A DNA stretch of 48,562 nucleotides from Candidatus Zixiibacteriota bacterium (lineage in GTDB: Bacteria; Zixibacteria; MSB-5A5; CAIYYT01): the NCBI GenBank assembly GCA_020853795.1, contig JADYYF010000064.1, positions 1-48,562 of the forward strand, read 5' to 3'. The position numbers were made by a program, and so were the translations under genes. Positions within the stretch are counted from its first letter, which is position 1; every line of letters starts with the position of its first letter. Positions 1 to 48,562 of this stretch are shown here, piece after piece. The notes beneath the pieces were generated by a model. It was not told the DNA's origin. It saw only the letters and a program-made list of their open reading frames with translations, and did no database searches.

Positions 1-2
1 AC

Positions 3-911
3 GGGGCGCGCTTCTACGATCCGTCGATCGGCCGGTTCTCCTCTCCCGACCCGGTGAAGGACTACCACAACCCCTATTCGTATGTGCGGAATAATCCGAT
101 TCGGTATATTGACCCGACGGGGATGGAAACATGGGGTGTTGATTTCAATCCAGAACTTGATTGGGGCGGGTCCATCGGCGGATCTCTATACGGTTGGTAC
201 GATGATCCTTTTGCGAGAGCGGTAATGCTTGCTGATCCTGGAACGATTGTGACGACTGTGGATGAGCTTGCCAGGTGGCTTAGGATGCATCCCGGCGACG
301 ACTCTGGCGGTCAAAGTGATCCGGCCGGTTCGAATAGCTCGACAGACATGAATGGAACGCCACTAGACGCTAAGGAAGTCTTCAGACTTAAGACCTATAT
401 GACCGACGCACTGCAGGCCTACAGCCAGAGCGGCGGACTTGTAGGCATTAGCCCAGACATGTATGACCGGGCTATGAGTTTCTTGGATGCTGGTCGCGTG
501 GAGTGGGCCGATTTGGGCGGACGCCATGGCCAGTACATCGCGGGAGATCAAAGTGAGAAGCAGTCTGCTAACGGCTTCTACCCCGGAGAAAAAATTCAAC
601 TCAATAATCGCGATCGTGGGCTGTTGATGTCCAAATTTGGTGCCCTCGTTGCGTCAACTCTTGTACACGAAGTGGGGCATTCGATCGGCCAGAGAATATA
701 CGGTGCAGGGGAAAAATATGATCGATGTGGACCCGGAGCACAGGCTAGATATTGGGCATCGACGCCATGGTATTCTGGGAATGGCCCAGCATCAAGTGAC
801 CCGAATGTACAGCGAAGGCTATTGTATCTAACAGCTCAGTCGCGAGCCTTCTTCCATTCTCCGGCAATGTGGGAGTTATTTCTTGGCGTTACAAGGCAAG
901 GAGGATTCTAA
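3..911 (+). CDS. RHS repeat protein, C-terminal end with metallopeptidase-like tip (5' partial)
   Basis: The reading frame is open to the left edge, so the gene starts outside the window. The first ~35 residues carry the RHS-associated core signature (GARFYDPSIGRF, then NPYSYVRNNP and IDPTGM), which marks the cleavage and junction point of RHS polymorphic toxins. The following ~265 residues are the variable tip. They contain HEVGH (666-680), the zinc-binding HExxH form of metallopeptidases, within STLVHEVGHSIGQ. In RHS/WapA systems this tip is delivered to a rival cell and acts as the toxin, so a peptidase toxin is the simple inference. The third zinc ligand is not assigned. The gene ends one base before the lipoprotein gene, as expected for a toxin-immunity pair. 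Confidence 0.85.
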   Translation, partial: GARFYDPSIGRFSSPDPVKDYHNPYSYVRNNPIRYIDPTGMETWGVDFNPELDWGGSIGGSLYGWYDDPFARAVMLADPGTIVTTVDELARWLRMHPGDDSGGQSDPAGSNSSTDMNGTPLDAKEVFRLKTYMTDALQAYSQSGGLVGISPDMYDRAMSFLDAGRVEWADLGGRHGQYIAGDQSEKQSANGFYPGEKIQLNNRDRGLLMSKFGALVASTLVHEVGHSIGQRIYGAGEKYDRCGPGAQARYWASTPWYSGNGPASSDPNVQRRLLYLTAQSRAFFHSPAMWELFLGVTRQGGF

Positions 912-912
912 C

Positions 913-1905
913 ATGTTCCGCAAATCGCGTCTACTTATCCTGGCAGCAATGCTAACCACTGGATGTGTAGCAGGGCAGCGCCAGTCCATGACCTGCGAGA
1001 TCGATGAATTGTTCGCGCAACTGCCACGAGGAGTCTCAACGATCTTTCAACAGAGCAAGTCCAGTTCGAGAGAGAGTCCTCTGTTCAAGCAGTTTGAAAA
1101 TCCAGAGTTCTTGAATCGCGTCATCAAAGAAATGCAGCGAGTCAATCAGAAAGCTGAGGGCCAAGGAATGCACGACGAAGGAGAGCCACCATATCCTTAC
1201 GCGTATACACTGCTTAGTTCAGAAATCTCACTTCAGTGTATTTATGAAGTCAGAGACAGTGTCGCAGATCTATTGGTCGCCCAATATGCAGTGAAATATG
1301 ACCCGACTGAATTTCAAGGCGGCATCGTGAGAATTGGATTTGAGAGAAAAACGGGACGTATTCGAGCATTGCCAGCGTATTACATGGACTTGCTTAGAAC
1401 TCAGTTGGGGGAACTGCTTTCGGGCGGGGAAGATGGGTCTCAGCTACAAAGAAACCGGGAGATAGCAATGATTCTCGCCCTGACCTATGACCGCGGCCCA
1501 ATTCTCGTTCTGTCGACTGTCGACGATATCGAAACGGCTTTTCGGATTGGGGCGGAGTTCCGCAGGTTCGTGGACACTTGTACGGGGAGCTGCGTACTTC
1601 CCCTGTATGTGTGCCTATCGGCACTCGACCAAGACTTGGTTTACCCGACTTCCAACAGCGCGCGTGACCAACAGGATATTCGAGAGAAGGATGAACTCAG
1701 GGTCATCTTTCGGAACGCACTTCTTGGGAAGAATGCTCATGAAGAATCGCAGGATGGTGTATCCAATCGATTATTTTGTATCCGAATGGATAACGGTGAG
1801 CTCTTCGAAGCAAACACAAAGCTCAACGACCAAGGTGAGGCAACAATAATTGGACAACGATTACTTGCTGTTACACCTGTGAGCATCTATCAAGTCGAAA
1901 ACTGA
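913..1905 (+). CDS. Lipoprotein, possible immunity protein to the RHS tip
   Basis: The ATG at 913 follows a strong ribosome site (AAGGAGG at 897-903) lying inside the end of the RHS gene, so the two are translationally close. Residues 1-18 form a lipoprotein signal (KSRLLILAAMLTTGC) with the lipobox LTTGC, so the protein should be lipidated and membrane-attached. The remaining ~310 residues match no family I recognise. Position directly behind a polymorphic-toxin tip is where immunity genes usually sit, and a periplasmic or outer-face lipoprotein could bind an incoming peptidase. At 330 residues it is long for an immunity protein, so the role is inference. It may instead be an unrelated cell-envelope protein. 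Confidence 0.7.
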   Translation: MFRKSRLLILAAMLTTGCVAGQRQSMTCEIDELFAQLPRGVSTIFQQSKSSSRESPLFKQFENPEFLNRVIKEMQRVNQKAEGQGMHDEGEPPYPYAYTLLSSEISLQCIYEVRDSVADLLVAQYAVKYDPTEFQGGIVRIGFERKTGRIRALPAYYMDLLRTQLGELLSGGEDGSQLQRNREIAMILALTYDRGPILVLSTVDDIETAFRIGAEFRRFVDTCTGSCVLPLYVCLSALDQDLVYPTSNSARDQQDIREKDELRVIFRNALLGKNAHEESQDGVSNRLFCIRMDNGELFEANTKLNDQGEATIIGQRLLAVTPVSIYQVEN

Positions 1906-1929
1906 TTTGCGTGTCGATCGGACACTTGA

Positions 1930-2317
1930 CGTCCTGAATTGTCGGAGCTCACCAAACTTCTCGACTGGTCACACAATGTCTACGCCGTCGGCCGCAAAAT
2001 TTGTTCAGCCAGCCGTGGTGATATCATCAGCGGAACGTTTACCAAAGACTTCATCGTGGCCGATCATCAGGGCAACGTGCGCAACGTCTTCAACTACGAT
2101 GCGCAGCAGTTCGTAGGTCCGAACCCCCGCGGTTCGGACTCTCCGTATTTGACGATAAGCGGGAGTTGTTTCCTTGGACTGGTCACGCAGAATTTGGAAT
2201 ACGAAGTTTGGGGCGTATTCGTGTACAGAGCAGCACGACCCCGGAGTTCACGTTCACCGGTCAGCAGTGGGGCGACGATCTGGGCATCAACTTAACAGGT
2301 TCAGCTCCGATCGGGGA
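1930..2317 (+). pseudogene. Degenerate RHS core fragment (orphan tip junction)
   Basis: One frame reads FIVADHQGNVRNVFNYDA, the DHLGNVR block of RHS cores, up to about 2140. The continuation then lies in another frame: ELFPWTGHAEFG, GRIRVQSSTTPEFTFTGQQW, DDLGIN. That second stretch is what normally precedes the YGARFYDP motif with which the window opens. The fragment therefore looks like a duplicate of the 3' core of the upstream RHS gene, with a frameshift near 2140-2150 and loss of the GARFYDP-to-DPTGM segment and of any toxin tip. Displaced core-plus-tip cassettes are a known feature of RHS loci. Here only the core remains, followed directly by the 2329 gene. Confidence 0.75.
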
Positions 2318-2328
2318 ATGAGGAACAG

Positions 2329-2793
2329 ATGAAATCAAGATTGGCAAGGTTTGTGATATTTGGCTTAGCCGTTGTCCTGATTGTGGTGTACGTGGTCAAT
2401 AACTGCGGACCAGCATCATCTGTCACAAGAGCCCGAGAGGTTGCCGAGTGGGAGTTTGATTACTTCTGTCGGGATGCTCATATTCCCCGCGAGGTCTTTC
2501 GTGGTCCTGAGTTGAACCTGTCATACCCCGATAAACTGGCGTTTGATTGGGTGACCGTAAACCATGAAATCGATTCCATTGTGATTACGATAGTTGTTCA
2601 CAAAGGGTTATTTAGCTCACCAACTACGACTGGTCGCGGAGATTGGCGGTTGCTCCCCTACGGTGTAACAGGGCGATCACCGCAGCAAATTCATGATTCG
2701 TCCCTATTCCTGAAGGATTCGCTGGCATATCAGGACAGTATCGTCAGACTGACCGGCCAACCTGGTGAGTTTCCGGCAGAGAGAAAGAGATAG
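2329..2793 (+). CDS. Membrane-anchored hypothetical protein, possible orphan immunity protein
   Basis: The 154-residue protein starts at ATG 2329, shortly after a GAGGAAC ribosome-site-like stretch. Residues 7-24 (ARFVIFGLAVVLIVVYVV) form one hydrophobic segment that should anchor a soluble domain outside the inner membrane. The rest is not recognised; it has one Cys in the anchor region (NNCGP) and one in DYFCRD. Its place directly behind a decayed RHS core suggests it was the immunity gene of a lost toxin tip, a common leftover at RHS loci. That is inference from position only. Confidence 0.55.
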   Translation: MKSRLARFVIFGLAVVLIVVYVVNNCGPASSVTRAREVAEWEFDYFCRDAHIPREVFRGPELNLSYPDKLAFDWVTVNHEIDSIVITIVVHKGLFSSPTTTGRGDWRLLPYGVTGRSPQQIHDSSLFLKDSLAYQDSIVRLTGQPGEFPAERKR

Positions 2794-2870
2794 CCCGTAG
2801 TTCGGGTTTCCAGCGTTGCTGTCACTCTCGCTCGCGCACGCTCTTAAATGCGCGAAACCCGACTGGTCAA

Positions 2871-4037
2871 CTACCGTTCCCGCGGCGCCGCAAAAAACAC
2901 CGCTGGATCATCCGTCACCACCTCATCCAGCGTGCTCGTCCCCGGCGCGGGACTCTCCGCCTTGGTCGACGTCTGCTTGCCTGGATCGTAGTCCGTCGGA
3001 TTCAGTGAGATGTAATACCGCGTTCCCGGCCACGATTCGTATCCATACGCGCTCACCTGCGGACACTCGAAACGGAAGAGATTCTTCGCCATGTAATTCA
3101 TGTAATCCACCGGATTCTGCCGCTGACCGTTCCAGTTGATCTCTTCCGGCAGGACCAACGAATCGCCGCCGGCCATGGCCGTGCGGATTTCCCAGGGACT
3201 CAGGATCACACCCGCCGTGTTCGTGAAGTACGCATCATTCGTCGGATCCATGTACAACCATTTCCGCAGCGAGTCCGACCACACCATGTTCACCACATGG
3301 CAGTCCTGGTCGTTGATGTCGAACGGCAGACAGGTCAGATGCCGCGACTGGAAACCCATCGCCAGGTAGCACTCGTTCAGCACCGTGGCCAGCATCCGGC
3401 AATTCATCCCCCAGTTCTCCCGGTCAGCGACCGCGATGATATTGACCGCGTTGCGGGGATTCGGAAGCGGGTTTGGCGTATTGCCGTCGTGGCGAATCCG
3501 CGTATGCACCCAGTGCATCAGGTCGATGATCCGTTCCACCTCACTGCCGTTGCCGGCAACCGCATCGAGATCGAACGACTTTCGCAATGCGACCAGATTC
3601 GTGTCCGTCAGTTGCGCGTATGAGAATTCCCGCTTCTCCTTGAGAGTGCTCTGCGCCCGCATCGGATAGTTCTTCAGCAGTTCGAACTTCAATGTGTCGC
3701 GTTGCGGCTCGACAAAGGTGATGATTTCTTCGAGCGTCGTCCCGGTACCCTCGATGAAGATGCGCACCGGCTTGGAATTCGGCTTCACCGTCAGCGAGTC
3801 AACGGCCGACACAAAGATCGCGTCCGCCGAAAAATCGAGCTGGGTCGAGTCCGGACTCGTTAGTTGTGCTAACTTGACCTCCAGATGCGTGGTGCCGAAG
3901 ATGAAGGTGAACTGGTCGTTAGTTGCCTTGAACCGGTACTCATTCGAATACCGCACCGGATCAACGGTTACCTTTTCCGCTCCCCACGCAGATGCGCACA
4001 TCACTGCCATGAATGCCACTACCCAAGTTCGTTTCAT
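2871..4037 (-). CDS. Secreted transglutaminase-like domain protein
   Basis: A 388-residue protein with a good ribosome site (GAGGAAGG) before the ATG and a cleavable signal peptide (hydrophobic residues 5-19, ending AWGA). The middle carries a transglutaminase/protease-like fold with the expected Cys-His-Asp order: Cys in NWGMNCRML (~residue 210), His in DQDCHVV (~246) and Asp in LYMDPTND (~261). Bacterial members of this superfamily act as peptidases or amidases, and the substrate here is unknown. The N-terminal ~150 residues look like an all-beta accessory region. It is followed by ~590 bases of repeat-rich intergenic DNA on its upstream side, so it is probably transcribed alone. Confidence 0.8.
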   Translation of the reverse strand: MKRTWVVAFMAVMCASAWGAEKVTVDPVRYSNEYRFKATNDQFTFIFGTTHLEVKLAQLTSPDSTQLDFSADAIFVSAVDSLTVKPNSKPVRIFIEGTGTTLEEIITFVEPQRDTLKFELLKNYPMRAQSTLKEKREFSYAQLTDTNLVALRKSFDLDAVAGNGSEVERIIDLMHWVHTRIRHDGNTPNPLPNPRNAVNIIAVADRENWGMNCRMLATVLNECYLAMGFQSRHLTCLPFDINDQDCHVVNMVWSDSLRKWLYMDPTNDAYFTNTAGVILSPWEIRTAMAGGDSLVLPEEINWNGQRQNPVDYMNYMAKNLFRFECPQVSAYGYESWPGTRYYISLNPTDYDPGKQTSTKAESPAPGTSTLDEVVTDDPAVFFAAPRER

Positions 4038-4631
4038 TATCCTTCCTCAATTCTGCTGTTTCCGCCGCCCAAGTTACACCCTGCTTACGGCTCCTTCAAG
4101 CCAATGTTCTTTCGCCCGTATGCTGATATTCAAAGCCGCCCGAGTTCCGGATGGTGCCACCTGTTGCGTCAGGTCTTCTCGCGAGGGATGGATCGAGCCC
4201 GCCTTGCCGACGGCTACACTTTCATCATCACACCGCCCGCCACAAGCCCACGTCTTGAGCCCCTGAAGCGGGCTCGAGACGGGGTGTGTCCTTCGCCATG
4301 CTGCACCGCTCACGTGCGACTCACGCTCCCTGCGATCCTGACGTCCGACCACTTCTCGCGTCACGGGCGGGGACAAGCCCCTCCCCTACGCCTTCGCCCC
4401 TCGCCCTCTGGGAGAGAGATCAGGGGTGAGGGTGTCATTGCGAGGAGCGAACGAATCTCTATCCTGCCGGCAACTTCAACCGCGACGAAGCAATCTGATT
4501 CCGTAGGTCAGGATCCCTGCGATCCTGACGTGATTCCACCACTCGAAACACGGGCAGATAAAAGCTTTGCCCCTCTCCCTCTGGGAGAGGGGTCGGGGGT
4601 GAGGGTCCTGTCTATCCAGCGCTATCGTCTT
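4038..4631. repeat. Gene-free stretch with GC-rich palindromic repeats
   Basis: No convincing gene. Two copies of a palindromic unit of the form CCCTCTCC-CTCTGGGAGAGGGG followed by GGGGGTGAGGG lie at 4397-4433 (degenerate) and 4569-4606 (near perfect). A second unit, GGTCAGGATCCCTGCGATCC ending in TGAC, lies at 4506-4529, with a partial copy at 4328-4342. Both units recur at 46.6-48.1 kb on the other side of the island, so they are host interspersed repeats. They can fold as hairpins and may serve as transcription stops between the two minus-strand genes that flank them. Confidence 0.75.
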
Positions 4632-6305
4632 CTATAGCCCATCATACTTTGGCCCGCCGCCGCCTTCCGGAACCACCCACGTGATAATCGCGTACGGATC
4701 GGCGATGTCGCAGGTCTTGCAGTGCACGCAGTTCGAGGCATTGATCTTCAGCCGCTTCCCGCCGTCGTGTTCCTCCATCTCATACACCTGCGCCGGACAA
4801 AAATACTGGCACGGATTACCGTACTCCTCGACACATGTGGTCGCGCAGATGTTCAGATCAGACACGTGCAGATGCGCCGGCTGGTCTTCGTCGTGATTCG
4901 TGCCGGAGTAATACACCGAATCGAGCTTGTTGAAGATGACCTTGCCGTCCGGCTTCGGCCGCCACTGCTCCGGCTTCGGTCGCTGCGTGCCGAAATACTC
5001 CCCCGTCTTGCGCATGCTGAGATGATCCTCGCTCGCGTCCGGACGCACGCCGAATCCCCGGAAGACATGCTCAAGCACGAATCCGGGCGCCGACCAGACA
5101 CCGCGCTCGAACATGAAATGGAAATTCCGCTGCCCGTACATTTCGCTGTAAATATAGGAACTCCGCCACTTGCGGTCGAACGCCGCCAGCTTTGCCTCCG
5201 AGGTATCCCCGGCTTTCAGCGCCTCGAAAATCGTCTCCGCCGCCAACATCCCCGATTTCATCGCCAGATGAATCCCCTTGAGCCGCGCCGGATTCAGAAA
5301 CGCGCTGCTGTCGCCGACGATCAAGAATCCATCGCCATAATTCTTCGGAATCGACCAATACCCGCCCTCCGGAATCGCTTTCGCGCCGTAGCGCACCATC
5401 TTGCCCGGCGCCAGCAGCCTCGCGATATGCGGATGCTGCTTCATTTTCGAGAACAACGCCTGCGGCTCGGTGAACGGGTTGCGATAATTCAGTCCCACCA
5501 CCAACCCGATCGACATCAACATATCCGATAGATTATAGATGAACCCGCCGCCGAAAGTCTGCGTGTCGAGCGGATAACCCATCGTGTGAATCACCTGCCC
5601 CGGTTTCAATGTCCCCGTCGGAAACTCCCACAACTCTTTCACCCCCGTCGTGTAGTTCTGCGGATTGCGATCGGCGTCAAGACGGTTATTCGCAATCAAC
5701 TTTTTCGTCAGTGACCCGCGCACCCCCTCGCCCAGCACCGTCACCTTCGCCTTCAGATTCATCCCCGGCTCAAACGCGGCTTTGCGTTCACCTTCCTTGT
5801 TGATCCCCTTGTCGTCGGTTTGCACTCCGACGACTTTCGCGCCGTCCATCAACAGCTCGGCACCGGCTGTTCCGGGGAAGATTTGGCACCCGCGCGCTTC
5901 CAGTTGCGCCCCCATCCAGGTTGTCAGTTCATTGAGCGAAATGATATAGCACCCGTGATGATGCATCGACTTCGGCACCCACGGCACTGCGAACTTGCCG
6001 CCCTTCGTCAGATACAGCATGCTGTCGCCCGTCACCTTCGTCTTAACCGGCGACCCCAGTTCCTGATGATTCGGGACCAACTCGGCAAGTGCCACCGGAT
6101 CCAGCACCGCACCCGAGATCGAGTGCGCGCCCACGTGCGAGCCCTTCTCGATCACCATGATCACCGCTTCCCCCAAGCTTCCGCCGGCCGCCGTATCCTG
6201 CTCGATCAAGTCCATCAGCCGCCAGGCGCAGGCCAGATTCGCCGGCCCGGCCCCGACCAGCAACACGTCAACTTCCATCTCTTCGCGGATGATTTCTTCG
6301 CTCAT
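4632..6305 (-). CDS. Electron transfer flavoprotein-ubiquinone oxidoreductase
   Basis: A 557-residue flavoprotein of the ETF-QO/FixC family that passes electrons from electron transfer flavoprotein to the quinone pool, linking fatty-acid or amino-acid oxidation to respiration at the inner membrane. The N-terminus has the FAD dinucleotide motif VDVLLVGAGPANLACA (~residues 13-28). The C-terminus has the ferredoxin-like cluster region with four Cys for one 4Fe-4S: CVEEYGNPCQYFCP and CVHCKTCDIADP. Length matches the family. The start has a GAGGCAAGG ribosome site. No etfAB genes lie in the window. The names etfD and fixC are both used for this family; I leave the symbol blank because the partner genes are not visible. 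Confidence 0.95.
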   Translation of the reverse strand: MSEEIIREEMEVDVLLVGAGPANLACAWRLMDLIEQDTAAGGSLGEAVIMVIEKGSHVGAHSISGAVLDPVALAELVPNHQELGSPVKTKVTGDSMLYLTKGGKFAVPWVPKSMHHHGCYIISLNELTTWMGAQLEARGCQIFPGTAGAELLMDGAKVVGVQTDDKGINKEGERKAAFEPGMNLKAKVTVLGEGVRGSLTKKLIANNRLDADRNPQNYTTGVKELWEFPTGTLKPGQVIHTMGYPLDTQTFGGGFIYNLSDMLMSIGLVVGLNYRNPFTEPQALFSKMKQHPHIARLLAPGKMVRYGAKAIPEGGYWSIPKNYGDGFLIVGDSSAFLNPARLKGIHLAMKSGMLAAETIFEALKAGDTSEAKLAAFDRKWRSSYIYSEMYGQRNFHFMFERGVWSAPGFVLEHVFRGFGVRPDASEDHLSMRKTGEYFGTQRPKPEQWRPKPDGKVIFNKLDSVYYSGTNHDEDQPAHLHVSDLNICATTCVEEYGNPCQYFCPAQVYEMEEHDGGKRLKINASNCVHCKTCDIADPYAIITWVVPEGGGGPKYDGL

Positions 6306-6423
6306 TGCCTTGCCTCTATCATCATCAAGTCAAATTCATTGCCACAAACTTTGTCCCCCATGATAACCGCCAATCCGCATCAGCGACAGGAAAAACCGAG
6401 CCGCGCCGCTCCGACTTTGCCGC

Positions 6424-6451
6424 TTGACTTGCCCCCGACCGCCGCTATAAT
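6424..6451 (+). promoter_or_regulatory. Promoter of tRNA-Pro
   Basis: TTGACT (6424-6429), a 16-base spacer and a perfect TATAAT (6446-6451) end 17 bases before the tRNA. This is a textbook sigma-70-type promoter. Confidence 0.8.
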
Positions 6452-6468
6452 TGCCCTTGCAGCTTCGT

Positions 6469-6545
6469 CGGGGTGTGGCGCAGCCTGGTAGCGCGCTTGC
6501 TTTGGGAGCAAGATGTCGTAGGTTCAAATCCTATCACCCCGACCA
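6469..6545 (+). tRNA. tRNA-Pro (anticodon TGG)
   Basis: Full cloverleaf: acceptor CGGGGTG/CACCCCG, D stem GCGC/GCGC, anticodon stem CTTGC/GCAAG with loop TTTGGGA (anticodon TGG), T stem GTAGG/CCTAT with loop TTCAAAT, discriminator A and an encoded CCA (6543-6545). Confidence 0.97.
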
Positions 6546-6825
6546 TAACCGTCGGTTCTGCCTTTAAAATAGCCCATTCTGTCGCTCCTCCCGACAATAA
6601 CTGGACAGAATACTCCCGCTTTTCTAAGTCGTTGCAACTTATGCGCGTGGTGTGACTCCGTACTGCCAGCATCGCCGTTCTTGTCGATTTTACTGACACT
6701 GAAACGCTTGGGAACTCACTTCGTTGCTCTAACTCCTTGCACGTCAAAGCCTGCAAATTGGGCACTCAAATTGCATAGAAGGAAGCGGTTGTACTATGCT
6801 ATCTACTTTTTGGGAGATACTTCAG

Positions 6826-7584
6826 ATGAAAACCCTGCTACTGATCGCCACTGCCACTGTCCTCCTGCTGTGCGGTCCCGCCTTCGCCGTCAACTGGAAT
6901 TACTATGATTTCGGCGCGACCGAATTCGATGAACACAATAACACCTCGGAAATCAGCTACCCGAGCGGCATCGGCTACCTGCCCTCACCGGGAACACTCG
7001 GCGGCGGCGGTGAAGCCTACGATCTGGAGGGCCTTAACTGCTTCATCAGCGATTCTAAGTTTTACATCTCGCTGACCAAGTCCTTCAATCTCTCTGCCTG
7101 GTCAAGCGATTGGGGCCGCAGCTATTCCGCCGGCGACCTGTTCTTCGGCTTCGACGGCAACAAGTACGACTACGCCATCAACCTCGCCACCGGCCGGCTC
7201 TTCGATGTGCACACCTACAACCTGATTCCGAATATCCCCGGCAGCTACTATAGTTACACCTCGATCCGCAACGCCGCCGGCGCGTTTTCGGTCGCTACGG
7301 GTGACGTCCTCGGCACCGCTGATATCCTCACTACCGAGTATCTCAACTACGAAACCGGCTACCTGCTCCCCGGGACCGGCAATACCTATGTCACCGAGAT
7401 TTCCTTCGACATCTCGACCCTCGGCGTGGACCTGGGCAACTACAGCAAGCTCACCTTCCACAACACAGTTGAGTGTGGCAATGACCTGCTCGAGAAGGAC
7501 TTCGAGTCGGTGCCCGAACCAACGACGATCATGCTCCTTGGCCTCGGTCTGCTTGGTCTCGGTGTCGCTCGCCGCAAATTCTAA
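6826..7584 (+). CDS. PEP-CTERM sorting-signal protein
   Basis: A 252-residue exported protein. The signal peptide is MKTLLLIATATVLLLCGPAF with a cut after FA. The C-terminus carries the PEP-CTERM tag: VPEPTT, a hydrophobic run of LGLGLLGLG, then ARRKF. In exosortase-bearing bacteria this tag is recognised and cleaved by the exosortase at the membrane, and the protein goes to the surface or the extracellular polymer. The body is rich in Gly, Ser, Tyr and Asn, looks beta-rich, and matches no enzyme family I know. The ATG at 6826 is preferred over an upstream in-frame start because the signal peptide begins there. A rho-independent terminator follows. Confidence 0.85.
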   Translation: MKTLLLIATATVLLLCGPAFAVNWNYYDFGATEFDEHNNTSEISYPSGIGYLPSPGTLGGGGEAYDLEGLNCFISDSKFYISLTKSFNLSAWSSDWGRSYSAGDLFFGFDGNKYDYAINLATGRLFDVHTYNLIPNIPGSYYSYTSIRNAAGAFSVATGDVLGTADILTTEYLNYETGYLLPGTGNTYVTEISFDISTLGVDLGNYSKLTFHNTVECGNDLLEKDFESVPEPTTIMLLGLGLLGLGVARRKF

Positions 7585-7609
7585 TATTCCGTTCTACCTC
7601 GACGCCATT

Positions 7610-7643
7610 GGAAGCCGCCCCGCTTGGGACGGCTTCTTCATTT
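7610..7643 (+). terminator. Rho-independent terminator of the PEP-CTERM gene
   Basis: GAAGCCG and CGGCTTC pair around a C/G-rich inner part, and the 3' arm is followed by TTCATTTT. It sits ~25 bases after the stop codon. Confidence 0.75.
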
Positions 7644-7694
7644 TCCCCGCACCCGCCGCTTGGACTCCGCTGCGTTACCATATACATTGCCCTC

Positions 7695-8207
7695 GTGTTG
7701 ACAACTCGACTCTGCCTCAGCCTCGCGCTGCTGATTCTTGCTGCTGACGCCACTGCCGCGTGGGCCTTCGACTATTCTCGCCTCGGCCTCAATCTCTACG
7801 GCCTCTCCTATCACCTCGATCGCCGCGATCAATCCGGGCAGCGTTTCAACGAATTCAATCCCGGCGGCGGCGTCAGTTTCGTCTTCCATGAGCACGGCAA
7901 GTCGCACTACTCCGTCGAGGGCGGCATCTTCGTCGACTCCTACCGCAAACGCGCCACCTACTTTGTGCTGGGATACGAATACGACCTGTTTAAGCCGGTC
8001 GGGATCGGCATGGTCTTCGGAGTGTACGACAGCCGCGCCGTCTCGCTGGATGGTCCCATTGTCGCCGCTGCCCCTTTTGCGGCGATCCACTACCGCCGCC
8101 TTTGCCTGCGCATCGCTCATCTGCCCGAGTTCCCGGGCATCAACCCCTACCCCTCGTTCGCAAGCTACCTGATCATCGCCCTCGGCTCGCGCCTGCAGGC
8201 GGAATAG
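7695..8207 (+). CDS. Outer-membrane beta-barrel-like protein
   Basis: About 170 residues with a signal peptide (TTRLCLSLALLILAADATAA). The mature part alternates polar and hydrophobic residues in short strands with aromatic girdles (GLNLYGLSYHL, YSVEGGIFVDSY, ATYFVLGYEYDLF, GIGMVFGVYDS), as in small eight-strand outer-membrane barrels. I do not recognise the exact family; lipid-A-modifying barrels such as PagP or PagL are possible but no catalytic residues are assigned. The GTG at 7695 is chosen because an upstream TTG at 7608 would place the N-terminus inside the terminator hairpin of the preceding gene. It converges on the deiminase gene. Confidence 0.6.
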   Translation: MLTTRLCLSLALLILAADATAAWAFDYSRLGLNLYGLSYHLDRRDQSGQRFNEFNPGGGVSFVFHEHGKSHYSVEGGIFVDSYRKRATYFVLGYEYDLFKPVGIGMVFGVYDSRAVSLDGPIVAAAPFAAIHYRRLCLRIAHLPEFPGINPYPSFASYLIIALGSRLQAE

Positions 8208-8217
8208 TCGGGCCCGT

Positions 8218-10068
8218 TTACGGACAGCTCGCGCACGGCGCCGGACCGCCGGCAAAGATGTACGTGATCAGGTACACCGCATCCGAGATTGTGATCATCC
8301 CGCTGCAATCCGCATCGCCGCCCTCTGGCGGCACCGGCGCCGGACCGCCCGAGAAGATGTGCGTGATGAGGTACACCGCATCCGAAATCGTCACGCTCCC
8401 ATTGCCGTCGGCATCGCCGCACCCGTACGAGGTCACCGTAATCGTCCGCTGGTCGCTGCTAAATTGATCCGCCACCGTCACCGTGAATTGCGACACCAGC
8501 GGCAGCGCTGGCAGCGCGCCGCTGACCGTGTCGTTGCTTTCGGTCAGCCAAGCCGGCAAGCTGCCGTAGCTGATAGTATGTGTCACGTCGTCCGGATCGG
8601 TGAAGTTCGGATAGTAGGAGAACGCCGTCTCCGTCCGCACGAGGAAGCTGTCCGGCGGCGCGATCACCGGCGCGGCGTTGACGTTGAATTCAAACGCCCA
8701 GGCCTCGCCGATGTAGGGGCATGTCCCGATCTTGCCGAGTGCATCAGCAGCCTTGAGATAGTACCGGATTTCGCTGCCCGGCGCCTGCGCCGGAATGAAC
8801 GCCTCGAAAGAATCGGGATACGCCGTCGCCGTCAGCGCCACCGAGGCAAACGCCCCGCCGTTGACGCTGTAGTAAACCTTGAGTGAATCCATCACCAGCG
8901 CCGCGTCCGAATGCGCAAATACAAACGCGCTGACCCGGTACGGATTGACCGAATCACCGGTCGTCTTGAGCGGAATGTGATTGACGTACATCATCTGCCG
9001 GTCCGCAATCCCCATCGCCCGGCAATGAATCGCATCATCCGACAGCCACGAGCCGGTAAAACCGATGATCTCATAGCCCGGCATCGCATCGGCGTACGTC
9101 TGCAGCGCGTCGTCATCCCAGGCACTGCTGAACGTCGGTACCAGCACCTTCTTGTTCAGAATCAGTGAATTCGTGTATGCCGTCCCCGACGGACAGAACA
9201 CCCGTACGATCTTGTACGGCTGGCCCCACGGCCCGATCATCGCGCCCAATTCCGCCGCGCGGGCGTTCAGCCGCGAGTAGTCCGGATCGGACGGCGCCAC
9301 GTCCTTGACCATGATCGTATTCGGATTCAGGAATTTCGCGAAGCAATCAATGTGGTGAATCCCGCTGGTCTGCACGTATTCCAGCACCGTGTAGTCGTTG
9401 CCCAGGTAAGCCAGCATGATCGAGTCGACCTGCGCGTGCGTCAATGTCGGATTCTCGTCGTACACCAGCCGCTCCGACATCGACATCCCCATGCCGTCGC
9501 TCATATGATTTCCGCCGGTATGCGTCAGCGGCAGCGCATAGACCGGGATCCCCCAGGCCGCGCCGACGATCCCCGGAATTAAGTCGTCCTGCGGCCGCGG
9601 GCGATTGTAGATATGATCGGTGAAGCCGAGATTGCCGTTCTCGTCGAAGATCGACCACGGGCCGTAATCGCGCGTCCAGATCGAATTGGTGGCGGCGATA
9701 ATAAACTCGGTGTTCAGCATGTTGACGCCGCCGGAGGTATACGTGCTGATGGCGCTCGACTGCTGCGACGTGCTGGCCACGATCGTCGTGACCATCATGT
9801 TTTCCGACATCTCCGCCACCAGGCTGACCGGAATCCCCAGCGGCCAGCGGATCAGCACCCGCTCGCATTGCTCCCACTCGGCGCAGGCGCGCATCACCCC
9901 GGAGGGCGGCGCCGTTGGTTTGAAGTTCTTTCCGATTTCATCCAGCCGCGTCTTTTCCTCCTCGGTCAAACCGATCGGGAGAAATTCCTCGGTCTCTTCC
10001 GCCAGCAGCGGCGCGGCATAATTGATCAGCAGCCCCAACAGGGCAACGAGCGTCAGCAGTCTATGCAT
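8218..10068 (-). CDS. Secreted agmatine deiminase/peptidylarginine deiminase-like enzyme with Ig-like and dockerin domains
   Basis: A 616-residue exported protein. Residues ~60-380 belong to the PAD_porph family (agmatine deiminase and Porphyromonas peptidylarginine deiminase), which hydrolyse guanidino groups to citrulline-type products and ammonia. The catalytic set is in place: Asp in SIWTRDYGPW (~131), His-x-Asp in GIHHIDCF (~238), Asn in AYTNSL (~297) and the nucleophile Cys in DAIHCRAMG (~347). An Ig-like domain follows (~475-550). The end has two dockerin repeats (GDADGNGSVTISDAVYLITH; GDADCSGMITISDAVYLITY) with calcium-binding Asp/Asn positions. A signal peptide precedes all of this. 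A dockerin implies attachment to a cohesin-bearing surface partner, none of which is in the window. Confidence 0.88.
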   Translation of the reverse strand: MHRLLTLVALLGLLINYAAPLLAEETEEFLPIGLTEEEKTRLDEIGKNFKPTAPPSGVMRACAEWEQCERVLIRWPLGIPVSLVAEMSENMMVTTIVASTSQQSSAISTYTSGGVNMLNTEFIIAATNSIWTRDYGPWSIFDENGNLGFTDHIYNRPRPQDDLIPGIVGAAWGIPVYALPLTHTGGNHMSDGMGMSMSERLVYDENPTLTHAQVDSIMLAYLGNDYTVLEYVQTSGIHHIDCFAKFLNPNTIMVKDVAPSDPDYSRLNARAAELGAMIGPWGQPYKIVRVFCPSGTAYTNSLILNKKVLVPTFSSAWDDDALQTYADAMPGYEIIGFTGSWLSDDAIHCRAMGIADRQMMYVNHIPLKTTGDSVNPYRVSAFVFAHSDAALVMDSLKVYYSVNGGAFASVALTATAYPDSFEAFIPAQAPGSEIRYYLKAADALGKIGTCPYIGEAWAFEFNVNAAPVIAPPDSFLVRTETAFSYYPNFTDPDDVTHTISYGSLPAWLTESNDTVSGALPALPLVSQFTVTVADQFSSDQRTITVTSYGCGDADGNGSVTISDAVYLITHIFSGGPAPVPPEGGDADCSGMITISDAVYLITYIFAGGPAPCASCP

Positions 10069-10211
10069 TGTGAGTCCTATCTGGTTGTAATGACTCGGCA
10101 GTAAGTTTCAGATCAGGTAAATCGGTCTTTCATTCAAGATAACCTGAAAACGCCATTCGTCAACCCGTATTCCGGCCGCCCCTACAGCCGCGCCGGCGGC
10201 GGAACTTCAAG

Positions 10212-10240
10212 TTGACAACCCCGTTGCAGAACAATAGACT
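10212..10240 (+). promoter_or_regulatory. Promoter of the left tRNA-Arg
   Basis: TTGACA (10212-10217), a 17-base spacer and TAGACT (10235-10240) end 13 bases before the tRNA. The right-hand tRNA-Arg copy has no comparable promoter. Confidence 0.75.
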
Positions 10241-10253
10241 ACAAGCATACCAC

Positions 10254-10327
10254 GCCCCCGTAGCTCATTCGGATAGAGCATCTGCCTTCTAAGCAGAGGG
10301 TAGCAGGTTCGAGTCCTGCCGGGGGTA
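10254..10327 (+). tRNA. tRNA-Arg (anticodon TCT), left copy and island boundary
   Basis: Full cloverleaf: acceptor GCCCCCG/CGGGGGT (closing G-T pair), D stem GCTC/GAGC, anticodon stem TCTGC/GCAGA with loop CTTCTAA (TCT), T stem GCAGG/CCTGC, discriminator A, no encoded CCA. It differs from the copy at 43199-43272 at only five positions, two of which are a compensating pair in the T stem, so both copies keep a functional fold. Confidence 0.96.
10269..10302 (+). repeat. Putative attL core (34-base identity block)
   Basis: Identical to 43214-43247. It covers the anticodon stem-loop, a symmetric sequence often used as crossover site by tyrosine integrases. On each side the match is broken by single changes, so crossover most likely fell inside this block. 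Confidence 0.7.
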
Positions 10328-10377
10328 TTTAATCCCCACAGCAACAACGACTTCCAGAGACAGCACAAACCGAAACA

Positions 10378-10408
10378 TGAGGCCAAAATGACCCTAAAGG
10401 GCCTCTGA
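10378..10408. repeat. Left-end inverted pair TGAGGCC / AGGGCCTCTGA (possible integrase arm site)
   Basis: TGAGGCC (10378-10384) and AGGGCCTCTGA (10398-10408) form an inverted pair just inside the left tRNA. The same 11-mer, with an inverted partner TCAGAGGCC, lies just inside the right end (43101-43140). Matching repeats at both ends fit arm-type integrase sites; the role is inferred. Confidence 0.4.
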
Positions 10409-10423
10409 CATGTAGGAGCTGTC

Positions 10424-11359
10424 ATGGAAGACCATCTCAAGAGATTGTATGAAACGGTCGATGATTTCAAAGTGGGTAAGAACTGGAAGACGTACGTCGA
10501 TGCGTTTGTCTTCGGCTGCAAGATTCGAAACCTGGCCCCACGCACGCTCAACGTCTACGCGGAGAGATTGGGGTATCTTGCCCGCCACCTCGAGGCTAGA
10601 GGCATCGACATCGAGAAAGTTACGAAGCAGGATATTCAAGACTACCTGCTGTCGTTGATCGGCGTAGTTTCTGACGAAACCGTGAATGGCAGAATCCGCG
10701 TCTACCGGCGGTTCTTTACCTACCTCGAAGAGGAAGGCTTCTGGAAGAAGCCGAATCCAACTCACAAGCTGAAACTCATCAAAGCTTCCAAACGAATCAA
10801 ACCGGTAATCTCACCAGAGCAAGTCGGCCAGATTCTTCAATCGCTCAACCGGAATACGTTTGAGGGCTACCGGAACCTGACCATGGTCATGCTCTTCTGG
10901 GACGCCATGATCCGGAAAGAGGAACTCATAACGCTACGCCTCGAACATGTGGACCTGCGGGCGGGCCTAATCAAGGTGTACGGCAAAGGCCGGAAAGAGC
11001 GACAGGTCCCGATGGGGTCGAAGACTATCAAAACACTGCATTTCTACCTGAATCGTTGGCGACAGGACATACCTGGTGATCTGGTCTTCTGTCAACGGAA
11101 CGGCGATCAAATCACTTCTCGACATTGCCACAAGATCATTCAGGACATCGGGAAAAGGGTCGGGGTGAATTTGTATCCGCACTTGATTCGTCATAGCGCT
11201 GCCACGTACTTCATTCGCCAGGGTGGATCGCCAGTGATTTTGCAGAAAATTCTCGGCCACACGTCGTTGGTGGTGACCCAGAATTACCTTCACATGAGCA
11301 CGAAAGACCTCGTCGACACCTATGATCGGTTCAGCCCGGCTAATGCCCTGAGATTCTGA
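10424..11359 (+). CDS. Tyrosine recombinase/integrase of the island
   Basis: A 311-residue phage-type integrase with a SAM-like N-terminal core-binding domain (~residues 20-105) and a C-terminal catalytic domain. Catalytic residues are all visible: Arg in MIRKEEL (~163), Lys in GKGRKERQVP, His and Arg in HLIRHSAAT (~250-254), His in LGHTS (~279) and the nucleophile Tyr in TQNYLHMS (~287). The typical GLR of the first box is replaced by MIR. The ATG at 10424 follows AGGAG with good spacing. Its place next to a tRNA gene, pointing into the island, identifies it as the enzyme that integrates and excises this element. It is of XerD-like size and has no extended arm-binding domain. Confidence 0.95.
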   Translation: MEDHLKRLYETVDDFKVGKNWKTYVDAFVFGCKIRNLAPRTLNVYAERLGYLARHLEARGIDIEKVTKQDIQDYLLSLIGVVSDETVNGRIRVYRRFFTYLEEEGFWKKPNPTHKLKLIKASKRIKPVISPEQVGQILQSLNRNTFEGYRNLTMVMLFWDAMIRKEELITLRLEHVDLRAGLIKVYGKGRKERQVPMGSKTIKTLHFYLNRWRQDIPGDLVFCQRNGDQITSRHCHKIIQDIGKRVGVNLYPHLIRHSAATYFIRQGGSPVILQKILGHTSLVVTQNYLHMSTKDLVDTYDRFSPANALRF

Positions 11360-11380
11360 TTTTTTAGATTGACAGAGTAT

Positions 11381-11410
11381 ACGTGATTTCGCGTTATTTG
11401 ACGTGATTTT
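11381..11410 (+). repeat. Three phased heptamers GTKATTT behind the integrase
   Basis: GTGATTT, GTTATTT and GTGATTT start at 11383, 11393 and 11403, exactly ten bases apart, so they lie on one face of the helix. The first and third are parts of the repeat ACGTGATTT. They lie between the integrase stop and the MerR-like gene, a suitable place for an excisionase or repressor to bind. No promoter is clearly separable from them. Confidence 0.45.
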
Positions 11411-11492
11411 ACAGTAATTGCCGTCTAGCTCCTACGGAGATTGACGGATAATCAAGTTTTTCGGTTAGACCAGAAAGTTGCCGGTGACGAAT

Positions 11493-11732
11493 ATGGGACA
11501 TCTTGACATAGAGGAAGTCGCTTCGATTTTTGACAAATCTGTTCGGGTAATGAGAGACTACAAACGACTTGGGATCATCCAGCCCGTCCGACGGGATGGC
11601 ATGAAAGACTTTTACGATCGAGATGAAGTGGACGAAGCCAAACGACGGATTGACGCCTTGTCAGTTAGTAAGAATTTGTCGGAGATTGCAGAAATCGTCG
11701 CCCGGGAACGCAGAAAGATGAGACGGGCATAA
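11493..11732 (+). CDS. MerR-type HTH protein, possible excisionase
   Basis: A 79-residue protein whose first ~55 residues read as a winged helix of the MerR type: DIEEVASIFDKSVRVMRDYK, then GIIQPVRR, then the wing with FYDRDEVDEAKRR. The rest is a basic helix. It lacks the long coiled coil and ligand domain of full MerR regulators. Small MerR-like proteins next to tyrosine integrases often act as recombination directionality factors, which is the inferred job here. The start at ATG 11493 is preferred over an in-frame TTG 15 bases upstream because GGTGA precedes it at ribosome-site distance. It may be the first gene of a small set with the two following genes. Confidence 0.65.
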   Translation: MGHLDIEEVASIFDKSVRVMRDYKRLGIIQPVRRDGMKDFYDRDEVDEAKRRIDALSVSKNLSEIAEIVARERRKMRRA

Positions 11733-11751
11733 CCCCGTCCGATGCGAGCGG

Positions 11752-12561
11752 ATGCAATACTTCAGTAAAACGTATCGTTGCCGCCGGTGGATTCAAAGGA
11801 ACTTGCGGTGGTCTGACTTTACCGGTCTCCTCATTGGTGCTGTGGGTGGGACCTTGGCCATTCTCGCTTATTCGTCGTATCCCAAAGCGACACTTTTCTT
11901 GGGTCTCTCCTATATTCTTCTATTCGTCTTGCGATTCATCATAGTTTTCAGCAGTAGACAACAAAAAGATGCGGTTCAAGGAAAGATATTTTGGAGATTA
12001 TGCAGAAACATTGATCAAGATGTCATTGATAGCAGGCTCGGTGCGAGAATAACTCTTTTTTGGAGGGATCCGTTCAGAAGAGACCACATTGTTGCTAAGT
12101 ATCGCTACGGTAGAGGGCTGGACGACCCAATCAAGGAAGCGAACGATTCTAAAGCACGATATCAATGGAATATGGGCGATACGGGTTTGGCTTGGAGCCA
12201 ACCGGGCACCCTCTTCGTATCGTTCTTCCCGAAATTTGCAACCAGGGAGGAATTTGAAACGTATTACATCAATAGAGTTGCAATACCGACCGATATAGTC
12301 CGTGAATTGAGTCGCTACATGGTGGATGTGCGGACAATTGTATCGTATGGACTTGAAGATTCGGCGGGGCGATTTCTTGGTGTAGTAAGCATTGACTTCA
12401 AAGAGTTGGTTACAACCTCAACTTCGTCACAGGCAGTGACAAACTCTGAGGGGTTCCAGGCTCTTGCTCAGGGTGAGACCATTGCCGAGTTTGATGAGAT
12501 TAGAATCAATGATATACTCAAGTCCATGCAGACCATGCTAGAGGCATTTGCAAAGAACTAG
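11752..12561 (+). CDS. Two-helix membrane protein with GAF-like sensor domain
   Basis: A 269-residue protein. Residues ~22-66 hold two adjacent hydrophobic helices (FTGLLIGAVGGTLAILAY; TLFLGLSYILLFVLRFIIVF). From ~95 the chain resembles a GAF fold: a first strand ITLFWRDPF, a glycine turn, GDTGLAWSQPG, and a closing strand pair near FLGVVSIDFKEL. GAF domains bind small molecules or act as dimerisation sensors. No output domain is visible, so the membrane part itself may be the effector or the anchor. The gene starts 20 bases after the MerR-like gene and is followed 37 bases on by a small acidic-basic protein and a terminator, so these look like one transcription unit. Defence membership is possible but not shown. 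Confidence 0.5.
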   Translation: MQYFSKTYRCRRWIQRNLRWSDFTGLLIGAVGGTLAILAYSSYPKATLFLGLSYILLFVLRFIIVFSSRQQKDAVQGKIFWRLCRNIDQDVIDSRLGARITLFWRDPFRRDHIVAKYRYGRGLDDPIKEANDSKARYQWNMGDTGLAWSQPGTLFVSFFPKFATREEFETYYINRVAIPTDIVRELSRYMVDVRTIVSYGLEDSAGRFLGVVSIDFKELVTTSTSSQAVTNSEGFQALAQGETIAEFDEIRINDILKSMQTMLEAFAKN

Positions 12562-12597
12562 TTCTGATGTAACGATAGAAACGAATGGAGGTGAATC

Positions 12598-12816
12598 ATG
12601 AGTGACGAGAAAAAAGTTCTTTGGGATAACGTAATCCCAGACAGAATCATCATTCCTGGTCGCTCACCGAACCGAAAGGAACCAAAGGGCGAAAACCTCG
12701 TGTTAGAGAGAGTACCGGGAGCAAATTACGCTCTTTACAAGGTGGAGTATAAGCGATCTCGATTGTTCCCTGAAGAATCTCAGGAGACGCCACCTTCAGT
12801 GAAATTTGAGCCGTGA
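12598..12816 (+). CDS. Small hypothetical protein (72 residues)
   Basis: The ATG follows a very strong ribosome site (GGAGGTG, 12587-12593 region). The protein is soluble, with Pro-rich charged ends and a central VLERVPGANYALYKVEY segment that looks like a short beta hairpin. No Cys pairs, transmembrane segment or known motif are seen. It closes the unit with the GAF-like membrane protein, and a strong terminator follows. It may be a partner of that protein; function unknown. Confidence 0.55.
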   Translation: MSDEKKVLWDNVIPDRIIIPGRSPNRKEPKGENLVLERVPGANYALYKVEYKRSRLFPEESQETPPSVKFEP

Positions 12817-12833
12817 ACTTCACAGAAACAATA

Positions 12834-12864
12834 AAGGCTCTCGCCCCATCGCGAGAGCCTTTTC
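12834..12864. terminator. Strong, probably bidirectional terminator
   Basis: AAGGCTCTCG and CGAGAGCCTT form a ten-base stem followed by TTTCTATT on the plus strand. On the minus strand the same stem is followed by TATTGTTT. It separates the convergent units ending at 12816 (plus) and 12871 (minus). Confidence 0.85.
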
Positions 12865-12870
12865 TATTGG

Positions 12871-13380
12871 TCACCAAATCTCCAAGAATCCCTTGCTTCC
12901 GCGCTGCAGCAGCTTTGTATCCTGCCCCAGCTTGACCATGAGTTCTTCAACAGAGCTTATGACCGCGTGATGGACGACTGTCGTCCAGGCCCGAAGGTCT
13001 TGGTGAATGAGGATATTCTTCGGTGCCGACAAAGCGTCGGCGTAACCTGTGAGTTTCTCCGATGCCCACTTCTTCAGGAATCCCGGTTCGACCGTCAGGA
13101 AGCGACAGCAGTCCAGGTGGATGCCGTAGTCGCGAATCCCGATGTACATGTGATAGTCGGAAAACTCGCGGAGGCTCACGGTCAAGAAGTCTCGCCTGAC
13201 CTTTGCAAAAAAGCCGGAGCTTTTGACCTCTTCCACTGCCCAACTGCATTCGCCAGGGATTTTGGCTTCCTGAAGACGCGCTTGAATCGCTGAGAGCACG
13301 GTACCGGCATTGCCGGATCCGTGGTCGATCATCATCGTCCATTCATTCAGAATGGATTCTTCTTTGAGTGTAATCGCCAT
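12871..13380 (-). CDS. Hypothetical protein, paralogue of the neighbouring gene (family ending in FLEIW)
   Basis: A 169-residue protein from ATG 13380. It aligns along most of its length with the C-terminal half of the 13427-14215 product: EEVKSSGFFAKVRRDFLTV, the DYH-YI-IR block, LDC, a long LTVEPGF segment, SAPKNIL-HQDL and the closing KGFLEIW. The Cys in HLDCCRFL is conserved in the paralogue (YLDCMRAL). No catalytic motif is clear. A tandem duplicate behind a replication-relaxation gene and an ATPase in one minus-strand run suggests an island-specific structural or regulatory role. I do not recognise the family. Confidence 0.6.
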   Translation of the reverse strand: MAITLKEESILNEWTMMIDHGSGNAGTVLSAIQARLQEAKIPGECSWAVEEVKSSGFFAKVRRDFLTVSLREFSDYHMYIGIRDYGIHLDCCRFLTVEPGFLKKWASEKLTGYADALSAPKNILIHQDLRAWTTVVHHAVISSVEELMVKLGQDTKLLQRGSKGFLEIW

Positions 13381-13426
13381 GAGTGTCCTCCCGGACTGCA
13401 TAGGTTATTGGTGTTATTTTCATCGT

Positions 13427-14215
13427 TTACCAGATATCCAAGAACTTCTTTTCGCCACGCTGCACCAGACCCGGTTTCCGTCCTAATCGCTCGATAAGTT
13501 CGTCAATCGCTTGTTCCATACAGTCCTTGACGATCCCATTCCAGGTATTCAGGTCCTGGTGTTTCAAGATATTCTTGGGTGCAGACAACGCCTCTTCATC
13601 ACCCGTAAGCTTTTTGGAAAGAAACTTCTTTACGAATCCGGGTTCGATAGTGAGCGCCCGCATGCAGTCGAGATAGGTGCCGAATTTCCTGATTGAAATA
13701 TACGTGTGGTAGTCTGGGAATTCACTCAACTCGACAATGAGGAAGTCTCGCCGCACCCGTGACACCCAGCCTTTTGTTTTGACTTCCACGACTCCCCACC
13801 GGCAATCGAGCGGCATACTGGATGCTTCCAGCTTCTTCTTGATATCAGTAATCACCTGATCCGCCTGGTCGGCTGCATCCCGGATAATCGCGAATTGGAC
13901 CTCTGAAAGTGTTTCGTCTTTGAGTGTGCGGGTACCCGAGAACAGGCCATACGAGAGAAGTCCATGCGCATCTTCCTGCACGCTCTCGGCTTCTAATGCG
14001 GCCTCGTCCAGTCGAGATTGTTCTTCCTGTTGCGCGATTTGCTGAAACTTCGCATCTACAAGTTCATACAGTTTTTCAATGCCGCCACGTCGTTCAGCTT
14101 CCTGTTTGGCGGCCGCAATTGCCTCCGGTGTATAATCTTCGGGGTTCTTGTCTATCATGTCCAACAGTTCTTCGTCGGACATTTCCCTTAGGCGGTCATC
14201 CATCTCATTTCTCAT
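13427..14215 (-). CDS. Hypothetical protein with helical N-terminus and shared FLDIW-ending domain
   Basis: A 262-residue protein. Residues 1-~85 are acidic and helical (DDRLREMSDEELLDMIDKNP; EAIAAAKQEAERRG), likely a coiled-coil or adaptor region absent from the shorter paralogue. Residues ~110-262 match the paralogue at 12871-13380 and end in KKFLDIW. The start has GAGGG six bases upstream. It follows the replication-relaxation gene by ~45 bases on the same strand, so it is probably part of the 16780-to-12871 unit. Function unknown; DNA binding through the basic RVRRDFLIV stretch is possible but not shown. Confidence 0.6.
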   Translation of the reverse strand: MRNEMDDRLREMSDEELLDMIDKNPEDYTPEAIAAAKQEAERRGGIEKLYELVDAKFQQIAQQEEQSRLDEAALEAESVQEDAHGLLSYGLFSGTRTLKDETLSEVQFAIIRDAADQADQVITDIKKKLEASSMPLDCRWGVVEVKTKGWVSRVRRDFLIVELSEFPDYHTYISIRKFGTYLDCMRALTIEPGFVKKFLSKKLTGDEEALSAPKNILKHQDLNTWNGIVKDCMEQAIDELIERLGRKPGLVQRGEKKFLDIW

Positions 14216-14260
14216 GGTATACCCTCAAATAGTCACATCATTCTTGTCGAGTCGTTAAGT

Positions 14261-15154
14261 TCATCCCCTGCCAAGCAAAGAGTAGCTTGTACGATCACTC
14301 TGGAGCGAGGACTTCCAGATCGATTGCAGTAGACCCTTCGATTCGACCAGCTCAAACGTGGTAAGCCAAAAGAACTGTTTCGCTTTTTCCGGCGCTGGCA
14401 GTGTCGAGGCCGTGCGCCGTATGTTTTCGAGTCGGTCACTGCTCGAGGTCACGAGTAATGTCCTGAACCCTTTGAATTGGCCAACCGAAAAGTCACTGGC
14501 ATACCGCTGGTATTTGCCGCTAAGCAAGTACTCCGAATAAAACGCCAGAGCCTTTGACAACCCCTTACTTGGATCGGAGATAACCTCTGTGCCTCTATCT
14601 ATTTCCAAAAAGAACAACGCGTGTTTGCCGTCACGTTCAAGGGCAAAGACGCCGTCCGGAGTGTGGGCGACCTCTCGACGCTCGTGCGTAACATCGCAGA
14701 TCACATCCCTGATGTACTTGGTCACGACACCTTTTTCGGATTTTTCGCCGTAGTAGTCAGGGATAAAACCGAGCAATCGGACATCGGACGCTTGGCAGGC
14801 CAGTGTGAGGGCGATTCGAAAATCGTTGATCCCGAGGAAGTGCCGCATGAAATAGTAGTCCCGGGGCTTCGCCTTCGTCTCTGACCACTTCAATTGATCG
14901 CGCTCAACGCCCAGCGCTTCGGCCACGGCCTGCAGTCCACGTAGCGATACCATGAAAATCGACTCATCGATGTTGGCAACCATGAAGGACGCCACATACC
15001 CGGCCGCCTTCAACACCCGCATGCGTCGGTAAGCAGTCTGCATCGATGGAAAGTGCAAACGCTGAAGCTGCGTAGTGGTAAGGAAGCGATGCTTATACAA
15101 GTCCACGAGTAGTTCGCTGTCGCGCTCGGTGAATTTGAAGCGCTTTGCCGTCAT
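14261..15154 (-). CDS. Replication-relaxation family protein (copy 2)
   Basis: A 297-residue member of the Replic_Relax family, first noted on linear actinobacterial plasmids. The N-terminal ~70 residues form a winged helix (TERDSELLVDLYKHRFLTTT, then QLQRLHFPS and AYRRMRVLKAAG). The middle carries the conserved HFLGINDFRIAL and a PDGVFALE, then FFLEIDRGTE block, which has the spacing of a PD-(D/E)xK-like core, although nuclease activity is not established. Its ATG lies directly after the TAA of the ATPase gene (zero-base gap), with GAGGTG as ribosome site inside that gene, so the two are coupled. A second copy lies at 16967-17908. Confidence 0.8.
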   Translation of the reverse strand: MTAKRFKFTERDSELLVDLYKHRFLTTTQLQRLHFPSMQTAYRRMRVLKAAGYVASFMVANIDESIFMVSLRGLQAVAEALGVERDQLKWSETKAKPRDYYFMRHFLGINDFRIALTLACQASDVRLLGFIPDYYGEKSEKGVVTKYIRDVICDVTHERREVAHTPDGVFALERDGKHALFFLEIDRGTEVISDPSKGLSKALAFYSEYLLSGKYQRYASDFSVGQFKGFRTLLVTSSSDRLENIRRTASTLPAPEKAKQFFWLTTFELVESKGLLQSIWKSSLQSDRTSYSLLGRG

Positions 15155-16780
15155 TTAGAACACCTCGTCTGGATCAAGGTCAGCAAGCGGGTCGGAGTCA
15201 GGCCCAGTTTGCCTTGGAGCGTCATCCTGCGTCTTTGGTGTTCGTGGGATGCCGTACGTCTGCCGCGAGTATTCGACCACTTCACGCGCCCGGTCGAAAT
15301 CTGGTTCGACGTCGATTCTGGGAACCCACATCGGGAACGTGTTCTTGCCAATCCGACAGTATGCTTCGCCGACGCCAAGCTTTAGCAGTTCCTCCTTCGG
15401 CAGCGACTCAATTTCGAAGTCATACTGATTGATGAACTCCGGTCCGAGTCTGCCAGCATCCGCCTGGGCAACTTGAAAGCTTACGATAGTCGAGACATTG
15501 CCTAAGATCTCCCGATAGAGTTCCAAAGGTACTTGCCGCGTCTGTTGATGAGCGAGAATCAAGCCGAGCTTGTACTTGCGCGCCCGCGAGAGAATCTTCT
15601 TGTACGACTGCTGTGCGATACCGCAGAAATTTTGAAATTCGTCCAAGTAAAGGTAGTGCGACAGCCGCTTCCCTTTCGACGTATCGGCGCGGCTCATGGT
15701 CGCGGTTTGGTACTTGGCCACAATGAGCTGGCCGATCAGTTGGCTTGCAACCGTTCCCAGAATCCCATCTGACAAGTTGAATAAAAGTATCTTGCCCTCG
15801 TCCATCGCCCGCCGGATGTTGAGCAAACGCCTTGAAACCTCTTCCGGTTTCAACGAAGTTCGCATGGGTGGGCAAAGGCAGTTCCGCACGTACTTACCCC
15901 TGATGATCCGAGAAATCCGGTTGATAATAGGAAAGTGCGCGTCCTTGGGCAGCTGCGGATAGGTGTGTTCGAAGAACCGCTTGGTCTGTTCGTCGTCGGT
16001 GTTTCGAACAATTTCCTTCCGCAATGTATCGTCATGGCGGTCCAAGAGCGGCTCGAAGTCCATAAGGGTCGAACCCGGCCGCTCAGTCAGCGCATAAAGG
16101 CTGTGGCGAAGAATCTCGTCCATCCGAGGGCCGCCATCGCCGACTACCCGTTGAAGCACGGTAAAGGTCTCATCCACGTGGAGGTCGATGTCTTCACCCG
16201 GCTCCAAATACAGCGGATTCAGAACAACCGGAAACTCAAGGTCTTTCGGGTTGAAGTAGATGACATCCTCGACCCGGTCGTCAGGAATGAACGGGAGGAC
16301 CTCCTCGGTGAGCATTTCCATCTCCGGGGCCAAAACCCCGATCCCGTTGCCCCGGGACAGGTCCTGGAGAATCAAATACCGGAGGAAATTCGTCTTGCCG
16401 TAGCCAGACTTTCCGACCACATACAGGTGTTTGTCCCGGTACTCGTCCGGAAGGATCACCGGAAGGCCGCTGCCGTGGCTTCCGAGCTCGATTCCGTCCA
16501 CTGATAGCATCCGCCCCGAAATAAAGCCCTGGAGCTCCTCCGCGGTGGCTCCAGTGTCGATTTTCTGGGCCAGTTCGTCCCGGCTGACCACCGCTCGTGC
16601 CAGATAGCCGTAGAAGTTGGCGAAGTACCGAACGACCTCCTCGCACTCAGCGAGACGCTTCGATTCGGCCTCTTCGGCCAGACGGGCGTCTTTGCGCTTC
16701 TGTTCAGCTGCCTTACCCTGGTACCAAAGCACCAGTCCCCCGCCTATGGCAAAAATAAGAATGATGGCGAAAGCTTCCAC
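15155..16780 (-). CDS. HerA/VirD4-like DNA-transfer ATPase with N-terminal membrane helix
   Basis: A 541-residue P-loop ATPase. Residues 3-20 (AFAIILIFAIGGGLVLWY) form one membrane helix. The Walker A motif is VVGKSGYGKTNFL (~121-133), and the Walker B is HYLYLDEFQNF. The region between reads like the DUF87/TraD family: LAPEMEMLTEEVLPFIPDDR, VIYFNPKDLEFPVVLNPLY, and GKILLFNLSDGILG. Such enzymes pump DNA through or towards membranes in conjugation (VirD4/TraD) or act in DNA processing (HerA). With no relaxase or channel genes nearby it may work as a single-protein pump, as TraB does in some actinobacterial elements; that is inference. The C-tail is acidic (DSDPLADLDPDEVF). Start codon is GTG. 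Confidence 0.85.
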   Translation of the reverse strand: MEAFAIILIFAIGGGLVLWYQGKAAEQKRKDARLAEEAESKRLAECEEVVRYFANFYGYLARAVVSRDELAQKIDTGATAEELQGFISGRMLSVDGIELGSHGSGLPVILPDEYRDKHLYVVGKSGYGKTNFLRYLILQDLSRGNGIGVLAPEMEMLTEEVLPFIPDDRVEDVIYFNPKDLEFPVVLNPLYLEPGEDIDLHVDETFTVLQRVVGDGGPRMDEILRHSLYALTERPGSTLMDFEPLLDRHDDTLRKEIVRNTDDEQTKRFFEHTYPQLPKDAHFPIINRISRIIRGKYVRNCLCPPMRTSLKPEEVSRRLLNIRRAMDEGKILLFNLSDGILGTVASQLIGQLIVAKYQTATMSRADTSKGKRLSHYLYLDEFQNFCGIAQQSYKKILSRARKYKLGLILAHQQTRQVPLELYREILGNVSTIVSFQVAQADAGRLGPEFINQYDFEIESLPKEELLKLGVGEAYCRIGKNTFPMWVPRIDVEPDFDRAREVVEYSRQTYGIPRTPKTQDDAPRQTGPDSDPLADLDPDEVF

Positions 16781-16910
16781 GAAATCCCCAAAACCAGCCT
16801 GTTTAATCGACTGTATACTCCCTGTATATCGGCTGTTTTCCGGGACTTTATAGTCTGGTTACGGCAACCTGTTAGTGAAAAGACACTTGCCGAAAGGCCG
16901 GTAGCCCAAC

Positions 16911-16971
16911 TCAATACCGCTTTCAGCGGTATTGACGCTCCCGCACCCAGCAGATGAGGATAAACCTCATC
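16911..16971. repeat. Two perfect hairpins between the ATPase and relaxation genes
   Basis: TCAATACCGCT and AGCGGTATTGA pair over 11 bases with a three-base loop (16911-16935). GATGAGG and CCTCATC pair over seven bases (16953-16971), overlapping the stop codon of the upstream relaxation gene. Neither has a T tract, so they are weak terminators at best, or RNA-stability elements. Confidence 0.6.
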
Positions 16972-17908
16972 CGCCGGGCCCGTGCTCGCCCTTAGCTAGC
17001 TCAGGCTTCTGGTTCGCACACTGGTGGTTTACCTGGTGCGATCGGGAGCGTTCAAAAGGAATGGCGGGAAACGGACTGGTCAGCAGTACTTCCGTCCGAT
17101 GAACAAGCTGCCAGACTTTCCCCAAGATATGCTCCGGTTGGTCAAGCCGAACTTGATCCTGCGTGGTTAGAAAAGCGATATCCGTTCGAGGGTACTTGGC
17201 CGTCAGGGCCTGGATGATTCCCAAGAGATTTTGGAGCCGCTGCTTTCCTGATGTGACCCAAAGGATCCGAAATGTCGGAATCCCAAGGTCGGCAAGATGC
17301 GGTCGCGAGTGCCAGAAGCTCAGATAAGCCTCCAATTTTATCCTGATTCGATTCAGGGGAGTCGTTGCCCGGTCGATTTCGAGCATGTAGAAGAAATCTT
17401 TGTCTTGGATACGGACGCTGAAAACTCCATCCGGCACAATCGGGACCTGCACTGGTTTCTGGCGGATTGTGACCGGAACGGTGACCTTCACTTCTCTATC
17501 GGGTTTCCAATATGCCAGCGAAAAGTCATCTCGGATTCGTTCTGCCAATTCCAAAGCCACGCGGAAATCGTTTATCTGAAGGGCATGCTTGCCTTGAGTC
17601 TCGGTGAGACTGCGAGTGGCTAACTTGGGGCCGAGCGGCTCTTGGTGAATGAGCGACTCACCCTTCCGGGATGGTCGATAGATGTACTGCGATGAACCTT
17701 CTCCGAGCCGTACCGGTCTGGTGAATCGCGCCACTAGTCCGTGACGGAACAATTGTAGAATTCGCTTGCGTGCCCGGTTCATGGATGGGTACAGCAGATA
17801 CCTGATCTGTTCGGTGGACAGCAGGCGGTATTCCGAGAGCTTTTGCAGGAGCTGTTTGTCTCGGGCTGTTATCCGAATGGGTGATTTATTGGAGTCGGTT
17901 TTCGTCAT
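16967..17908 (-). CDS. Replication-relaxation family protein (copy 1)
   Basis: A 313-residue member of the same family as 14261-15154. The N-terminal winged helix reads ITARDKQLLQKLSEYRLLST, then EQIRYLLYPSMNRARKRILQ. The core has HALQINDFRVALELAERIRD, then a PDGVFSV and FFYMLEIDRATTP block in the same spacing. The start overlaps the end of the RuvC-like gene by 23 bases, so the two are co-translated. The basic, low-complexity C-tail after ~285 is absent from copy 2. Two divergent copies in one element suggest two partners, perhaps one for each of the two ATPases. Confidence 0.78.
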   Translation of the reverse strand: MTKTDSNKSPIRITARDKQLLQKLSEYRLLSTEQIRYLLYPSMNRARKRILQLFRHGLVARFTRPVRLGEGSSQYIYRPSRKGESLIHQEPLGPKLATRSLTETQGKHALQINDFRVALELAERIRDDFSLAYWKPDREVKVTVPVTIRQKPVQVPIVPDGVFSVRIQDKDFFYMLEIDRATTPLNRIRIKLEAYLSFWHSRPHLADLGIPTFRILWVTSGKQRLQNLLGIIQALTAKYPRTDIAFLTTQDQVRLDQPEHILGKVWQLVHRTEVLLTSPFPAIPFERSRSHQVNHQCANQKPELAKGEHGPGG

Positions 17909-18398
17909 GGAGTTTTAAGTAGGTTAGACCGCACGCGACGGCATCGAACATGTTTTGGTAGTAGCGTTCGCGCCAGCGACGGTTGGATTCCCGGTAGGCC
18001 TTTAACTCTGGGTACCGAGCGGATAGGACATGGGCCACTTGGCGCTTGGAGGCTCGCCCGTCGCACGTTACTTCCTTCTTGATGGTGTTAGGTGCGAATT
18101 CCCAGATGGGAACTTTTGCTGTACGGACGGCCTGCTTCAGCTTCTCAACTGCCCGTACGAGGTTCTGGTTTTGTGGCATGTTCGCAAAGGAGTTTTTCTC
18201 CAGCGCGAATATGTCGGGCCGTTTCTCTTCAAGGAGTCTTTCCACGATTGAGCAGAGAAACAACGTGCGCATTTTTGCATTACCCGGTCGGCGCAACGAC
18301 TTTACGCCGTAGTCTATGAGCTCAATGCCGCTGAAATGCGCGACCCCGATCTCACGAAGCCCAGGGTCAATTGCCAGAATTGTTTGTTTGGTGGTCAT
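17886..18398 (-). CDS. RuvC-like Holliday-junction nuclease (RNase H fold)
   Basis: About 170 residues from ATG 18398. The first strand reads TILAIDPGLREIGVAHF, with catalytic Asp at ~11. A second acidic residue lies in DIFALEKNSFANM, and the last in YYQNMFDAVACGLTYL, giving the RuvC-type acidic set. RuvC family enzymes cut four-way DNA junctions as dimers. Mobile-element copies resolve recombination or replication intermediates. The chosen start lies within the previous gene (32-base overlap); a longer reading would begin before it but lacks a better start. It overlaps the replication-relaxation gene downstream, so it sits in a tight replication-type operon. Confidence 0.8.
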   Translation of the reverse strand: MTTKQTILAIDPGLREIGVAHFSGIELIDYGVKSLRRPGNAKMRTLFLCSIVERLLEEKRPDIFALEKNSFANMPQNQNLVRAVEKLKQAVRTAKVPIWEFAPNTIKKEVTCDGRASKRQVAHVLSARYPELKAYRESNRRWRERYYQNMFDAVACGLTYLKLHDENRLQ

Positions 18399-18627
18399 AG
18401 TGTCGGATGAGGTAGATAAATAATGCGCGTCGTGATTTCTTGATTTGATGTTCTGGCAACGCGAGAGCCTCTCTGTATGCACGATAGACTAAGCTGTGAT
18501 TGTGCGCTGCGCAGACTTGTCGGTAGAATGGGAGTCGGGCTGAATCGCCGAATGCGCGCGCGATCTCCAAAGCAAGGGCGTCAGCTTGAGTCTTGGGAAT
18601 AAACATGTCCGGTGCTTTAGGTGTCAT
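18367..18627 (-). CDS. Small hypothetical helical protein
   Basis: An 86-residue protein overlapping the XRE gene upstream (11 bases) and the RuvC-like gene downstream (32 bases). The sequence is helical: ADALALEIARAFGD, then LPFYRQVCAAHN, then LVYRAYREALALP and KSRRALFIYLIRHY. This looks like the short helical DNA-interacting proteins found between repressors and replication genes of mobile elements. No catalytic motif is seen. The tight overlaps on both sides argue that it is a real gene. Confidence 0.6.
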   Translation of the reverse strand: MTPKAPDMFIPKTQADALALEIARAFGDSARLPFYRQVCAAHNHSLVYRAYREALALPEHQIKKSRRALFIYLIRHYDHQTNNSGN

Positions 18628-18901
18628 TGCGCTTGGTTAATGAGGATTGTCTCTTCGTAAACACGTCGTGCCGTATGGCGTTGAACAGATCGTAGAACAG
18701 AATCTCGACCGGGCACTGGATGATCGCTGAAAGCCGAAGTGCGTTCTCGAGGTTCGGTACCTTGCGCCCCTTCTCCCAGTGCGACAGATGCGACGGCGTC
18801 CTGAGTCCGGCCAGCTTTGCCACTTGGCGCAATTTCAGGTTGCGCCGTCTGCGGTAGCACCGGATTTGATTCGGGATTCTGTTTTTTGTCTTTGCTGGCA
18901 T
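18617..18901 (-). CDS. XRE-family HTH regulator
   Basis: A 94-residue Cro/CI-type regulator. The helix-turn-helix covers ~residues 12-65: IRCYRRRRNLKLRQVAKLAG, then LRTPSHLSHWEKGRKVPNLE, then NALRLSAIIQCPVEILF. It heads a minus-strand operon with a small protein, the RuvC-like nuclease and replication-relaxation copy 1. Its promoter (-35 at 18959-18964, -10 at 18936-18941) is abutted by the palindrome TTGCCGAAGTCGGCAA. The same palindrome sits in the same place at the recombination operon at 41.6 kb, so this protein is the natural candidate for an element-wide regulator. That link is inferred. Confidence 0.85.
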   Translation of the reverse strand: MPAKTKNRIPNQIRCYRRRRNLKLRQVAKLAGLRTPSHLSHWEKGRKVPNLENALRLSAIIQCPVEILFYDLFNAIRHDVFTKRQSSLTKRNDT

Positions 18902-18935
18902 TGGGTATACAGAGGTTGATTACTTGGTATCGTGA

Positions 18936-18980
18936 ATCGTAATCGGGTTGGGAAAACCGTTCAATTGCCGAAGTCGGCAA
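18936..18980 (-). promoter_or_regulatory. Promoter of the XRE operon with abutting palindromic operator
   Basis: On the minus strand: TTGAAC (18959-18964), a 17-base spacer and TACGAT (18936-18941). Directly upstream of the -35 lies the perfect palindrome TTGCCGA-AG-TCGGCAA (18965-18980). Confidence 0.7.
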
Positions 18981-19037
18981 CTTGATGTGTATATGAGGGA
19001 GGAAAAGCTTGAAGAAACGCTGATTCTATGGGTCTTC

Positions 19038-19053
19038 CGAACAAAAGCCGAAC
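19038..19053 (-). promoter_or_regulatory. LexA box GTTC-N7-GTTC, second copy
   Basis: On the minus strand GTTCGGCTTTTGTTCG, the direct-repeat LexA box known from alphaproteobacteria. It lies just after the lexA stop codon and ~60-75 bases upstream of the XRE operon operator. No clear promoter overlaps it. Confidence 0.55.
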
Positions 19054-19074
19054 ATCGAGTGCAAAAAAACACTC

Positions 19075-19680
19075 CTACCGCCTATGCACTCGGAGAATGG
19101 CCGTCACTTTCCCCTGAATTGTTGCGTTCTTCACGTAGATCGGTTTCATCTTGGCGTTGGCTGGCTGTAACCGGATGCGGCCGCGCTCGCGGTAGACGCG
19201 CTTAAGCGTGGCAGTGTTGTCGTCTAGTAACACAACCGCAATATCGCCATTGGTGACCGAAGCCTGTTGCCGTACGACTACAAGGTCGCCGTCAAGAATG
19301 TGATCTTCAATCATGCTGTCACCCTTTACTCGCAGACCGTAGGCGCCGGGCCTGGCTGCTTCTTTCGGTAGTGTCACAGGGTCTTCAGGGTTTTCAATGG
19401 CCTCAATTGGCGACCCAGCTGCGATAGTCCCAACAACGGGCACGCTGACAAGATTGCCCCTATCTATGACATCCTCAACCAAAGTAATTCCCCGAGCCGA
19501 TCCACTAGAGTGAATCCATCCCTTTTTCTCAAGGGTCTGCAGGTGTTCGTGGACGGTCCCGACCGCTGATTTCGTGGACTTTGCCATATCTCGCACAGAC
19601 GGCATAAACCCCCGCGCTTTCAGGTAGAAGCGAAGGGTATCCAAAACACGCTTTTGCTTAGGGGTAAGCGGCTGCTCCAT
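19075..19680 (-). CDS. lexA: LexA repressor
   Basis: A 201-residue LexA from ATG 19680. The N-terminal winged helix (LTPKQKRVLDTLRFYLKARG; MPSVRDMAKSTKSAVGTVHE) is followed by an S24 peptidase domain. The self-cleavage site is A88-G89 in GTIAAGSP. The catalytic dyad is S122 in GDSMIEDH and K160 in ATLKRV, at the usual distances. In the SOS response RecA filaments trigger cleavage and derepression. A longer in-frame start at 19773 is rejected because the promoter and operators lie in that extension. The promoter spacer contains GTTC-N7-GTTC, so it is autoregulated. An element-borne LexA could tie excision or cargo to DNA damage. Confidence 0.92.
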   Translation of the reverse strand: MEQPLTPKQKRVLDTLRFYLKARGFMPSVRDMAKSTKSAVGTVHEHLQTLEKKGWIHSSGSARGITLVEDVIDRGNLVSVPVVGTIAAGSPIEAIENPEDPVTLPKEAARPGAYGLRVKGDSMIEDHILDGDLVVVRQQASVTNGDIAVVLLDDNTATLKRVYRERGRIRLQPANAKMKPIYVKNATIQGKVTAILRVHRR

Positions 19681-19690
19681 AGATACGAAT

Positions 19691-19719
19691 AGTGTACCGA
19701 ACAATGCCCGAACGGACAA
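19691..19719 (-). promoter_or_regulatory. lexA promoter with LexA box in the spacer
   Basis: On the minus strand: TTGTCC (19714-19719), a 17-base spacer and TACACT (19691-19696). The spacer holds GTTCGGGCATTGTTCG (19698-19713), a GTTC-N7-GTTC direct repeat in the ideal place for autorepression. Confidence 0.75.
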
Positions 19720-19739
19720 GGTCTGGTTATCCACAAGTA

Positions 19740-19755
19740 TTGCCGGCAACGGCAG
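19740..19755. promoter_or_regulatory. Partial copy of the TTGCC-N6-GGCAA operator
   Basis: TTGCCGGCAACGGCAG matches the palindrome at 18965-18980 in both half-sites except the last base. It lies upstream of the lexA -35. Confidence 0.4.
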
Positions 19756-19813
19756 TTCTTTCAGACTTTTCAAGCAACTGTATTTAATCCTACGCTTACA
19801 CCGTGGTTCGATT

Positions 19814-19824
19814 AGTGTACCACT
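19814..19824. promoter_or_regulatory. Small palindrome in the lexA-recombinase divergent region
   Basis: AGTG-TAC-CACT lies 50 bases before the serine recombinase start. AGTGTACC also occurs at the lexA -10 (19691-19698). It may be an operator of the recombinase gene; no clean -35/-10 pair is seen for that gene. Confidence 0.3.
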
Positions 19825-19873
19825 TGTATTTCACACGTCTTTATGGCAAGATGATTCGATAACTCAAACTCCT

Positions 19874-21697
19874 ATGCAAAGAGCAATAATCTATTGCAGG
19901 GTCTCGACTGAAGAACAGGCTCAAGATGGGCATCACTCGCTTGCCGCGCAGGAATTCCTTTGTCGTAAGACGGCAGTCGATCAAGGCTTCGAGGTTGCGG
20001 CCGTATTCAAGGACCCCGGTCGCACGGCGACAAACATGCACCGGCCCGGGCTGCAAGATGCGCTTGCTCGCTGTCAAGCAGACCACTCGATAAAGGCGGT
20101 ATTCGTGCAGGACACTGACAGACTAGCCAGGAACACGCAAGACCACCTGACCATCCGGGCAGTCCTTAAGAAGGCGGGCGTCCAACTCATATCGGTTTCG
20201 CAGCCTATGCTTGAAGACAGCGCTGAGGGTCACATGATCGACACTATCATTGCAAGTGTGAATCAGTTTCAGTCAGATATAACGTCTCGGAAAACGATTA
20301 AAGGTCTTGAAGAAAAAGTCCGTGGTGGCGGGTGGCCGGCACTTGCGCCACTCGGATATCGCAATGTCGGCACCGGCCAGGACAAGCAGAACCGGGTAGT
20401 CGAGGTTGACGAATCGGTCGCTCCGCTTGTCAAACGCATGTTCGAGCTATATGCCACCGGCAACTACTCGGCCCACGAACTTGGGGAAGTTATGTTTGGT
20501 CTTGGCCTACGTTCCAGGAACCACAAGAAGCTTCAGATCAGCAAAGTTCTGACTATTCTGCAGAACCCTTTCTACATCGGTGTCGTGAAGTGGGGTGGGA
20601 TTTCTGCCAAGGGCACGCATAACCCCATAATCAGCGAGGGGCTATATCGTGCGGTACAGGCAGTCATGAAGGGTCATGGTGGAAATCGGAGTAGGAGACG
20701 TCGGCATGACTTCCTGCTCCGTGGATACCTGTTTTGTGGGTTTTGTGGAAGGCGCATGATCGGCGAGAAACATCCGCTGAAAAAGGCGGCTTACTACCGC
20801 TGCCACAAGCGGGGAGGGTGTCAGCCCGCGGCCAGAACTGAGCTCGTTGAGAATGACGTGTCGGCGTTGTTTGATCTTCTCACGATCGACTCAGGATTGA
20901 TCAATGAGACAACCGCCGCACTTTCTAAGCGATTGTGTGCAGACAGAAAGGCTTTCGTCGAAGTCCGTACCGCACTATGCAATCAGAAGACCGCTTTGGA
21001 ATCTCGACTAACGCACATTGAGCGGAAGTGGCTTGATGGTGTACTCGATGATACCGACTTTACACGGCTGAAGACACAACTCAGGGCCGACCTCGACACT
21101 GTAGAACACCGTTTGGCCGATCACGATCTTCAAAATCGAGTGAATGTCGATGAAGTTAGGGAAGTCGTATCCTTCGCGGGCTCGATTGGATTCCACTACC
21201 AGCAAGCCCCGGAATATCTGAAGCGGCTCTTGCTCAAGCTCGCCTGGGAGCGATTCGACGTGCGAAACAATGAAATTGTCGAGGCTGTTCCAACGCCGGT
21301 TTTCCGAACTTTGACCGGATCAGGCTCTGGCTTAACTAACGCACAGAAGCCCGTCCTTTTGGAACGGGCTTCTGTGCAAAGGGGTGACCATCACCCCACT
21401 CAGGCCTCAATCGAACGAGTAGTTCGATTAAGAACCGAGTGGGGTCCCAACCGGATGCCTAATCGTCCAGAGAATCGCAGGAAAGTTGCCGGGAACGGCA
21501 ACTATTGCCCCGCTCAAAGTCTGTTGGAGCTTATCAAGGACGCCGGGTATTTTCAACAGGTGTTGGCTCTGTTTCGAGAGATTCAGTCCGGGTTGGGCTA
21601 TACATCGAAGGCTGGTGGCGGTCCTTTGAAGAGTGCTTCTCACGATACCAAACCCATTGGTAGATTATGTCGGCAAGTTGAGTCGCCGCGGCTTTGA
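19874..21697 (+). CDS. Large serine recombinase
   Basis: A 607-residue site-specific recombinase. The resolvase-type catalytic domain starts at once: AIIYCRVSTEEQ with the nucleophile Ser11, then a typical DTDRLARN and QSDITSRKTIKGL region. The recombinase domain follows (APLGYRNV, VKRMFELYATGNYS, NPFYIGVVKWGG). Then comes a zinc ribbon with Cys pairs CGFCGRRM and YRCHKRGGC (~295-325) and a coiled-coil region. It is divergent from lexA. Having a second recombinase class inside a tyrosine-integrase island suggests a nested element or a dedicated inversion or excision step. The last ~125 residues run through four DNA palindromes (21341-21503) and look unlike the family, so the true functional end may be near residue 490. 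Confidence 0.9.
   Translation: MQRAIIYCRVSTEEQAQDGHHSLAAQEFLCRKTAVDQGFEVAAVFKDPGRTATNMHRPGLQDALARCQADHSIKAVFVQDTDRLARNTQDHLTIRAVLKKAGVQLISVSQPMLEDSAEGHMIDTIIASVNQFQSDITSRKTIKGLEEKVRGGGWPALAPLGYRNVGTGQDKQNRVVEVDESVAPLVKRMFELYATGNYSAHELGEVMFGLGLRSRNHKKLQISKVLTILQNPFYIGVVKWGGISAKGTHNPIISEGLYRAVQAVMKGHGGNRSRRRRHDFLLRGYLFCGFCGRRMIGEKHPLKKAAYYRCHKRGGCQPAARTELVENDVSALFDLLTIDSGLINETTAALSKRLCADRKAFVEVRTALCNQKTALESRLTHIERKWLDGVLDDTDFTRLKTQLRADLDTVEHRLADHDLQNRVNVDEVREVVSFAGSIGFHYQQAPEYLKRLLLKLAWERFDVRNNEIVEAVPTPVFRTLTGSGSGLTNAQKPVLLERASVQRGDHHPTQASIERVVRLRTEWGPNRMPNRPENRRKVAGNGNYCPAQSLLELIKDAGYFQQVLALFREIQSGLGYTSKAGGGPLKSASHDTKPIGRLCRQVESPRL
21341..21503. repeat. Cluster of four perfect palindromes at the recombinase 3' end
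   Basis: (1) 21341-21377: GCACAGAAGCCCGT pairs with ACGGGCTTCTGTGC over 14 bases. (2) 21381-21397: GGGGTGA-CCA-TCACCCC. (3) 21393-21445: outer ACCCCACTC/GAGTGGGGT with inner AATCGAAC/GTTCGATT (21409-21429). (4) 21484-21503: AGTTGCCG-GGAA-CGGCAACT, which contains TTGCC-N6-GGCAA. Structures 2 and 3 share bases, so they are alternatives. They are read through in frame by the recombinase gene. Possible roles are transcription stop, origin, attachment site or operator. Confidence 0.7.
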
Positions 21698-21761
21698 CGA
21701 TGTCATGGTCCAGAATCCCGTTACCGGAACGGGGTAGTTCTTTGGCTTCGCTTTCATTCAT
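21534..21761 (-). CDS. Possible small protein antisense to the recombinase tail
   Basis: A 75-residue frame on the strand of the KAP operon, 75 bases after the KAP stop codon. Its first ~42 residues look like a folded helical protein (KELPRSGNGILDHDIVKAAA, then QLADIIYQWVWYREK). The last 30 are Pro/Ser/Thr-rich and may be chance. It overlaps the last ~160 bases of the serine recombinase frame in antisense, and only one of the two tails may be real. A GAGG lies close before the ATG inside a small GCCTCA/TGAGGC hairpin. Homologues at the protein level would settle it. Confidence 0.3.
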   Translation of the reverse strand: MNESEAKELPRSGNGILDHDIVKAAATQLADIIYQWVWYREKHSSKDRHQPSMYSPTRTESLETEPTPVENTRRP

Positions 21762-21836
21762 GCCTCAAGCATGAGGCACAACGTTCATGTTAGGAAGGGA
21801 GGAAAAGTTGCCGAGATGTTCGTATTCGGCCTAGGA

Positions 21837-24800
21837 TCAACTCAATGAATCCACCCATTTCCTGAACTCGTCATCTTGCCCATTATCTTTGGGGTCAAGT
21901 GACCTCAGACCATCCCGTATTTCGTTCTTAATTGATTGATCGGCCGATGAGTTATAGTAATTCTGGATATCGACGAAGTTCCTCGAGAAATCACCCTCGC
22001 TGAGTTTCATCTTCGTAAGTAATCTGAACGCTAACTTGATTGCGTTGACGTCATTAGATTTTACTACCAACTCATCCAGGCAGATATCGGCGAGTTTTTC
22101 CTTTTCCTGCTTGTTGAGTTGATCAACTGCATAGCAGATAAATTCTAGAGCGAACACCTGATACTTGCTGGCACTTGGCAAAGTATCGATCCAATCGAAA
22201 ATCCCTTTCACGATACTGCGCGTATTCTTCTTCGTAAGAAAATCCGCCTTAGTTGCTGCATCATAGCCGATCTTCTGGTTATTTGAATCGGGCAATTTCA
22301 AATGCGTGAGCAGCTGGTCAGCGAACTGATCTATGAGCTCCGGCTTATCAGCGCAGCGCAATCCAATGCAAGCTTCGTAGCATCCCGGCTTCTGCGCCGC
22401 AGAGTACCCAGCTGCTACCGCTAAGAGTTGCGATACTATCTTCTCTCTATCGGGGATCTCGTACTTTAACGCTTTGAAGCGACGGAATGCTTCAGTCGGG
22501 TTAGATGCAAGAATCTTCAGTAGCCACTCGGTTTTCTTCTGATCGGTTAGGCCATCATAGAACACATTGAACATCTCAGGTTCGGCAACGCTTCGCTGCT
22601 CAAGCGGAGACGTGAATGGTCCAGCGTTCAGGAGCACCTGAACGCCGCCGACTTCAGTACCACAGGACCGAATCGCTTCTGGCGTAGCTGATGTACAGAA
22701 TTGCTGGATGAAACTGGCGATTGAGGGTTTCTTGGCTTCCTCAACCATTGCGTGAAGATCGAACAACAAGGCAACAGCCTGGATTCGACGCGGCCAATCC
22801 GCAAACGTGTTGGCGTTAGTGATTATCGAATCTGTGAGTTGAGAAAGGGGTGTGTCCTTGGTTGCAAGAGAACCAAAGGTCGACAGCGCCTTTCGAATGG
22901 CAAAGAATATGACGTTTCTGTCTCTTTCAACTTCTGGTGAAAGCGGGATCGGGGCCTTCAAATTGAGAAGCTCGATGAATTTTGTAACGGACAGAGTGAA
23001 GTGCTTGGCATCAAACAAGCTCTTACTGAAGGAGAGAATCATTTGCCATCGCTCTGGTATCTGCAGCTCTCCGAGTTGTCCCTCTGACTTGGGGAGACCT
23101 GCAAGATCGCGGTCTGAAATTGACTGAATGAATGCCTCGACCAATGGCTTGGAAAAAGCGGCAGACTGCGCTTTGTCGGAGGCCATGAAAAGCCGGAGTG
23201 TTTTGACATCTGAGGCAAATTGGCTAGCAAGCACTTTTTGCACCCTAGCTTGTAGTTGATCGATTAATGTGGGTACTTCCGCAAAGAGTTCGAAAGCCTC
23301 GGCAATGAAGAGGGACTTCGTTTTTCGAAGATTCTCCTCAGGAGCGATAACTTCCAACCTTTGCACCCAGCGCTCTACAACTGACTGCTGAAACTGTGAA
23401 TGATGTGAGAGCATGTTCGCATAGAGGTGTCTAGGCGAAATCGTATCGATGCGCTCTTGAAACTCCGCTGACGTGAGAGTTGAGTGAAATTGGGCGTAAC
23501 AAGATTGGTTTAGCGTTATTTTCCGGTCAGTGAGTATTTGAAGCAATCCGTTCAAAAAGTGCGCTTTCCCTGTGGGGTTGGTTATATTCTCAAAGTGGGT
23601 CTTTATGGCGTAGCTCAAAGCCTCTATATCATTGCCGAGCTGGTCCATCCCTTGCGCTTGCTCCTTGGCCTTGGCGATCTCGTTGTCCTCCAGCATTTCG
23701 AAAAGCCGGTCAATTCCTGGAAACTTCTTTTCCTGGTCTGAACGCCTTAACGCGTAGTATGTCCGAAGATTTGTCATTCGCACTTCGGATTTAACTTCAC
23801 TCACAAACGCAAGAAACTGCTTCGCCGTATTTTCGTCTATTCCAACAGAATTCAGAGATTCTAGCTGATGTTCTTCAAGTGAGGTTGCCTTCAGATTCCT
23901 GAGTTCTGCCATGACATTCGGGTATAGGTGATTCAATAGAAGATAGAGGCAGATTTCTAAGCGATTCTTCTTTGCAAATTCTGGCTCAAAATCTTTGCCC
24001 TCTCCTTCTCGCTCACGAATCAACAGGAAGTTCGATACTAGGATATTGACAAACTGAATAATTTGTCTAGGATTGTCGCGAAACGCTTTGGTTACAAGCC
24101 ACGCGATGCCTTCATCGTTTAAGTCATCGATGCCAGTGGACTTCAAACAGGATCGAGCGTAGGATTCCAATTCGCTGGAAATAAATTCGGGGATCCAGAG
24201 TACTGTATTGAAGAATTTCCGCAAGAATTCATCCGGGTCAAAGGCGCGGCTAGCCATGGCTGAGGTCCCAGCTGAGTTCTTGCCATAAACAGCAGTAATG
24301 TGTGCGCGAATGGCTTTATCGTCGCAGGGGATCAAGAACACAATCCCTTTGTTGGGTAACGTTAGATCCTTCGGTTCGAGAAACGTCTTAATGGTCGTAA
24401 GAGTTTCAAGTGCCTTCTCATGGGTGACTCGATCAAGGTTGTCAAAGATAATGAGCGTACGACTGGACTTGGATGCGACAATTATGCGTGCAAACTCGTC
24501 CTCAAATTCGTGAGGGTCTTGCAGTTTCTCGTTCGAGAACGTAGTTGTCTCGGTTCCTAAAATTTGAGTGAAGAGATTCAATAGCCAAACAATCAAGCCC
24601 CCACCAAAGATTGTGCCGATTGCGCTCGCTACGATGCCGGGTAAGCCCAGTTTCGTACCCACGATTCCGACTGCAGCTAGGACAACAAAAAGAACGATAG
24701 AGACGATAACTAACTGAGCCGTCTTTTCCTTGTTCAGTCGAAGCCGACCTTCATGATTGCGGTTTACACTGTGTTCGAGGCGGTCATTAAGCTGAAAATT

Positions 24801-25142
24801 GGTCTCCAGTGGGTTTCCCGGAGCTGACCTTAGCTGGCGCACTAGCTCTTTCAGAAACGATCTCCGCAGCGAGTCGCCTTCATGCTTCCAAACGTCGAAA
24901 AGGACAACGGGAATCGAACGATTTTTCAGATTGGCGGCAATCATGTTTGCGATAGTGCTTTTTCCTGACCCCCATTTGCCGAACAGACCTATAGTGAAGG
25001 GCGTTGGACAATTCTCCACCACTTGGACTAGGGTTGCAGCAATGTCGCAGTGCCCGAATAGCCCCCGTCCACCGGATTCGACACCTTGGAGAGGTTGGTC
25101 CTTAAGAAGTTGAAACGATTTCTGAGTAGAAGTATCCCGCAT
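21837..25142 (-). CDS. KAP family P-loop NTPase
   Basis: A 1101-residue KAP NTPase. The Walker A motif is FGKWGSGKST (54-63). Two membrane helices are inserted before Walker B (~143-163 and ~166-194: LVIVSIVLFVVLAAVGIVG; GIVASAIGTIFGGGLIVWLL), the hallmark of the family. Walker B is TLIIFDNLDR (229-238), followed by FLIPCDD and a conserved DNPRQIIQFVN sensor region (~350-360). The remaining ~700 residues are helical and repeat-like, perhaps a scaffold or sensor. KAP proteins are membrane-attached NTPases found in defence islands and include plasmid F PifA, which excludes phage T7. It is third in an operon after a LexA-like repressor and a DUF2188 protein, so induction by damage or infection is plausible. 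Confidence 0.88.
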   Translation of the reverse strand: MRDTSTQKSFQLLKDQPLQGVESGGRGLFGHCDIAATLVQVVENCPTPFTIGLFGKWGSGKSTIANMIAANLKNRSIPVVLFDVWKHEGDSLRRSFLKELVRQLRSAPGNPLETNFQLNDRLEHSVNRNHEGRLRLNKEKTAQLVIVSIVLFVVLAAVGIVGTKLGLPGIVASAIGTIFGGGLIVWLLNLFTQILGTETTTFSNEKLQDPHEFEDEFARIIVASKSSRTLIIFDNLDRVTHEKALETLTTIKTFLEPKDLTLPNKGIVFLIPCDDKAIRAHITAVYGKNSAGTSAMASRAFDPDEFLRKFFNTVLWIPEFISSELESYARSCLKSTGIDDLNDEGIAWLVTKAFRDNPRQIIQFVNILVSNFLLIREREGEGKDFEPEFAKKNRLEICLYLLLNHLYPNVMAELRNLKATSLEEHQLESLNSVGIDENTAKQFLAFVSEVKSEVRMTNLRTYYALRRSDQEKKFPGIDRLFEMLEDNEIAKAKEQAQGMDQLGNDIEALSYAIKTHFENITNPTGKAHFLNGLLQILTDRKITLNQSCYAQFHSTLTSAEFQERIDTISPRHLYANMLSHHSQFQQSVVERWVQRLEVIAPEENLRKTKSLFIAEAFELFAEVPTLIDQLQARVQKVLASQFASDVKTLRLFMASDKAQSAAFSKPLVEAFIQSISDRDLAGLPKSEGQLGELQIPERWQMILSFSKSLFDAKHFTLSVTKFIELLNLKAPIPLSPEVERDRNVIFFAIRKALSTFGSLATKDTPLSQLTDSIITNANTFADWPRRIQAVALLFDLHAMVEEAKKPSIASFIQQFCTSATPEAIRSCGTEVGGVQVLLNAGPFTSPLEQRSVAEPEMFNVFYDGLTDQKKTEWLLKILASNPTEAFRRFKALKYEIPDREKIVSQLLAVAAGYSAAQKPGCYEACIGLRCADKPELIDQFADQLLTHLKLPDSNNQKIGYDAATKADFLTKKNTRSIVKGIFDWIDTLPSASKYQVFALEFICYAVDQLNKQEKEKLADICLDELVVKSNDVNAIKLAFRLLTKMKLSEGDFSRNFVDIQNYYNSSADQSIKNEIRDGLRSLDPKDNGQDDEFRKWVDSLS

Positions 25143-25166
25143 ATGTCCTCAAAGTTAATTGATCAA

Positions 25167-25409
25167 TCAGTGCTTCTTATCCTTCGGCGGGTTGGGATCG
25201 TTGGCTGGTGCAACGGTGTCGCTGTCGCGAATCGGACCCGAGGGCTTGTGAATCCGCACTTCTCCACCTCCGCTGTTAGCTGCAAACTGTTTCGCCATTT
25301 TCTCTGCCACTGATTGCGTGTCAGCGGTCGCGCTGGCTCGGTCTGCGCCCTCGCGCTTGACCTTCCATTGGCCAGACGCCTTGTTCTTAGTCACGTGATA
25401 GTTGGACAT
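25167..25409 (-). CDS. DUF2188 protein
   Basis: An 80-residue protein from ATG 25409 (an in-frame ATG 15 bases upstream is nearly as good). It matches DUF2188: YHVTKNKASGQWKVKREGAD, then RAS, then a helix with MAKQFAANSGGGEVRIHK, and the ending GPIRDSDTVAP. DUF2188 proteins are small and widespread, with unknown function. It sits between the LexA-like repressor (11-base gap) and the KAP NTPase (24-base gap) on the same strand, so it is most likely part of the KAP module, perhaps as its regulator or partner. Confidence 0.8.
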   Translation of the reverse strand: MSNYHVTKNKASGQWKVKREGADRASATADTQSVAEKMAKQFAANSGGGEVRIHKPSGPIRDSDTVAPANDPNPPKDKKH

Positions 25410-25420
25410 TGACTTGTGCC

Positions 25421-26056
25421 TCATAGTTTAAGTGTTGAATTATCGATTACCCTTTGCACGACGCCCAGCACTTGGAAATCTTCAGTCAGGATAATGGGCT
25501 TGTGCTTCGGATTTGATGAACGTGGTTTCAAGATGACGGCCTGCGGCTGGCGGTGGAACTCCTTGATCGTGGCCTCGCCGTCGATCAGGGCCACGACAAT
25601 GTCGCCATTGCTGGCGGTCTGCTGTTGCCGAACCAGGACAAGATTCGAGTCGTGGATTCCCGCTTTGTTCATTGAGTCGCCGGTGGCTCGCAGAAGGAAG
25701 TAGCGGTGGGGCCGTTTCGCCAGTTGAACCGACACCGGAATCATTGCATCAATATTCTCCTCAGCCAGAACCGGAGCGCCGCATGGCGCGGAACCGACAA
25801 GGGGGACGTTGACCGTCTGTGTATGTGATTCGGTCTCCCGTAAGTCCTTTAGAAGGCGAATCTGGCCGCGGCCATTGCGGATAATGAACCCTTTGGACTC
25901 GAGTTTTTCGAGGATGTAGGCCGCCGCCCTAGGGGACTGATACTTCAACTGCTTCTGGAGATCTCTGACCGAGGGGGCCTGCCCCCCGTGAACGATTTGG
26001 TTTCTAAGGAACCGGAGAGCCTCCAGCTCCTTGTCTGTCAGGACGTGGGTATCCAT
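25421..26056 (-). CDS. Second LexA-like (S24) repressor
   Basis: A 211-residue LexA-type autorepressor, divergent from the one at 19.1 kb. It has a winged helix (LTDKELEALRFLRNQIVHGG; PSVRDLQKQLKYQSPRAAAY), a cleavage site C92-G93 in SAPCGAPV (Cys-Gly, common in cyanobacterial- and phage-type LexA) and a dyad of S128 in GDSMNKAG with K165 in ATIKEF. It heads the operon with DUF2188 and KAP. Its promoter is a consensus one carrying an 8-base direct repeat between -35 and -10, unlike the GTTC boxes of the other LexA, so the two regulons look separate. Its likely role is to keep the KAP module silent until cleavage. Confidence 0.88.
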   Translation of the reverse strand: MDTHVLTDKELEALRFLRNQIVHGGQAPSVRDLQKQLKYQSPRAAAYILEKLESKGFIIRNGRGQIRLLKDLRETESHTQTVNVPLVGSAPCGAPVLAEENIDAMIPVSVQLAKRPHRYFLLRATGDSMNKAGIHDSNLVLVRQQQTASNGDIVVALIDGEATIKEFHRQPQAVILKPRSSNPKHKPIILTEDFQVLGVVQRVIDNSTLKL

Positions 26057-26068
26057 AATATGCCGGTA

Positions 26069-26097
26069 TTGTATAAGAGCGTATAAGAACTGTCAAG
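26069..26097 (-). promoter_or_regulatory. Promoter and direct-repeat operator of the LexA-like/KAP operon
   Basis: On the minus strand: TTGACA (26092-26097), a 17-base spacer and TACAAT (26069-26074). The spacer and -10 hold TCTTATAC-GC-TCTTATAC (26072-26089), a direct repeat placed to block polymerase. Confidence 0.8.
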
Positions 26098-26129
26098 TAG
26101 AAAAGACCACCTACCCACTCTTTCCGGCT

Positions 26130-27821
26130 TCAACCCTGCAAATGACTTAGGAACGATTCAACTGCGGTGGCAAATTCAGGGTGGGCCGATTTAATAGCTG
26201 GCCAATCGTTCTCACCCAACACCGATAGGAGATGACGCCAATTCTCCGAACTCTGCTTTGTGGTTCCAAGCGCAGATTCTAGAGTGTCTGGGAAAGCGTG
26301 ATGTCTTACTTGGGATTTCTCAATGACAGATACGATCTTCTGCGCATCAGCAGCGGAACATTGGTTGTTCCTATCAGTATCGAATATGACAAAGTAGTCA
26401 ATCCTGAGTGCTTTGCACAACTTGATGTAGTCAGGAATCTGGGTTTTGCTATCGCAGTCAATAACGGATATGCTTCTTGCGTCAAATTCAATCCCCTTCT
26501 TCTCTAGCGCTACGAGAAACACCGCCTGATCATCCTGGCCTTCTGTGAGTAACGCATGACTAGAAAACAATAGTTCTTCGTTACCTTTGCGTTTGATTTT
26601 TTGCTTCATCTTATCGAAGTCAAGATTCTCGCTTGCGCCAACCTGAAATGCATGCGTGCAGATCGACGACTTTGTCAGCCGAATAATAGACTTGTAATCA
26701 TTTATATCTACGAACTCCTCCGAGTGGGTAGCTAAGATGACGGTATTACCGCGGTTGGCGAGCTTCTTCAATGTCCGATGACAGTAGCGGCGAAGATGTG
26801 GATGTAGGTAAATCTCGGGTTCCTCAATGATGTAGATTGCTTGATCTCGGTTTGTCATCTGAGCGAGAGTGCTTAATGCTGCCAGACGAAAAAGGCTTAA
26901 GTACCCCTTTCCTAGCTTAGAAACTTCTATAGGCTGCAACTGAGACGATTCTTTGATCTCCAGTCTAGTGATGGTGTCAAATATCTCGTCATGAGAAGGT
27001 AGTCCGAGACTCAATTTTGTAGCCTTCGGATCGTTTAAGCCCAAATACTGACTGATATTTTGCGCCAAAGCCTCTTCTATTTCGTTCAATTTCGACGTTC
27101 TTAGAACATCTACCAACCGTTCTGCCGCCCGTTTGTAAGCTTCCTTTGAGGATATTGACTTCTCCTGGTCGCCGTCTTTGTACCGGTACATGCTTGCATC
27201 ACTTTGAAAGTCATCTCTGTACAATTGAAATAGTCGACCCAGTGGCCCAAACCCGGATACCTTGAAAAAAGACTCGAGGTGCTCAATGTCTAGGAAGAAG
27301 ATCTGGCCGACTTTCGACAAGTAGGCTTTTGCAGGAATAGGTTTGCGTTGGTTATCAATATCTTCGTCTTCATCGTTTTTTTTCTGCTTGTAGATGTGAT
27401 CACTGTCCATGAGGGGCATTTCAGTCTTGCCCTTTGCGTTGCGACCGAAGCAGTAATGATCAACATGAATTCGCCCCTTTTCCTGTCCTGACGCATACGA
27501 CTTTGCTTCCAAGAAAAAGCCGTCGATGAAGCACTTTTGTTGGTAGACGTTGCGGATTTCTATAGGAGTCGCAAGCGTAAGCTTAATTTGAATTGTCTTT
27601 GACTGGTCTTGATCGTGAAAGTCAGTGACTTGAATATCATAATTATAGAACTTGCCGCTACGGACCCCAATCACTAAAGCAAGGGCATCCAGCACATTGC
27701 TCTTGCCGGCATTATTCGCGCCAATCAAAGCAAACAGACCAGTTTGATCCGCGAATTCTATGGCAATCCCTGGGTCGCCCATGGATCGGAAGTTTGTAAT
27801 TTCGAGTTTCAATATGGCCAT
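26130..27821 (-). CDS. OLD family ATPase-TOPRIM nuclease
   Basis: A 563-residue overcoming-lysogenization-defect protein. The ABC-type ATPase half opens with ILKLEITNFRSMGDPGIAIE and Walker A GANNAGKS (34-41). The signature region (GKGYLSLFRLAALSTLAQM) and Walker B (IYIIEEPEIYLHPHLRR) with a following His switch (ILATHSEEF) are clear. The C-terminal TOPRIM domain shows ALLTEGQDDQAVFL with the metal-binding Glu, then YFVIFDTDRNN with the DxD. OLD proteins are ATP-regulated DNA nickases or nucleases in phage defence. No UvrD-like helicase follows, so it is not a Gabija pair. It is the last gene of the seven-gene operon that begins with AbiEi. Confidence 0.9.
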   Translation of the reverse strand: MAILKLEITNFRSMGDPGIAIEFADQTGLFALIGANNAGKSNVLDALALVIGVRSGKFYNYDIQVTDFHDQDQSKTIQIKLTLATPIEIRNVYQQKCFIDGFFLEAKSYASGQEKGRIHVDHYCFGRNAKGKTEMPLMDSDHIYKQKKNDEDEDIDNQRKPIPAKAYLSKVGQIFFLDIEHLESFFKVSGFGPLGRLFQLYRDDFQSDASMYRYKDGDQEKSISSKEAYKRAAERLVDVLRTSKLNEIEEALAQNISQYLGLNDPKATKLSLGLPSHDEIFDTITRLEIKESSQLQPIEVSKLGKGYLSLFRLAALSTLAQMTNRDQAIYIIEEPEIYLHPHLRRYCHRTLKKLANRGNTVILATHSEEFVDINDYKSIIRLTKSSICTHAFQVGASENLDFDKMKQKIKRKGNEELLFSSHALLTEGQDDQAVFLVALEKKGIEFDARSISVIDCDSKTQIPDYIKLCKALRIDYFVIFDTDRNNQCSAADAQKIVSVIEKSQVRHHAFPDTLESALGTTKQSSENWRHLLSVLGENDWPAIKSAHPEFATAVESFLSHLQG

Positions 27822-27838
27822 AGGAGTTGAATATCACT

Positions 27839-28351
27839 CTATAAATTGACTGGGCCCTGCTGTTCACCTGGATACGGCCCGATTGAAGTGCCTTCGTCTA
27901 TCAGGTCCTGAATGGTGCCCTCTGGCTTCTTGGGCAACGCATACGCGCTATGTAAATACGACAAGGACGTGCCGGTCGCAACGGCGTTTATGTAATGACC
28001 GTCAATGTCCTTGTTCATGGTCAAGCGCCAACTGTGCCCTGACTGATCCGTGAAGTAAAACTTAACTTCTTTGTTGAAATGAAAGTCGGAGGGGTTGTGT
28101 CTGTGGTCGGTGTATTCGAAGACCAAGTAAGTTGTACCTGTCGGCGTGACCTCTCCGATGCGTCCCTGGCTCCAGACAGTAGCGACTATCAACTGGCAAT
28201 TGTAAGCGCTTCGCGTTCTCTGCTGTCGTTCATCCTGCAGAAATGCCGGCGCATTGTCATTCTCATAATATCGATAACGCCCGTGTTGAACAGTCGCCGC
28301 GGCTGAACTGAAGAAAGTGGTATTGCCAAACGGACGAGGGTGATTTGCCAT
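27839..28351 (-). CDS. Hypothetical protein (170 residues) of the defence operon
   Basis: It begins two bases after the stop of the 75-residue gene, with GGAAGGTG as ribosome site, and ends 17 bases before the OLD gene. The sequence is beta-rich with many aromatic and polar residues (GTTYLVFEYTDHRH; EVKFYFTDQSGHSWRLTM) and a His/Asn-rich middle, compatible with a small binding domain. It has no membrane segment and no catalytic motif I recognise. Tight packing between the methylase and OLD genes argues for a role in this operon, for instance as an adaptor or specificity partner of OLD. Confidence 0.6.
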   Translation of the reverse strand: MANHPRPFGNTTFFSSAAATVQHGRYRYYENDNAPAFLQDERQQRTRSAYNCQLIVATVWSQGRIGEVTPTGTTYLVFEYTDHRHNPSDFHFNKEVKFYFTDQSGHSWRLTMNKDIDGHYINAVATGTSLSYLHSAYALPKKPEGTIQDLIDEGTSIGPYPGEQQGPVNL

Positions 28352-28353
28352 GA

Positions 28354-28581
28354 CTACACCTTCCGAGTGCTAGAATCAGGATCAGGCTCGATTGGACTTG
28401 CTGCCCTCCTCCAGCCCGCTCTTATCATGTCAGCGAGAACAATGTATGAGATGTAAGGGCGATTGTGCCTCAATGTCGAGGAATACTTGTAATCGGCAAC
28501 GAAGTCGTCAAAAACGGACCACAATCCGCTCGGGAGGGTACTTCGAGCTTGTTGGAGTTTGGGCGATTCATTCAAACTCAT
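28354..28581 (-). CDS. Small hypothetical protein (75 residues) of the defence operon
   Basis: A short gene with GAAGAAGGG before its ATG, 16 bases after the methylase stop and two bases before the next gene. The centre (GLWSVFDDFVADYKYSSTLR; YISYIVLADMIRAGWRR) is helical and looks like a small globular protein; the ends are charged. No motif recognised. The ribosome site and packing support expression. It may be a regulator of the neighbouring methylase or helicase. Confidence 0.55.
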   Translation of the reverse strand: MSLNESPKLQQARSTLPSGLWSVFDDFVADYKYSSTLRHNRPYISYIVLADMIRAGWRRAASPIEPDPDSSTRKV

Positions 28582-28597
28582 CTGGGATACCCTTCTT

Positions 28598-31500
28598 CTA
28601 TAAAGACGCGTCAGTCTTTAACTCTTCCGGTTTGATTCCGTAAATCGCGAAAATCTGAGTGTCAATCTGTTTACGCAGAGCTGCAACCTCCGGAATCTCG
28701 GCCGATTCGGAACATCGGGACTTTAAGATCAAGTGTTGTAGGTCACGAACCATTTGAGTTACTTTGTCATGGTCCGCTTGTTGGGGCTTTTTTATTGGAA
28801 CAGACTTTAGGAAAGAGATCGGGTACTTTAGTGAGCCTTTAGGAATTCTGGCGGAGTAGAACTTTTTCCTGTGAAACCAGTTAACAAGGGATGAGTTGAG
28901 CACCGCCGTCAAGTATTCGATGGAGATGTTCTTCTTTGGGTATGGTCTGACCGCGTGAACAGCGACTAGAATGCCAAAACCTTCTCTGTCGATACTCGCA
29001 GTTAATTTCTTTGCAACCCCCCTAACGATAATCTTCTCACAACCAAACAATTTCTTCGTCTCTTGGCTCAAAGGAACTGAGTCGACATCCAAGTAAGGAT
29101 TAGTGAATTTCTTCTTAAAGAGATTTATGGGCTTTCCAAAAAGGAAATTGTACGGTTCCACGTGACTATTAGTAACAATGCGAATATAGCCAGGCCGCTC
29201 TCCTTCCCTGATGAACTTGGACATAGCCCAATACTCGAAACCCATTATACCAGTTCTTACATCCGCCAACTCAACCAACTCTTCACAACCCATGAGGAGC
29301 CGCGACAACACCGGGGCTACATCGTCACTTATGTGAATCTCAAATGCATTAGACTTACCACGAGTCAATGAATCTTGCTGGACCTCTGTAAACTTGATTC
29401 TATCGAGAATCGCCAAATCATCTTCACCAAGTAGTGCGATCTTGACGCAGTGCTCCGGCATTGGCAGTGACTTCTGAACCACGGTGACAATCGGTGACAC
29501 AAGTACATTCTCGAAGACTTTCCTGCAATCAGCAAGATCGATTAGCTTCAAGATCGTAGTGTCTGTCTTTAGCAGGTCCCTCAATTTGGAGCCATAATCT
29601 GCGATGACGTATTTATTCGAAGTGATGAAGCAAAGAGTTCCGTTTTGCTTCATAAGGTCTAGCGCTCGTTTGAAGAAGAGGATGTAAATATCAAAAGAAC
29701 CGTGAGCAATCGGGTAAACAGACCTGTATAAAGTTAGCAACTCCTTCATTTCGTGCGAGTTCACATACGGCGGATTGGCTATCACAATGTCAAAACCATC
29801 CTTTTCGTCGAACACTTCCATGAAGTTTAGTTTCCATAGAAAGAACGGACGCACCCCTTTGGGATCGTGTATTGTTTTTAGCAAGTCATTCAAAGCTCCT
29901 TCTTTGGCGAGCTTTCCTGCCCACTGTTCCCAGTGCTTTTCGCGGTCCCCCTTCTTGAGAAGCTCCCTTTCTCGTTCCTTCGCCTTCCGCAAGGTCTTGA
30001 CACGCTGCAACTCCTCATTGACTGCCCGACGCACAAACCAGTCAATGAGATCGTTGATACGACTCCGGAGGGTAGCTTTCGATTTGTCATCGCTTGTCGA
30101 GAAGTACTCCCGCTTCTGCCACCTCAATTGATCTTTCTTTTGTACCTGGTCCTTGTCGTCAAAGAGAGTTTCGTGGCCGTCGCCATTCAAGCCTTCGTAG
30201 AAACGAACTCCTTCGAATTGCTCCAGAAGACTGTTCCCCTGCATTATCTTGTAATCCAAGTTTGGTAGCGGCTCGATATCCTCAAGATCATAATCTACTA
30301 CAAGTGACAGCCACAGTCGTAGCTTTGCAATATCGACCGCGCCGGGATCAATATCGACGCCGTAAATGCAATCTTGAATGGCGGTTTTTTTCATGCGGTA
30401 ATCAGTTAACCTTGGGCGAAGGCTCTGCCGTGCCCGCACGATCTCTTGGAGCATACCGACAAGGAATGCACCGGAACCGCAAGCAGGATCCAGCACTCGA
30501 ATTTCGGCCAGCAACTTGTCAATGCGTTCCCTATTGTCGCGGATATCTGGTGCCAGTTCGTCGACAGACAGCACCGGATTGCGTATAAAGCCGCGAATGG
30601 TCTCATATTCAAGCGCTGATCCGTCGACCAGGTAACTTATGAGACTCTCCTGGCACATGTAGTGAACGATTTCTCGGGGTGTGTAATAAGTGCCATGTCC
30701 CTTTCGAAGATTTTCCGCCAACAAATTCTCGAATACTTTACCGAGCATCTCTGGGTCAACGGCTACTTCGCGCTCGAGAGGCTCGTCCTCTTTAACTGTG
30801 AAGTTGAAGCGATCAAAGACCTCGAGGATATCTCCAAATATGCCGTTCTCGAGATGAATGGTAGTTCTTTCCCAATCATAGTCCGGCTCAAACAGCCCGC
30901 CGTTCAAAAACGGAATCTTGGATTCGAAGTGTTGCGAATAGTTTCGGTCAGCCTGCCGGCTGCGAGGGTTATTTAGCGTGTCGTAGAAAAGGATCTCCAA
31001 GTAGTCATTGTAAAAGTTTTCATTCTTCTCGACACATCGACTGAACAGGGTACGTAAGAAGCCCCTGTCACCATCCCCCCAAGTCTTGCCTTTGGGAACC
31101 CCGAGCCAGCCCTTCTTTTGAAGAAAATAGAGGAATACAATTTGTCCTAGTAGCTTCTTGGCAAAGTTCTCTATATCGAGGTTGTTTCGCGTGGCCACTA
31201 TTACAAAGCCCTTGTTCTTATTCAGGCTAGCCGACAGCTTGTCGAACAGGTTTCGATACTGCTTGAAGAATTCCTTAGTGACAGGGTCAACCGCGAACGC
31301 ATTCTCCAAATCTGTCAGCTTGGGCTCTCCATTGGCAAGAATTGGTAGAAGTCTGCTTTGTGCCGTGTGGCTGTTCTCATTGGCTCCGACAAGGAAAGAG
31401 TACCGCTTCGCTGGTGACAGCTCCTCTACAACCTTGTTCCGGTCAGCATCGTATTTGTAGGCCATTCGGACAAACGAGAAGCGCCAATCTTGATCACCTG

Positions 31501-31849
31501 GAGATACAAACGCTACTAGAGCTGCATCTTTAGGCTGTCCACTTTTGAGGTACTTGGCGACGAAATTCCTCTGGGCGGATCGAGCGCGCTCGATACTCCT
31601 ATCCGCATTCAGGTTGACTATCAGTATGTCAATCTTGTTTCCCTCAACATCTTTGTACTTGCCGAATCTATCGTAGGAGTTTATGTATCGCCTAAACTCA
31701 GGGAATATCTCTTGTGATTCTAGTGGCTTTGCGAAAGATGCCGGTTCCAGACCTACCAGCAAATTGCCAATAAATCTCGCAAATTGGTCCCGGCTGAACG
31801 GTTGTTCAAATGTGTCTCGTATGATCTTTTGTGCCGCTTCTCGCTGCAT
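28598..31849 (-). CDS. Eco57I-type N6-adenine DNA methyltransferase/restriction-modification protein
   Basis: A ~1083-residue protein. SAM-binding motif I is VLDPACGSGAFLVGML (~residue 453), and the catalytic motif IV is FDIVIANPPYVNSHE (~686), the NPPY form of N6-adenine enzymes. Upstream of motif I lies the usual helical block ending GHGTYYTPREIVHYMC. The C-terminal ~350 residues should hold target recognition. The N-terminal ~200 residues (YDRFGKYKDVEGNKIDILIV) are of unknown fold; a nuclease there is possible but I see no sure PD-(D/E)xK set. ATG 31849 is chosen over a TTG 12 bases upstream because GGGGA lies six bases before it. It starts one base after the stop of the PLD-helicase gene, so the two are co-made. 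Confidence 0.88.
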   Translation of the reverse strand: MQREAAQKIIRDTFEQPFSRDQFARFIGNLLVGLEPASFAKPLESQEIFPEFRRYINSYDRFGKYKDVEGNKIDILIVNLNADRSIERARSAQRNFVAKYLKSGQPKDAALVAFVSPGDQDWRFSFVRMAYKYDADRNKVVEELSPAKRYSFLVGANENSHTAQSRLLPILANGEPKLTDLENAFAVDPVTKEFFKQYRNLFDKLSASLNKNKGFVIVATRNNLDIENFAKKLLGQIVFLYFLQKKGWLGVPKGKTWGDGDRGFLRTLFSRCVEKNENFYNDYLEILFYDTLNNPRSRQADRNYSQHFESKIPFLNGGLFEPDYDWERTTIHLENGIFGDILEVFDRFNFTVKEDEPLEREVAVDPEMLGKVFENLLAENLRKGHGTYYTPREIVHYMCQESLISYLVDGSALEYETIRGFIRNPVLSVDELAPDIRDNRERIDKLLAEIRVLDPACGSGAFLVGMLQEIVRARQSLRPRLTDYRMKKTAIQDCIYGVDIDPGAVDIAKLRLWLSLVVDYDLEDIEPLPNLDYKIMQGNSLLEQFEGVRFYEGLNGDGHETLFDDKDQVQKKDQLRWQKREYFSTSDDKSKATLRSRINDLIDWFVRRAVNEELQRVKTLRKAKERERELLKKGDREKHWEQWAGKLAKEGALNDLLKTIHDPKGVRPFFLWKLNFMEVFDEKDGFDIVIANPPYVNSHEMKELLTLYRSVYPIAHGSFDIYILFFKRALDLMKQNGTLCFITSNKYVIADYGSKLRDLLKTDTTILKLIDLADCRKVFENVLVSPIVTVVQKSLPMPEHCVKIALLGEDDLAILDRIKFTEVQQDSLTRGKSNAFEIHISDDVAPVLSRLLMGCEELVELADVRTGIMGFEYWAMSKFIREGERPGYIRIVTNSHVEPYNFLFGKPINLFKKKFTNPYLDVDSVPLSQETKKLFGCEKIIVRGVAKKLTASIDREGFGILVAVHAVRPYPKKNISIEYLTAVLNSSLVNWFHRKKFYSARIPKGSLKYPISFLKSVPIKKPQQADHDKVTQMVRDLQHLILKSRCSESAEIPEVAALRKQIDTQIFAIYGIKPEELKTDASL

Positions 31850-31850
31850 A

Positions 31851-34800
31851 TCAGTCCCCAATTAGATATTCGGAAAGGATGACTTCTCGAGGTCCACTAA
31901 CTTTGGCCGACGATTCGGCCAAGTGGCTTTCGAGGAATTCAGCCGGTATATTCTTCTGAAGTACTGCAAGCATCTTGAGCGGATTGACTCCCTGTTTTAC
32001 CATGGAAGTCATCTCCTTCAAGGCTGTCTTGGCTGTCTGCCGGGGCAATCCGCCTTCTTCAAGCTGGATGATCACCTTGCGAACATACTCCTCTTGCTCA
32101 TCCGTGAACTGGCGGTAGTCCTTTACCGCTTTCAGCATCTTGAGCAACTGCGTAGCGGTATCTCTGCCGCCCTTGAGCTTGGTATCAGGCATGTCGTCTG
32201 TGGTCGCAAAGGTGAATGCCTCTTTGTTCTTATCCAACAATTCGTAGAAGTCAGAACCCAGCTTTTCGCGCTTCACGGACGAGGTGACTTCGAGTGTAGC
32301 TGCAGCCGCTATGAAGTCCAGTTCAACAGGACCGCCTTGACCCGCTAGGTAGAATTTCTGAATCCTGCCCTTGCGGAAGTATGTAAGCAGGTGATTCCGT
32401 TTGTCTGAATCATGCCTGGCTGTCCGCGCCTTCTTGGGGAGCCGTTTGATCTGCTCGAACAGGTCCGGATCGTTGTCCCGGATATCACGAATGAGTTGGA
32501 GGTATTTGAGCCCGCTGTCTTCTTCACCGTCTTCTCCGGTGATTGTCTTTCGGGATACCAGTCGATCAAATAGCTCGTGGTGTTCAATGGCCTCTCCGTC
32601 TGTCAGCAAGCGAGCATCCGCTCCCAAGAGAGTAATGAATGCCTGAATCTTTGCTTCGGCGGCTTCTTTGAGCTTGATCTGGTCATTCGATTGCTTCGTC
32701 GGGAAGAAGTTGAACGTGTATATCTTGTCAAACTTTGTGTCTACGCGGTTAATGCGGCCAACACGCTGCATAAGCCGGGTCGGATTCCATGGGATATCGT
32801 AGTTGATGACGACATTAGCCTGGTGCAGGTTTACACCCTCTGAAAGCACTTCAGTCGCCACCAAAATGCGGTACTCGTTCTTCGGATGTCGGGCTTTTGC
32901 ATCGAAATTCTGAATCACTTTCTCTCGGATGTTCGCACTTGATGAACCAGTATAGTTGAGCACGTGGTGACCAAGCTTTTCCGTAAGGTGCTTTGACAGA
33001 TAATCCGCAGTCTCCTTTGATTCCGTAAAGACGATAAGCTTGCTGTCCTTGAGCACCTTTCGACTGGTGAGCATATCCAAGAACTTGAGCAATTTCGGAT
33101 CACGTTGCACCGATTGCCAGAGGTCGCGGATCTTTATGAGTAGGGCAAGGTCGTTTTCGAGGTCCTGACGAAATTCTTTCTTGAATCCTTTGGCCTCGTA
33201 CTTCTCTGCCTTGCCTTCTTCTATCAATTCCAGAACGCTCTCTTCGTCGCCCGAGCCTAGAAGGTCGAATATCTTGTTCGCGTAGTCTTTGCTGATGTAG
33301 ACCGCGCCTTTGTCATAATGCTCCAGGAAGAGTTCATACGACGCAATGAAACGGTTAATCGTGTTGCGAAATGCGAAGAAGCTACTCTCCAGGCGCTTCA
33401 CCAAGAGAATCTTCATGAATCGGCCGAGGTTTTGTTGGGCTAGTCGCTCCGGTTGTTCGATCTCTCCTTTGTAATACAAGAGAGGCATGTATCGGGCATA
33501 TTTGAACTTCAATGCAATCAGCTTGATTGTCTCGCTGAAGACCCTGTCTTCATTGTCATCGAGCTCATAGTAGGCAGGCTCAGGATCGACAACCTCTGGA
33601 AAGCGAAGTCCCTGTTTCTTGAGATCGTCCGGGAAAAAAGACTCAATTTCCCTGCGCGTTCTTCGTACCATCAAGTACTTGAGTACTTTGTCACGGATTT
33701 CCCGCGCGTTTTCCTTGGTAACTTGTATAAACTTTTCGAGATCACGCTGGCGATCCAGACCCTTCAATTTCCCTTCGAGCTTTGCAAACAACTTTTCCAA
33801 GTCCGCCGTGCCTGGGATCGTACTCTTCCGGGAATTCTGGAAGAGCTTGATCTGGCTCAATATGTCCTTCGGCGAATTGTTGAACGGCGTGGCAGTTACT
33901 AGAATGACCCGCTTGCCGCGGCAGACCTGCGCCAGCTTTTCGTAAGTGATGTTGGTTTCAGTGCGGAACCGGTGCGCTTCGTCGACAATAATGTTCTCAT
34001 AGAATTCGGTGCCGTGTTTGATGATCGAATCGAGTTTGCCCAGTGATTCAAATTTCGCATATACCCTGAAGTCCCTAAACACGTTTGGCCAAGACCCTGG
34101 GTTTTCTTCATCAAGCAATACTGGCGGCGCAAGAACGAGCGTACGGCCATCTAACTGATTAGCAAGCATCGCGGCCATGTATGTCTTCCCAAGCCCCACA
34201 ACATCCGAAATAAACACACCGCCGTATTCATCAAGAATTTTCTTCGCGTTTAGTACCGCCTGTTCCTGGTATTCCAAGCGTTTGAACTCGACGGGAACAT
34301 ACTTGAAGAATACTTCTTCGGATCGAGATATTTCGTCCTTGTAGTATTCATAGAGGAATTTCAAATACAGTTGGTAGGGTGTAATCGTGTCATTGAGCCA
34401 GGTCTTGGTTTGAATCGTCTCTATGTACTTGTCACTGACGTCAACTGCATCGGCCCAGAGTCTGTCGAATTGATCTTTCGCAAATGCGTAGTCGGATGGA
34501 TTCTTCAATTCGACGTTGAATTCCAGATTATCAACAAGCCCAGCGTGCGTGAAGTTGCTGGAACCTGTTATGACGCGACCTACATCCCGATCGTCTTCTT
34601 GAAATGTCATGATATAGAGCTTAGCGTGGATGTTGGCGGAAGGGTAAGCACGAATCTCCAACTTGCCACTTCGCAGCCACTCAAGGAATTTGTGAACGCC
34701 GGCTTCAACCTCTCGTTTGTCCTGCGAATTGCCCAACTCTTCCGTGACAGCTTTCCCGAATTCATCTTGAGTCTCGGCATGTGAAAGCGGTAACGACTCT

Positions 34801-35039
34801 TGCTCAGCCCGGTCGATGAGCTCTTTTGTGTCTCGCCCCGTACCGATGCCTATGAGTATTCGAATCTTCTCCGTCTTCTCGAGAGACTTATAGAGCGCAT
34901 AGAAACCGCTGGTGAAGAAATATCCCACCAAAACGTCGAAAAGCCGTGTGTCCTTAATGAGTACTCGGAATCGGTCAAGTAGACGCCGGGCTTCTTCGTT
35001 GGTGATGAATGTAAGATCTGTTGCTGGTTTATTGGTCAT
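31851..35039 (-). CDS. Phospholipase D-like nuclease fused to SNF2-type helicase
   Basis: A 1062-residue fusion. Residues ~30-190 form a PLD nuclease domain: LVGYFFTSGFYALYKSLE, then the catalytic HxK in IHAKLYIMTF, then the GSSNFTHAGL block. The helicase covers ~260-800: motif I SDVVGLGKTYMAAM, motif II IIVDEAHRFR, motif III LVTATPFNN, and the C-terminal half with ATEVLSEGVNLHQANVVINY and QRVGRINRV. Enzymes of this build translocate on DNA and cut it. With the adjacent methylase it can make an ATP-dependent restriction-modification pair in which methylation marks self. The C-terminal ~250 residues are helical and of unknown role. Confidence 0.9.
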   Translation of the reverse strand: MTNKPATDLTFITNEEARRLLDRFRVLIKDTRLFDVLVGYFFTSGFYALYKSLEKTEKIRILIGIGTGRDTKELIDRAEQESLPLSHAETQDEFGKAVTEELGNSQDKREVEAGVHKFLEWLRSGKLEIRAYPSANIHAKLYIMTFQEDDRDVGRVITGSSNFTHAGLVDNLEFNVELKNPSDYAFAKDQFDRLWADAVDVSDKYIETIQTKTWLNDTITPYQLYLKFLYEYYKDEISRSEEVFFKYVPVEFKRLEYQEQAVLNAKKILDEYGGVFISDVVGLGKTYMAAMLANQLDGRTLVLAPPVLLDEENPGSWPNVFRDFRVYAKFESLGKLDSIIKHGTEFYENIIVDEAHRFRTETNITYEKLAQVCRGKRVILVTATPFNNSPKDILSQIKLFQNSRKSTIPGTADLEKLFAKLEGKLKGLDRQRDLEKFIQVTKENAREIRDKVLKYLMVRRTRREIESFFPDDLKKQGLRFPEVVDPEPAYYELDDNEDRVFSETIKLIALKFKYARYMPLLYYKGEIEQPERLAQQNLGRFMKILLVKRLESSFFAFRNTINRFIASYELFLEHYDKGAVYISKDYANKIFDLLGSGDEESVLELIEEGKAEKYEAKGFKKEFRQDLENDLALLIKIRDLWQSVQRDPKLLKFLDMLTSRKVLKDSKLIVFTESKETADYLSKHLTEKLGHHVLNYTGSSSANIREKVIQNFDAKARHPKNEYRILVATEVLSEGVNLHQANVVINYDIPWNPTRLMQRVGRINRVDTKFDKIYTFNFFPTKQSNDQIKLKEAAEAKIQAFITLLGADARLLTDGEAIEHHELFDRLVSRKTITGEDGEEDSGLKYLQLIRDIRDNDPDLFEQIKRLPKKARTARHDSDKRNHLLTYFRKGRIQKFYLAGQGGPVELDFIAAAATLEVTSSVKREKLGSDFYELLDKNKEAFTFATTDDMPDTKLKGGRDTATQLLKMLKAVKDYRQFTDEQEEYVRKVIIQLEEGGLPRQTAKTALKEMTSMVKQGVNPLKMLAVLQKNIPAEFLESHLAESSAKVSGPREVILSEYLIGD

Positions 35040-35071
35040 AGTTTTGAAGTGGTTAGCTCGTGTATTAGGAA

Positions 35072-35770
35072 TTATACGCCCTCGTTTTCGATCTTCAATT
35101 TCAGTAGAAAGACTGTATCGGTCTTAAGGTTCGCACGTGCCCAAGCCTTCTGGTCATCAGCAAGCAACTCACCGATTCCTTCGAGAATTTTCTTGTTGCT
35201 GAGTTTCTCCAAGGCCGTGACGCACTTTTCGAGTAGTTCCTTGAATGGCATCTTGGCCCGCTGTTCGACGATTGTCTTGTTGATCGGCCAGTTGTTATGC
35301 AGGAAGAACCAGACATCGAAAATGTCTCGGCTCGTTTTGCCAATCCGTTCATACATCGCCATGAGCTTATGCGCGAACATATCTTCCTTGATCATCACGA
35401 GCATCGAGACACCGAGATAGGTCTTGAGTTCAAACTTCGAGCCGAAAGACCGGCGATTGATTTCCACTTTGATGTTGTGCGCATGCTCCTGGTACGACAA
35501 GAGAAAGAAAATACTGAATCTCTTCCGCGTTGCCTGCTTTATCACTCCGTACTTCTTGAGAACCTTCTCGATGCGCTCGAAGACGATGTCCTCCTTCGAA
35601 TCATTCAGCAAGTCGAAGTCGAGGTCGACCGAGAATCTGCTGAGGCCGTAGAACATGAACGCAGCGGTGCCTCCCTTGAAGCCCAGGAACGGTGCGATTG
35701 CTGAATCGGAGTACACGTCCTTGAGAAGCTGAAGCAAAACATTCTTGTGTACTGGCGTATTGAGAGTCAT
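35072..35770 (-). CDS. abiEii: AbiEii/AbiGii family nucleotidyltransferase toxin
   Basis: A 232-residue nucleotidyltransferase of the type IV toxin-antitoxin AbiE system. The fold signature is GGTAAFMFYG (33-42) followed by RFSVDLDFDLL (45-55), the GG...S-D-D core of DNA polymerase beta-like transferases. Later blocks include VMIKEDMFAHKLMAM and RDIFDVWFFL (the conserved D-x-x-D-x-x-F region). AbiEii toxins stop growth after phage infection; the MenT relatives do so by modifying tRNA. It overlaps AbiEi by four bases (ATGA) and lies 32 bases before the PLD-helicase gene, so in this island AbiE is not free-standing but leads the restriction operon. Confidence 0.9.
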   Translation of the reverse strand: MTLNTPVHKNVLLQLLKDVYSDSAIAPFLGFKGGTAAFMFYGLSRFSVDLDFDLLNDSKEDIVFERIEKVLKKYGVIKQATRKRFSIFFLLSYQEHAHNIKVEINRRSFGSKFELKTYLGVSMLVMIKEDMFAHKLMAMYERIGKTSRDIFDVWFFLHNNWPINKTIVEQRAKMPFKELLEKCVTALEKLSNKKILEGIGELLADDQKAWARANLKTDTVFLLKLKIENEGV

Positions 35771-36360
35771 AAACGGTTACTTTCGGCTCTAAAGTGCTTA
35801 TGCAAGGCATTCACTTGTTTTGCCATGCGCTTGTTGTCATACAGAGGCAAAAGCTCGAAGACCTTTTCCCAGTTAAGCGGAGTGAGGTTGTCGAAATGGT
35901 AGTCGGTGTTCACATAGAGCGTGTCAAGCATGGCCCTCTCCGGTGTTGCGATCGAGCGCTCACCAACATTGTCCACACCTACAGAATTAGACAGGATTAC
36001 ATCCTTTACCTTCCTGAATTGATAAGTCTGCCCGTCGCAGACGATCTCGCGGGTTAAGTAGGTCGCCACGAAGATGCGGTTGTAGAATTGGAATGTGACA
36101 CCGGCTTTCGCAAGGACGGTTTCGAAGCTGACGTACGACGGCGTGAAAATGCGGCTCGCCAGCTCCAAACGGTCGTAGTCTCGGTCTTTAGCATAGAGAC
36201 CTTGTCGAATTCTGTGCAGGTCACCCGCCTGGACGTAGTACTTGAGCCTTGCTCTTGCTGCATTGGTGCCCGGGTCGCCCCATAGCAAAGCGATGTCCTT
36301 AATCGAAAAGACGGTCTTTTTCGACCGGAGCAGAATTTTGATGTAATCGCCTCTTATCAT
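35767..36360 (-). CDS. abiEi: AbiEi family antitoxin/transcriptional regulator
   Basis: A 197-residue AbiEi protein. The N-terminal winged helix (VFSIKDIALLWGDPGTNAAR; ARLKYYVQAGDLHRIRQGLY) binds DNA in the family. The C-terminal domain (PERAMLDTLYVNTDYHFD) is the antitoxin part. AbiEi counteracts AbiEii without direct contact and represses its own promoter by binding inverted repeats. Such an inverted repeat overlaps the promoter upstream (36391-36406). As first gene it would set expression of all seven genes down to OLD at 26130. Confidence 0.88.
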   Translation of the reverse strand: MIRGDYIKILLRSKKTVFSIKDIALLWGDPGTNAARARLKYYVQAGDLHRIRQGLYAKDRDYDRLELASRIFTPSYVSFETVLAKAGVTFQFYNRIFVATYLTREIVCDGQTYQFRKVKDVILSNSVGVDNVGERSIATPERAMLDTLYVNTDYHFDNLTPLNWEKVFELLPLYDNKRMAKQVNALHKHFRAESNRL

Positions 36361-36390
36361 ATCTATGGACTATAAAGGGGTTCCAATCTC

Positions 36391-36433
36391 ACTATCAGTT
36401 CATAGTATACACCCCATATATATTGCCTGTCAA
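36391..36433 (-). promoter_or_regulatory. Promoter and inverted-repeat operator of the AbiE/restriction operon
   Basis: On the minus strand: TTGACA (36428-36433), an 18-base spacer and TATACT (36404-36409). The inverted repeat ACTAT-CAGTTC-ATAGT (36391-36406) overlaps the -10, as expected for AbiEi autoregulation. Confidence 0.75.
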
Positions 36434-36472
36434 GCGCAATTCTCGTGTGGCCAGAGCCTGACTCCCCCTAAA

Positions 36473-36937
36473 CTACTCTCGCTGAGCGACCAGCCAGATC
36501 ACCGCCGTGCCAATGCCGAGCCATAACAAACCATCGGTTTGCTCCTTTTTCTTGACCCGGCTGAAGACGTTTTGGTGAAGCCATGCAAGCGCCTTTCCTG
36601 GGTCCTCATAGTATGGCAAGTACTTCAGATCCTTGAGGAAACCTTGGAGCTTCGCACTACTGTCGAGTACCACAGGAAGAATTGGCTTGTCTGCACCTTT
36701 AGCAATTCCTATTTCCTGTGGCACCCATTCTGATGATTGAGAGTTCCTACTCCAAAGCAGAAGGAACAAATCACAGTTCTTGATCGCTCTTATGATCTCT
36801 GCACTGAGGCCCGAGCCCGGCAGCACCGAGTACTCGGCGAGAAAGACATGAGAGCCTGACTGCTCAAGCAGCACTTTAGTTTGGTTCGCCAGTGGGAGAT
36901 CGCGAGTTGAGTAGCTGATGAAAGTTGAAAAGGCCAT
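36473..36937 (-). CDS. TIR domain protein with C-terminal membrane helix
   Basis: A 154-residue protein. Residues 2-~125 form a TIR domain: AFSTFISYSTRDLPLA at the start, CDLFLLLWSRNS in the core, and SSEWVPQEIGIAKG with the candidate catalytic Glu75. Bacterial TIR domains with this Glu cleave NAD+ or make cyclic ADP-ribose-type signals in phage defence. Residues ~136-151 (LLWLGIGTAVIWLVAQ) form one membrane helix, so the TIR faces the cytoplasm from the inner membrane. It ends a three-gene unit behind a GIY-YIG protein (eight-base gap). There is no Thoeris ThsA partner nearby. Confidence 0.88.
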   Translation of the reverse strand: MAFSTFISYSTRDLPLANQTKVLLEQSGSHVFLAEYSVLPGSGLSAEIIRAIKNCDLFLLLWSRNSQSSEWVPQEIGIAKGADKPILPVVLDSSAKLQGFLKDLKYLPYYEDPGKALAWLHQNVFSRVKKKEQTDGLLWLGIGTAVIWLVAQRE

Positions 36938-36945
36938 ATGTTCTC

Positions 36946-37233
36946 CTATCCGACTCGCTTATTGCAGACTGGCTGGAGTTCAGTAATCAGTTCGCGTTCC
37001 CGGATACTTGGGTCACCACTTGTTACTTCGGCCACCCAGTGCGTCGGATTTTCACGGGTGATGCAGGGATTGTCACCGTTCAGGTGATCGAGTAATCTTT
37101 GGCGAATGTCCCCTTTGCCCACGTATACCCACACACCTTGTCGGAAAAGGCCATAGACGCCGATCTGGTTGGAGTTGAGGGCTTCGATATTCGCCCTTGC
37201 GAAAAGTCCGGGCTGTTGTTGTAGAAATGGCAT
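36946..37233 (-). CDS. GIY-YIG domain protein
   Basis: A 95-residue single-domain GIY-YIG protein from ATG 37233, which has GAGGT seven bases upstream (an in-frame ATG 12 bases earlier is less well placed). The motif reads IGVYGLFRQGVWVYVGKG: GVY for GIY and YVG for YIG. It is followed by the Arg in DIRQRLLDHL, the metal-binding Glu in RERELITEL and the closing Asn in PVCNKR. Members range from UvrC-type nucleases to homing endonucleases. A small stand-alone copy directly before a TIR gene suggests the pair acts together, the GIY-YIG protein as DNA-cutting or nucleic-acid-sensing partner; that is inference. Confidence 0.82.
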   Translation of the reverse strand: MPFLQQQPGLFARANIEALNSNQIGVYGLFRQGVWVYVGKGDIRQRLLDHLNGDNPCITRENPTHWVAEVTSGDPSIRERELITELQPVCNKRVG

Positions 37234-37264
37234 TAGATACCTCACTTTGTTAGTAGATTGGTTT

Positions 37265-37294
37265 TGCAGACGGGTGGATTCCCACCCGCCTGCA
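37265..37294. repeat. Perfect hairpin between zinc-ribbon and GIY-YIG genes
   Basis: TGCAG-A-CGGGTGG pairs with CCACCCG-C-CTGCA around ATTC, with one A/C mismatch. No T tract follows on the minus strand. It may attenuate or process the transcript so that the first gene is made in excess. Confidence 0.6.
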
Positions 37295-37308
37295 GAAGTG
37301 TAGTGCGC

Positions 37309-37476
37309 TTAGGATGTGCACTTGCCTTCCTTTTCTTTCGATTTGCACTCGTTACAGAGTTCACCGCTGGTTGGCTTAGAGTAACTGGTATCCACGTCGG
37401 TTCCAGTCGGATAGTTCGAACAATTGCGACACCAATGCCAGGTGTCTCTTCCTTTTCTGCGTTTGTAGATCGCCAT
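37309..37476 (-). CDS. Small zinc-ribbon protein (55 residues)
   Basis: A 56-codon frame starting at ATG 37476 with AAGGGA upstream. It reads MAIYKRRKGRDTWHWCRNCS, then NYPTGTD, then SGELCNECKSKEKEGKC. Two CxxC pairs (CRNC and CNEC), 27 residues apart, form a zinc ribbon, and the N-terminus is strongly basic, as in nucleic-acid-binding ribbons. The conserved look of TWHWCRNCSNYP and SGELCNECK supports a real protein. It is the first gene of the unit with the GIY-YIG and TIR proteins, and a repressor-type operator lies ~130 bases upstream. Confidence 0.75.
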   Translation of the reverse strand: MAIYKRRKGRDTWHWCRNCSNYPTGTDVDTSYSKPTSGELCNECKSKEKEGKCTS

Positions 37477-37607
37477 GACAGCAATCCCTTCATAACTAAA
37501 GGTTTCATCTTGTGGCCATTACTGGCCGTCATCAAACAGTAGTCTGTATTCTCAATATCAGTTTGCCTTCATAAGCGCTCCTTCCTCTGTCCACTCCAGT
37601 GTTCGTA

Positions 37608-37639
37608 ATGTTAGCGGACGGTGCGAACATCGCGTGCAA
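37608..37639 (-). promoter_or_regulatory. Candidate promoter and operator of the zinc-ribbon/GIY-YIG/TIR unit
   Basis: The 19-mer GTTAGCGGACGGTGCGAAC (37610-37628) matches the operator in the XRE-ImmA promoter at 14 of 19 positions, including an identical GTGCGAAC half. On the minus strand a TAACAT (37608-37613) could be a -10. The nearest -35-like TTGCAC is 20 bases away, so the promoter is weak or needs help. Confidence 0.5.
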
Positions 37640-37666
37640 AAAAAAGCTGACCACAACTGCAATCAT

Positions 37667-38386
37667 CTACACGAGCTCCAACCCAATCTGAAACTCGTCA
37701 GGTATGTAGCCGAAGTCCTTGAGTCGATATATCGTGGCTTCAACGCTGACATCGAATACGTCGGCCAAGTCTCGAATGGCGGAGACTGCCCTTCCATTCT
37801 TTATCGCCGCCTCTAAATCGGATAGCCGATTCACTTCAAGTACTGCTGCTACTTGTACCTTCAAAATTTCCTTCGGCAAAAGCAATGCCGCCATACACCT
37901 ATTTGCCTGATACTCCCACCATTCTCCGTTATAGTGACGACTACCGATCACCTCTTCCCGACAGAGGATCGTTGAATTTTGAACCTGCTCCTCAGGTTTG
38001 TCGAAGAGTGAGAGTGTTGCGACATCCCGGATGAAAAGGTCTCGATGACAACATATGTGTCCCGCTTCGTGTGCGAGCGTAGTCCGCAGTCGCCTACGGG
38101 AAACGATGTCCGCTTCGGCAGCTTCGGCGAGTTCGAGGCTGACCTCGACGACTGCTGAGCCGTCGGGGTAAAATTTAGTGCGTCCGAGAAGCCCTTCAGG
38201 CAAGTGGATAAAATCCGGCTCGACTTTAAGCGACTTGAGAAGGACGAGGTCAATGTCTACGCCACACCCCTCGCGAAAACAGTCGCCAGCTTGGCCGCGA
38301 AGGCAATCCATCATGACTTCGAATTCATTATCCTCGAAATAAACCTGTTTGCCCCAGGGGCTGCGTTTGCTCTTTGACAGTCTCAC
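37667..38386 (-). CDS. ImmA/IrrE family metallo-endopeptidase
   Basis: A 239-residue zinc peptidase. The active site is TTLAHEAGHICCH with HEAGH at 106-110, and the third ligand is the Glu in WEYQANRCMAALLLP. In ICEBs1 and Deinococcus, ImmA/IrrE-type proteases cut a partner XRE repressor when a signal arrives, which derepresses the repressor's targets. Here the gene overlaps the XRE gene by four bases (ATGA), the usual repressor-protease pairing. The C-terminal ~60 residues (SDLEAAIKNGRAVSAIRDLA; DVFDVSVEATIYRLKDFG) resemble a second helix-turn-helix. Confidence 0.88.
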   Translation of the reverse strand: MRLSKSKRSPWGKQVYFEDNEFEVMMDCLRGQAGDCFREGCGVDIDLVLLKSLKVEPDFIHLPEGLLGRTKFYPDGSAVVEVSLELAEAAEADIVSRRRLRTTLAHEAGHICCHRDLFIRDVATLSLFDKPEEQVQNSTILCREEVIGSRHYNGEWWEYQANRCMAALLLPKEILKVQVAAVLEVNRLSDLEAAIKNGRAVSAIRDLADVFDVSVEATIYRLKDFGYIPDEFQIGLELV

Positions 38387-38757
38387 TCGCTAGCGTCCTT
38401 CTTCTTTGTTTCGTTATCCCGGAGACTCTTCCGCAATCTCTCCAATATCTCCTTTGGATCGCGTTTGGACGATCGAGCTTCTCTGAGCATTTGCCCCACT
38501 TCCGGATTTGCGCTTACCCATTCAGACAACTCCGGATCCAACCGAGCATCAAGGGACTTGAGGTGCTCATAGGATCCACCGACGTGGTGAAGCGCTTTGG
38601 CTATTCTGAGCAGGTATTCATCAGACGGCAATCTTCGCCCGTGTTCAATATCCGACAGGTGGGCGGCTGAGATATTGGTTCGCCTACCAAAGTCTCGTAG
38701 CGTAAATCCGGCCGCGCGCCGCAAATCTCTGATCTCTTCGCTTAGTTTCTTTCCCAT
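38383..38757 (-). CDS. XRE-family repressor paired with ImmA
   Basis: A 124-residue regulator from ATG 38757. A longer frame from 38793 is rejected because it would cover the promoter and operator. The helix-turn-helix (LSEEIRDLRRAAGFTLRDFG; RRTNISAAHLSDIEHGRRLP; DEYLLRIAKAL) occupies residues ~4-62. The C-terminal part is charged and helical and is the likely cleavage target of the adjoining protease. Its promoter contains an operator between -35 and -10, and a related operator lies before the zinc-ribbon/GIY-YIG/TIR unit. The simplest reading is a switch that holds the TIR module off until ImmA is activated. Confidence 0.87.
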   Translation of the reverse strand: MGKKLSEEIRDLRRAAGFTLRDFGRRTNISAAHLSDIEHGRRLPSDEYLLRIAKALHHVGGSYEHLKSLDARLDPELSEWVSANPEVGQMLREARSSKRDPKEILERLRKSLRDNETKKKDASE

Positions 38758-38764
38758 TGGTTGC

Positions 38765-38793
38765 AATGTCCGCATACAGTGCGAACAAGTCAA
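38765..38793 (-). promoter_or_regulatory. Promoter and operator of the XRE-ImmA operon
   Basis: On the minus strand: TTGACT (38788-38793), a 17-base spacer and GACATT (38765-38770). GTCCGCATACAGTGCGAAC (38768-38786) fills the spacer and is a near-palindrome (GTTCGC-N7-GCGGAC read on the minus strand), the ideal place for autorepression. Confidence 0.72.
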
Positions 38794-38825
38794 GTGGTTT
38801 TTTCATGAAAAACTACTCCCCAAAG

Positions 38826-38862
38826 ACAAAAAGAGGGCTTGAAAGTTGAATTTCAAACCCTC
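38826..38862 (-). terminator. Rho-independent terminator of the recombination operon
   Basis: On the minus strand GAGGGTTTGAAA pairs with TTTCAAGCCCTC (38833-38862, one G-T pair) and is followed by TTTTT. It separates the DUF932 gene from the XRE-ImmA operon. Confidence 0.85.
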
Positions 38863-38933
38863 GGGTAGCAATGGAGAAAACCTCTCCGATTGCCGGTGGT
38901 GAAAAAGAGCGATGTTGTGATTGGCTTTGGGAA

Positions 38934-39995
38934 TCAGCGGAGCAAGGCTCCGGCGCGGCGTTCAAGGCTGACGCGTTTATCGGCGTACGGGATTTCCCGC
39001 GCAACCGCCGTCATACCTTGGACAAGACCCCAGACGGTTGTCGGGTCATCCCCTTCCGCCAGACCTGTCTTCCACGCGGTGGCGAGTTCGCTGCGCGTGA
39101 AGGGCTCATCTTTGAACAGCGAGAGGATTTCCTCAAGGGTCGATCCGGTCCGTTGGTTCATAGCCCTATGGACGGTGTCCTTGATGTGATCGTCCAGAGC
39201 CCGGTTCTCCACGAACCGATTCAGCACCGGTACCGCCTCAGTGTAGAAGCGATGGAGTGCTCGGTTCCGGTGGACGATCTTCAGCTCTTCGACCTGTTCG
39301 GCTCCCCAAACCACTCCATTTCCACAGATGTGGTTGTAGAGGAACGTCGTTAAGCCGAAGGTGGCCGATCCCGTTTCGGAGTTCCAGCAGAAGAAGCCTT
39401 TGCTCAGACGGGCGTTGCCGATTTCGATGGGCTGTTCGTCGTTGATGAGAAAGACGAACATATCCCGATCCGAGGCATACAACCCTCGCGACTCGTTGGC
39501 TGGTGCTGGCGGCGGGCGCCAGGCGGTGCCGTCGATTGCGGATTGCAGTTCAGTCAAAACGTCGTAGTCCCAGATGCGACCGTAGCTCGAGCTGGTGAAG
39601 GCGGCAGCCACGTTGGCAATGGCGCTGTCATCAGATTCGGGATTCTTGCGCGTCAGGATATTGCACTCGTCGGATGACCTTGAGATACCGTATTCCAGGC
39701 ACTGCGCGGTCACGTCTGCGGGTAAGGACCGGAGATATCCGGCCGGTGCTCCCACGCGCTGGCACAACTGGCTAAAGGCCCAGTTGGTCAAGATAGCATG
39801 TGGCAGGTGGCCGTTAAGGTTCAACGCTCCACCGTGGGAAGCGTAGATGCGCAGTGAGTGTAGATCGCGCCGATCTTCCACTGAGTCCCGCTTGCGCCTG
39901 CCGGTAAAGTCCAGCAGGGCGTCAATGGTCGGAAACCGCTCATCGGGTGATCGCGCCACCCACTGCTTGTGAGCGTCGTACAAATTCGTTGGCAT
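38934..39995 (-). CDS. DUF932 phage/plasmid-type protein
   Basis: A 353-residue member of the DUF932 family, found on phages and plasmids, often beside recombination genes. Family-like blocks include LPHAILTNWAFSQLCQRVGA, then the central SRGLYASDRDMFVFLINDE region, then GFFCWNSETGSATFGLTTFL and HICGNGVVWGAE. The start has AAAGGAG. It follows the Cas4/AddB-like nuclease by ~40 bases and is the last gene before a strong terminator. The biochemical role is not known. Position suggests help in homologous recombination or plasmid maintenance of the element. Confidence 0.8.
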   Translation of the reverse strand: MPTNLYDAHKQWVARSPDERFPTIDALLDFTGRRKRDSVEDRRDLHSLRIYASHGGALNLNGHLPHAILTNWAFSQLCQRVGAPAGYLRSLPADVTAQCLEYGISRSSDECNILTRKNPESDDSAIANVAAAFTSSSYGRIWDYDVLTELQSAIDGTAWRPPPAPANESRGLYASDRDMFVFLINDEQPIEIGNARLSKGFFCWNSETGSATFGLTTFLYNHICGNGVVWGAEQVEELKIVHRNRALHRFYTEAVPVLNRFVENRALDDHIKDTVHRAMNQRTGSTLEEILSLFKDEPFTRSELATAWKTGLAEGDDPTTVWGLVQGMTAVAREIPYADKRVSLERRAGALLR

Positions 39996-40037
39996 AGTTT
40001 TCTCCTTTCTCTCGTGAAGCCAACTTGCGTTATGGTT

Positions 40038-40799
40038 TCAAGTCCGCCACTTGCGGCACGTCTCGAAGAATTCACAAGTCGGGCACTGCCACCCTTGGTT
40101 GGGGTAGAAGTGACCGTCTTGGATTGCCCGTGAGACACCTTTGGCGATGTGGAAGAAGCGGACCATGTCCTGCATGTCCCGCCCGACCTCGAACGACTGC
40201 ATCCGGACGTTCTTCGACTTGATCAACACGTCAAGTCGCAGATTCGCCGGACGCTTGTACAGCACTTGGTAGGCGTACGCGTAGGCGGTCAGTTGCAGAT
40301 GCTGCAGGATGGTGGTCTGGTCGTACGTCTTCGCTGCGGTCTTGAGTTCGACCACCATGTCTTCGGTCTCAATGAGATCGAAGTAGCCGTCCAAAGGGAC
40401 ATCGAGTTCCTCGCCGGTTTCCAAATCTACTAAGGGCACCCTGAATGGCAATTCAACCGATGCCGGTTTCCTGCCCGGATATTCCTTGAGGTAGACGGCT
40501 AAGAGCTCTCGGCCTTTGGCAATGAGCGATTCTTTGTCGTCGCCGTTCTTGAAGCGAATCTCATCCATGGCTTGCGCTTGGATATCCGCTTCGAAGATCC
40601 GGCTGACCTGTTCCCACTCTGGGTAGTTCCCCTGCTGCCGCTGCTTGTGCCACCACTCGACTGCCGAGTGCATGGCGCTCCCCATGGCAAGCTCCGCCGG
40701 TTTGAAGGCTTTGGGGAGCTTGTCGATGTAGTTGAAACGGTACTTGAGCGGACAAAGCAGGTACAGATTGATCTGTGAGACGGAAATGTTGTCCATCAT
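40038..40799 (-). CDS. PD-(D/E)xK nuclease with Cas4/AddB-like iron-sulphur motif
   Basis: A 253-residue RecB-family nuclease. It opens with SVSQINLYLLCPLKYRFNYI (first Cys16 and the characteristic S-x-x-x-Y-x-x-C-P), then a His in GSAMHSAVEWW (44). The catalytic core is the Asp in PLDGYFDLIE (~137-141) and VVELKT (E151-x-K153), followed by QLTAYAYAY (the QhxxY box). Three more Cys (239, 242, 248) in WQCPTCEFFETC complete a four-Cys set for a 4Fe-4S cluster. This is the build of Cas4 and AddB exonucleases. It overlaps the upstream annealing-protein gene by four bases (ATGA). Together they resemble a phage exonuclease-annealase pair. Confidence 0.85.
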   Translation of the reverse strand: MMDNISVSQINLYLLCPLKYRFNYIDKLPKAFKPAELAMGSAMHSAVEWWHKQRQQGNYPEWEQVSRIFEADIQAQAMDEIRFKNGDDKESLIAKGRELLAVYLKEYPGRKPASVELPFRVPLVDLETGEELDVPLDGYFDLIETEDMVVELKTAAKTYDQTTILQHLQLTAYAYAYQVLYKRPANLRLDVLIKSKNVRMQSFEVGRDMQDMVRFFHIAKGVSRAIQDGHFYPNQGWQCPTCEFFETCRKWRT

Positions 40800-41521
40800 G
40801 ACACCGCCACACCGGACAACAATTCCTGGGCATTAGCCAGCAATTCCTCAATAAGGTCGGACGCTTCTTTCTTCGTGACCTCTTTGAGCGAACCCGCTCC
40901 AAACGTCTGCAAGAGATAATCGTGGGCGCTGTCTCCGGTGATACCGTGCTCGGCCAAGATACGAAACAGGTAGCGGCGCTGGTTCTCGGTCATCGGGTCA
41001 TTGCCAGACCCAGTACCGTTTCCCGAACGCCCATTCTGGTTCGTTTCTTTCCGATCGTTCGACGGACCATTCCGGGAAGTCGCCCTCCCGTTGGACACCG
41101 GTTTGCCATGCGAGACCTCGTTGGGTTTGGGCTTTGTGTTGTCCACACCGTTGCCGTAGTCCAGCACAAGCTCCTCGATAGCGACCACGCCGATGTTCAC
41201 CGCGTCGCGGAAGGCGCGGGCCTTCGCTCGGGTCGCGGCCATGCGGATGATGTGCGGAACGATCATCGAGTCGACGTTTGCGGGGTTGGCGTCGCCGTAG
41301 TCTCGAAACGTTCCCTTGTCGGTCACCACTTCTGCCATGCAAATCGCGGTCATTTCGTTACCCTTGGAAGGGGCTTGAATGAGCTCAGTTGAGACCTTTT
41401 TGAGGCCTTCCTGGTGCGCCCGATTAAGCAAGCCAGCGTAAGTGACAACTTCTTTTGTCTCCACGACCCGTCCGCGCTCGTCCTTCACCTCGATGGTTGT
41501 GACAAGATTTCCATTTCCCAT
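40796..41521 (-). CDS. Putative single-strand annealing protein (Rad52/DdrA-like)
   Basis: A 241-residue protein with an AAAGGAGAG ribosome site. The N-terminal ~125 residues look like the Rad52-type annealing core: TYAGLLNRAHQEGLKKVSTE, then AICMAEVVTDKGTFRDYGD, then IIRMAATRAKARAFRDAVNI and a following GVVAIEEL. A Gly/Asn/Ser-rich linker (~130-180) leads to a short helical C-terminal domain (TENQRRYLFRILAEHG; DLIEELLANAQELL), a layout shared by many phage annealing proteins. The adjacent exonuclease-like gene and the DUF932 gene support a recombination role. The family call rests on pattern and context; a profile search would confirm it. Confidence 0.55.
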   Translation of the reverse strand: MGNGNLVTTIEVKDERGRVVETKEVVTYAGLLNRAHQEGLKKVSTELIQAPSKGNEMTAICMAEVVTDKGTFRDYGDANPANVDSMIVPHIIRMAATRAKARAFRDAVNIGVVAIEELVLDYGNGVDNTKPKPNEVSHGKPVSNGRATSRNGPSNDRKETNQNGRSGNGTGSGNDPMTENQRRYLFRILAEHGITGDSAHDYLLQTFGAGSLKEVTKKEASDLIEELLANAQELLSGVAVS

Positions 41522-41611
41522 GAAACTCTCCTTTCATTGTCATTGGTTTGATTTTCAATGGGCTGTTTTGGGCACTCTCACGAACCACTCGCGAGCCTGC
41601 CGTCGAGGGGA

Positions 41612-41655
41612 AGCGTAGACGACCCGCAGACGCATGCAATTGCCGAAGTAGGCAA
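41612..41655 (-). promoter_or_regulatory. Promoter of the recombination operon with abutting palindromic operator
   Basis: On the minus strand: TTGCAT (41634-41639), a 16-base spacer and TACGCT (41612-41617). Directly upstream lies TTGCCGA-AG-TAGGCAA (41640-41655), the same operator in the same position as at the XRE operon. It also lies 48 bases before the divergent ATPase gene. Confidence 0.65.
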
Positions 41656-41702
41656 CTTTTTCACTCTGCCTGTGGAAGTTCGTTTCCGCTACGCTGGAGA
41701 CT

Positions 41703-42983
41703 ATGAGCAATGAAGCAATCACTATCCTTGGCCAGACCAACTACCGCAATGTGCGGCGGAAGTTTGGTATCAGGCCCGCTGATCGGCGGCGGCACACGTA
41801 CATCGTGGGCAAGACCGGCATGGGAAAGTCTACGCTGCTCCTGAACTGCATCATTCAGGACATCCGGAATGGCAACGGCGTGGCAGTCCTAGACCCGCAC
41901 GGCGATTTAGTAGAGCGAGTATTGGATTACATTCCGTCCAGACGTATTAACGAATCAATCTACTTTAATCCTGCAGATATTGACTACCCGATTGCCTTCA
42001 ACCCGCTCTACCATACCGACCGATCACAGAAGCATCTCGTGGCCTCTGGGCTGGTGCAGGTCTTCAAGAAAATCTGGGCGGATTCGTGGGGACCCCGGCT
42101 GGAATATGTCTTACGAAACGCCATTCTCGCGTTACTCGACGGGACAGGACATTCACTTCTTGCCGTAACGCGAATGCTGGTGGATGACCGATTCCGCTCG
42201 CGAGTTGTCGCTGGAATAAAGGATCCGGTCGTGCGGCATTTCTGGGTGAAGGAATTCGAGGAGTACCCAAAAGTGTTCCGAACTGAGACTATCTCGCCGA
42301 TTCAGAATAAGGTCGGGCAATTTCTTTCAAACCCGCTCGTTAGGAATATCGTTGGACAGACTAGAACTAAGTTTGACCTCTCGCGCGTCATCGACGATAG
42401 CGGGATACTGCTTCTGAATCTCTCGAAGGGTAGAATCGGGGAAGACAATTCATCACTCTTGGGTTCGCTCATGGTGACCCAGCTGTACCTGGCGGCACTA
42501 AAGCGGACCAAGGTATCGGAGAATCAACGCCGAGACTTCTACGTGTACATCGACGAGCTTCAGTCGTTCGTCACAGAGGACTTCCCCTCAATCCTCTCCG
42601 AAGCGAGGAAGTACCGGTTGAATATCGCCGGCATGGCAAATCAGTTCATTTCGCAACTGCCAGAGAACATGGCATCGGCGATTCTGGGTAATATCGGGAC
42701 CTTGATTGCATTCACCGTAGGGTCGGAAGATGCTGAAATACTCGAACGCGAATTCCATCCGGAGTTCACTGCTGACCACCTGCAGGCTCTACCGAAATAC
42801 AACATTTACCTAAAGCTGTCGATAGGCGGCTCTACGTCGACGCCTTTTTCGGCGGAGACCATTGAATCGCCGCTGCCGGAATCCGTGTCCCACAGGGACA
42901 AAGTCATCCGACAAGCTCGCCAGAGGTACTGCGTCGAGAAGCGGTCCATTGAAGGCAAAATCGCGAAGTGGCTGGCGGTATAG
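41703..42983 (+). CDS. HerA/VirD4-like ATPase without membrane segment
   Basis: A 426-residue P-loop ATPase. Walker A is IVGKTGMGKSTLL (~35-47) and Walker B is DFYVYIDELQSF. Family blocks match the larger ATPase at 15155-16780: GVAVLDPHGDLVERVLDYIP, then SIYFNPADIDYPIAFNPLYH, then ILLLNLSKGRIGEDN and GMANQFISQLPENM. It lacks the membrane helix and acidic tail of that protein. Soluble members of this DUF87/TraD-like group occur on integrative elements and may work on DNA during transfer, replication or end processing. It is divergent from the recombination operon and shares the palindromic operator region, so both may respond to the XRE regulator. Confidence 0.85.
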   Translation: MSNEAITILGQTNYRNVRRKFGIRPADRRRHTYIVGKTGMGKSTLLLNCIIQDIRNGNGVAVLDPHGDLVERVLDYIPSRRINESIYFNPADIDYPIAFNPLYHTDRSQKHLVASGLVQVFKKIWADSWGPRLEYVLRNAILALLDGTGHSLLAVTRMLVDDRFRSRVVAGIKDPVVRHFWVKEFEEYPKVFRTETISPIQNKVGQFLSNPLVRNIVGQTRTKFDLSRVIDDSGILLLNLSKGRIGEDNSSLLGSLMVTQLYLAALKRTKVSENQRRDFYVYIDELQSFVTEDFPSILSEARKYRLNIAGMANQFISQLPENMASAILGNIGTLIAFTVGSEDAEILEREFHPEFTADHLQALPKYNIYLKLSIGGSTSTPFSAETIESPLPESVSHRDKVIRQARQRYCVEKRSIEGKIAKWLAV

Positions 42984-43100
42984 ACGACGTGTAATTCAGA
43001 ATTATTTTTTTGTTGAATTCGGCAGAGGCTCTAAGTACGTTTGCAGCCATGGTAGCGAGAAAAAGTCACAGGATTTCATTCGAGAGCGGCCTCATGACGA

Positions 43101-43146
43101 TCAGAGGCCGTCGCTCTTTCTGTTATAATAGGGCCTCTGATTTTTT
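43101..43146 (+). terminator. Hairpin with T tract; right-end inverted pair
   Basis: TCAGAGGCC (43101-43109) and GGCCTCTGA (43132-43140) pair around a 22-base loop and are followed by TTTTTT. It fits a terminator for the ATPase gene. The arm AGGGCCTCTGA (43130-43140) is identical to 10398-10408 at the left end, so it may also be an integrase arm site. A TATAAT (43124-43129) lies in the loop. Confidence 0.6.
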
Positions 43147-43198
43147 CGCGCTCCCAGCAAACGCTGCATCTGCAAGTCGTTGGGGGACAATATCTGCT

Positions 43199-43272
43199 GC
43201 CCCCGTAGCTCAGTCGGATAGAGCATCTGCCTTCTAAGCAGAGGGTAACAGGTTCGAATCCTGTCGGGGGTG
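43199..43272 (+). tRNA. tRNA-Arg (anticodon TCT), right copy and island boundary
   Basis: Same cloverleaf as 10254-10327 with T stem ACAGG/CCTGT and discriminator G, anticodon loop CTTCTAA. No encoded CCA and no clear promoter directly upstream. The first half probably came with the element and the second half from the host, if crossover was in the anticodon region. Confidence 0.95.
43214..43247 (+). repeat. Putative attR core (34-base identity block)
   Basis: Identical to 10269-10302; marks the right junction of the island. Confidence 0.7.
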
Positions 43273-43515
43273 TTTGTGGTACAGACCGGCCCGAGGTTTT
43301 AGACCGACTTTCGAGAATCAATGACGACATCTTGTTCTACTCCTTAACCGATGCAGCAGGATTCAGGACCGATTACGAGACGAGCGTTTGGACGGAAGTG
43401 AGGTCTGAACCGGGAGGGCTTGCTCGAATAGAAGCAAGGAACTCAGACAGTGGCTTCTGACGAGACTGAAGTTCCGAATTGCATCTGATTCGGGACTCCG
43501 AACCGCGATTGTGAG

Positions 43516-44541
43516 ATGTCTAACTTGAACACTGCCGATCGCCAGCCGCTTCTTGACAAATATGTCGGATGCCTACTGGGCCAGTGCTTGGGAGACGCCC
43601 TCGGATTTCCGGTCGAGGGATTCTCATCGGATGCCTGCCTCGATTATCTCCACCGTCAAGTGAAACCGCAGTGGCTGGAAAAACACTTTGAGAAGACGCA
43701 CCCATTTGGCCAGTACACCGATGATTCTCAGCTTGCGCGCGAGTTGCTCCTGAGTCTGATCAACTGCCGCGGTTTCGACGGAGATGACTATGCCGGTCGT
43801 CTTCGGCAGTTGTTTGAGTCGAACCAGGTAGTGGGCCGTGGGATCGCGTGCGACTCTGCTATTCGCCGCATCATTGCCGGCGTGCCCTGGCAGCAGGCCG
43901 GATGCCCGCCGCCGCGCGCCGGAAACGGCACGGCCATGCGGGTGGCGCCGATTGCGCTGATCTATGCCCGAGAGCACAATCTGCTGATTCGCTACGCCCG
44001 CGAGCAGGGATGGATCACTCACCGTGACCCGCGATGCGACGCCGGGTCGGTTGCCGTCGCTGTGGCAATTGCACAAGCGCTGGCGCAAGACACTACGCCC
44101 GCAGATTTTCTCCAGAGCATCTCGGATGCCATTACGCCGTTTGCTGAGGACTTTGGTCGTGCCGTGCTCGAATTGGCGCCGATGGTGCCGGAGCGCCCGG
44201 CCGTCGTTGCAGAGTGGGCTGCGACTGTGGGGCTGGAAGATGGATTTGAAACCGGCTGGCCAGGGATCTCCCCGTTTGTTGTCAGTACCGTTCTTTGGAG
44301 CCTTTATTGCTTCCTCCACAGCCCGAACGATTACTACACTTCAATCTGGCACGCCATCGCGGTCGGCGGCGACGTTGACACAACTGCTGCCATTACCGGT
44401 GCGATAAGCGGTGCCTACAACGGTGCCAGTTCTCTTCCCGCACACCTCTTAGCCGATCTCAATGACCGGGGAGAATGGCGTGCTGACAAGCTTAGAGCCC
44501 TCTGTGAACAGGCCGTGGAGCTTTCTGAGTCTTTCCGCTGA
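43516..44541 (+). CDS. ADP-ribosylglycohydrolase family protein
   Basis: A 341-residue member of the ARH/DraG family, which removes ADP-ribose from proteins or other substrates with two magnesium ions. The metal-binding blocks are FGQYTDDSQLA near residue 65-75 (T-D-D motif) and IAVGGDVDTTAAITGAISGA near residue 280-300 (D-x-D-T motif). The family start CLLGQCLGDALGFPVEG (~18-34) is also present. It is the first host gene to the right of the island; codon use is GC-rich like the other flank genes. No ADP-ribosyltransferase partner is in the window, so the substrate is open. Confidence 0.9.
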   Translation: MSNLNTADRQPLLDKYVGCLLGQCLGDALGFPVEGFSSDACLDYLHRQVKPQWLEKHFEKTHPFGQYTDDSQLARELLLSLINCRGFDGDDYAGRLRQLFESNQVVGRGIACDSAIRRIIAGVPWQQAGCPPPRAGNGTAMRVAPIALIYAREHNLLIRYAREQGWITHRDPRCDAGSVAVAVAIAQALAQDTTPADFLQSISDAITPFAEDFGRAVLELAPMVPERPAVVAEWAATVGLEDGFETGWPGISPFVVSTVLWSLYCFLHSPNDYYTSIWHAIAVGGDVDTTAAITGAISGAYNGASSLPAHLLADLNDRGEWRADKLRALCEQAVELSESFR

Positions 44542-44697
44542 CTCCCGCGAATCATCCGCAATTCCGCTGCTCTGCGTCTCCCCGCTGCACGCTTCTGGGT
44601 TTCGATACCTCCAGTGAGGCCTCAGTATCTCGTGCGCCCGCGCCGCTCGTCCCAAATTACTCGCGGCGAGAGGCTCGTTCCTGCTTACACCCTCAAT

Positions 44698-45756
44698 CTA
44701 CTCCGACTTCAGCGAAGCCATGTCAATCGTGAAGCGGTACTTCACGTCCGACTTGAGCATCCGCTCGTAGGCCTCGTTGACCTTTTGAATCGGAATCACT
44801 TCAACGTCGGCGGTGATATTGTGCGAGCCGCAGAATTCCAGCATCTCCTGGGTCTCGGCGATCCCGCCAATCAGCGATCCCGAAACGCTGCGGCGTCCGA
44901 ATATGAGACCCATCGCTGCGAGTGGTGCGGGTGTGCTTGGCGCGCCAACCAGGGTGAGATTACCGTCTCTCCGCAGAAGGGCGATGTAGGCGTTGATGTC
45001 ATGATCGGCGGAGACGGTATCGAGGATGAAATCGAAGCTGCCTGCATGCTTCTGCATCCCACCGGCGTTGCGCGAGAGAATTACTTCGTCGGCTCCAAGA
45101 CGGAGTGCATCGTCCCTCTTGCTTTCCGAAGTTGTGAAGACCACGACGTGGGCACCGAAGGCGTGCGCCAGTTTCACGCCCATATGGCCCAATCCGCCCA
45201 GGCCGATGACACCGACCTTCTTTCCCTTCGTGACACCGGCATGACGCAGCGGCGAATAGGTCGTGATGCCCGCACACAGTAGCGGAGCGGCGCCGGCCGG
45301 ATCGAGATTCCTGGGAACGCTCAGGACGAAACGCTCATCGACGACCACGCTTTCGGAGTAGCCGCCGTAGGTGACAGAACCTTGGATGTGCTTGTCGGGA
45401 GAATTGTAGGTCAAGATCATGTTGGGACAGAATTGCTCGAGCCCGTCCCGGCACTCCGGGCACGTTCCGTCGGAGTCGACCATGCATCCGACTGCGGCAA
45501 GGTCGCCGGGTTTGAATCTGGTTACAGCGGAACCGACCTTGGTCACGCGGCCCAGGATCTCATGGCCCGGGACAATCGGATAGGTAACGGGTACCGGAGC
45601 CCACTCGCTGCGAACCATGTGTAAGTCGGAATGACAGATTCCGCAGAAGAGGATCTCGATTTGAACATCCTTCTCCGTCGGCTCGCGCCGAGCTATGGTC
45701 GTGTGAGCGAGAGGAGAGGTTGCGCTGGCGGCTGAGTATGCTTTGGCTTTGTACAT
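44698..45756 (-). CDS. Zinc-dependent alcohol dehydrogenase (cinnamyl-alcohol/YahK type)
   Basis: A 352-residue medium-chain dehydrogenase from ATG 45756; a longer frame to 45801 has no support. The catalytic zinc site is in FCGICHSDLHMV and PGHEILGRV. The structural zinc loop is CPECRDGLEQFCPN with an earlier Cys in VGCMVDSDGTC. The Rossmann motif is GVIGLGGLGHMGVKLA. Such NADP-dependent enzymes reduce a wide range of aldehydes to alcohols, often for detoxification. Length and all metal ligands match the family. It appears monocistronic. Confidence 0.93.
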   Translation of the reverse strand: MYKAKAYSAASATSPLAHTTIARREPTEKDVQIEILFCGICHSDLHMVRSEWAPVPVTYPIVPGHEILGRVTKVGSAVTRFKPGDLAAVGCMVDSDGTCPECRDGLEQFCPNMILTYNSPDKHIQGSVTYGGYSESVVVDERFVLSVPRNLDPAGAAPLLCAGITTYSPLRHAGVTKGKKVGVIGLGGLGHMGVKLAHAFGAHVVVFTTSESKRDDALRLGADEVILSRNAGGMQKHAGSFDFILDTVSADHDINAYIALLRRDGNLTLVGAPSTPAPLAAMGLIFGRRSVSGSLIGGIAETQEMLEFCGSHNITADVEVIPIQKVNEAYERMLKSDVKYRFTIDMASLKSE

Positions 45757-46097
45757 GATTAACTCCTCATTTGAGTTTCGCTTCAACTCTCGAGTATACA
45801 CAACCAGTCCCGATCACGATACCGCCAAATTGAAAGACTCCGAAGGGCCAGTAACCCACCCGTAGCGCCTTTGCCCCGGCGCATTGCGTCAGTGAAGGAA
45901 TCGCCTGCTGCGATGCAAAGTGCCGGAAACGCTCCGGGTGGGCTACCGGATCAACATTGTCGGGCTCGGCTCGCTTCCACTCCTCTCACCTCTCCCCGCC
46001 GGAGCGAGACGAGGTGGATGATCGTTCTTCGAACAATATCCCGCTTGCCGCGTACAACGAATAACAACATCGATCCATATTACCGAAAGGAGCCTCG
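45757..46097. repeat. Gene-free stretch with a long inverted repeat
   Basis: The arms GGCCAGTAACCCACCCGTAG (45846-45865, continuing CG) and CGCTCCGGGTGGGCTACCGG (45930-45949) pair imperfectly around ~60 bases, with a further inner pairing of TTTGC and GCAAA. This could be a small palindromic mobile repeat or a structured RNA. Nothing else is seen in the stretch except a ribosome site at its end. Confidence 0.5.
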
Positions 46098-46547
46098 ATG
46101 CCTAACTCTGTCCGCTTCCACCGCGTCTTGAAAGCTGCTCCGGACCGCGTCTACCGCGCCTTCCTCGACCCCGACGCCATGGCCAAATGGTCGCCGCCGC
46201 ATGGCTTCACCGGCAAGGTTCACCAGATCGACGCCCGGGTCGGCGGCACCTACAAGATGTCGTTCACCAATTTCTCCACCGGCAGAAGCCACTCCTTCGG
46301 CGGCACCTATCTCGAACTTGTGCCCAACGAACGGATCAGCTATTCCGACAAGTTTGATGATCCCGCCATGTCCGGGGAGATGCGGACAACAATCAAATTG
46401 CGGAAGGTCTTCTGCGGGACGGAGGTGGAAATCGAGCAATCCGGTCTGCCCGATGTCATCCCGCCGGAGGCTTGCTATCTCGGCTGGCAGGAATCGCTGA
46501 CGCTGCTGACGCTTCTGGTCGAGGCCGAAATCCCCGATTCGATGTAG
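46098..46547 (+). CDS. SRPBCC (AHSA1-like) domain protein
   Basis: A 149-residue START-like protein of the AHSA1 group. It begins SVRFHRVLKAAPDRVYRAFL and DPDAMAKWSPPHGFTGKV, the usual ligand-pocket entry, followed by GGTYKMSF, SFGGTYLELVPNERISYSD and the final helix LGWQESLTLLTLLVEAEIP. Such proteins bind small hydrophobic ligands or act as co-chaperones; specific function is unknown. AAAGGAG five bases before the ATG supports the start. Confidence 0.88.
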   Translation: MPNSVRFHRVLKAAPDRVYRAFLDPDAMAKWSPPHGFTGKVHQIDARVGGTYKMSFTNFSTGRSHSFGGTYLELVPNERISYSDKFDDPAMSGEMRTTIKLRKVFCGTEVEIEQSGLPDVIPPEACYLGWQESLTLLTLLVEAEIPDSM

Positions 46548-46996
46548 CGGCGGAGATTTCCGGTTCGATGCAGCGACGCATCGAATTTTCGCGTTCTGCG
46601 CTTGAGGAACCCTTTCGTCCCGCTCGCAGGTCAGGATCCCTGCGATCCTGACGCAATGTCAACTCCTCCCTCTCCTCCTGGGAAAGCGACCGGCGGTGAG
46701 GGTGTGCGTGCAATGCGCCGTCAGGAATCCTTTCCTGACGGCCCGTATTCGGTGGGTCAGACATTCCTGTCTGACACTTTCACAACGGATCACTCTCCGA
46801 CAGACAAGAATGTCTAGCCTACCTTCGCTGCTGAACCGCCGACGATCTCCCCTCTCCTCCTGGGAGAGGGGCCGGGGGTGAGGGCCTTCGCACCGCCCCG
46901 AGTCTCCCGTATCCGGTGGGTCGGACATTCCTGTCTGACACTTCCTCAGCGGATTACTCTCCTTTTCGCGTCGAGTCTCCTCACTCGACCGACATT
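46548..46996. repeat. Gene-free stretch with several host interspersed repeats
   Basis: It contains the unit GGTCAGGATCCCTGCGATCC ending TGAC (46629-46652) and two copies of the CTCTCCTCCTGGGA ... GGTGAGGG palindromic unit (46665-46704, degenerate; 46847-46888, near perfect). It also has two copies of a third unit, GGTGGGTCAGACATTCCTGT with the end CTGACAC (46751-46777 and, one base changed, 46915-46941). No gene is supported here. Confidence 0.75.
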
Positions 46997-47935
46997 TTAC
47001 ATGAATGTGAAGCAGTAGCCCAGTCCTCGCTCCAACAATACTCCTGTGACGTGAATCCGCTGGTCACCCAGAAATTGAACTCGCCATTCCGTCAGCCTTC
47101 CACCATGCGGCGACCACTTATACATGACTACCGTCTCAGAATCCACGAATGACGGACTCCGAACCAGGCTTTCGTATTTCTCGAATTCCGCGAGTTTGTA
47201 TCGTTCCTTATCGCTGTAGACGGCGAGCAGGCCACTTGCCATAAGCCTATTCAAGTCATGGCCGCATACGATTCGTCTAATACTATCATACTGCGCAACC
47301 GCTTCCCACAACGGCTTGCTCAGCATACCATTCGAATACTCCCAAATGTCGCAAGCGCTCTCGAGCACCAATGACGGGAATTCATAGCAGGCCGCGAGCC
47401 GTACCAGATCGTGACTCAATTGCAGTCGCGATACGGAATCGGCGGGAACGTGCAGCAGGTCCGACTCGAGGTAGGCGACGGACGTTTCATTGTCCGTAAA
47501 AAGCTCTTCGCGCGATCCGAGACTGTCAATTGCGAAAATGAGTGCAAACGACGGCCGTCCCTCCCTGCGAAACGAGACCAGGAAAAAGGCGGACTTCAAG
47601 AATGACGAGGAGAAGCGATCTACTATGAAAGCATCGCTCTCAAAACATAATGATGTTCGCTCGTCACCTTGATGCACTTCAAGCCAGTTGTGCAGTTGTT
47701 TACGAATCTCCGGCTCGCGATCACGATCTGATGTGTGGGATAACTCCGACCAGTACCCCATCCCATACTGGAACCGATCCGAGACGACTAACTGAGCAAC
47801 CGAGTCGGGATAGAGGTGACCGGGATCCAATTCCTGACCGCGTGCATCTTCAGAATGTTCCAGGCACAAGAGTGCCGAGGCTGACAGCAAAAGAAGAACT
47901 GACGCCGTTTGCCGCAAACATCTCACGATGCGCAT
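46997..47935 (-). CDS. Secreted hypothetical protein, related to the next gene
   Basis: A 312-residue protein from ATG 47935. Longer frames to 47968 or 48109 are possible, but the latter runs through a host repeat unit and is rejected. Residues 1-~30 form a signal peptide (CLRQTASVLLLLSASALLC), possibly a lipoprotein with an imperfect lipobox. The mature part is not recognised. Its end (KWSPHGGRLTEWRVQFLGDQ, then RGLGYCFTF) resembles the end of the protein at 48113 (TWSPVTSALREWRIKFSAAG, then HRLGFRFRP), so the two are tandem paralogues. Cell-envelope location is likely; function unknown. Confidence 0.65.
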   Translation of the reverse strand: MRIVRCLRQTASVLLLLSASALLCLEHSEDARGQELDPGHLYPDSVAQLVVSDRFQYGMGYWSELSHTSDRDREPEIRKQLHNWLEVHQGDERTSLCFESDAFIVDRFSSSFLKSAFFLVSFRREGRPSFALIFAIDSLGSREELFTDNETSVAYLESDLLHVPADSVSRLQLSHDLVRLAACYEFPSLVLESACDIWEYSNGMLSKPLWEAVAQYDSIRRIVCGHDLNRLMASGLLAVYSDKERYKLAEFEKYESLVRSPSFVDSETVVMYKWSPHGGRLTEWRVQFLGDQRIHVTGVLLERGLGYCFTFM

Positions 47936-48000
47936 GCCTCCGTCTGGAACTCTAACCGTCCTCGCCATTGCCTCATTTCTTCTCCCGCGCCTCTCTCGTA

Positions 48001-48080
48001 GGTCAGGATCCCTGCGATCCTGACACAATGTCAACTCGCCCCCCTCTCCCCTTGGGAGAGGGGCCGGGGGTGAGGGCCTT
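48001..48080. repeat. Host interspersed repeats between the two secreted paralogues
   Basis: The unit GGTCAGGATCCCTGCGATCC with TGAC (48001-48024) and the palindromic unit CCCTCTCCCCTTGGGAGAGG with its GGGGGTGAGGG tail (48039-48080), as at 4.5 kb and 46.6-46.9 kb. Confidence 0.8.
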
Positions 48081-48112
48081 CTGCCGAGTAATCTCAACCG
48101 GCTCGCCATTCT

Positions 48113-48562
48113 TCAATCCCTGAAGAACCCCGGCGGCCGAAACCTGAATCCCAACCTGTGTACGATCGTCCGAGTCTGGATCGTCTCCACGCCCGCCGCG
48201 CTGAACTTAATTCGCCACTCCCGCAATGCGCTCGTCACGGGACTCCAAGTGTGAATGAGGACTTCCGTGACACTTCTCTCCGGGTCTCGCCGCACCTCGT
48301 TGCGCAAACCCCGTAACAGGCAAAACGCCAGCGTGTCGACGAAGGCGTCTTCACCACTCGGTATGGAACCTATCGGCAACGGGCAATCAATGAACGGCTC
48401 ACTCAGACGCTCGGCAAGACTCGGATTGTTCGCGGCCAGCATCAACAGGTTCTGATCAGTCATTAGTTGTGTGTAGTGCTGAATATCGTCAACGCTGGTC
48501 AAGAACAGAGTCGGGTACTCCCAGCCGGTCAACATGATCGTCTCTCGTGCCAACCCGAAGTA
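48113..48562 (-). CDS. Hypothetical protein, 5' partial, paralogue of the preceding gene
   Basis: The frame is open at the right edge (reading YFGLARETIMLTG inward), so its start lies outside the window. About 150 residues are visible. The C-terminal ~45 residues share a W-[ST]-P-x-x-x-x-L-x-E-W-R pattern and a closing aromatic strand with the protein at 46997-47935. The two genes are separated by ~175 bases filled with host repeats. No catalytic motif is seen. Confidence 0.6.
   Translation of the reverse strand, partial: YFGLARETIMLTGWEYPTLFLTSVDDIQHYTQLMTDQNLLMLAANNPSLAERLSEPFIDCPLPIGSIPSGEDAFVDTLAFCLLRGLRNEVRRDPERSVTEVLIHTWSPVTSALREWRIKFSAAGVETIQTRTIVHRLGFRFRPPGFFRD

What the first reader, a model, noticed from the sequence alone, without database searches (positions are those of the whole stretch)
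21837..26097. LexA-like repressor/DUF2188/KAP NTPase module with its own operator
A second S24 repressor with a Cys-Gly cleavage site heads a three-gene operon ending in a 1101-residue KAP NTPase. Its consensus promoter holds an 8-base direct repeat unlike the boxes of the first LexA. A KAP NTPase behind a self-cleaving repressor would be switched on by DNA damage or by phage takeover of RecA, an attractive infection sensor. The DUF2188 partner gives this small family a possible functional context.
Basis: partly seen in the sequence, partly recalled or inferred. Interest (0 to 1): 0.66.

Follow-up and report, generated by a model that had tools for sequence, protein, structure and literature searches.

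The report
LexA-type control cassette for swappable immunity
A small self-cleaving LexA-like repressor and a partner gene of unknown function appear to form a portable switch that sits in front of many different bacterial antiviral systems, here a KAP-type ATPase, and probably turns them on when DNA is damaged.

Summary
In detail: S24/LexA repressor, DUF2188 and an 1101-aa KAP NTPase form one minus-strand operon behind an 11/12 sigma-70 promoter carrying two TCTTATAC repeats. The trio, however, is not the conserved unit. A 37%-identical full-length KAP (G043) stands alone. What is conserved is promoter + S24 + DUF2188. Against the closest relative (G088) homology runs from 26097 to 25166 and breaks off at the end of DUF2188; there a CBASS cyclase replaces KAP, and an 85-nt copy of the DUF2188 3' end lies further down. 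Across 84 non-duplicate loci of this S24 branch, Cys-Gly, Ser and Lys are invariant. 15 of 84 have DUF2188 next to S24. Downstream genes include CBASS (cyclase in 16), methyltransferases/R-M, Avs4, ubiquitin-like E1, MBL, Thoeris ThsA, KAP, or SOS genes (recA, dinB, dnaE). A TATA(C) direct repeat of 10-11 bp period precedes S24 in 52 of 83 loci against 15 of 617 other genes. [quoted passage not shown] Cleavage, induction and phage defence are inferred, not shown.

The parts
26068..26096 (-). sigma-70-type promoter TTGACA-N17-TACAAT
   Evidence: 11 of 12 consensus matches, best in 21.5-28.7 kb
26071..26088 (-). operator: two TCTTATAC direct repeats, period 10, in the spacer and overlapping the -10 box
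   Evidence: sequence; same kind of repeat before S24 in 52 of 83 relatives vs 15 of 617 other genes; unique in own genome
25421..26056 (-). LexA-type S24 repressor, 211 aa (Cys92-Gly93, Ser128, Lys165)
   Evidence: Pfam, PDB LexA matches, residues invariant in 84 of 84
25167..25409 (-). DUF2188 protein, probably 80 aa (listed ORF starts at 25424)
   Evidence: Pfam 3e-20, PADLOC PDC-S16 3.2e-19, start by homology, fold b-b-b-a-b-b
21837..25142 (-). KAP NTPase, 1101 aa: P-loop, hydrophobic insert ~144-196 between Walker A and B, helical C-terminal part
   Evidence: Pfam 1.7e-27, PADLOC PDC-S20 6.5e-20, QatA 1.3e-16, hydropathy, low-confidence model
25166..26097 (-). cassette that moves as a unit (promoter-S24-DUF2188)
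   Evidence: 84.7% nt identity to G088 over exactly this stretch, none beyond
21632..21812 (.). sequence behind the effector gene, shared with G088 behind its effector operon (79.6%)
   Evidence: only window and G088 among the loci held

Best explanation
The first gene is a LexA-type repressor that binds TATAC direct repeats in its own promoter and holds the operon down. When DNA is damaged (by phage replication, nucleases or other stress), RecA filaments trigger cleavage at Cys92-Gly93; the repressor is lost and the operon is transcribed. DUF2188 travels with the repressor and most likely tunes it or couples it to the effector (weakest step). The KAP NTPase is the current effector, probably a membrane-anchored NTPase that stops or kills infected cells. 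Promoter-S24-DUF2188 is a portable controller behind which effector genes are exchanged by recombination. Shown by sequence: gene order, domains, cleavage residues, operator conservation, cassette boundary, effector variety. Inferred: repression, RecA-driven cleavage, induction, antiphage effect of KAP, role of DUF2188.
For: (1) 84 of 84 non-duplicate family members keep Cys-Gly, Ser and Lys; full-length LexA matches in the PDB; RecA is in the genome. (2) Operator: repeats before S24 in 52 of 83 vs 15 of 617 other genes of the same loci; strict form 37 of 83 vs 0 of 82 upstream control stretches; a single exact site in the own genome, so a local switch. (3) Cassette boundary at the DUF2188 stop and an 85-nt DUF2188 3' end copy behind the next effector in G088. 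(4) Downstream variety: cyclase in 16 of 84; PADLOC: Cyclase 1.6e-125 and 2TM effector 1.2e-72 (G019), phospholipase, SAVED-HNH, E2, Avs4 8.7e-165, ThsA 4.6e-13, Dsr1-like 4.9e-15. Of 24 host LexA loci none had these labels, 6 had DinB. (5) S24 clade of 77 rows apart from host LexA (98, SH-aLRT). (6) A second S24-to-KAP case in Vicingaceae (L081). (7) Members also head recA or dinB-dnaE (18 of 84), i.e. damage genes.
Against: No expression, cleavage or phage data. 30 of 84 loci have neither labelled defence nor SOS genes within 1.5 kb (two of these, L105 and L131, have a cyclase that overlaps S24, and L064 has Avs4); some are contig ends, and a Flavobacteriaceae group looks solitary. KAP itself is backed by two cases only, and the L081 KAP reading frame ends after 123 aa. 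31 of 83 lack the relaxed repeat. DUF2188 also occurs without S24: 4 of 11 matches in the phylum and on plasmids with mixed neighbours. The defence labels were built from these same loci, so the 24-locus control is not independent, and its flanks are shorter (1.5 kb).
Confidence: 0.66

Rival explanations
1. S24 mainly controls the mobile element (as SOS-responsive repressors do in some integrative elements) and KAP is a passenger.
For: The window carries an element with a tyrosine integrase, TraG/coupling-like ATPases, a replication-relaxation protein and tRNA-Arg copies at both ends.
Against: The exact operator occurs once in the genome, only before S24; a different LexA (19075-19773) sits among the mobility genes; relatives head immune operons in many phyla.
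Confidence: 0.1
2. It is a DNA-damage survival or cell-death unit, not antiphage: KAP acts on stressed cells irrespective of infection.
For: Relatives control recA and dinB-dnaE; the CapK+CapS authors state that immune and stress pathways grade into each other (passage).
Against: Most labelled partners are antiphage-type families (36 defence against 18 SOS, of 84); the KAP matches QatA/PifA/PDC-S20 models and sits in a defence island.
Confidence: 0.2
3. The S24 is cut by another signal than RecA (phage protein, element-encoded factor) or not cut at all and acts as a plain repressor.
For: LexA-like IrvR is reported as an exception to the RecA rule (abstract start in the listing).
Against: Full set of self-cleavage residues invariant in 84 of 84.
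Confidence: 0.15

Closest known systems
CapW/BrxR, CapH+CapP, CapK+CapS ('controllers of associated/adjacent pathways'; PMC13373217, passages and introduction read)
   Same: First gene(s) of diverse immune operons (CBASS, Bil, Thoeris, R-M), predicted damage-responsive repressor; capKS is followed by yegP in 57 of 443 cases, and S24 is followed by DUF1508/YegP in L125
   Different: Those use a WYL protein, an HTH repressor plus peptidase, or a kinase/STAS pair; here one LexA-type self-cleaving protein. 'LexA' and 'S24' occur 0 times in that paper
LexA (canonical SOS repressor)
   Same: wHTH + S24 domains over the full length, same catalytic residues
   Different: Cys-Gly instead of Ala-Gly, SPRS instead of STNG at the recognition helix, TATAC direct repeats, one exact site in this genome, immune operons as targets
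Bacteroidetes non-canonical LexA (PMC8565304, abstract and passages)
   Same: S24 repressors controlling dinB-dnaE
   Different: CI-type HTH and palindromic motifs there; LexA wHTH (PF01726) and direct repeats here
RptR (PMC12255303, passages)
   Same: repressor of a defence island acting on three direct repeats at the -10 box
   Different: single-domain four-helix protein, no S24
UmuDAb-DdrR (PMC11332147, passages)
   Same: S24 repressor with a small corepressor protein
   Different: DdrR is Acinetobacter-specific; no relation to DUF2188 was tested
QatABCD, PifA, PADLOC PDC-S20 (KAP); PDC-S16 (DUF2188)
   Same: profile matches
   Different: no QatB/C/D among the neighbouring genes scanned; KAP matches cover only the N-terminal third of the protein

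Membership tests
LexA/S24 repressors | LexA-type wHTH plus S24 domain | tested here: met
   PF01726 3.9e-10, PF00717 1.1e-28; PDB LexA 8e-24 over 5-206
LexA/S24 repressors | scissile (A/C)-G bond and Ser-Lys dyad | tested here: met
   C92-G93, S128, K165; 84 of 84
LexA/S24 repressors | RecA-stimulated self-cleavage | not testable with these tools
   RecA gene present
LexA as master SOS regulator | regulon of scattered SOS boxes | tested here: not met
   one exact operator in 3.56 Mb, one more with a mismatch; reversed-pattern control 6
Controllers of adjacent immune pathways (kind, not one family) | regulator gene directly upstream of many different immune operons | tested here: met
Controllers of adjacent immune pathways (kind, not one family) | DNA-damage-induced expression | not testable with these tools
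   no expression data
CapW/BrxR, CapH+CapP, CapK+CapS | WYL / XRE+IrrE peptidase / GHKL+STAS domains | tested here: not met
   none in the S24 or DUF2188 proteins
Bacteroidetes non-canonical LexA | CI-type HTH (PF01381) | tested here: not met
   PF01726 instead
KAP NTPases | P-loop NTPase with membrane insert inside the domain | tested here: met
   PF07693 1.7e-27 over 34-368; GKWGSGKS at 55, LIIFDNLDR at 230, hydrophobic 144-196
QatABCD | QatB, QatC, QatD beside QatA | tested here: not met
   neighbours are DUF2188/S24/OLD and a recombinase
DUF2188 | PF09954 profile | tested here: met
   72.6 bits, cut-off 22
DUF1508/YegP fold for DUF2188 | same fold | tested here: inconclusive
   VIA Z 4.3 to 2k8e among unrelated rows; Foldseek nothing significant

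The most novel reading that the evidence does not exclude
Promoter-S24-DUF2188 is a general, mobile damage-sensing cassette and effector docking site: a LexA-chemistry class of immune-operon controller found across many phyla, in which immune effectors (CBASS, Avs4, ubiquitin-like, R-M, KAP) are swapped by recombination at the DUF2188 3' end, and DUF2188 is a general co-controller.
Probability: 0.42. Interest if true: 0.82.

Novelty: new variant of a known kind. Interest (0 to 1): 0.7.

Why it matters
Three families of damage-responsive controllers in front of immune operons are in print. A LexA-type class would tie the best-understood damage switch in bacteria, RecA-driven self-cleavage, directly to CBASS, Avs and KAP immunity, and would make 'how do cells keep suicidal immunity off until infection' testable with existing LexA tools. 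The exchange of effectors behind a fixed promoter-repressor-DUF2188 unit gives a concrete route by which defence islands acquire regulated effectors, and a handle on DUF2188, for which 7 papers holding the word were found, none with it in title or abstract.

Tried and rejected
Fixed S24-DUF2188-KAP trio: rejected. KAP in phages: no match among 50,697 records; in plasmids 10 records, none covering 80%. S24 in plasmids: every counted match is under 60% identity and most of the 30 listed are called lexA; phages 116 records, all under 60%. S24 in viral contigs: 5 loci, two at 61%; L141 carries S24 followed by a 392-aa HNH-type protein that I read as SAVED-HNH from its sequence, not by a profile. 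DUF2188 as a known nucleic-acid-binding fold: no significant PDB match; best AcrIF5, E 0.8, Z 5.8; DUF1508 likeness too weak to claim. KAP model: mean pLDDT 58, so only 'helical, HEAT-like C-terminal part' is suggested, not shown. Operator as a mere -10 box: rejected by 15 of 617 other genes; hits there look random. Whether the site is a direct repeat of half-sites or tandem palindromes (GTATAC is its own reverse complement) is open. The S24 tree is a 'quick' tree; 39 of 93 inner branches are open, so the 9 changes of DUF2188 and 18 of effector class are rough.

Literature: searches; 24 papers hold both 'CBASS' and 'LexA' (23 listed; the one with a term in its abstract is the CapW paper, where LexA occurs once, in a reference); 0 hold 'LexA family' and 'phage defense'. 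I read passages or sections of five papers (PMC8565304, PMC13373217, PMC12255303, PMC9122588, PMC11332147) and searched PMC7159879 for terms; the other papers were seen only in listings. Subscription papers are not in the library, so 'not in print' is not claimed.

Notes on data: loci L061 and L063 duplicate G095 and G057 and were dropped from counts (84 left); G019 was left out of the operator counts because its S24 is cut at a contig end (83 left). Only the best 80 of 214 S24 relatives found by the scan were returned.
Full report
Anatomy. On the minus strand, S24 (25421-26056), DUF2188 (25167-25409 or 25424) and KAP (21837-25142) follow one another with gaps of 11 nt (or a 4-nt overlap) and 24 nt. 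Pfam confirms all three. PADLOC places DUF2188 in PDC-S16 and the KAP nearest PDC-S20, then QatA and PifA.

Promoter and operator. TTGACA-N17-TACAAT scores 11 of 12. TCTTATAC stands twice, 10 bp apart, in the spacer and into the -10 box. The exact pattern TTATACN4TTATAC is found once in 3.56 Mb, here. Among 83 family loci, the strict repeat ([GT]TATA twice, period 10-12) precedes S24 in 37 of 83, against 0 of 82 control stretches upstream and shuffle means of 0.4-0.5 loci per period. With a slightly different stretch and a relaxed form it is 52 of 83 (36 strict), against 15 of 617 (4 strict) other genes of the same loci.

KAP is not the conserved partner. The KAP protein had hits in 4 of 132 genomes, the window's included. 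The full-length relative in G043 (37%) lies next to unrelated genes, while the same genome has an S24-DUF2188 pair on another contig.

S24 and DUF2188 travel together. In the phylum, the six closest S24 proteins (60-100%, 231 bits or more; next best 115) all have DUF2188 directly downstream. DUF2188 has 11 matches in 10 of 132 genomes; 7 are beside an S24 (one of them a divergent S24 in G088, with Pfam S24 and LexA_DNA_bind), 4 are not.

Boundary. Window against the G088 element: one block, 25166-26097 at 84.7%, covers the -35 box to the end of DUF2188. Upstream lies OLD in the window and TIR in G088; downstream KAP and a cyclase. Behind the effector genes a 181-nt stretch is shared again (79.6%). 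In G088 the last 85 nt of DUF2188 recur behind the SLATT gene, at the start of the next effector gene. This is what serial exchange at the DUF2188 end would leave.

Wider family. A scan with the S24 alignment gave 214 relatives; the best 80 were returned, from Zixibacteria, Bacteroidota, Omnitrophota, Patescibacteria/Gracilibacteria, Pseudomonadota, KSB1, Elusimicrobia, Nitrospirota and others. With the six phylum loci and minus two duplicates this makes 84. DUF2188 is adjacent in 15 of 84. Behind these 15 pairs I read: cyclase/CBASS in 8 (G088, G057, G019, L066, L075, L116, L130, L132; in L066 after an R-M gene), MBL in 2 (L073, L101), KAP in 1 (window), other or cut in 4, of which G095 has a Dsr1-like protein.

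Downstream classes. By labels within 1.5 kb: defence-type 36, SOS-type 18, neither 30, of 84. By nearest label within 4.5 kb: SOS 19, methyltransferase/R-M 16, CBASS 13, E1 4, MBL 3, KAP 2, none 27. A cyclase is present in 16 of 84. 'Methyltransferase' is weaker evidence of defence than the rest. Not counted by the labels: Avs4 in L064 (8.7e-165; L082 is in the same BLAST cluster), ThsA in L138, MBL-like L137 (by reading). Control: 24 host-LexA loci from the phylum showed DinB in 6 and no defence label; this control has shorter flanks and labels drawn from the test loci.

Protein hallmarks. C92, G93, S128 and K165 are invariant in 84 of 84; 11 of 12 outgroup S24/LexA rows have Ala-Gly, the one Cys being, on the translation, the divergent G088 protein. 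Recognition-helix positions 41-44 read SPRS/SPRA in most of the family and mostly STNG in the outgroup. 77 of the 84 rows form a clade apart from the 12 outgroup rows (98); the window row lies in a starred clade of 7, 6 of them with DUF2188.

Mechanism. RecA is present. From LexA biology (recalled) the simplest model is RecA-driven self-cleavage and derepression. DUF2188 is predicted as b-b-b-a-b-b, pLDDT 82.5, with no solved relative by sequence. A small corepressor beside an S24 repressor has a precedent in DdrR (PMC11332147); small genes of other kinds also follow S24: DUF1508/YegP in L125, DUF3892 in L084 and, below cut-off, in L099, Multi_ubiq in L062, SNase-like in L134. The KAP has Walker A at 55, Walker B-like at 230 and a hydrophobic insert between; the rest is helical in a poor model.

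Prior art. PMC13373217 (introduction and passages) describes CapK+CapS as a third family after CapW/BrxR and CapH+CapP, notes CBASS, Bil, Thoeris and R-M targets and a yegP gene in 57 of 443 cases, and does not contain 'LexA' or 'S24'. I therefore class the S24 cassette as a new variant of this known kind.

Verdict. Observation confirmed; interpretation partly supported and widened. The KAP link is the weakest part; the controller is the finding.

Noticed in passing
window 10254-10327 and 43198-43273: Two tRNA-Arg(TCT) genes share 34 exact bases (plus 14) and bracket about 33 kb that starts with a tyrosine integrase and carries TraG-like ATPases, a replication-relaxation protein and many defence genes: probably an integrative element.
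   Followed up: partly
window 37667-38793: IrrE-type peptidase (PADLOC capP 1.1e-12) overlapping an XRE regulator: a CapH+CapP-like pair in the same island, beside a TIR gene.
   Followed up: partly
window 26130-36937: Defence stretch: OLD nuclease, type IIG R-M, PLD-helicase, AbiEii with an AbiEi-like partner, TIR.
   Followed up: partly
L051:16245-19654: A second, divergent S24-DUF2188 pair heads a CBASS-like operon about 9 kb from the first in G088; an unknown 98-127-aa gene follows DUF2188 here and in G043.
   Followed up: no
L051:7238-7322: Copy of the DUF2188 3' end fused in frame to a SLATT gene, before the next effector gene.
   Followed up: yes
L095, L102, L108, L112 and other Bacteroidales loci: LexA-type (PF01726+S24; L095 tested) proteins with TGTAT repeats stand before dinB-dnaE, although PMC8565304 (abstract) says that no LexA homologues had been identified in Bacteroidetes.
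   Followed up: partly
L107, L115, L120, L126, L129: In these loci (titled Gracilibacteria where the title names a group I checked) the same S24 family stands directly before recA.
   Followed up: no
L152:2629-3222: DUF2188 lies in a protein annotated as antitoxin beside a BrnT-like toxin in a mycobacterial prophage.
   Followed up: no

Follow-up and report, generated by a model that had tools for sequence, protein, structure and literature searches.

A seven-gene operon that joins AbiE and OLD genes to a widespread helicase-methylase core, a candidate composite defence cassette

Whether the AbiE pair, the helicase-methylase pair, the OLD gene, and the two small genes of this locus constitute one fixed defence system, or a common core to which other modules have been added, is the question raised here. 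The window, i.e., the whole 48,562-nucleotide stretch of DNA analyzed, contained all seven ORFs on the minus strand at 26130-36360, as the first-pass annotation had described, and the intergenic distances between these ORFs were 32 bp or less, or the genes overlapped. From the promoter, the gene order was AbiEi, AbiEii, a PLD-SNF2 protein, an Eco57I/TaqI_C methylase, sm75, sm170, and OLD. The AbiEi/AbiEii junction was a 4-bp overlap, followed by distances of 32 bp (AbiEii/helicase), 1 bp (helicase/methylase, given a methylase start at ATG 31849), 16 bp (methylase/sm75), 2 bp (sm75/sm170), and 17 bp (sm170/OLD). The families assigned to the five larger proteins were recovered with Pfam or PADLOC profiles (AbiEi by PADLOC), and the catalytic motifs were intact in the helicase, methylase, AbiEii, and OLD, which were the proteins checked.

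The first gene of the core (31851..35039, minus strand) encodes a PLD (HKD-type) nuclease fused to an SNF2/SF2 helicase, 1062 aa in length, with Pfam matches to PLDc_2, SNF2, and Helicase_C. A helicase pattern yielded 562 relatives, the best 80 of which, from many phyla, were retrieved. Across these 80 homologues, H138, K140, N162, K285/T286 of Walker A, D353/E354 of the DEAH motif, and R759/R762 of motif VI were invariant, and E173 was kept in 79. The second core gene (28598..31849, minus strand) encodes an N6-adenine methylase of the Eco57I/TaqI_C type whose N-terminal region is conserved. It matched PF07669 (8e-39) and PF12950 (1e-12) and scored 604 bits against the PADLOC profile REase_MTase_IIG (PDLC03596), and its DPACGSGAF and NPPY motifs were kept among 55 homologues. 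Its start was taken at the conserved ATG 31849, where homologues open with MQREAA or MQKEAA; TTG 31861 is the mechanical ORF start. The helicase-methylase pair was found at 80+ loci in many phyla with 53-81% identity among the best 80 of the 562 relatives, and a methylase homologue lay within the locus at 66 of 82 helicase loci, many of them on cut contigs. A Sulfitobacter plasmid match (51% over 38%) was only a broken helicase remnant and was set aside.

Intact PLD nuclease and helicase motifs lie within one protein, linked to an N6-adenine methylase with its catalytic motifs, and these domains bear out the earlier description of a restriction-like pair sharing an operon with abortive-type modules. 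In the literature, an HKD-SF2 helicase has been likened to the restriction component found in Type I/III-like RM systems (PMC10853773). Like RM systems of that type with a PLD-SF2 restriction component, the operon combines a PLD-SF2 protein with an N6-adenine methylase; unlike them, its core, known from sequence, consists of two genes with a TaqI_C-bearing, IIG-like methylase, and no separate specificity subunit was seen. From the domains and motifs, we infer a restriction activity of the core, in which the methylase would mark adenine in the target site of the host, and the PLD-SNF2 protein would move on, and cleave, unmarked DNA.

No named system for this core was present in the libraries searched. 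The helicase resembles DrmD, BrxH, and PbeA, and the methylase resembles PglX and DrmMI, at levels far below the curated NCBIfam cut-offs where such exist, so that a reduced member of the Type-2 BREX-related (BR; DUF499/DUF3780), DISARM, or BREX systems had to be considered. Type-2 BR loci share with the operon an HKD-Swi2/Snf2 helicase and an N6 methylase, as well as TOPRIM-OLD, HEPN, and Schlafen back-up effectors (PMC12839542), but the operon is without their DUF499 ATPase and DUF3780. DUF499, DUF3780, PglZ, BrxC, and DrmB were found neither in the operon proteins nor in the listed companions of the relatives, and the ten other window proteins scanned contained no DUF499, DUF3780, PglZ, BrxC, or DUF1998, in agreement with the absence of DISARM and BREX core genes reported in the first-pass annotation. 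Membership was accordingly rejected for BREX (no PglZ or BrxC in the scanned proteins), for DISARM with its DrmA and DrmB (no DUF1998 in the scanned proteins, and DrmD/DrmMI similarity far under the cut-off), and for Type-2 BR (no DUF499 ATPase or DUF3780 in the operon, the ten other window proteins, or the listed companion families), and a reduced form of any of them is highly improbable.

Upstream of the core, AbiEi (35767..36360, minus strand), an AbiEi-like antitoxin and winged-helix regulator of 197 aa, matched the PADLOC profile AbiEi (PDLC02255) at 1e-61 and 206 bits, and NCBIfam TAA_AbiEi at 3e-7, under the cut-off. AbiEii (35072..35770, minus strand), a nucleotidyltransferase toxin of 232 aa, matched PF08843 at 8e-17 and PADLOC AbiEii at 1e-76 and 256 bits, and carries the NTase motifs KGGTA, DLDFD, and RDIFD. 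The two families are adjacent with the antitoxin first, and the pair resembles AbiE type IV toxin-antitoxin systems in its overlap and NTase motifs, but differs in having a restriction core no more than 32 bp downstream. Autoregulation of AbiE is described, and tRNA targeting has been proposed (PMC7725324).

A sigma-70-like promoter, TTGACA-18-TATACT (36404..36433, minus strand), lies upstream of AbiEi with 11/12 consensus matches. It had been annotated together with an AbiEi-type inverted repeat; the promoter held up, but the best repeat candidate in the promoter region, CTATGAACT...AGTCCATAG, matched at 8/9, which is chance level (an estimated ~0.5 expected in 120 bases), and did not appear in the repeat-finder output. 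The upstream promoter region was partially conserved at an AbiE pair in G060, another genome of the same class, with the -35, GGTGTA.A, and ATGAAC blocks kept. Just 5' of the helicase, a weaker internal promoter-like site (10/12) lies at 35098-35071. Since the number of promoter-like sites in the region was only at the shuffle mean, co-transcription of all seven genes from the single upstream promoter is likely. AbiEi probably occupies the controller's place of the operon. The weak internal site could uncouple the core from the AbiE pair.

At the other end, the OLD gene (26130..27821, minus strand) encodes an ATPase with a TOPRIM nuclease (AAA_15, 9e-28; OLD-like TOPRIM, 7e-15), with the motifs GANNAGKS, EEPE, TEG, and DTD all present. 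Its closest solved structure was the OLD-family protein 6p74 (4e-32), and PADLOC gave 133 bits for Old and 118 bits for GajA. The protein is an ABC-type ATPase with TOPRIM, as in the OLD family and Gabija GajA, but represents the single-gene OLD form: no UvrD/GajB neighbor was present in the operon, the next gene in the window was LexA, and Gabija membership was rejected for want of the defining GajB.

Between the methylase and OLD lie two small genes. The small helical protein sm75 (28354..28581, minus strand; 75 aa) had a single clear relative, a 62-66% homologue directly behind the methylase in G073, and no match in plasmids; its model was of modest confidence (pLDDT 68) and gave no fold match. 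For the orphan protein sm170 (27839..28351, minus strand; 170 aa), no credible relative was found in 98 genomes, plasmids, phages, and viral contigs. A weak match in G087 fell within a frame of 1236 aa and was attributed to chance, PDB sequence matches were judged not credible, and the model (pLDDT 38) was unusable. For both genes, codon use was more favorable in the annotated frame than in any of the other five, and it was coding-like for sm170. Neither protein matched Pfam, PADLOC, or NCBIfam, consistent with their having been called unrecognized, but the suggested co-occurrence of both with the core failed to appear beyond the one sm75 homologue. The tight gene order and the recurrence of sm75 behind the methylase would suit a dedicated defence system in which all seven parts, including sm75 and sm170, are needed; however, all seven genes together were found at no other locus among the relatives, sm170 is without a detected relative, and related loci carry other modules or none, making such a system very unlikely.

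Companions of the core indeed varied among the relatives, and included AbiE, Schlafen-AlbA (SLFN_AlbA_2 in 9 proteins), Bro-N (in 7), Fic, MNT-HepT, DarTG (recognized as DarT plus macro), RhuM, ApeA-HEPN, OLD, UvrD, and PHP-ABC, with DUF3800 and AAA_13 as further cases. On the helicase tree, the companion state changed at least 36 times across 57 scored loci. The grouping of companions relied on BLAST clusters and Pfam, and the MAG contigs were fragmentary, so that a locus scored as "core only" may have a companion that is unrecognized or cut off. The first-pass annotation had described a full combination matching no named system and had named free assortment of its parts as evidence to the contrary. 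Such assortment is largely what was found, and a fixed, novel seven-part combination is not supported: the helicase-methylase pair has many other companions or none, AbiE occurs alone in G060, and the OLD homologues within the class stand alone. The neighborhoods and the helicase tree thus speak against a fixed seven-gene system. Instead, the helicase and methylase form a common core, and the genes added to it are exchangeable and probably back-up modules.

The element around the operon encodes a recombinase, RuvC, and relaxation and coupling proteins (ten other window proteins scanned). In the related element of G060, the LexA and TIR genes are adjacent, without the seven-gene block between them. 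The absent block spans 26098..36472 (ends good to ~40 bp): window 25166-26097 aligned with L108 716-1647, and window 36473-37476 with L108 1687-2694, the two flanks being 39 bp apart in L108, indicating that the block behaves as a single inserted cassette. The closest AbiE to that of the window (AbiEi 71%, AbiEii 72% identical) lies without helicase-methylase in G060, ~11 kb from this empty site. Together with the partly kept promoter and the mobility genes, this pair would fit an AbiE that acts as an addiction module stabilizing the cassette or element, with no defence part, its upstream place merely lending the core its promoter. However, a different AbiE pair occupies the same place at L022, where AbiEii is directly 5' of the helicase (pair 8 bp before it) and OLD is downstream, so that the window order recurs as AbiEi-AbiEii-helicase-methylase-small-OLD. 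The L022 helicase is 76% identical to that of the window, AbiE is ~30% identical, and OLD is barely alignable. Other abortive modules also hold equivalent places among the relatives. These observations favor selection for the combination, and addiction as the sole role of AbiE is unlikely.

A KAP NTPase and a TIR protein are also encoded in the window. Defence genes cluster anyway, which counts against functional coupling, and unrelated modules may simply stand side by side in a crowded island, with read-through mimicking an operon. The KAP and TIR genes and the rapid companion turnover are compatible with such crowding, but the same-strand arrangement with gaps of 32 bp or less, the absence as one block from the related element, and the recurrence of the AbiE-core-small-OLD order at L022 with non-orthologous parts are not readily accounted for, and crowding without coupling is improbable.

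We therefore favor, at a joint probability of roughly 0.5 for the explanation as a whole, an ATP-dependent RM-like system with exchangeable abortive back-up modules and AbiEi as operon controller, forming a composite defence cassette carried by a serine-recombinase mobile element. It builds on the gene content, order, intact motifs, cassette-like presence and absence, and companion interchangeability observed here. The modules would flank the core, with the AbiE pair before it and the OLD ATPase-nuclease after it. AbiEi probably represses the lone upstream promoter and would thereby control the whole operon along with its own toxin. Should restriction be blocked or expression disturbed by a phage, AbiEii, whose relatives are tRNA-directed nucleotidyltransferases, and OLD could provide a second-line shutdown. 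Cells that lose the cassette would, in addition, be penalized by the AbiE pair.

Analogy with other loci makes a back-up abortive role plausible. In RM-like loci, OLD/TOPRIM, HEPN, and Schlafen proteins serve as back-up effectors (PMC12839542), and PrrC, RhuM, and Fic, or HEPN, are placed as second-line suicide effectors beside or within RM operons in the sections of PMC3710099 considered here; those sections concern another RM core and do not name an AbiE in first position with its own regulator. Type I RM and BREX-related loci have already been reported to carry back-up abortive modules beside their restriction cores; the present operon would extend this logic to a different, widespread RM-like core, at which an AbiE pair takes the first, regulatory position. 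Control of the whole operon by AbiEi, if real, would link two defence layers usually studied apart. The core family offers many natural toxin-module swaps, by which back-ups against anti-restriction and addiction genes can be tested against each other. A bolder version is doubtful: AbiEi as master repressor of the whole restriction operon, releasing restriction and two abortive effectors together when it is lost or engaged during infection, in a recurrent design (window and L022) built more than once from non-orthologous parts.

Besides L022, AbiEii was found at the core in L042, between the helicase and methylase with a DUF6922 gene, and in L057, downstream of the core. The gene pairs of L028 and L094 were AbiE-like by size, and their N-termini were judged not AbiE. 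As background, the 131 class genomes contained 41 AbiEii; among the five of the class in which the helicase occurs, two had AbiEii directly upstream of it. The chance of all three AbiEii of the fetched loci falling in the same-strand chain was 0.012, which is suggestive only.

The seven genes at 26130-36360 all lie on the minus strand with gaps of 1-32 bp or a short overlap, in agreement with the operon proposed in the first-pass annotation, and profile searches confirmed the family names given there, in the order AbiEi, AbiEii, PLD-SNF2 helicase, Eco57I/TaqI_C methylase, the small orphan proteins sm75 and sm170, and OLD. Homologues of the methylase open with MQREAA or MQKEAA, which makes ATG 31849 its probable start codon, in place of TTG 31861. 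The strong promoter was recovered as TTGACA-18-TATACT at 36433-36404, with 11 of 12 consensus matches, and was partly kept ahead of a related AbiE pair; the candidate for the claimed AbiEi-type inverted repeat was indistinguishable from chance. Both small genes were coding-like. Sm75 is predicted to be a small helical protein and was found once more, immediately after the methylase in genome G073; no relative of sm170 was found in 98 genomes, plasmids, phages, and viral contigs.

The helicase was present in four further genomes of the class (G073, G031, G025, and G062) with 66-81% identity, and the methylase gene lay immediately behind it in all four. A scan with one genome per species revealed at least 562 helicase relatives, the best 80 of which came from many phyla, and a methylase homologue was visible in 66 of 82 helicase loci, many of them on cut contigs. 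At the G031 locus, the methylase frame stops early (913 aa) and a separate 144-aa methylase-like frame lies behind it; this methylase appears to be split or frameshifted, adjoining an intact helicase.

A fixed seven-part combination did not hold, as this two-gene core was kept while its companions differed, and AbiE occurred alone in G060, a genome of the same class and a different family. The companions were sm75 and then a PHP-like/ABC protein in G073, a 166-aa protein and a UvrD helicase in G031, and a second PLD protein in G025. G062 repeats the window architecture, with AbiEi-AbiEii before the core and a 66-aa protein and an OLD-like ATPase after it. An ancestral pair, since replaced, may explain this likeness. 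However, the helicases are 76% identical, whereas AbiE is only 27-31% identical and no more than 50 residues of OLD can be aligned, which favours separate recruitment of non-orthologous modules. Pfam searches identified as companions Schlafen AlbA_2 (nine proteins), Bro-N (seven), MNT/HepT, Fic, KilA-N, DUF3800, AbiEii with DUF6922, ApeA-HEPN, DarT with a macrodomain, RhuM, OLD, AAA_13, and PD-(D/E)XK. On the helicase tree (80 sequences, 57 scored), the companion state changed at least 36 times. Two fetched loci carry an MNT-HepT pair exactly between the core genes (L063 13179-13801 and L089 13191-13834), and a DarT-DarG-like pair immediately follows the methylase in another (L037 8124-9828).

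A related element in G060 carries a LexA 93% identical to that at window 25421-26056, immediately adjoining a TIR gene 83% identical to 36473-36937; GIY-YIG-like, ImmA-like, HTH, and further genes follow in the window's order. The DNA alignment continues through 26097 and resumes at 36473, points only 39 bp apart in G060, indicating that bases 26098-36472, which span the operon, form a cassette that the window has and the G060 element lacks as a whole. Since the short TIR gene is kept there, it belongs to the element rather than the operon, as does LexA. The G060 AbiE pair shares 71-72% identity with that of the window and lies about 11 kb off with neither helicase nor methylase, so AbiE can stand alone. 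CTTGACA occurs at both block ends (26090-26097 and 36427-36434), where it doubles as the -35 box of the promoters for LexA and AbiE, and the empty G060 junction holds a single CTTGACT; the two copies are a possible insertion trace, or merely two consensus -35 boxes.

In two of the five class genomes with the helicase, an AbiEii gene precedes it by no more than 35 bp. As the 131 genomes of the class hold 41 AbiEii, this adjacency is far above random placement, an argument weakened by the clustering of defence genes in islands. AbiEii stands upstream of the core in the window and G062, between the core genes in L042, and downstream in L057; all three AbiEii of the fetched loci were in a same-strand chain (p = 0.012, suggestive only).

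Across 80 homologues, the PLD residues H138, K140, N162, and E173 and the helicase residues showed little or no variation. DPACGSGAF and NPPY motifs occur in the methylase, along with a conserved N-terminal region, and its best PADLOC match was the IIG restriction-methylase class (604 bits). Nucleotidyltransferase motifs are present in AbiEii, and ATPase and TOPRIM motifs in OLD. PMC10853773 likens HKD-SF2 proteins to the restriction component of Type I/III-like RM systems, and for AbiEii relatives tRNA modification was proposed, with autoregulation by AbiEi (PMC7725324). OLD/TOPRIM, HEPN, and Schlafen have been described as back-up effectors in BREX and BR loci (PMC12839542); within RM operons, this role has been given to PrrC, RhuM, and Fic (PMC3710099). 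From the intact motifs, the IIG match, and this literature, the best account is that the helicase-methylase core would restrict first and the putatively abortive modules would act as a second line, with AbiEi in a position from which it may control the operon.

The operon is a new version of a theme already known, in which putatively abortive modules are swapped around an RM-like core; here AbiE takes the leading position. The defining partners of DISARM, BREX, BR Type-2, and Gabija were sought in the scanned proteins and listed companions and not found, which upholds the reported absence of DISARM and BREX. No name for the two-gene core was found in PADLOC 2023 or the open-licence literature, and a later name is possible.

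Two tRNA-Arg (TCT) genes (10254-10327 and 43198-43273) lie on either side of a lower-G+C stretch at about 10-43 kb, which, judged from its gene content, is an integrated mobile element. It encodes a serine recombinase (19874-21697), RuvC, two Replic_Relax proteins, a TraG/D C-terminal-like protein, and a TrwB-like one. Two LexA-family (S24) repressors occur in this one element, at 19075-19773 and at 25421-26056, the latter immediately after the operon with its own strong promoter. A KAP-family NTPase of 1101 aa (21837-25142) bears a distant likeness to QatA (69 bits against a cut-off of 600).
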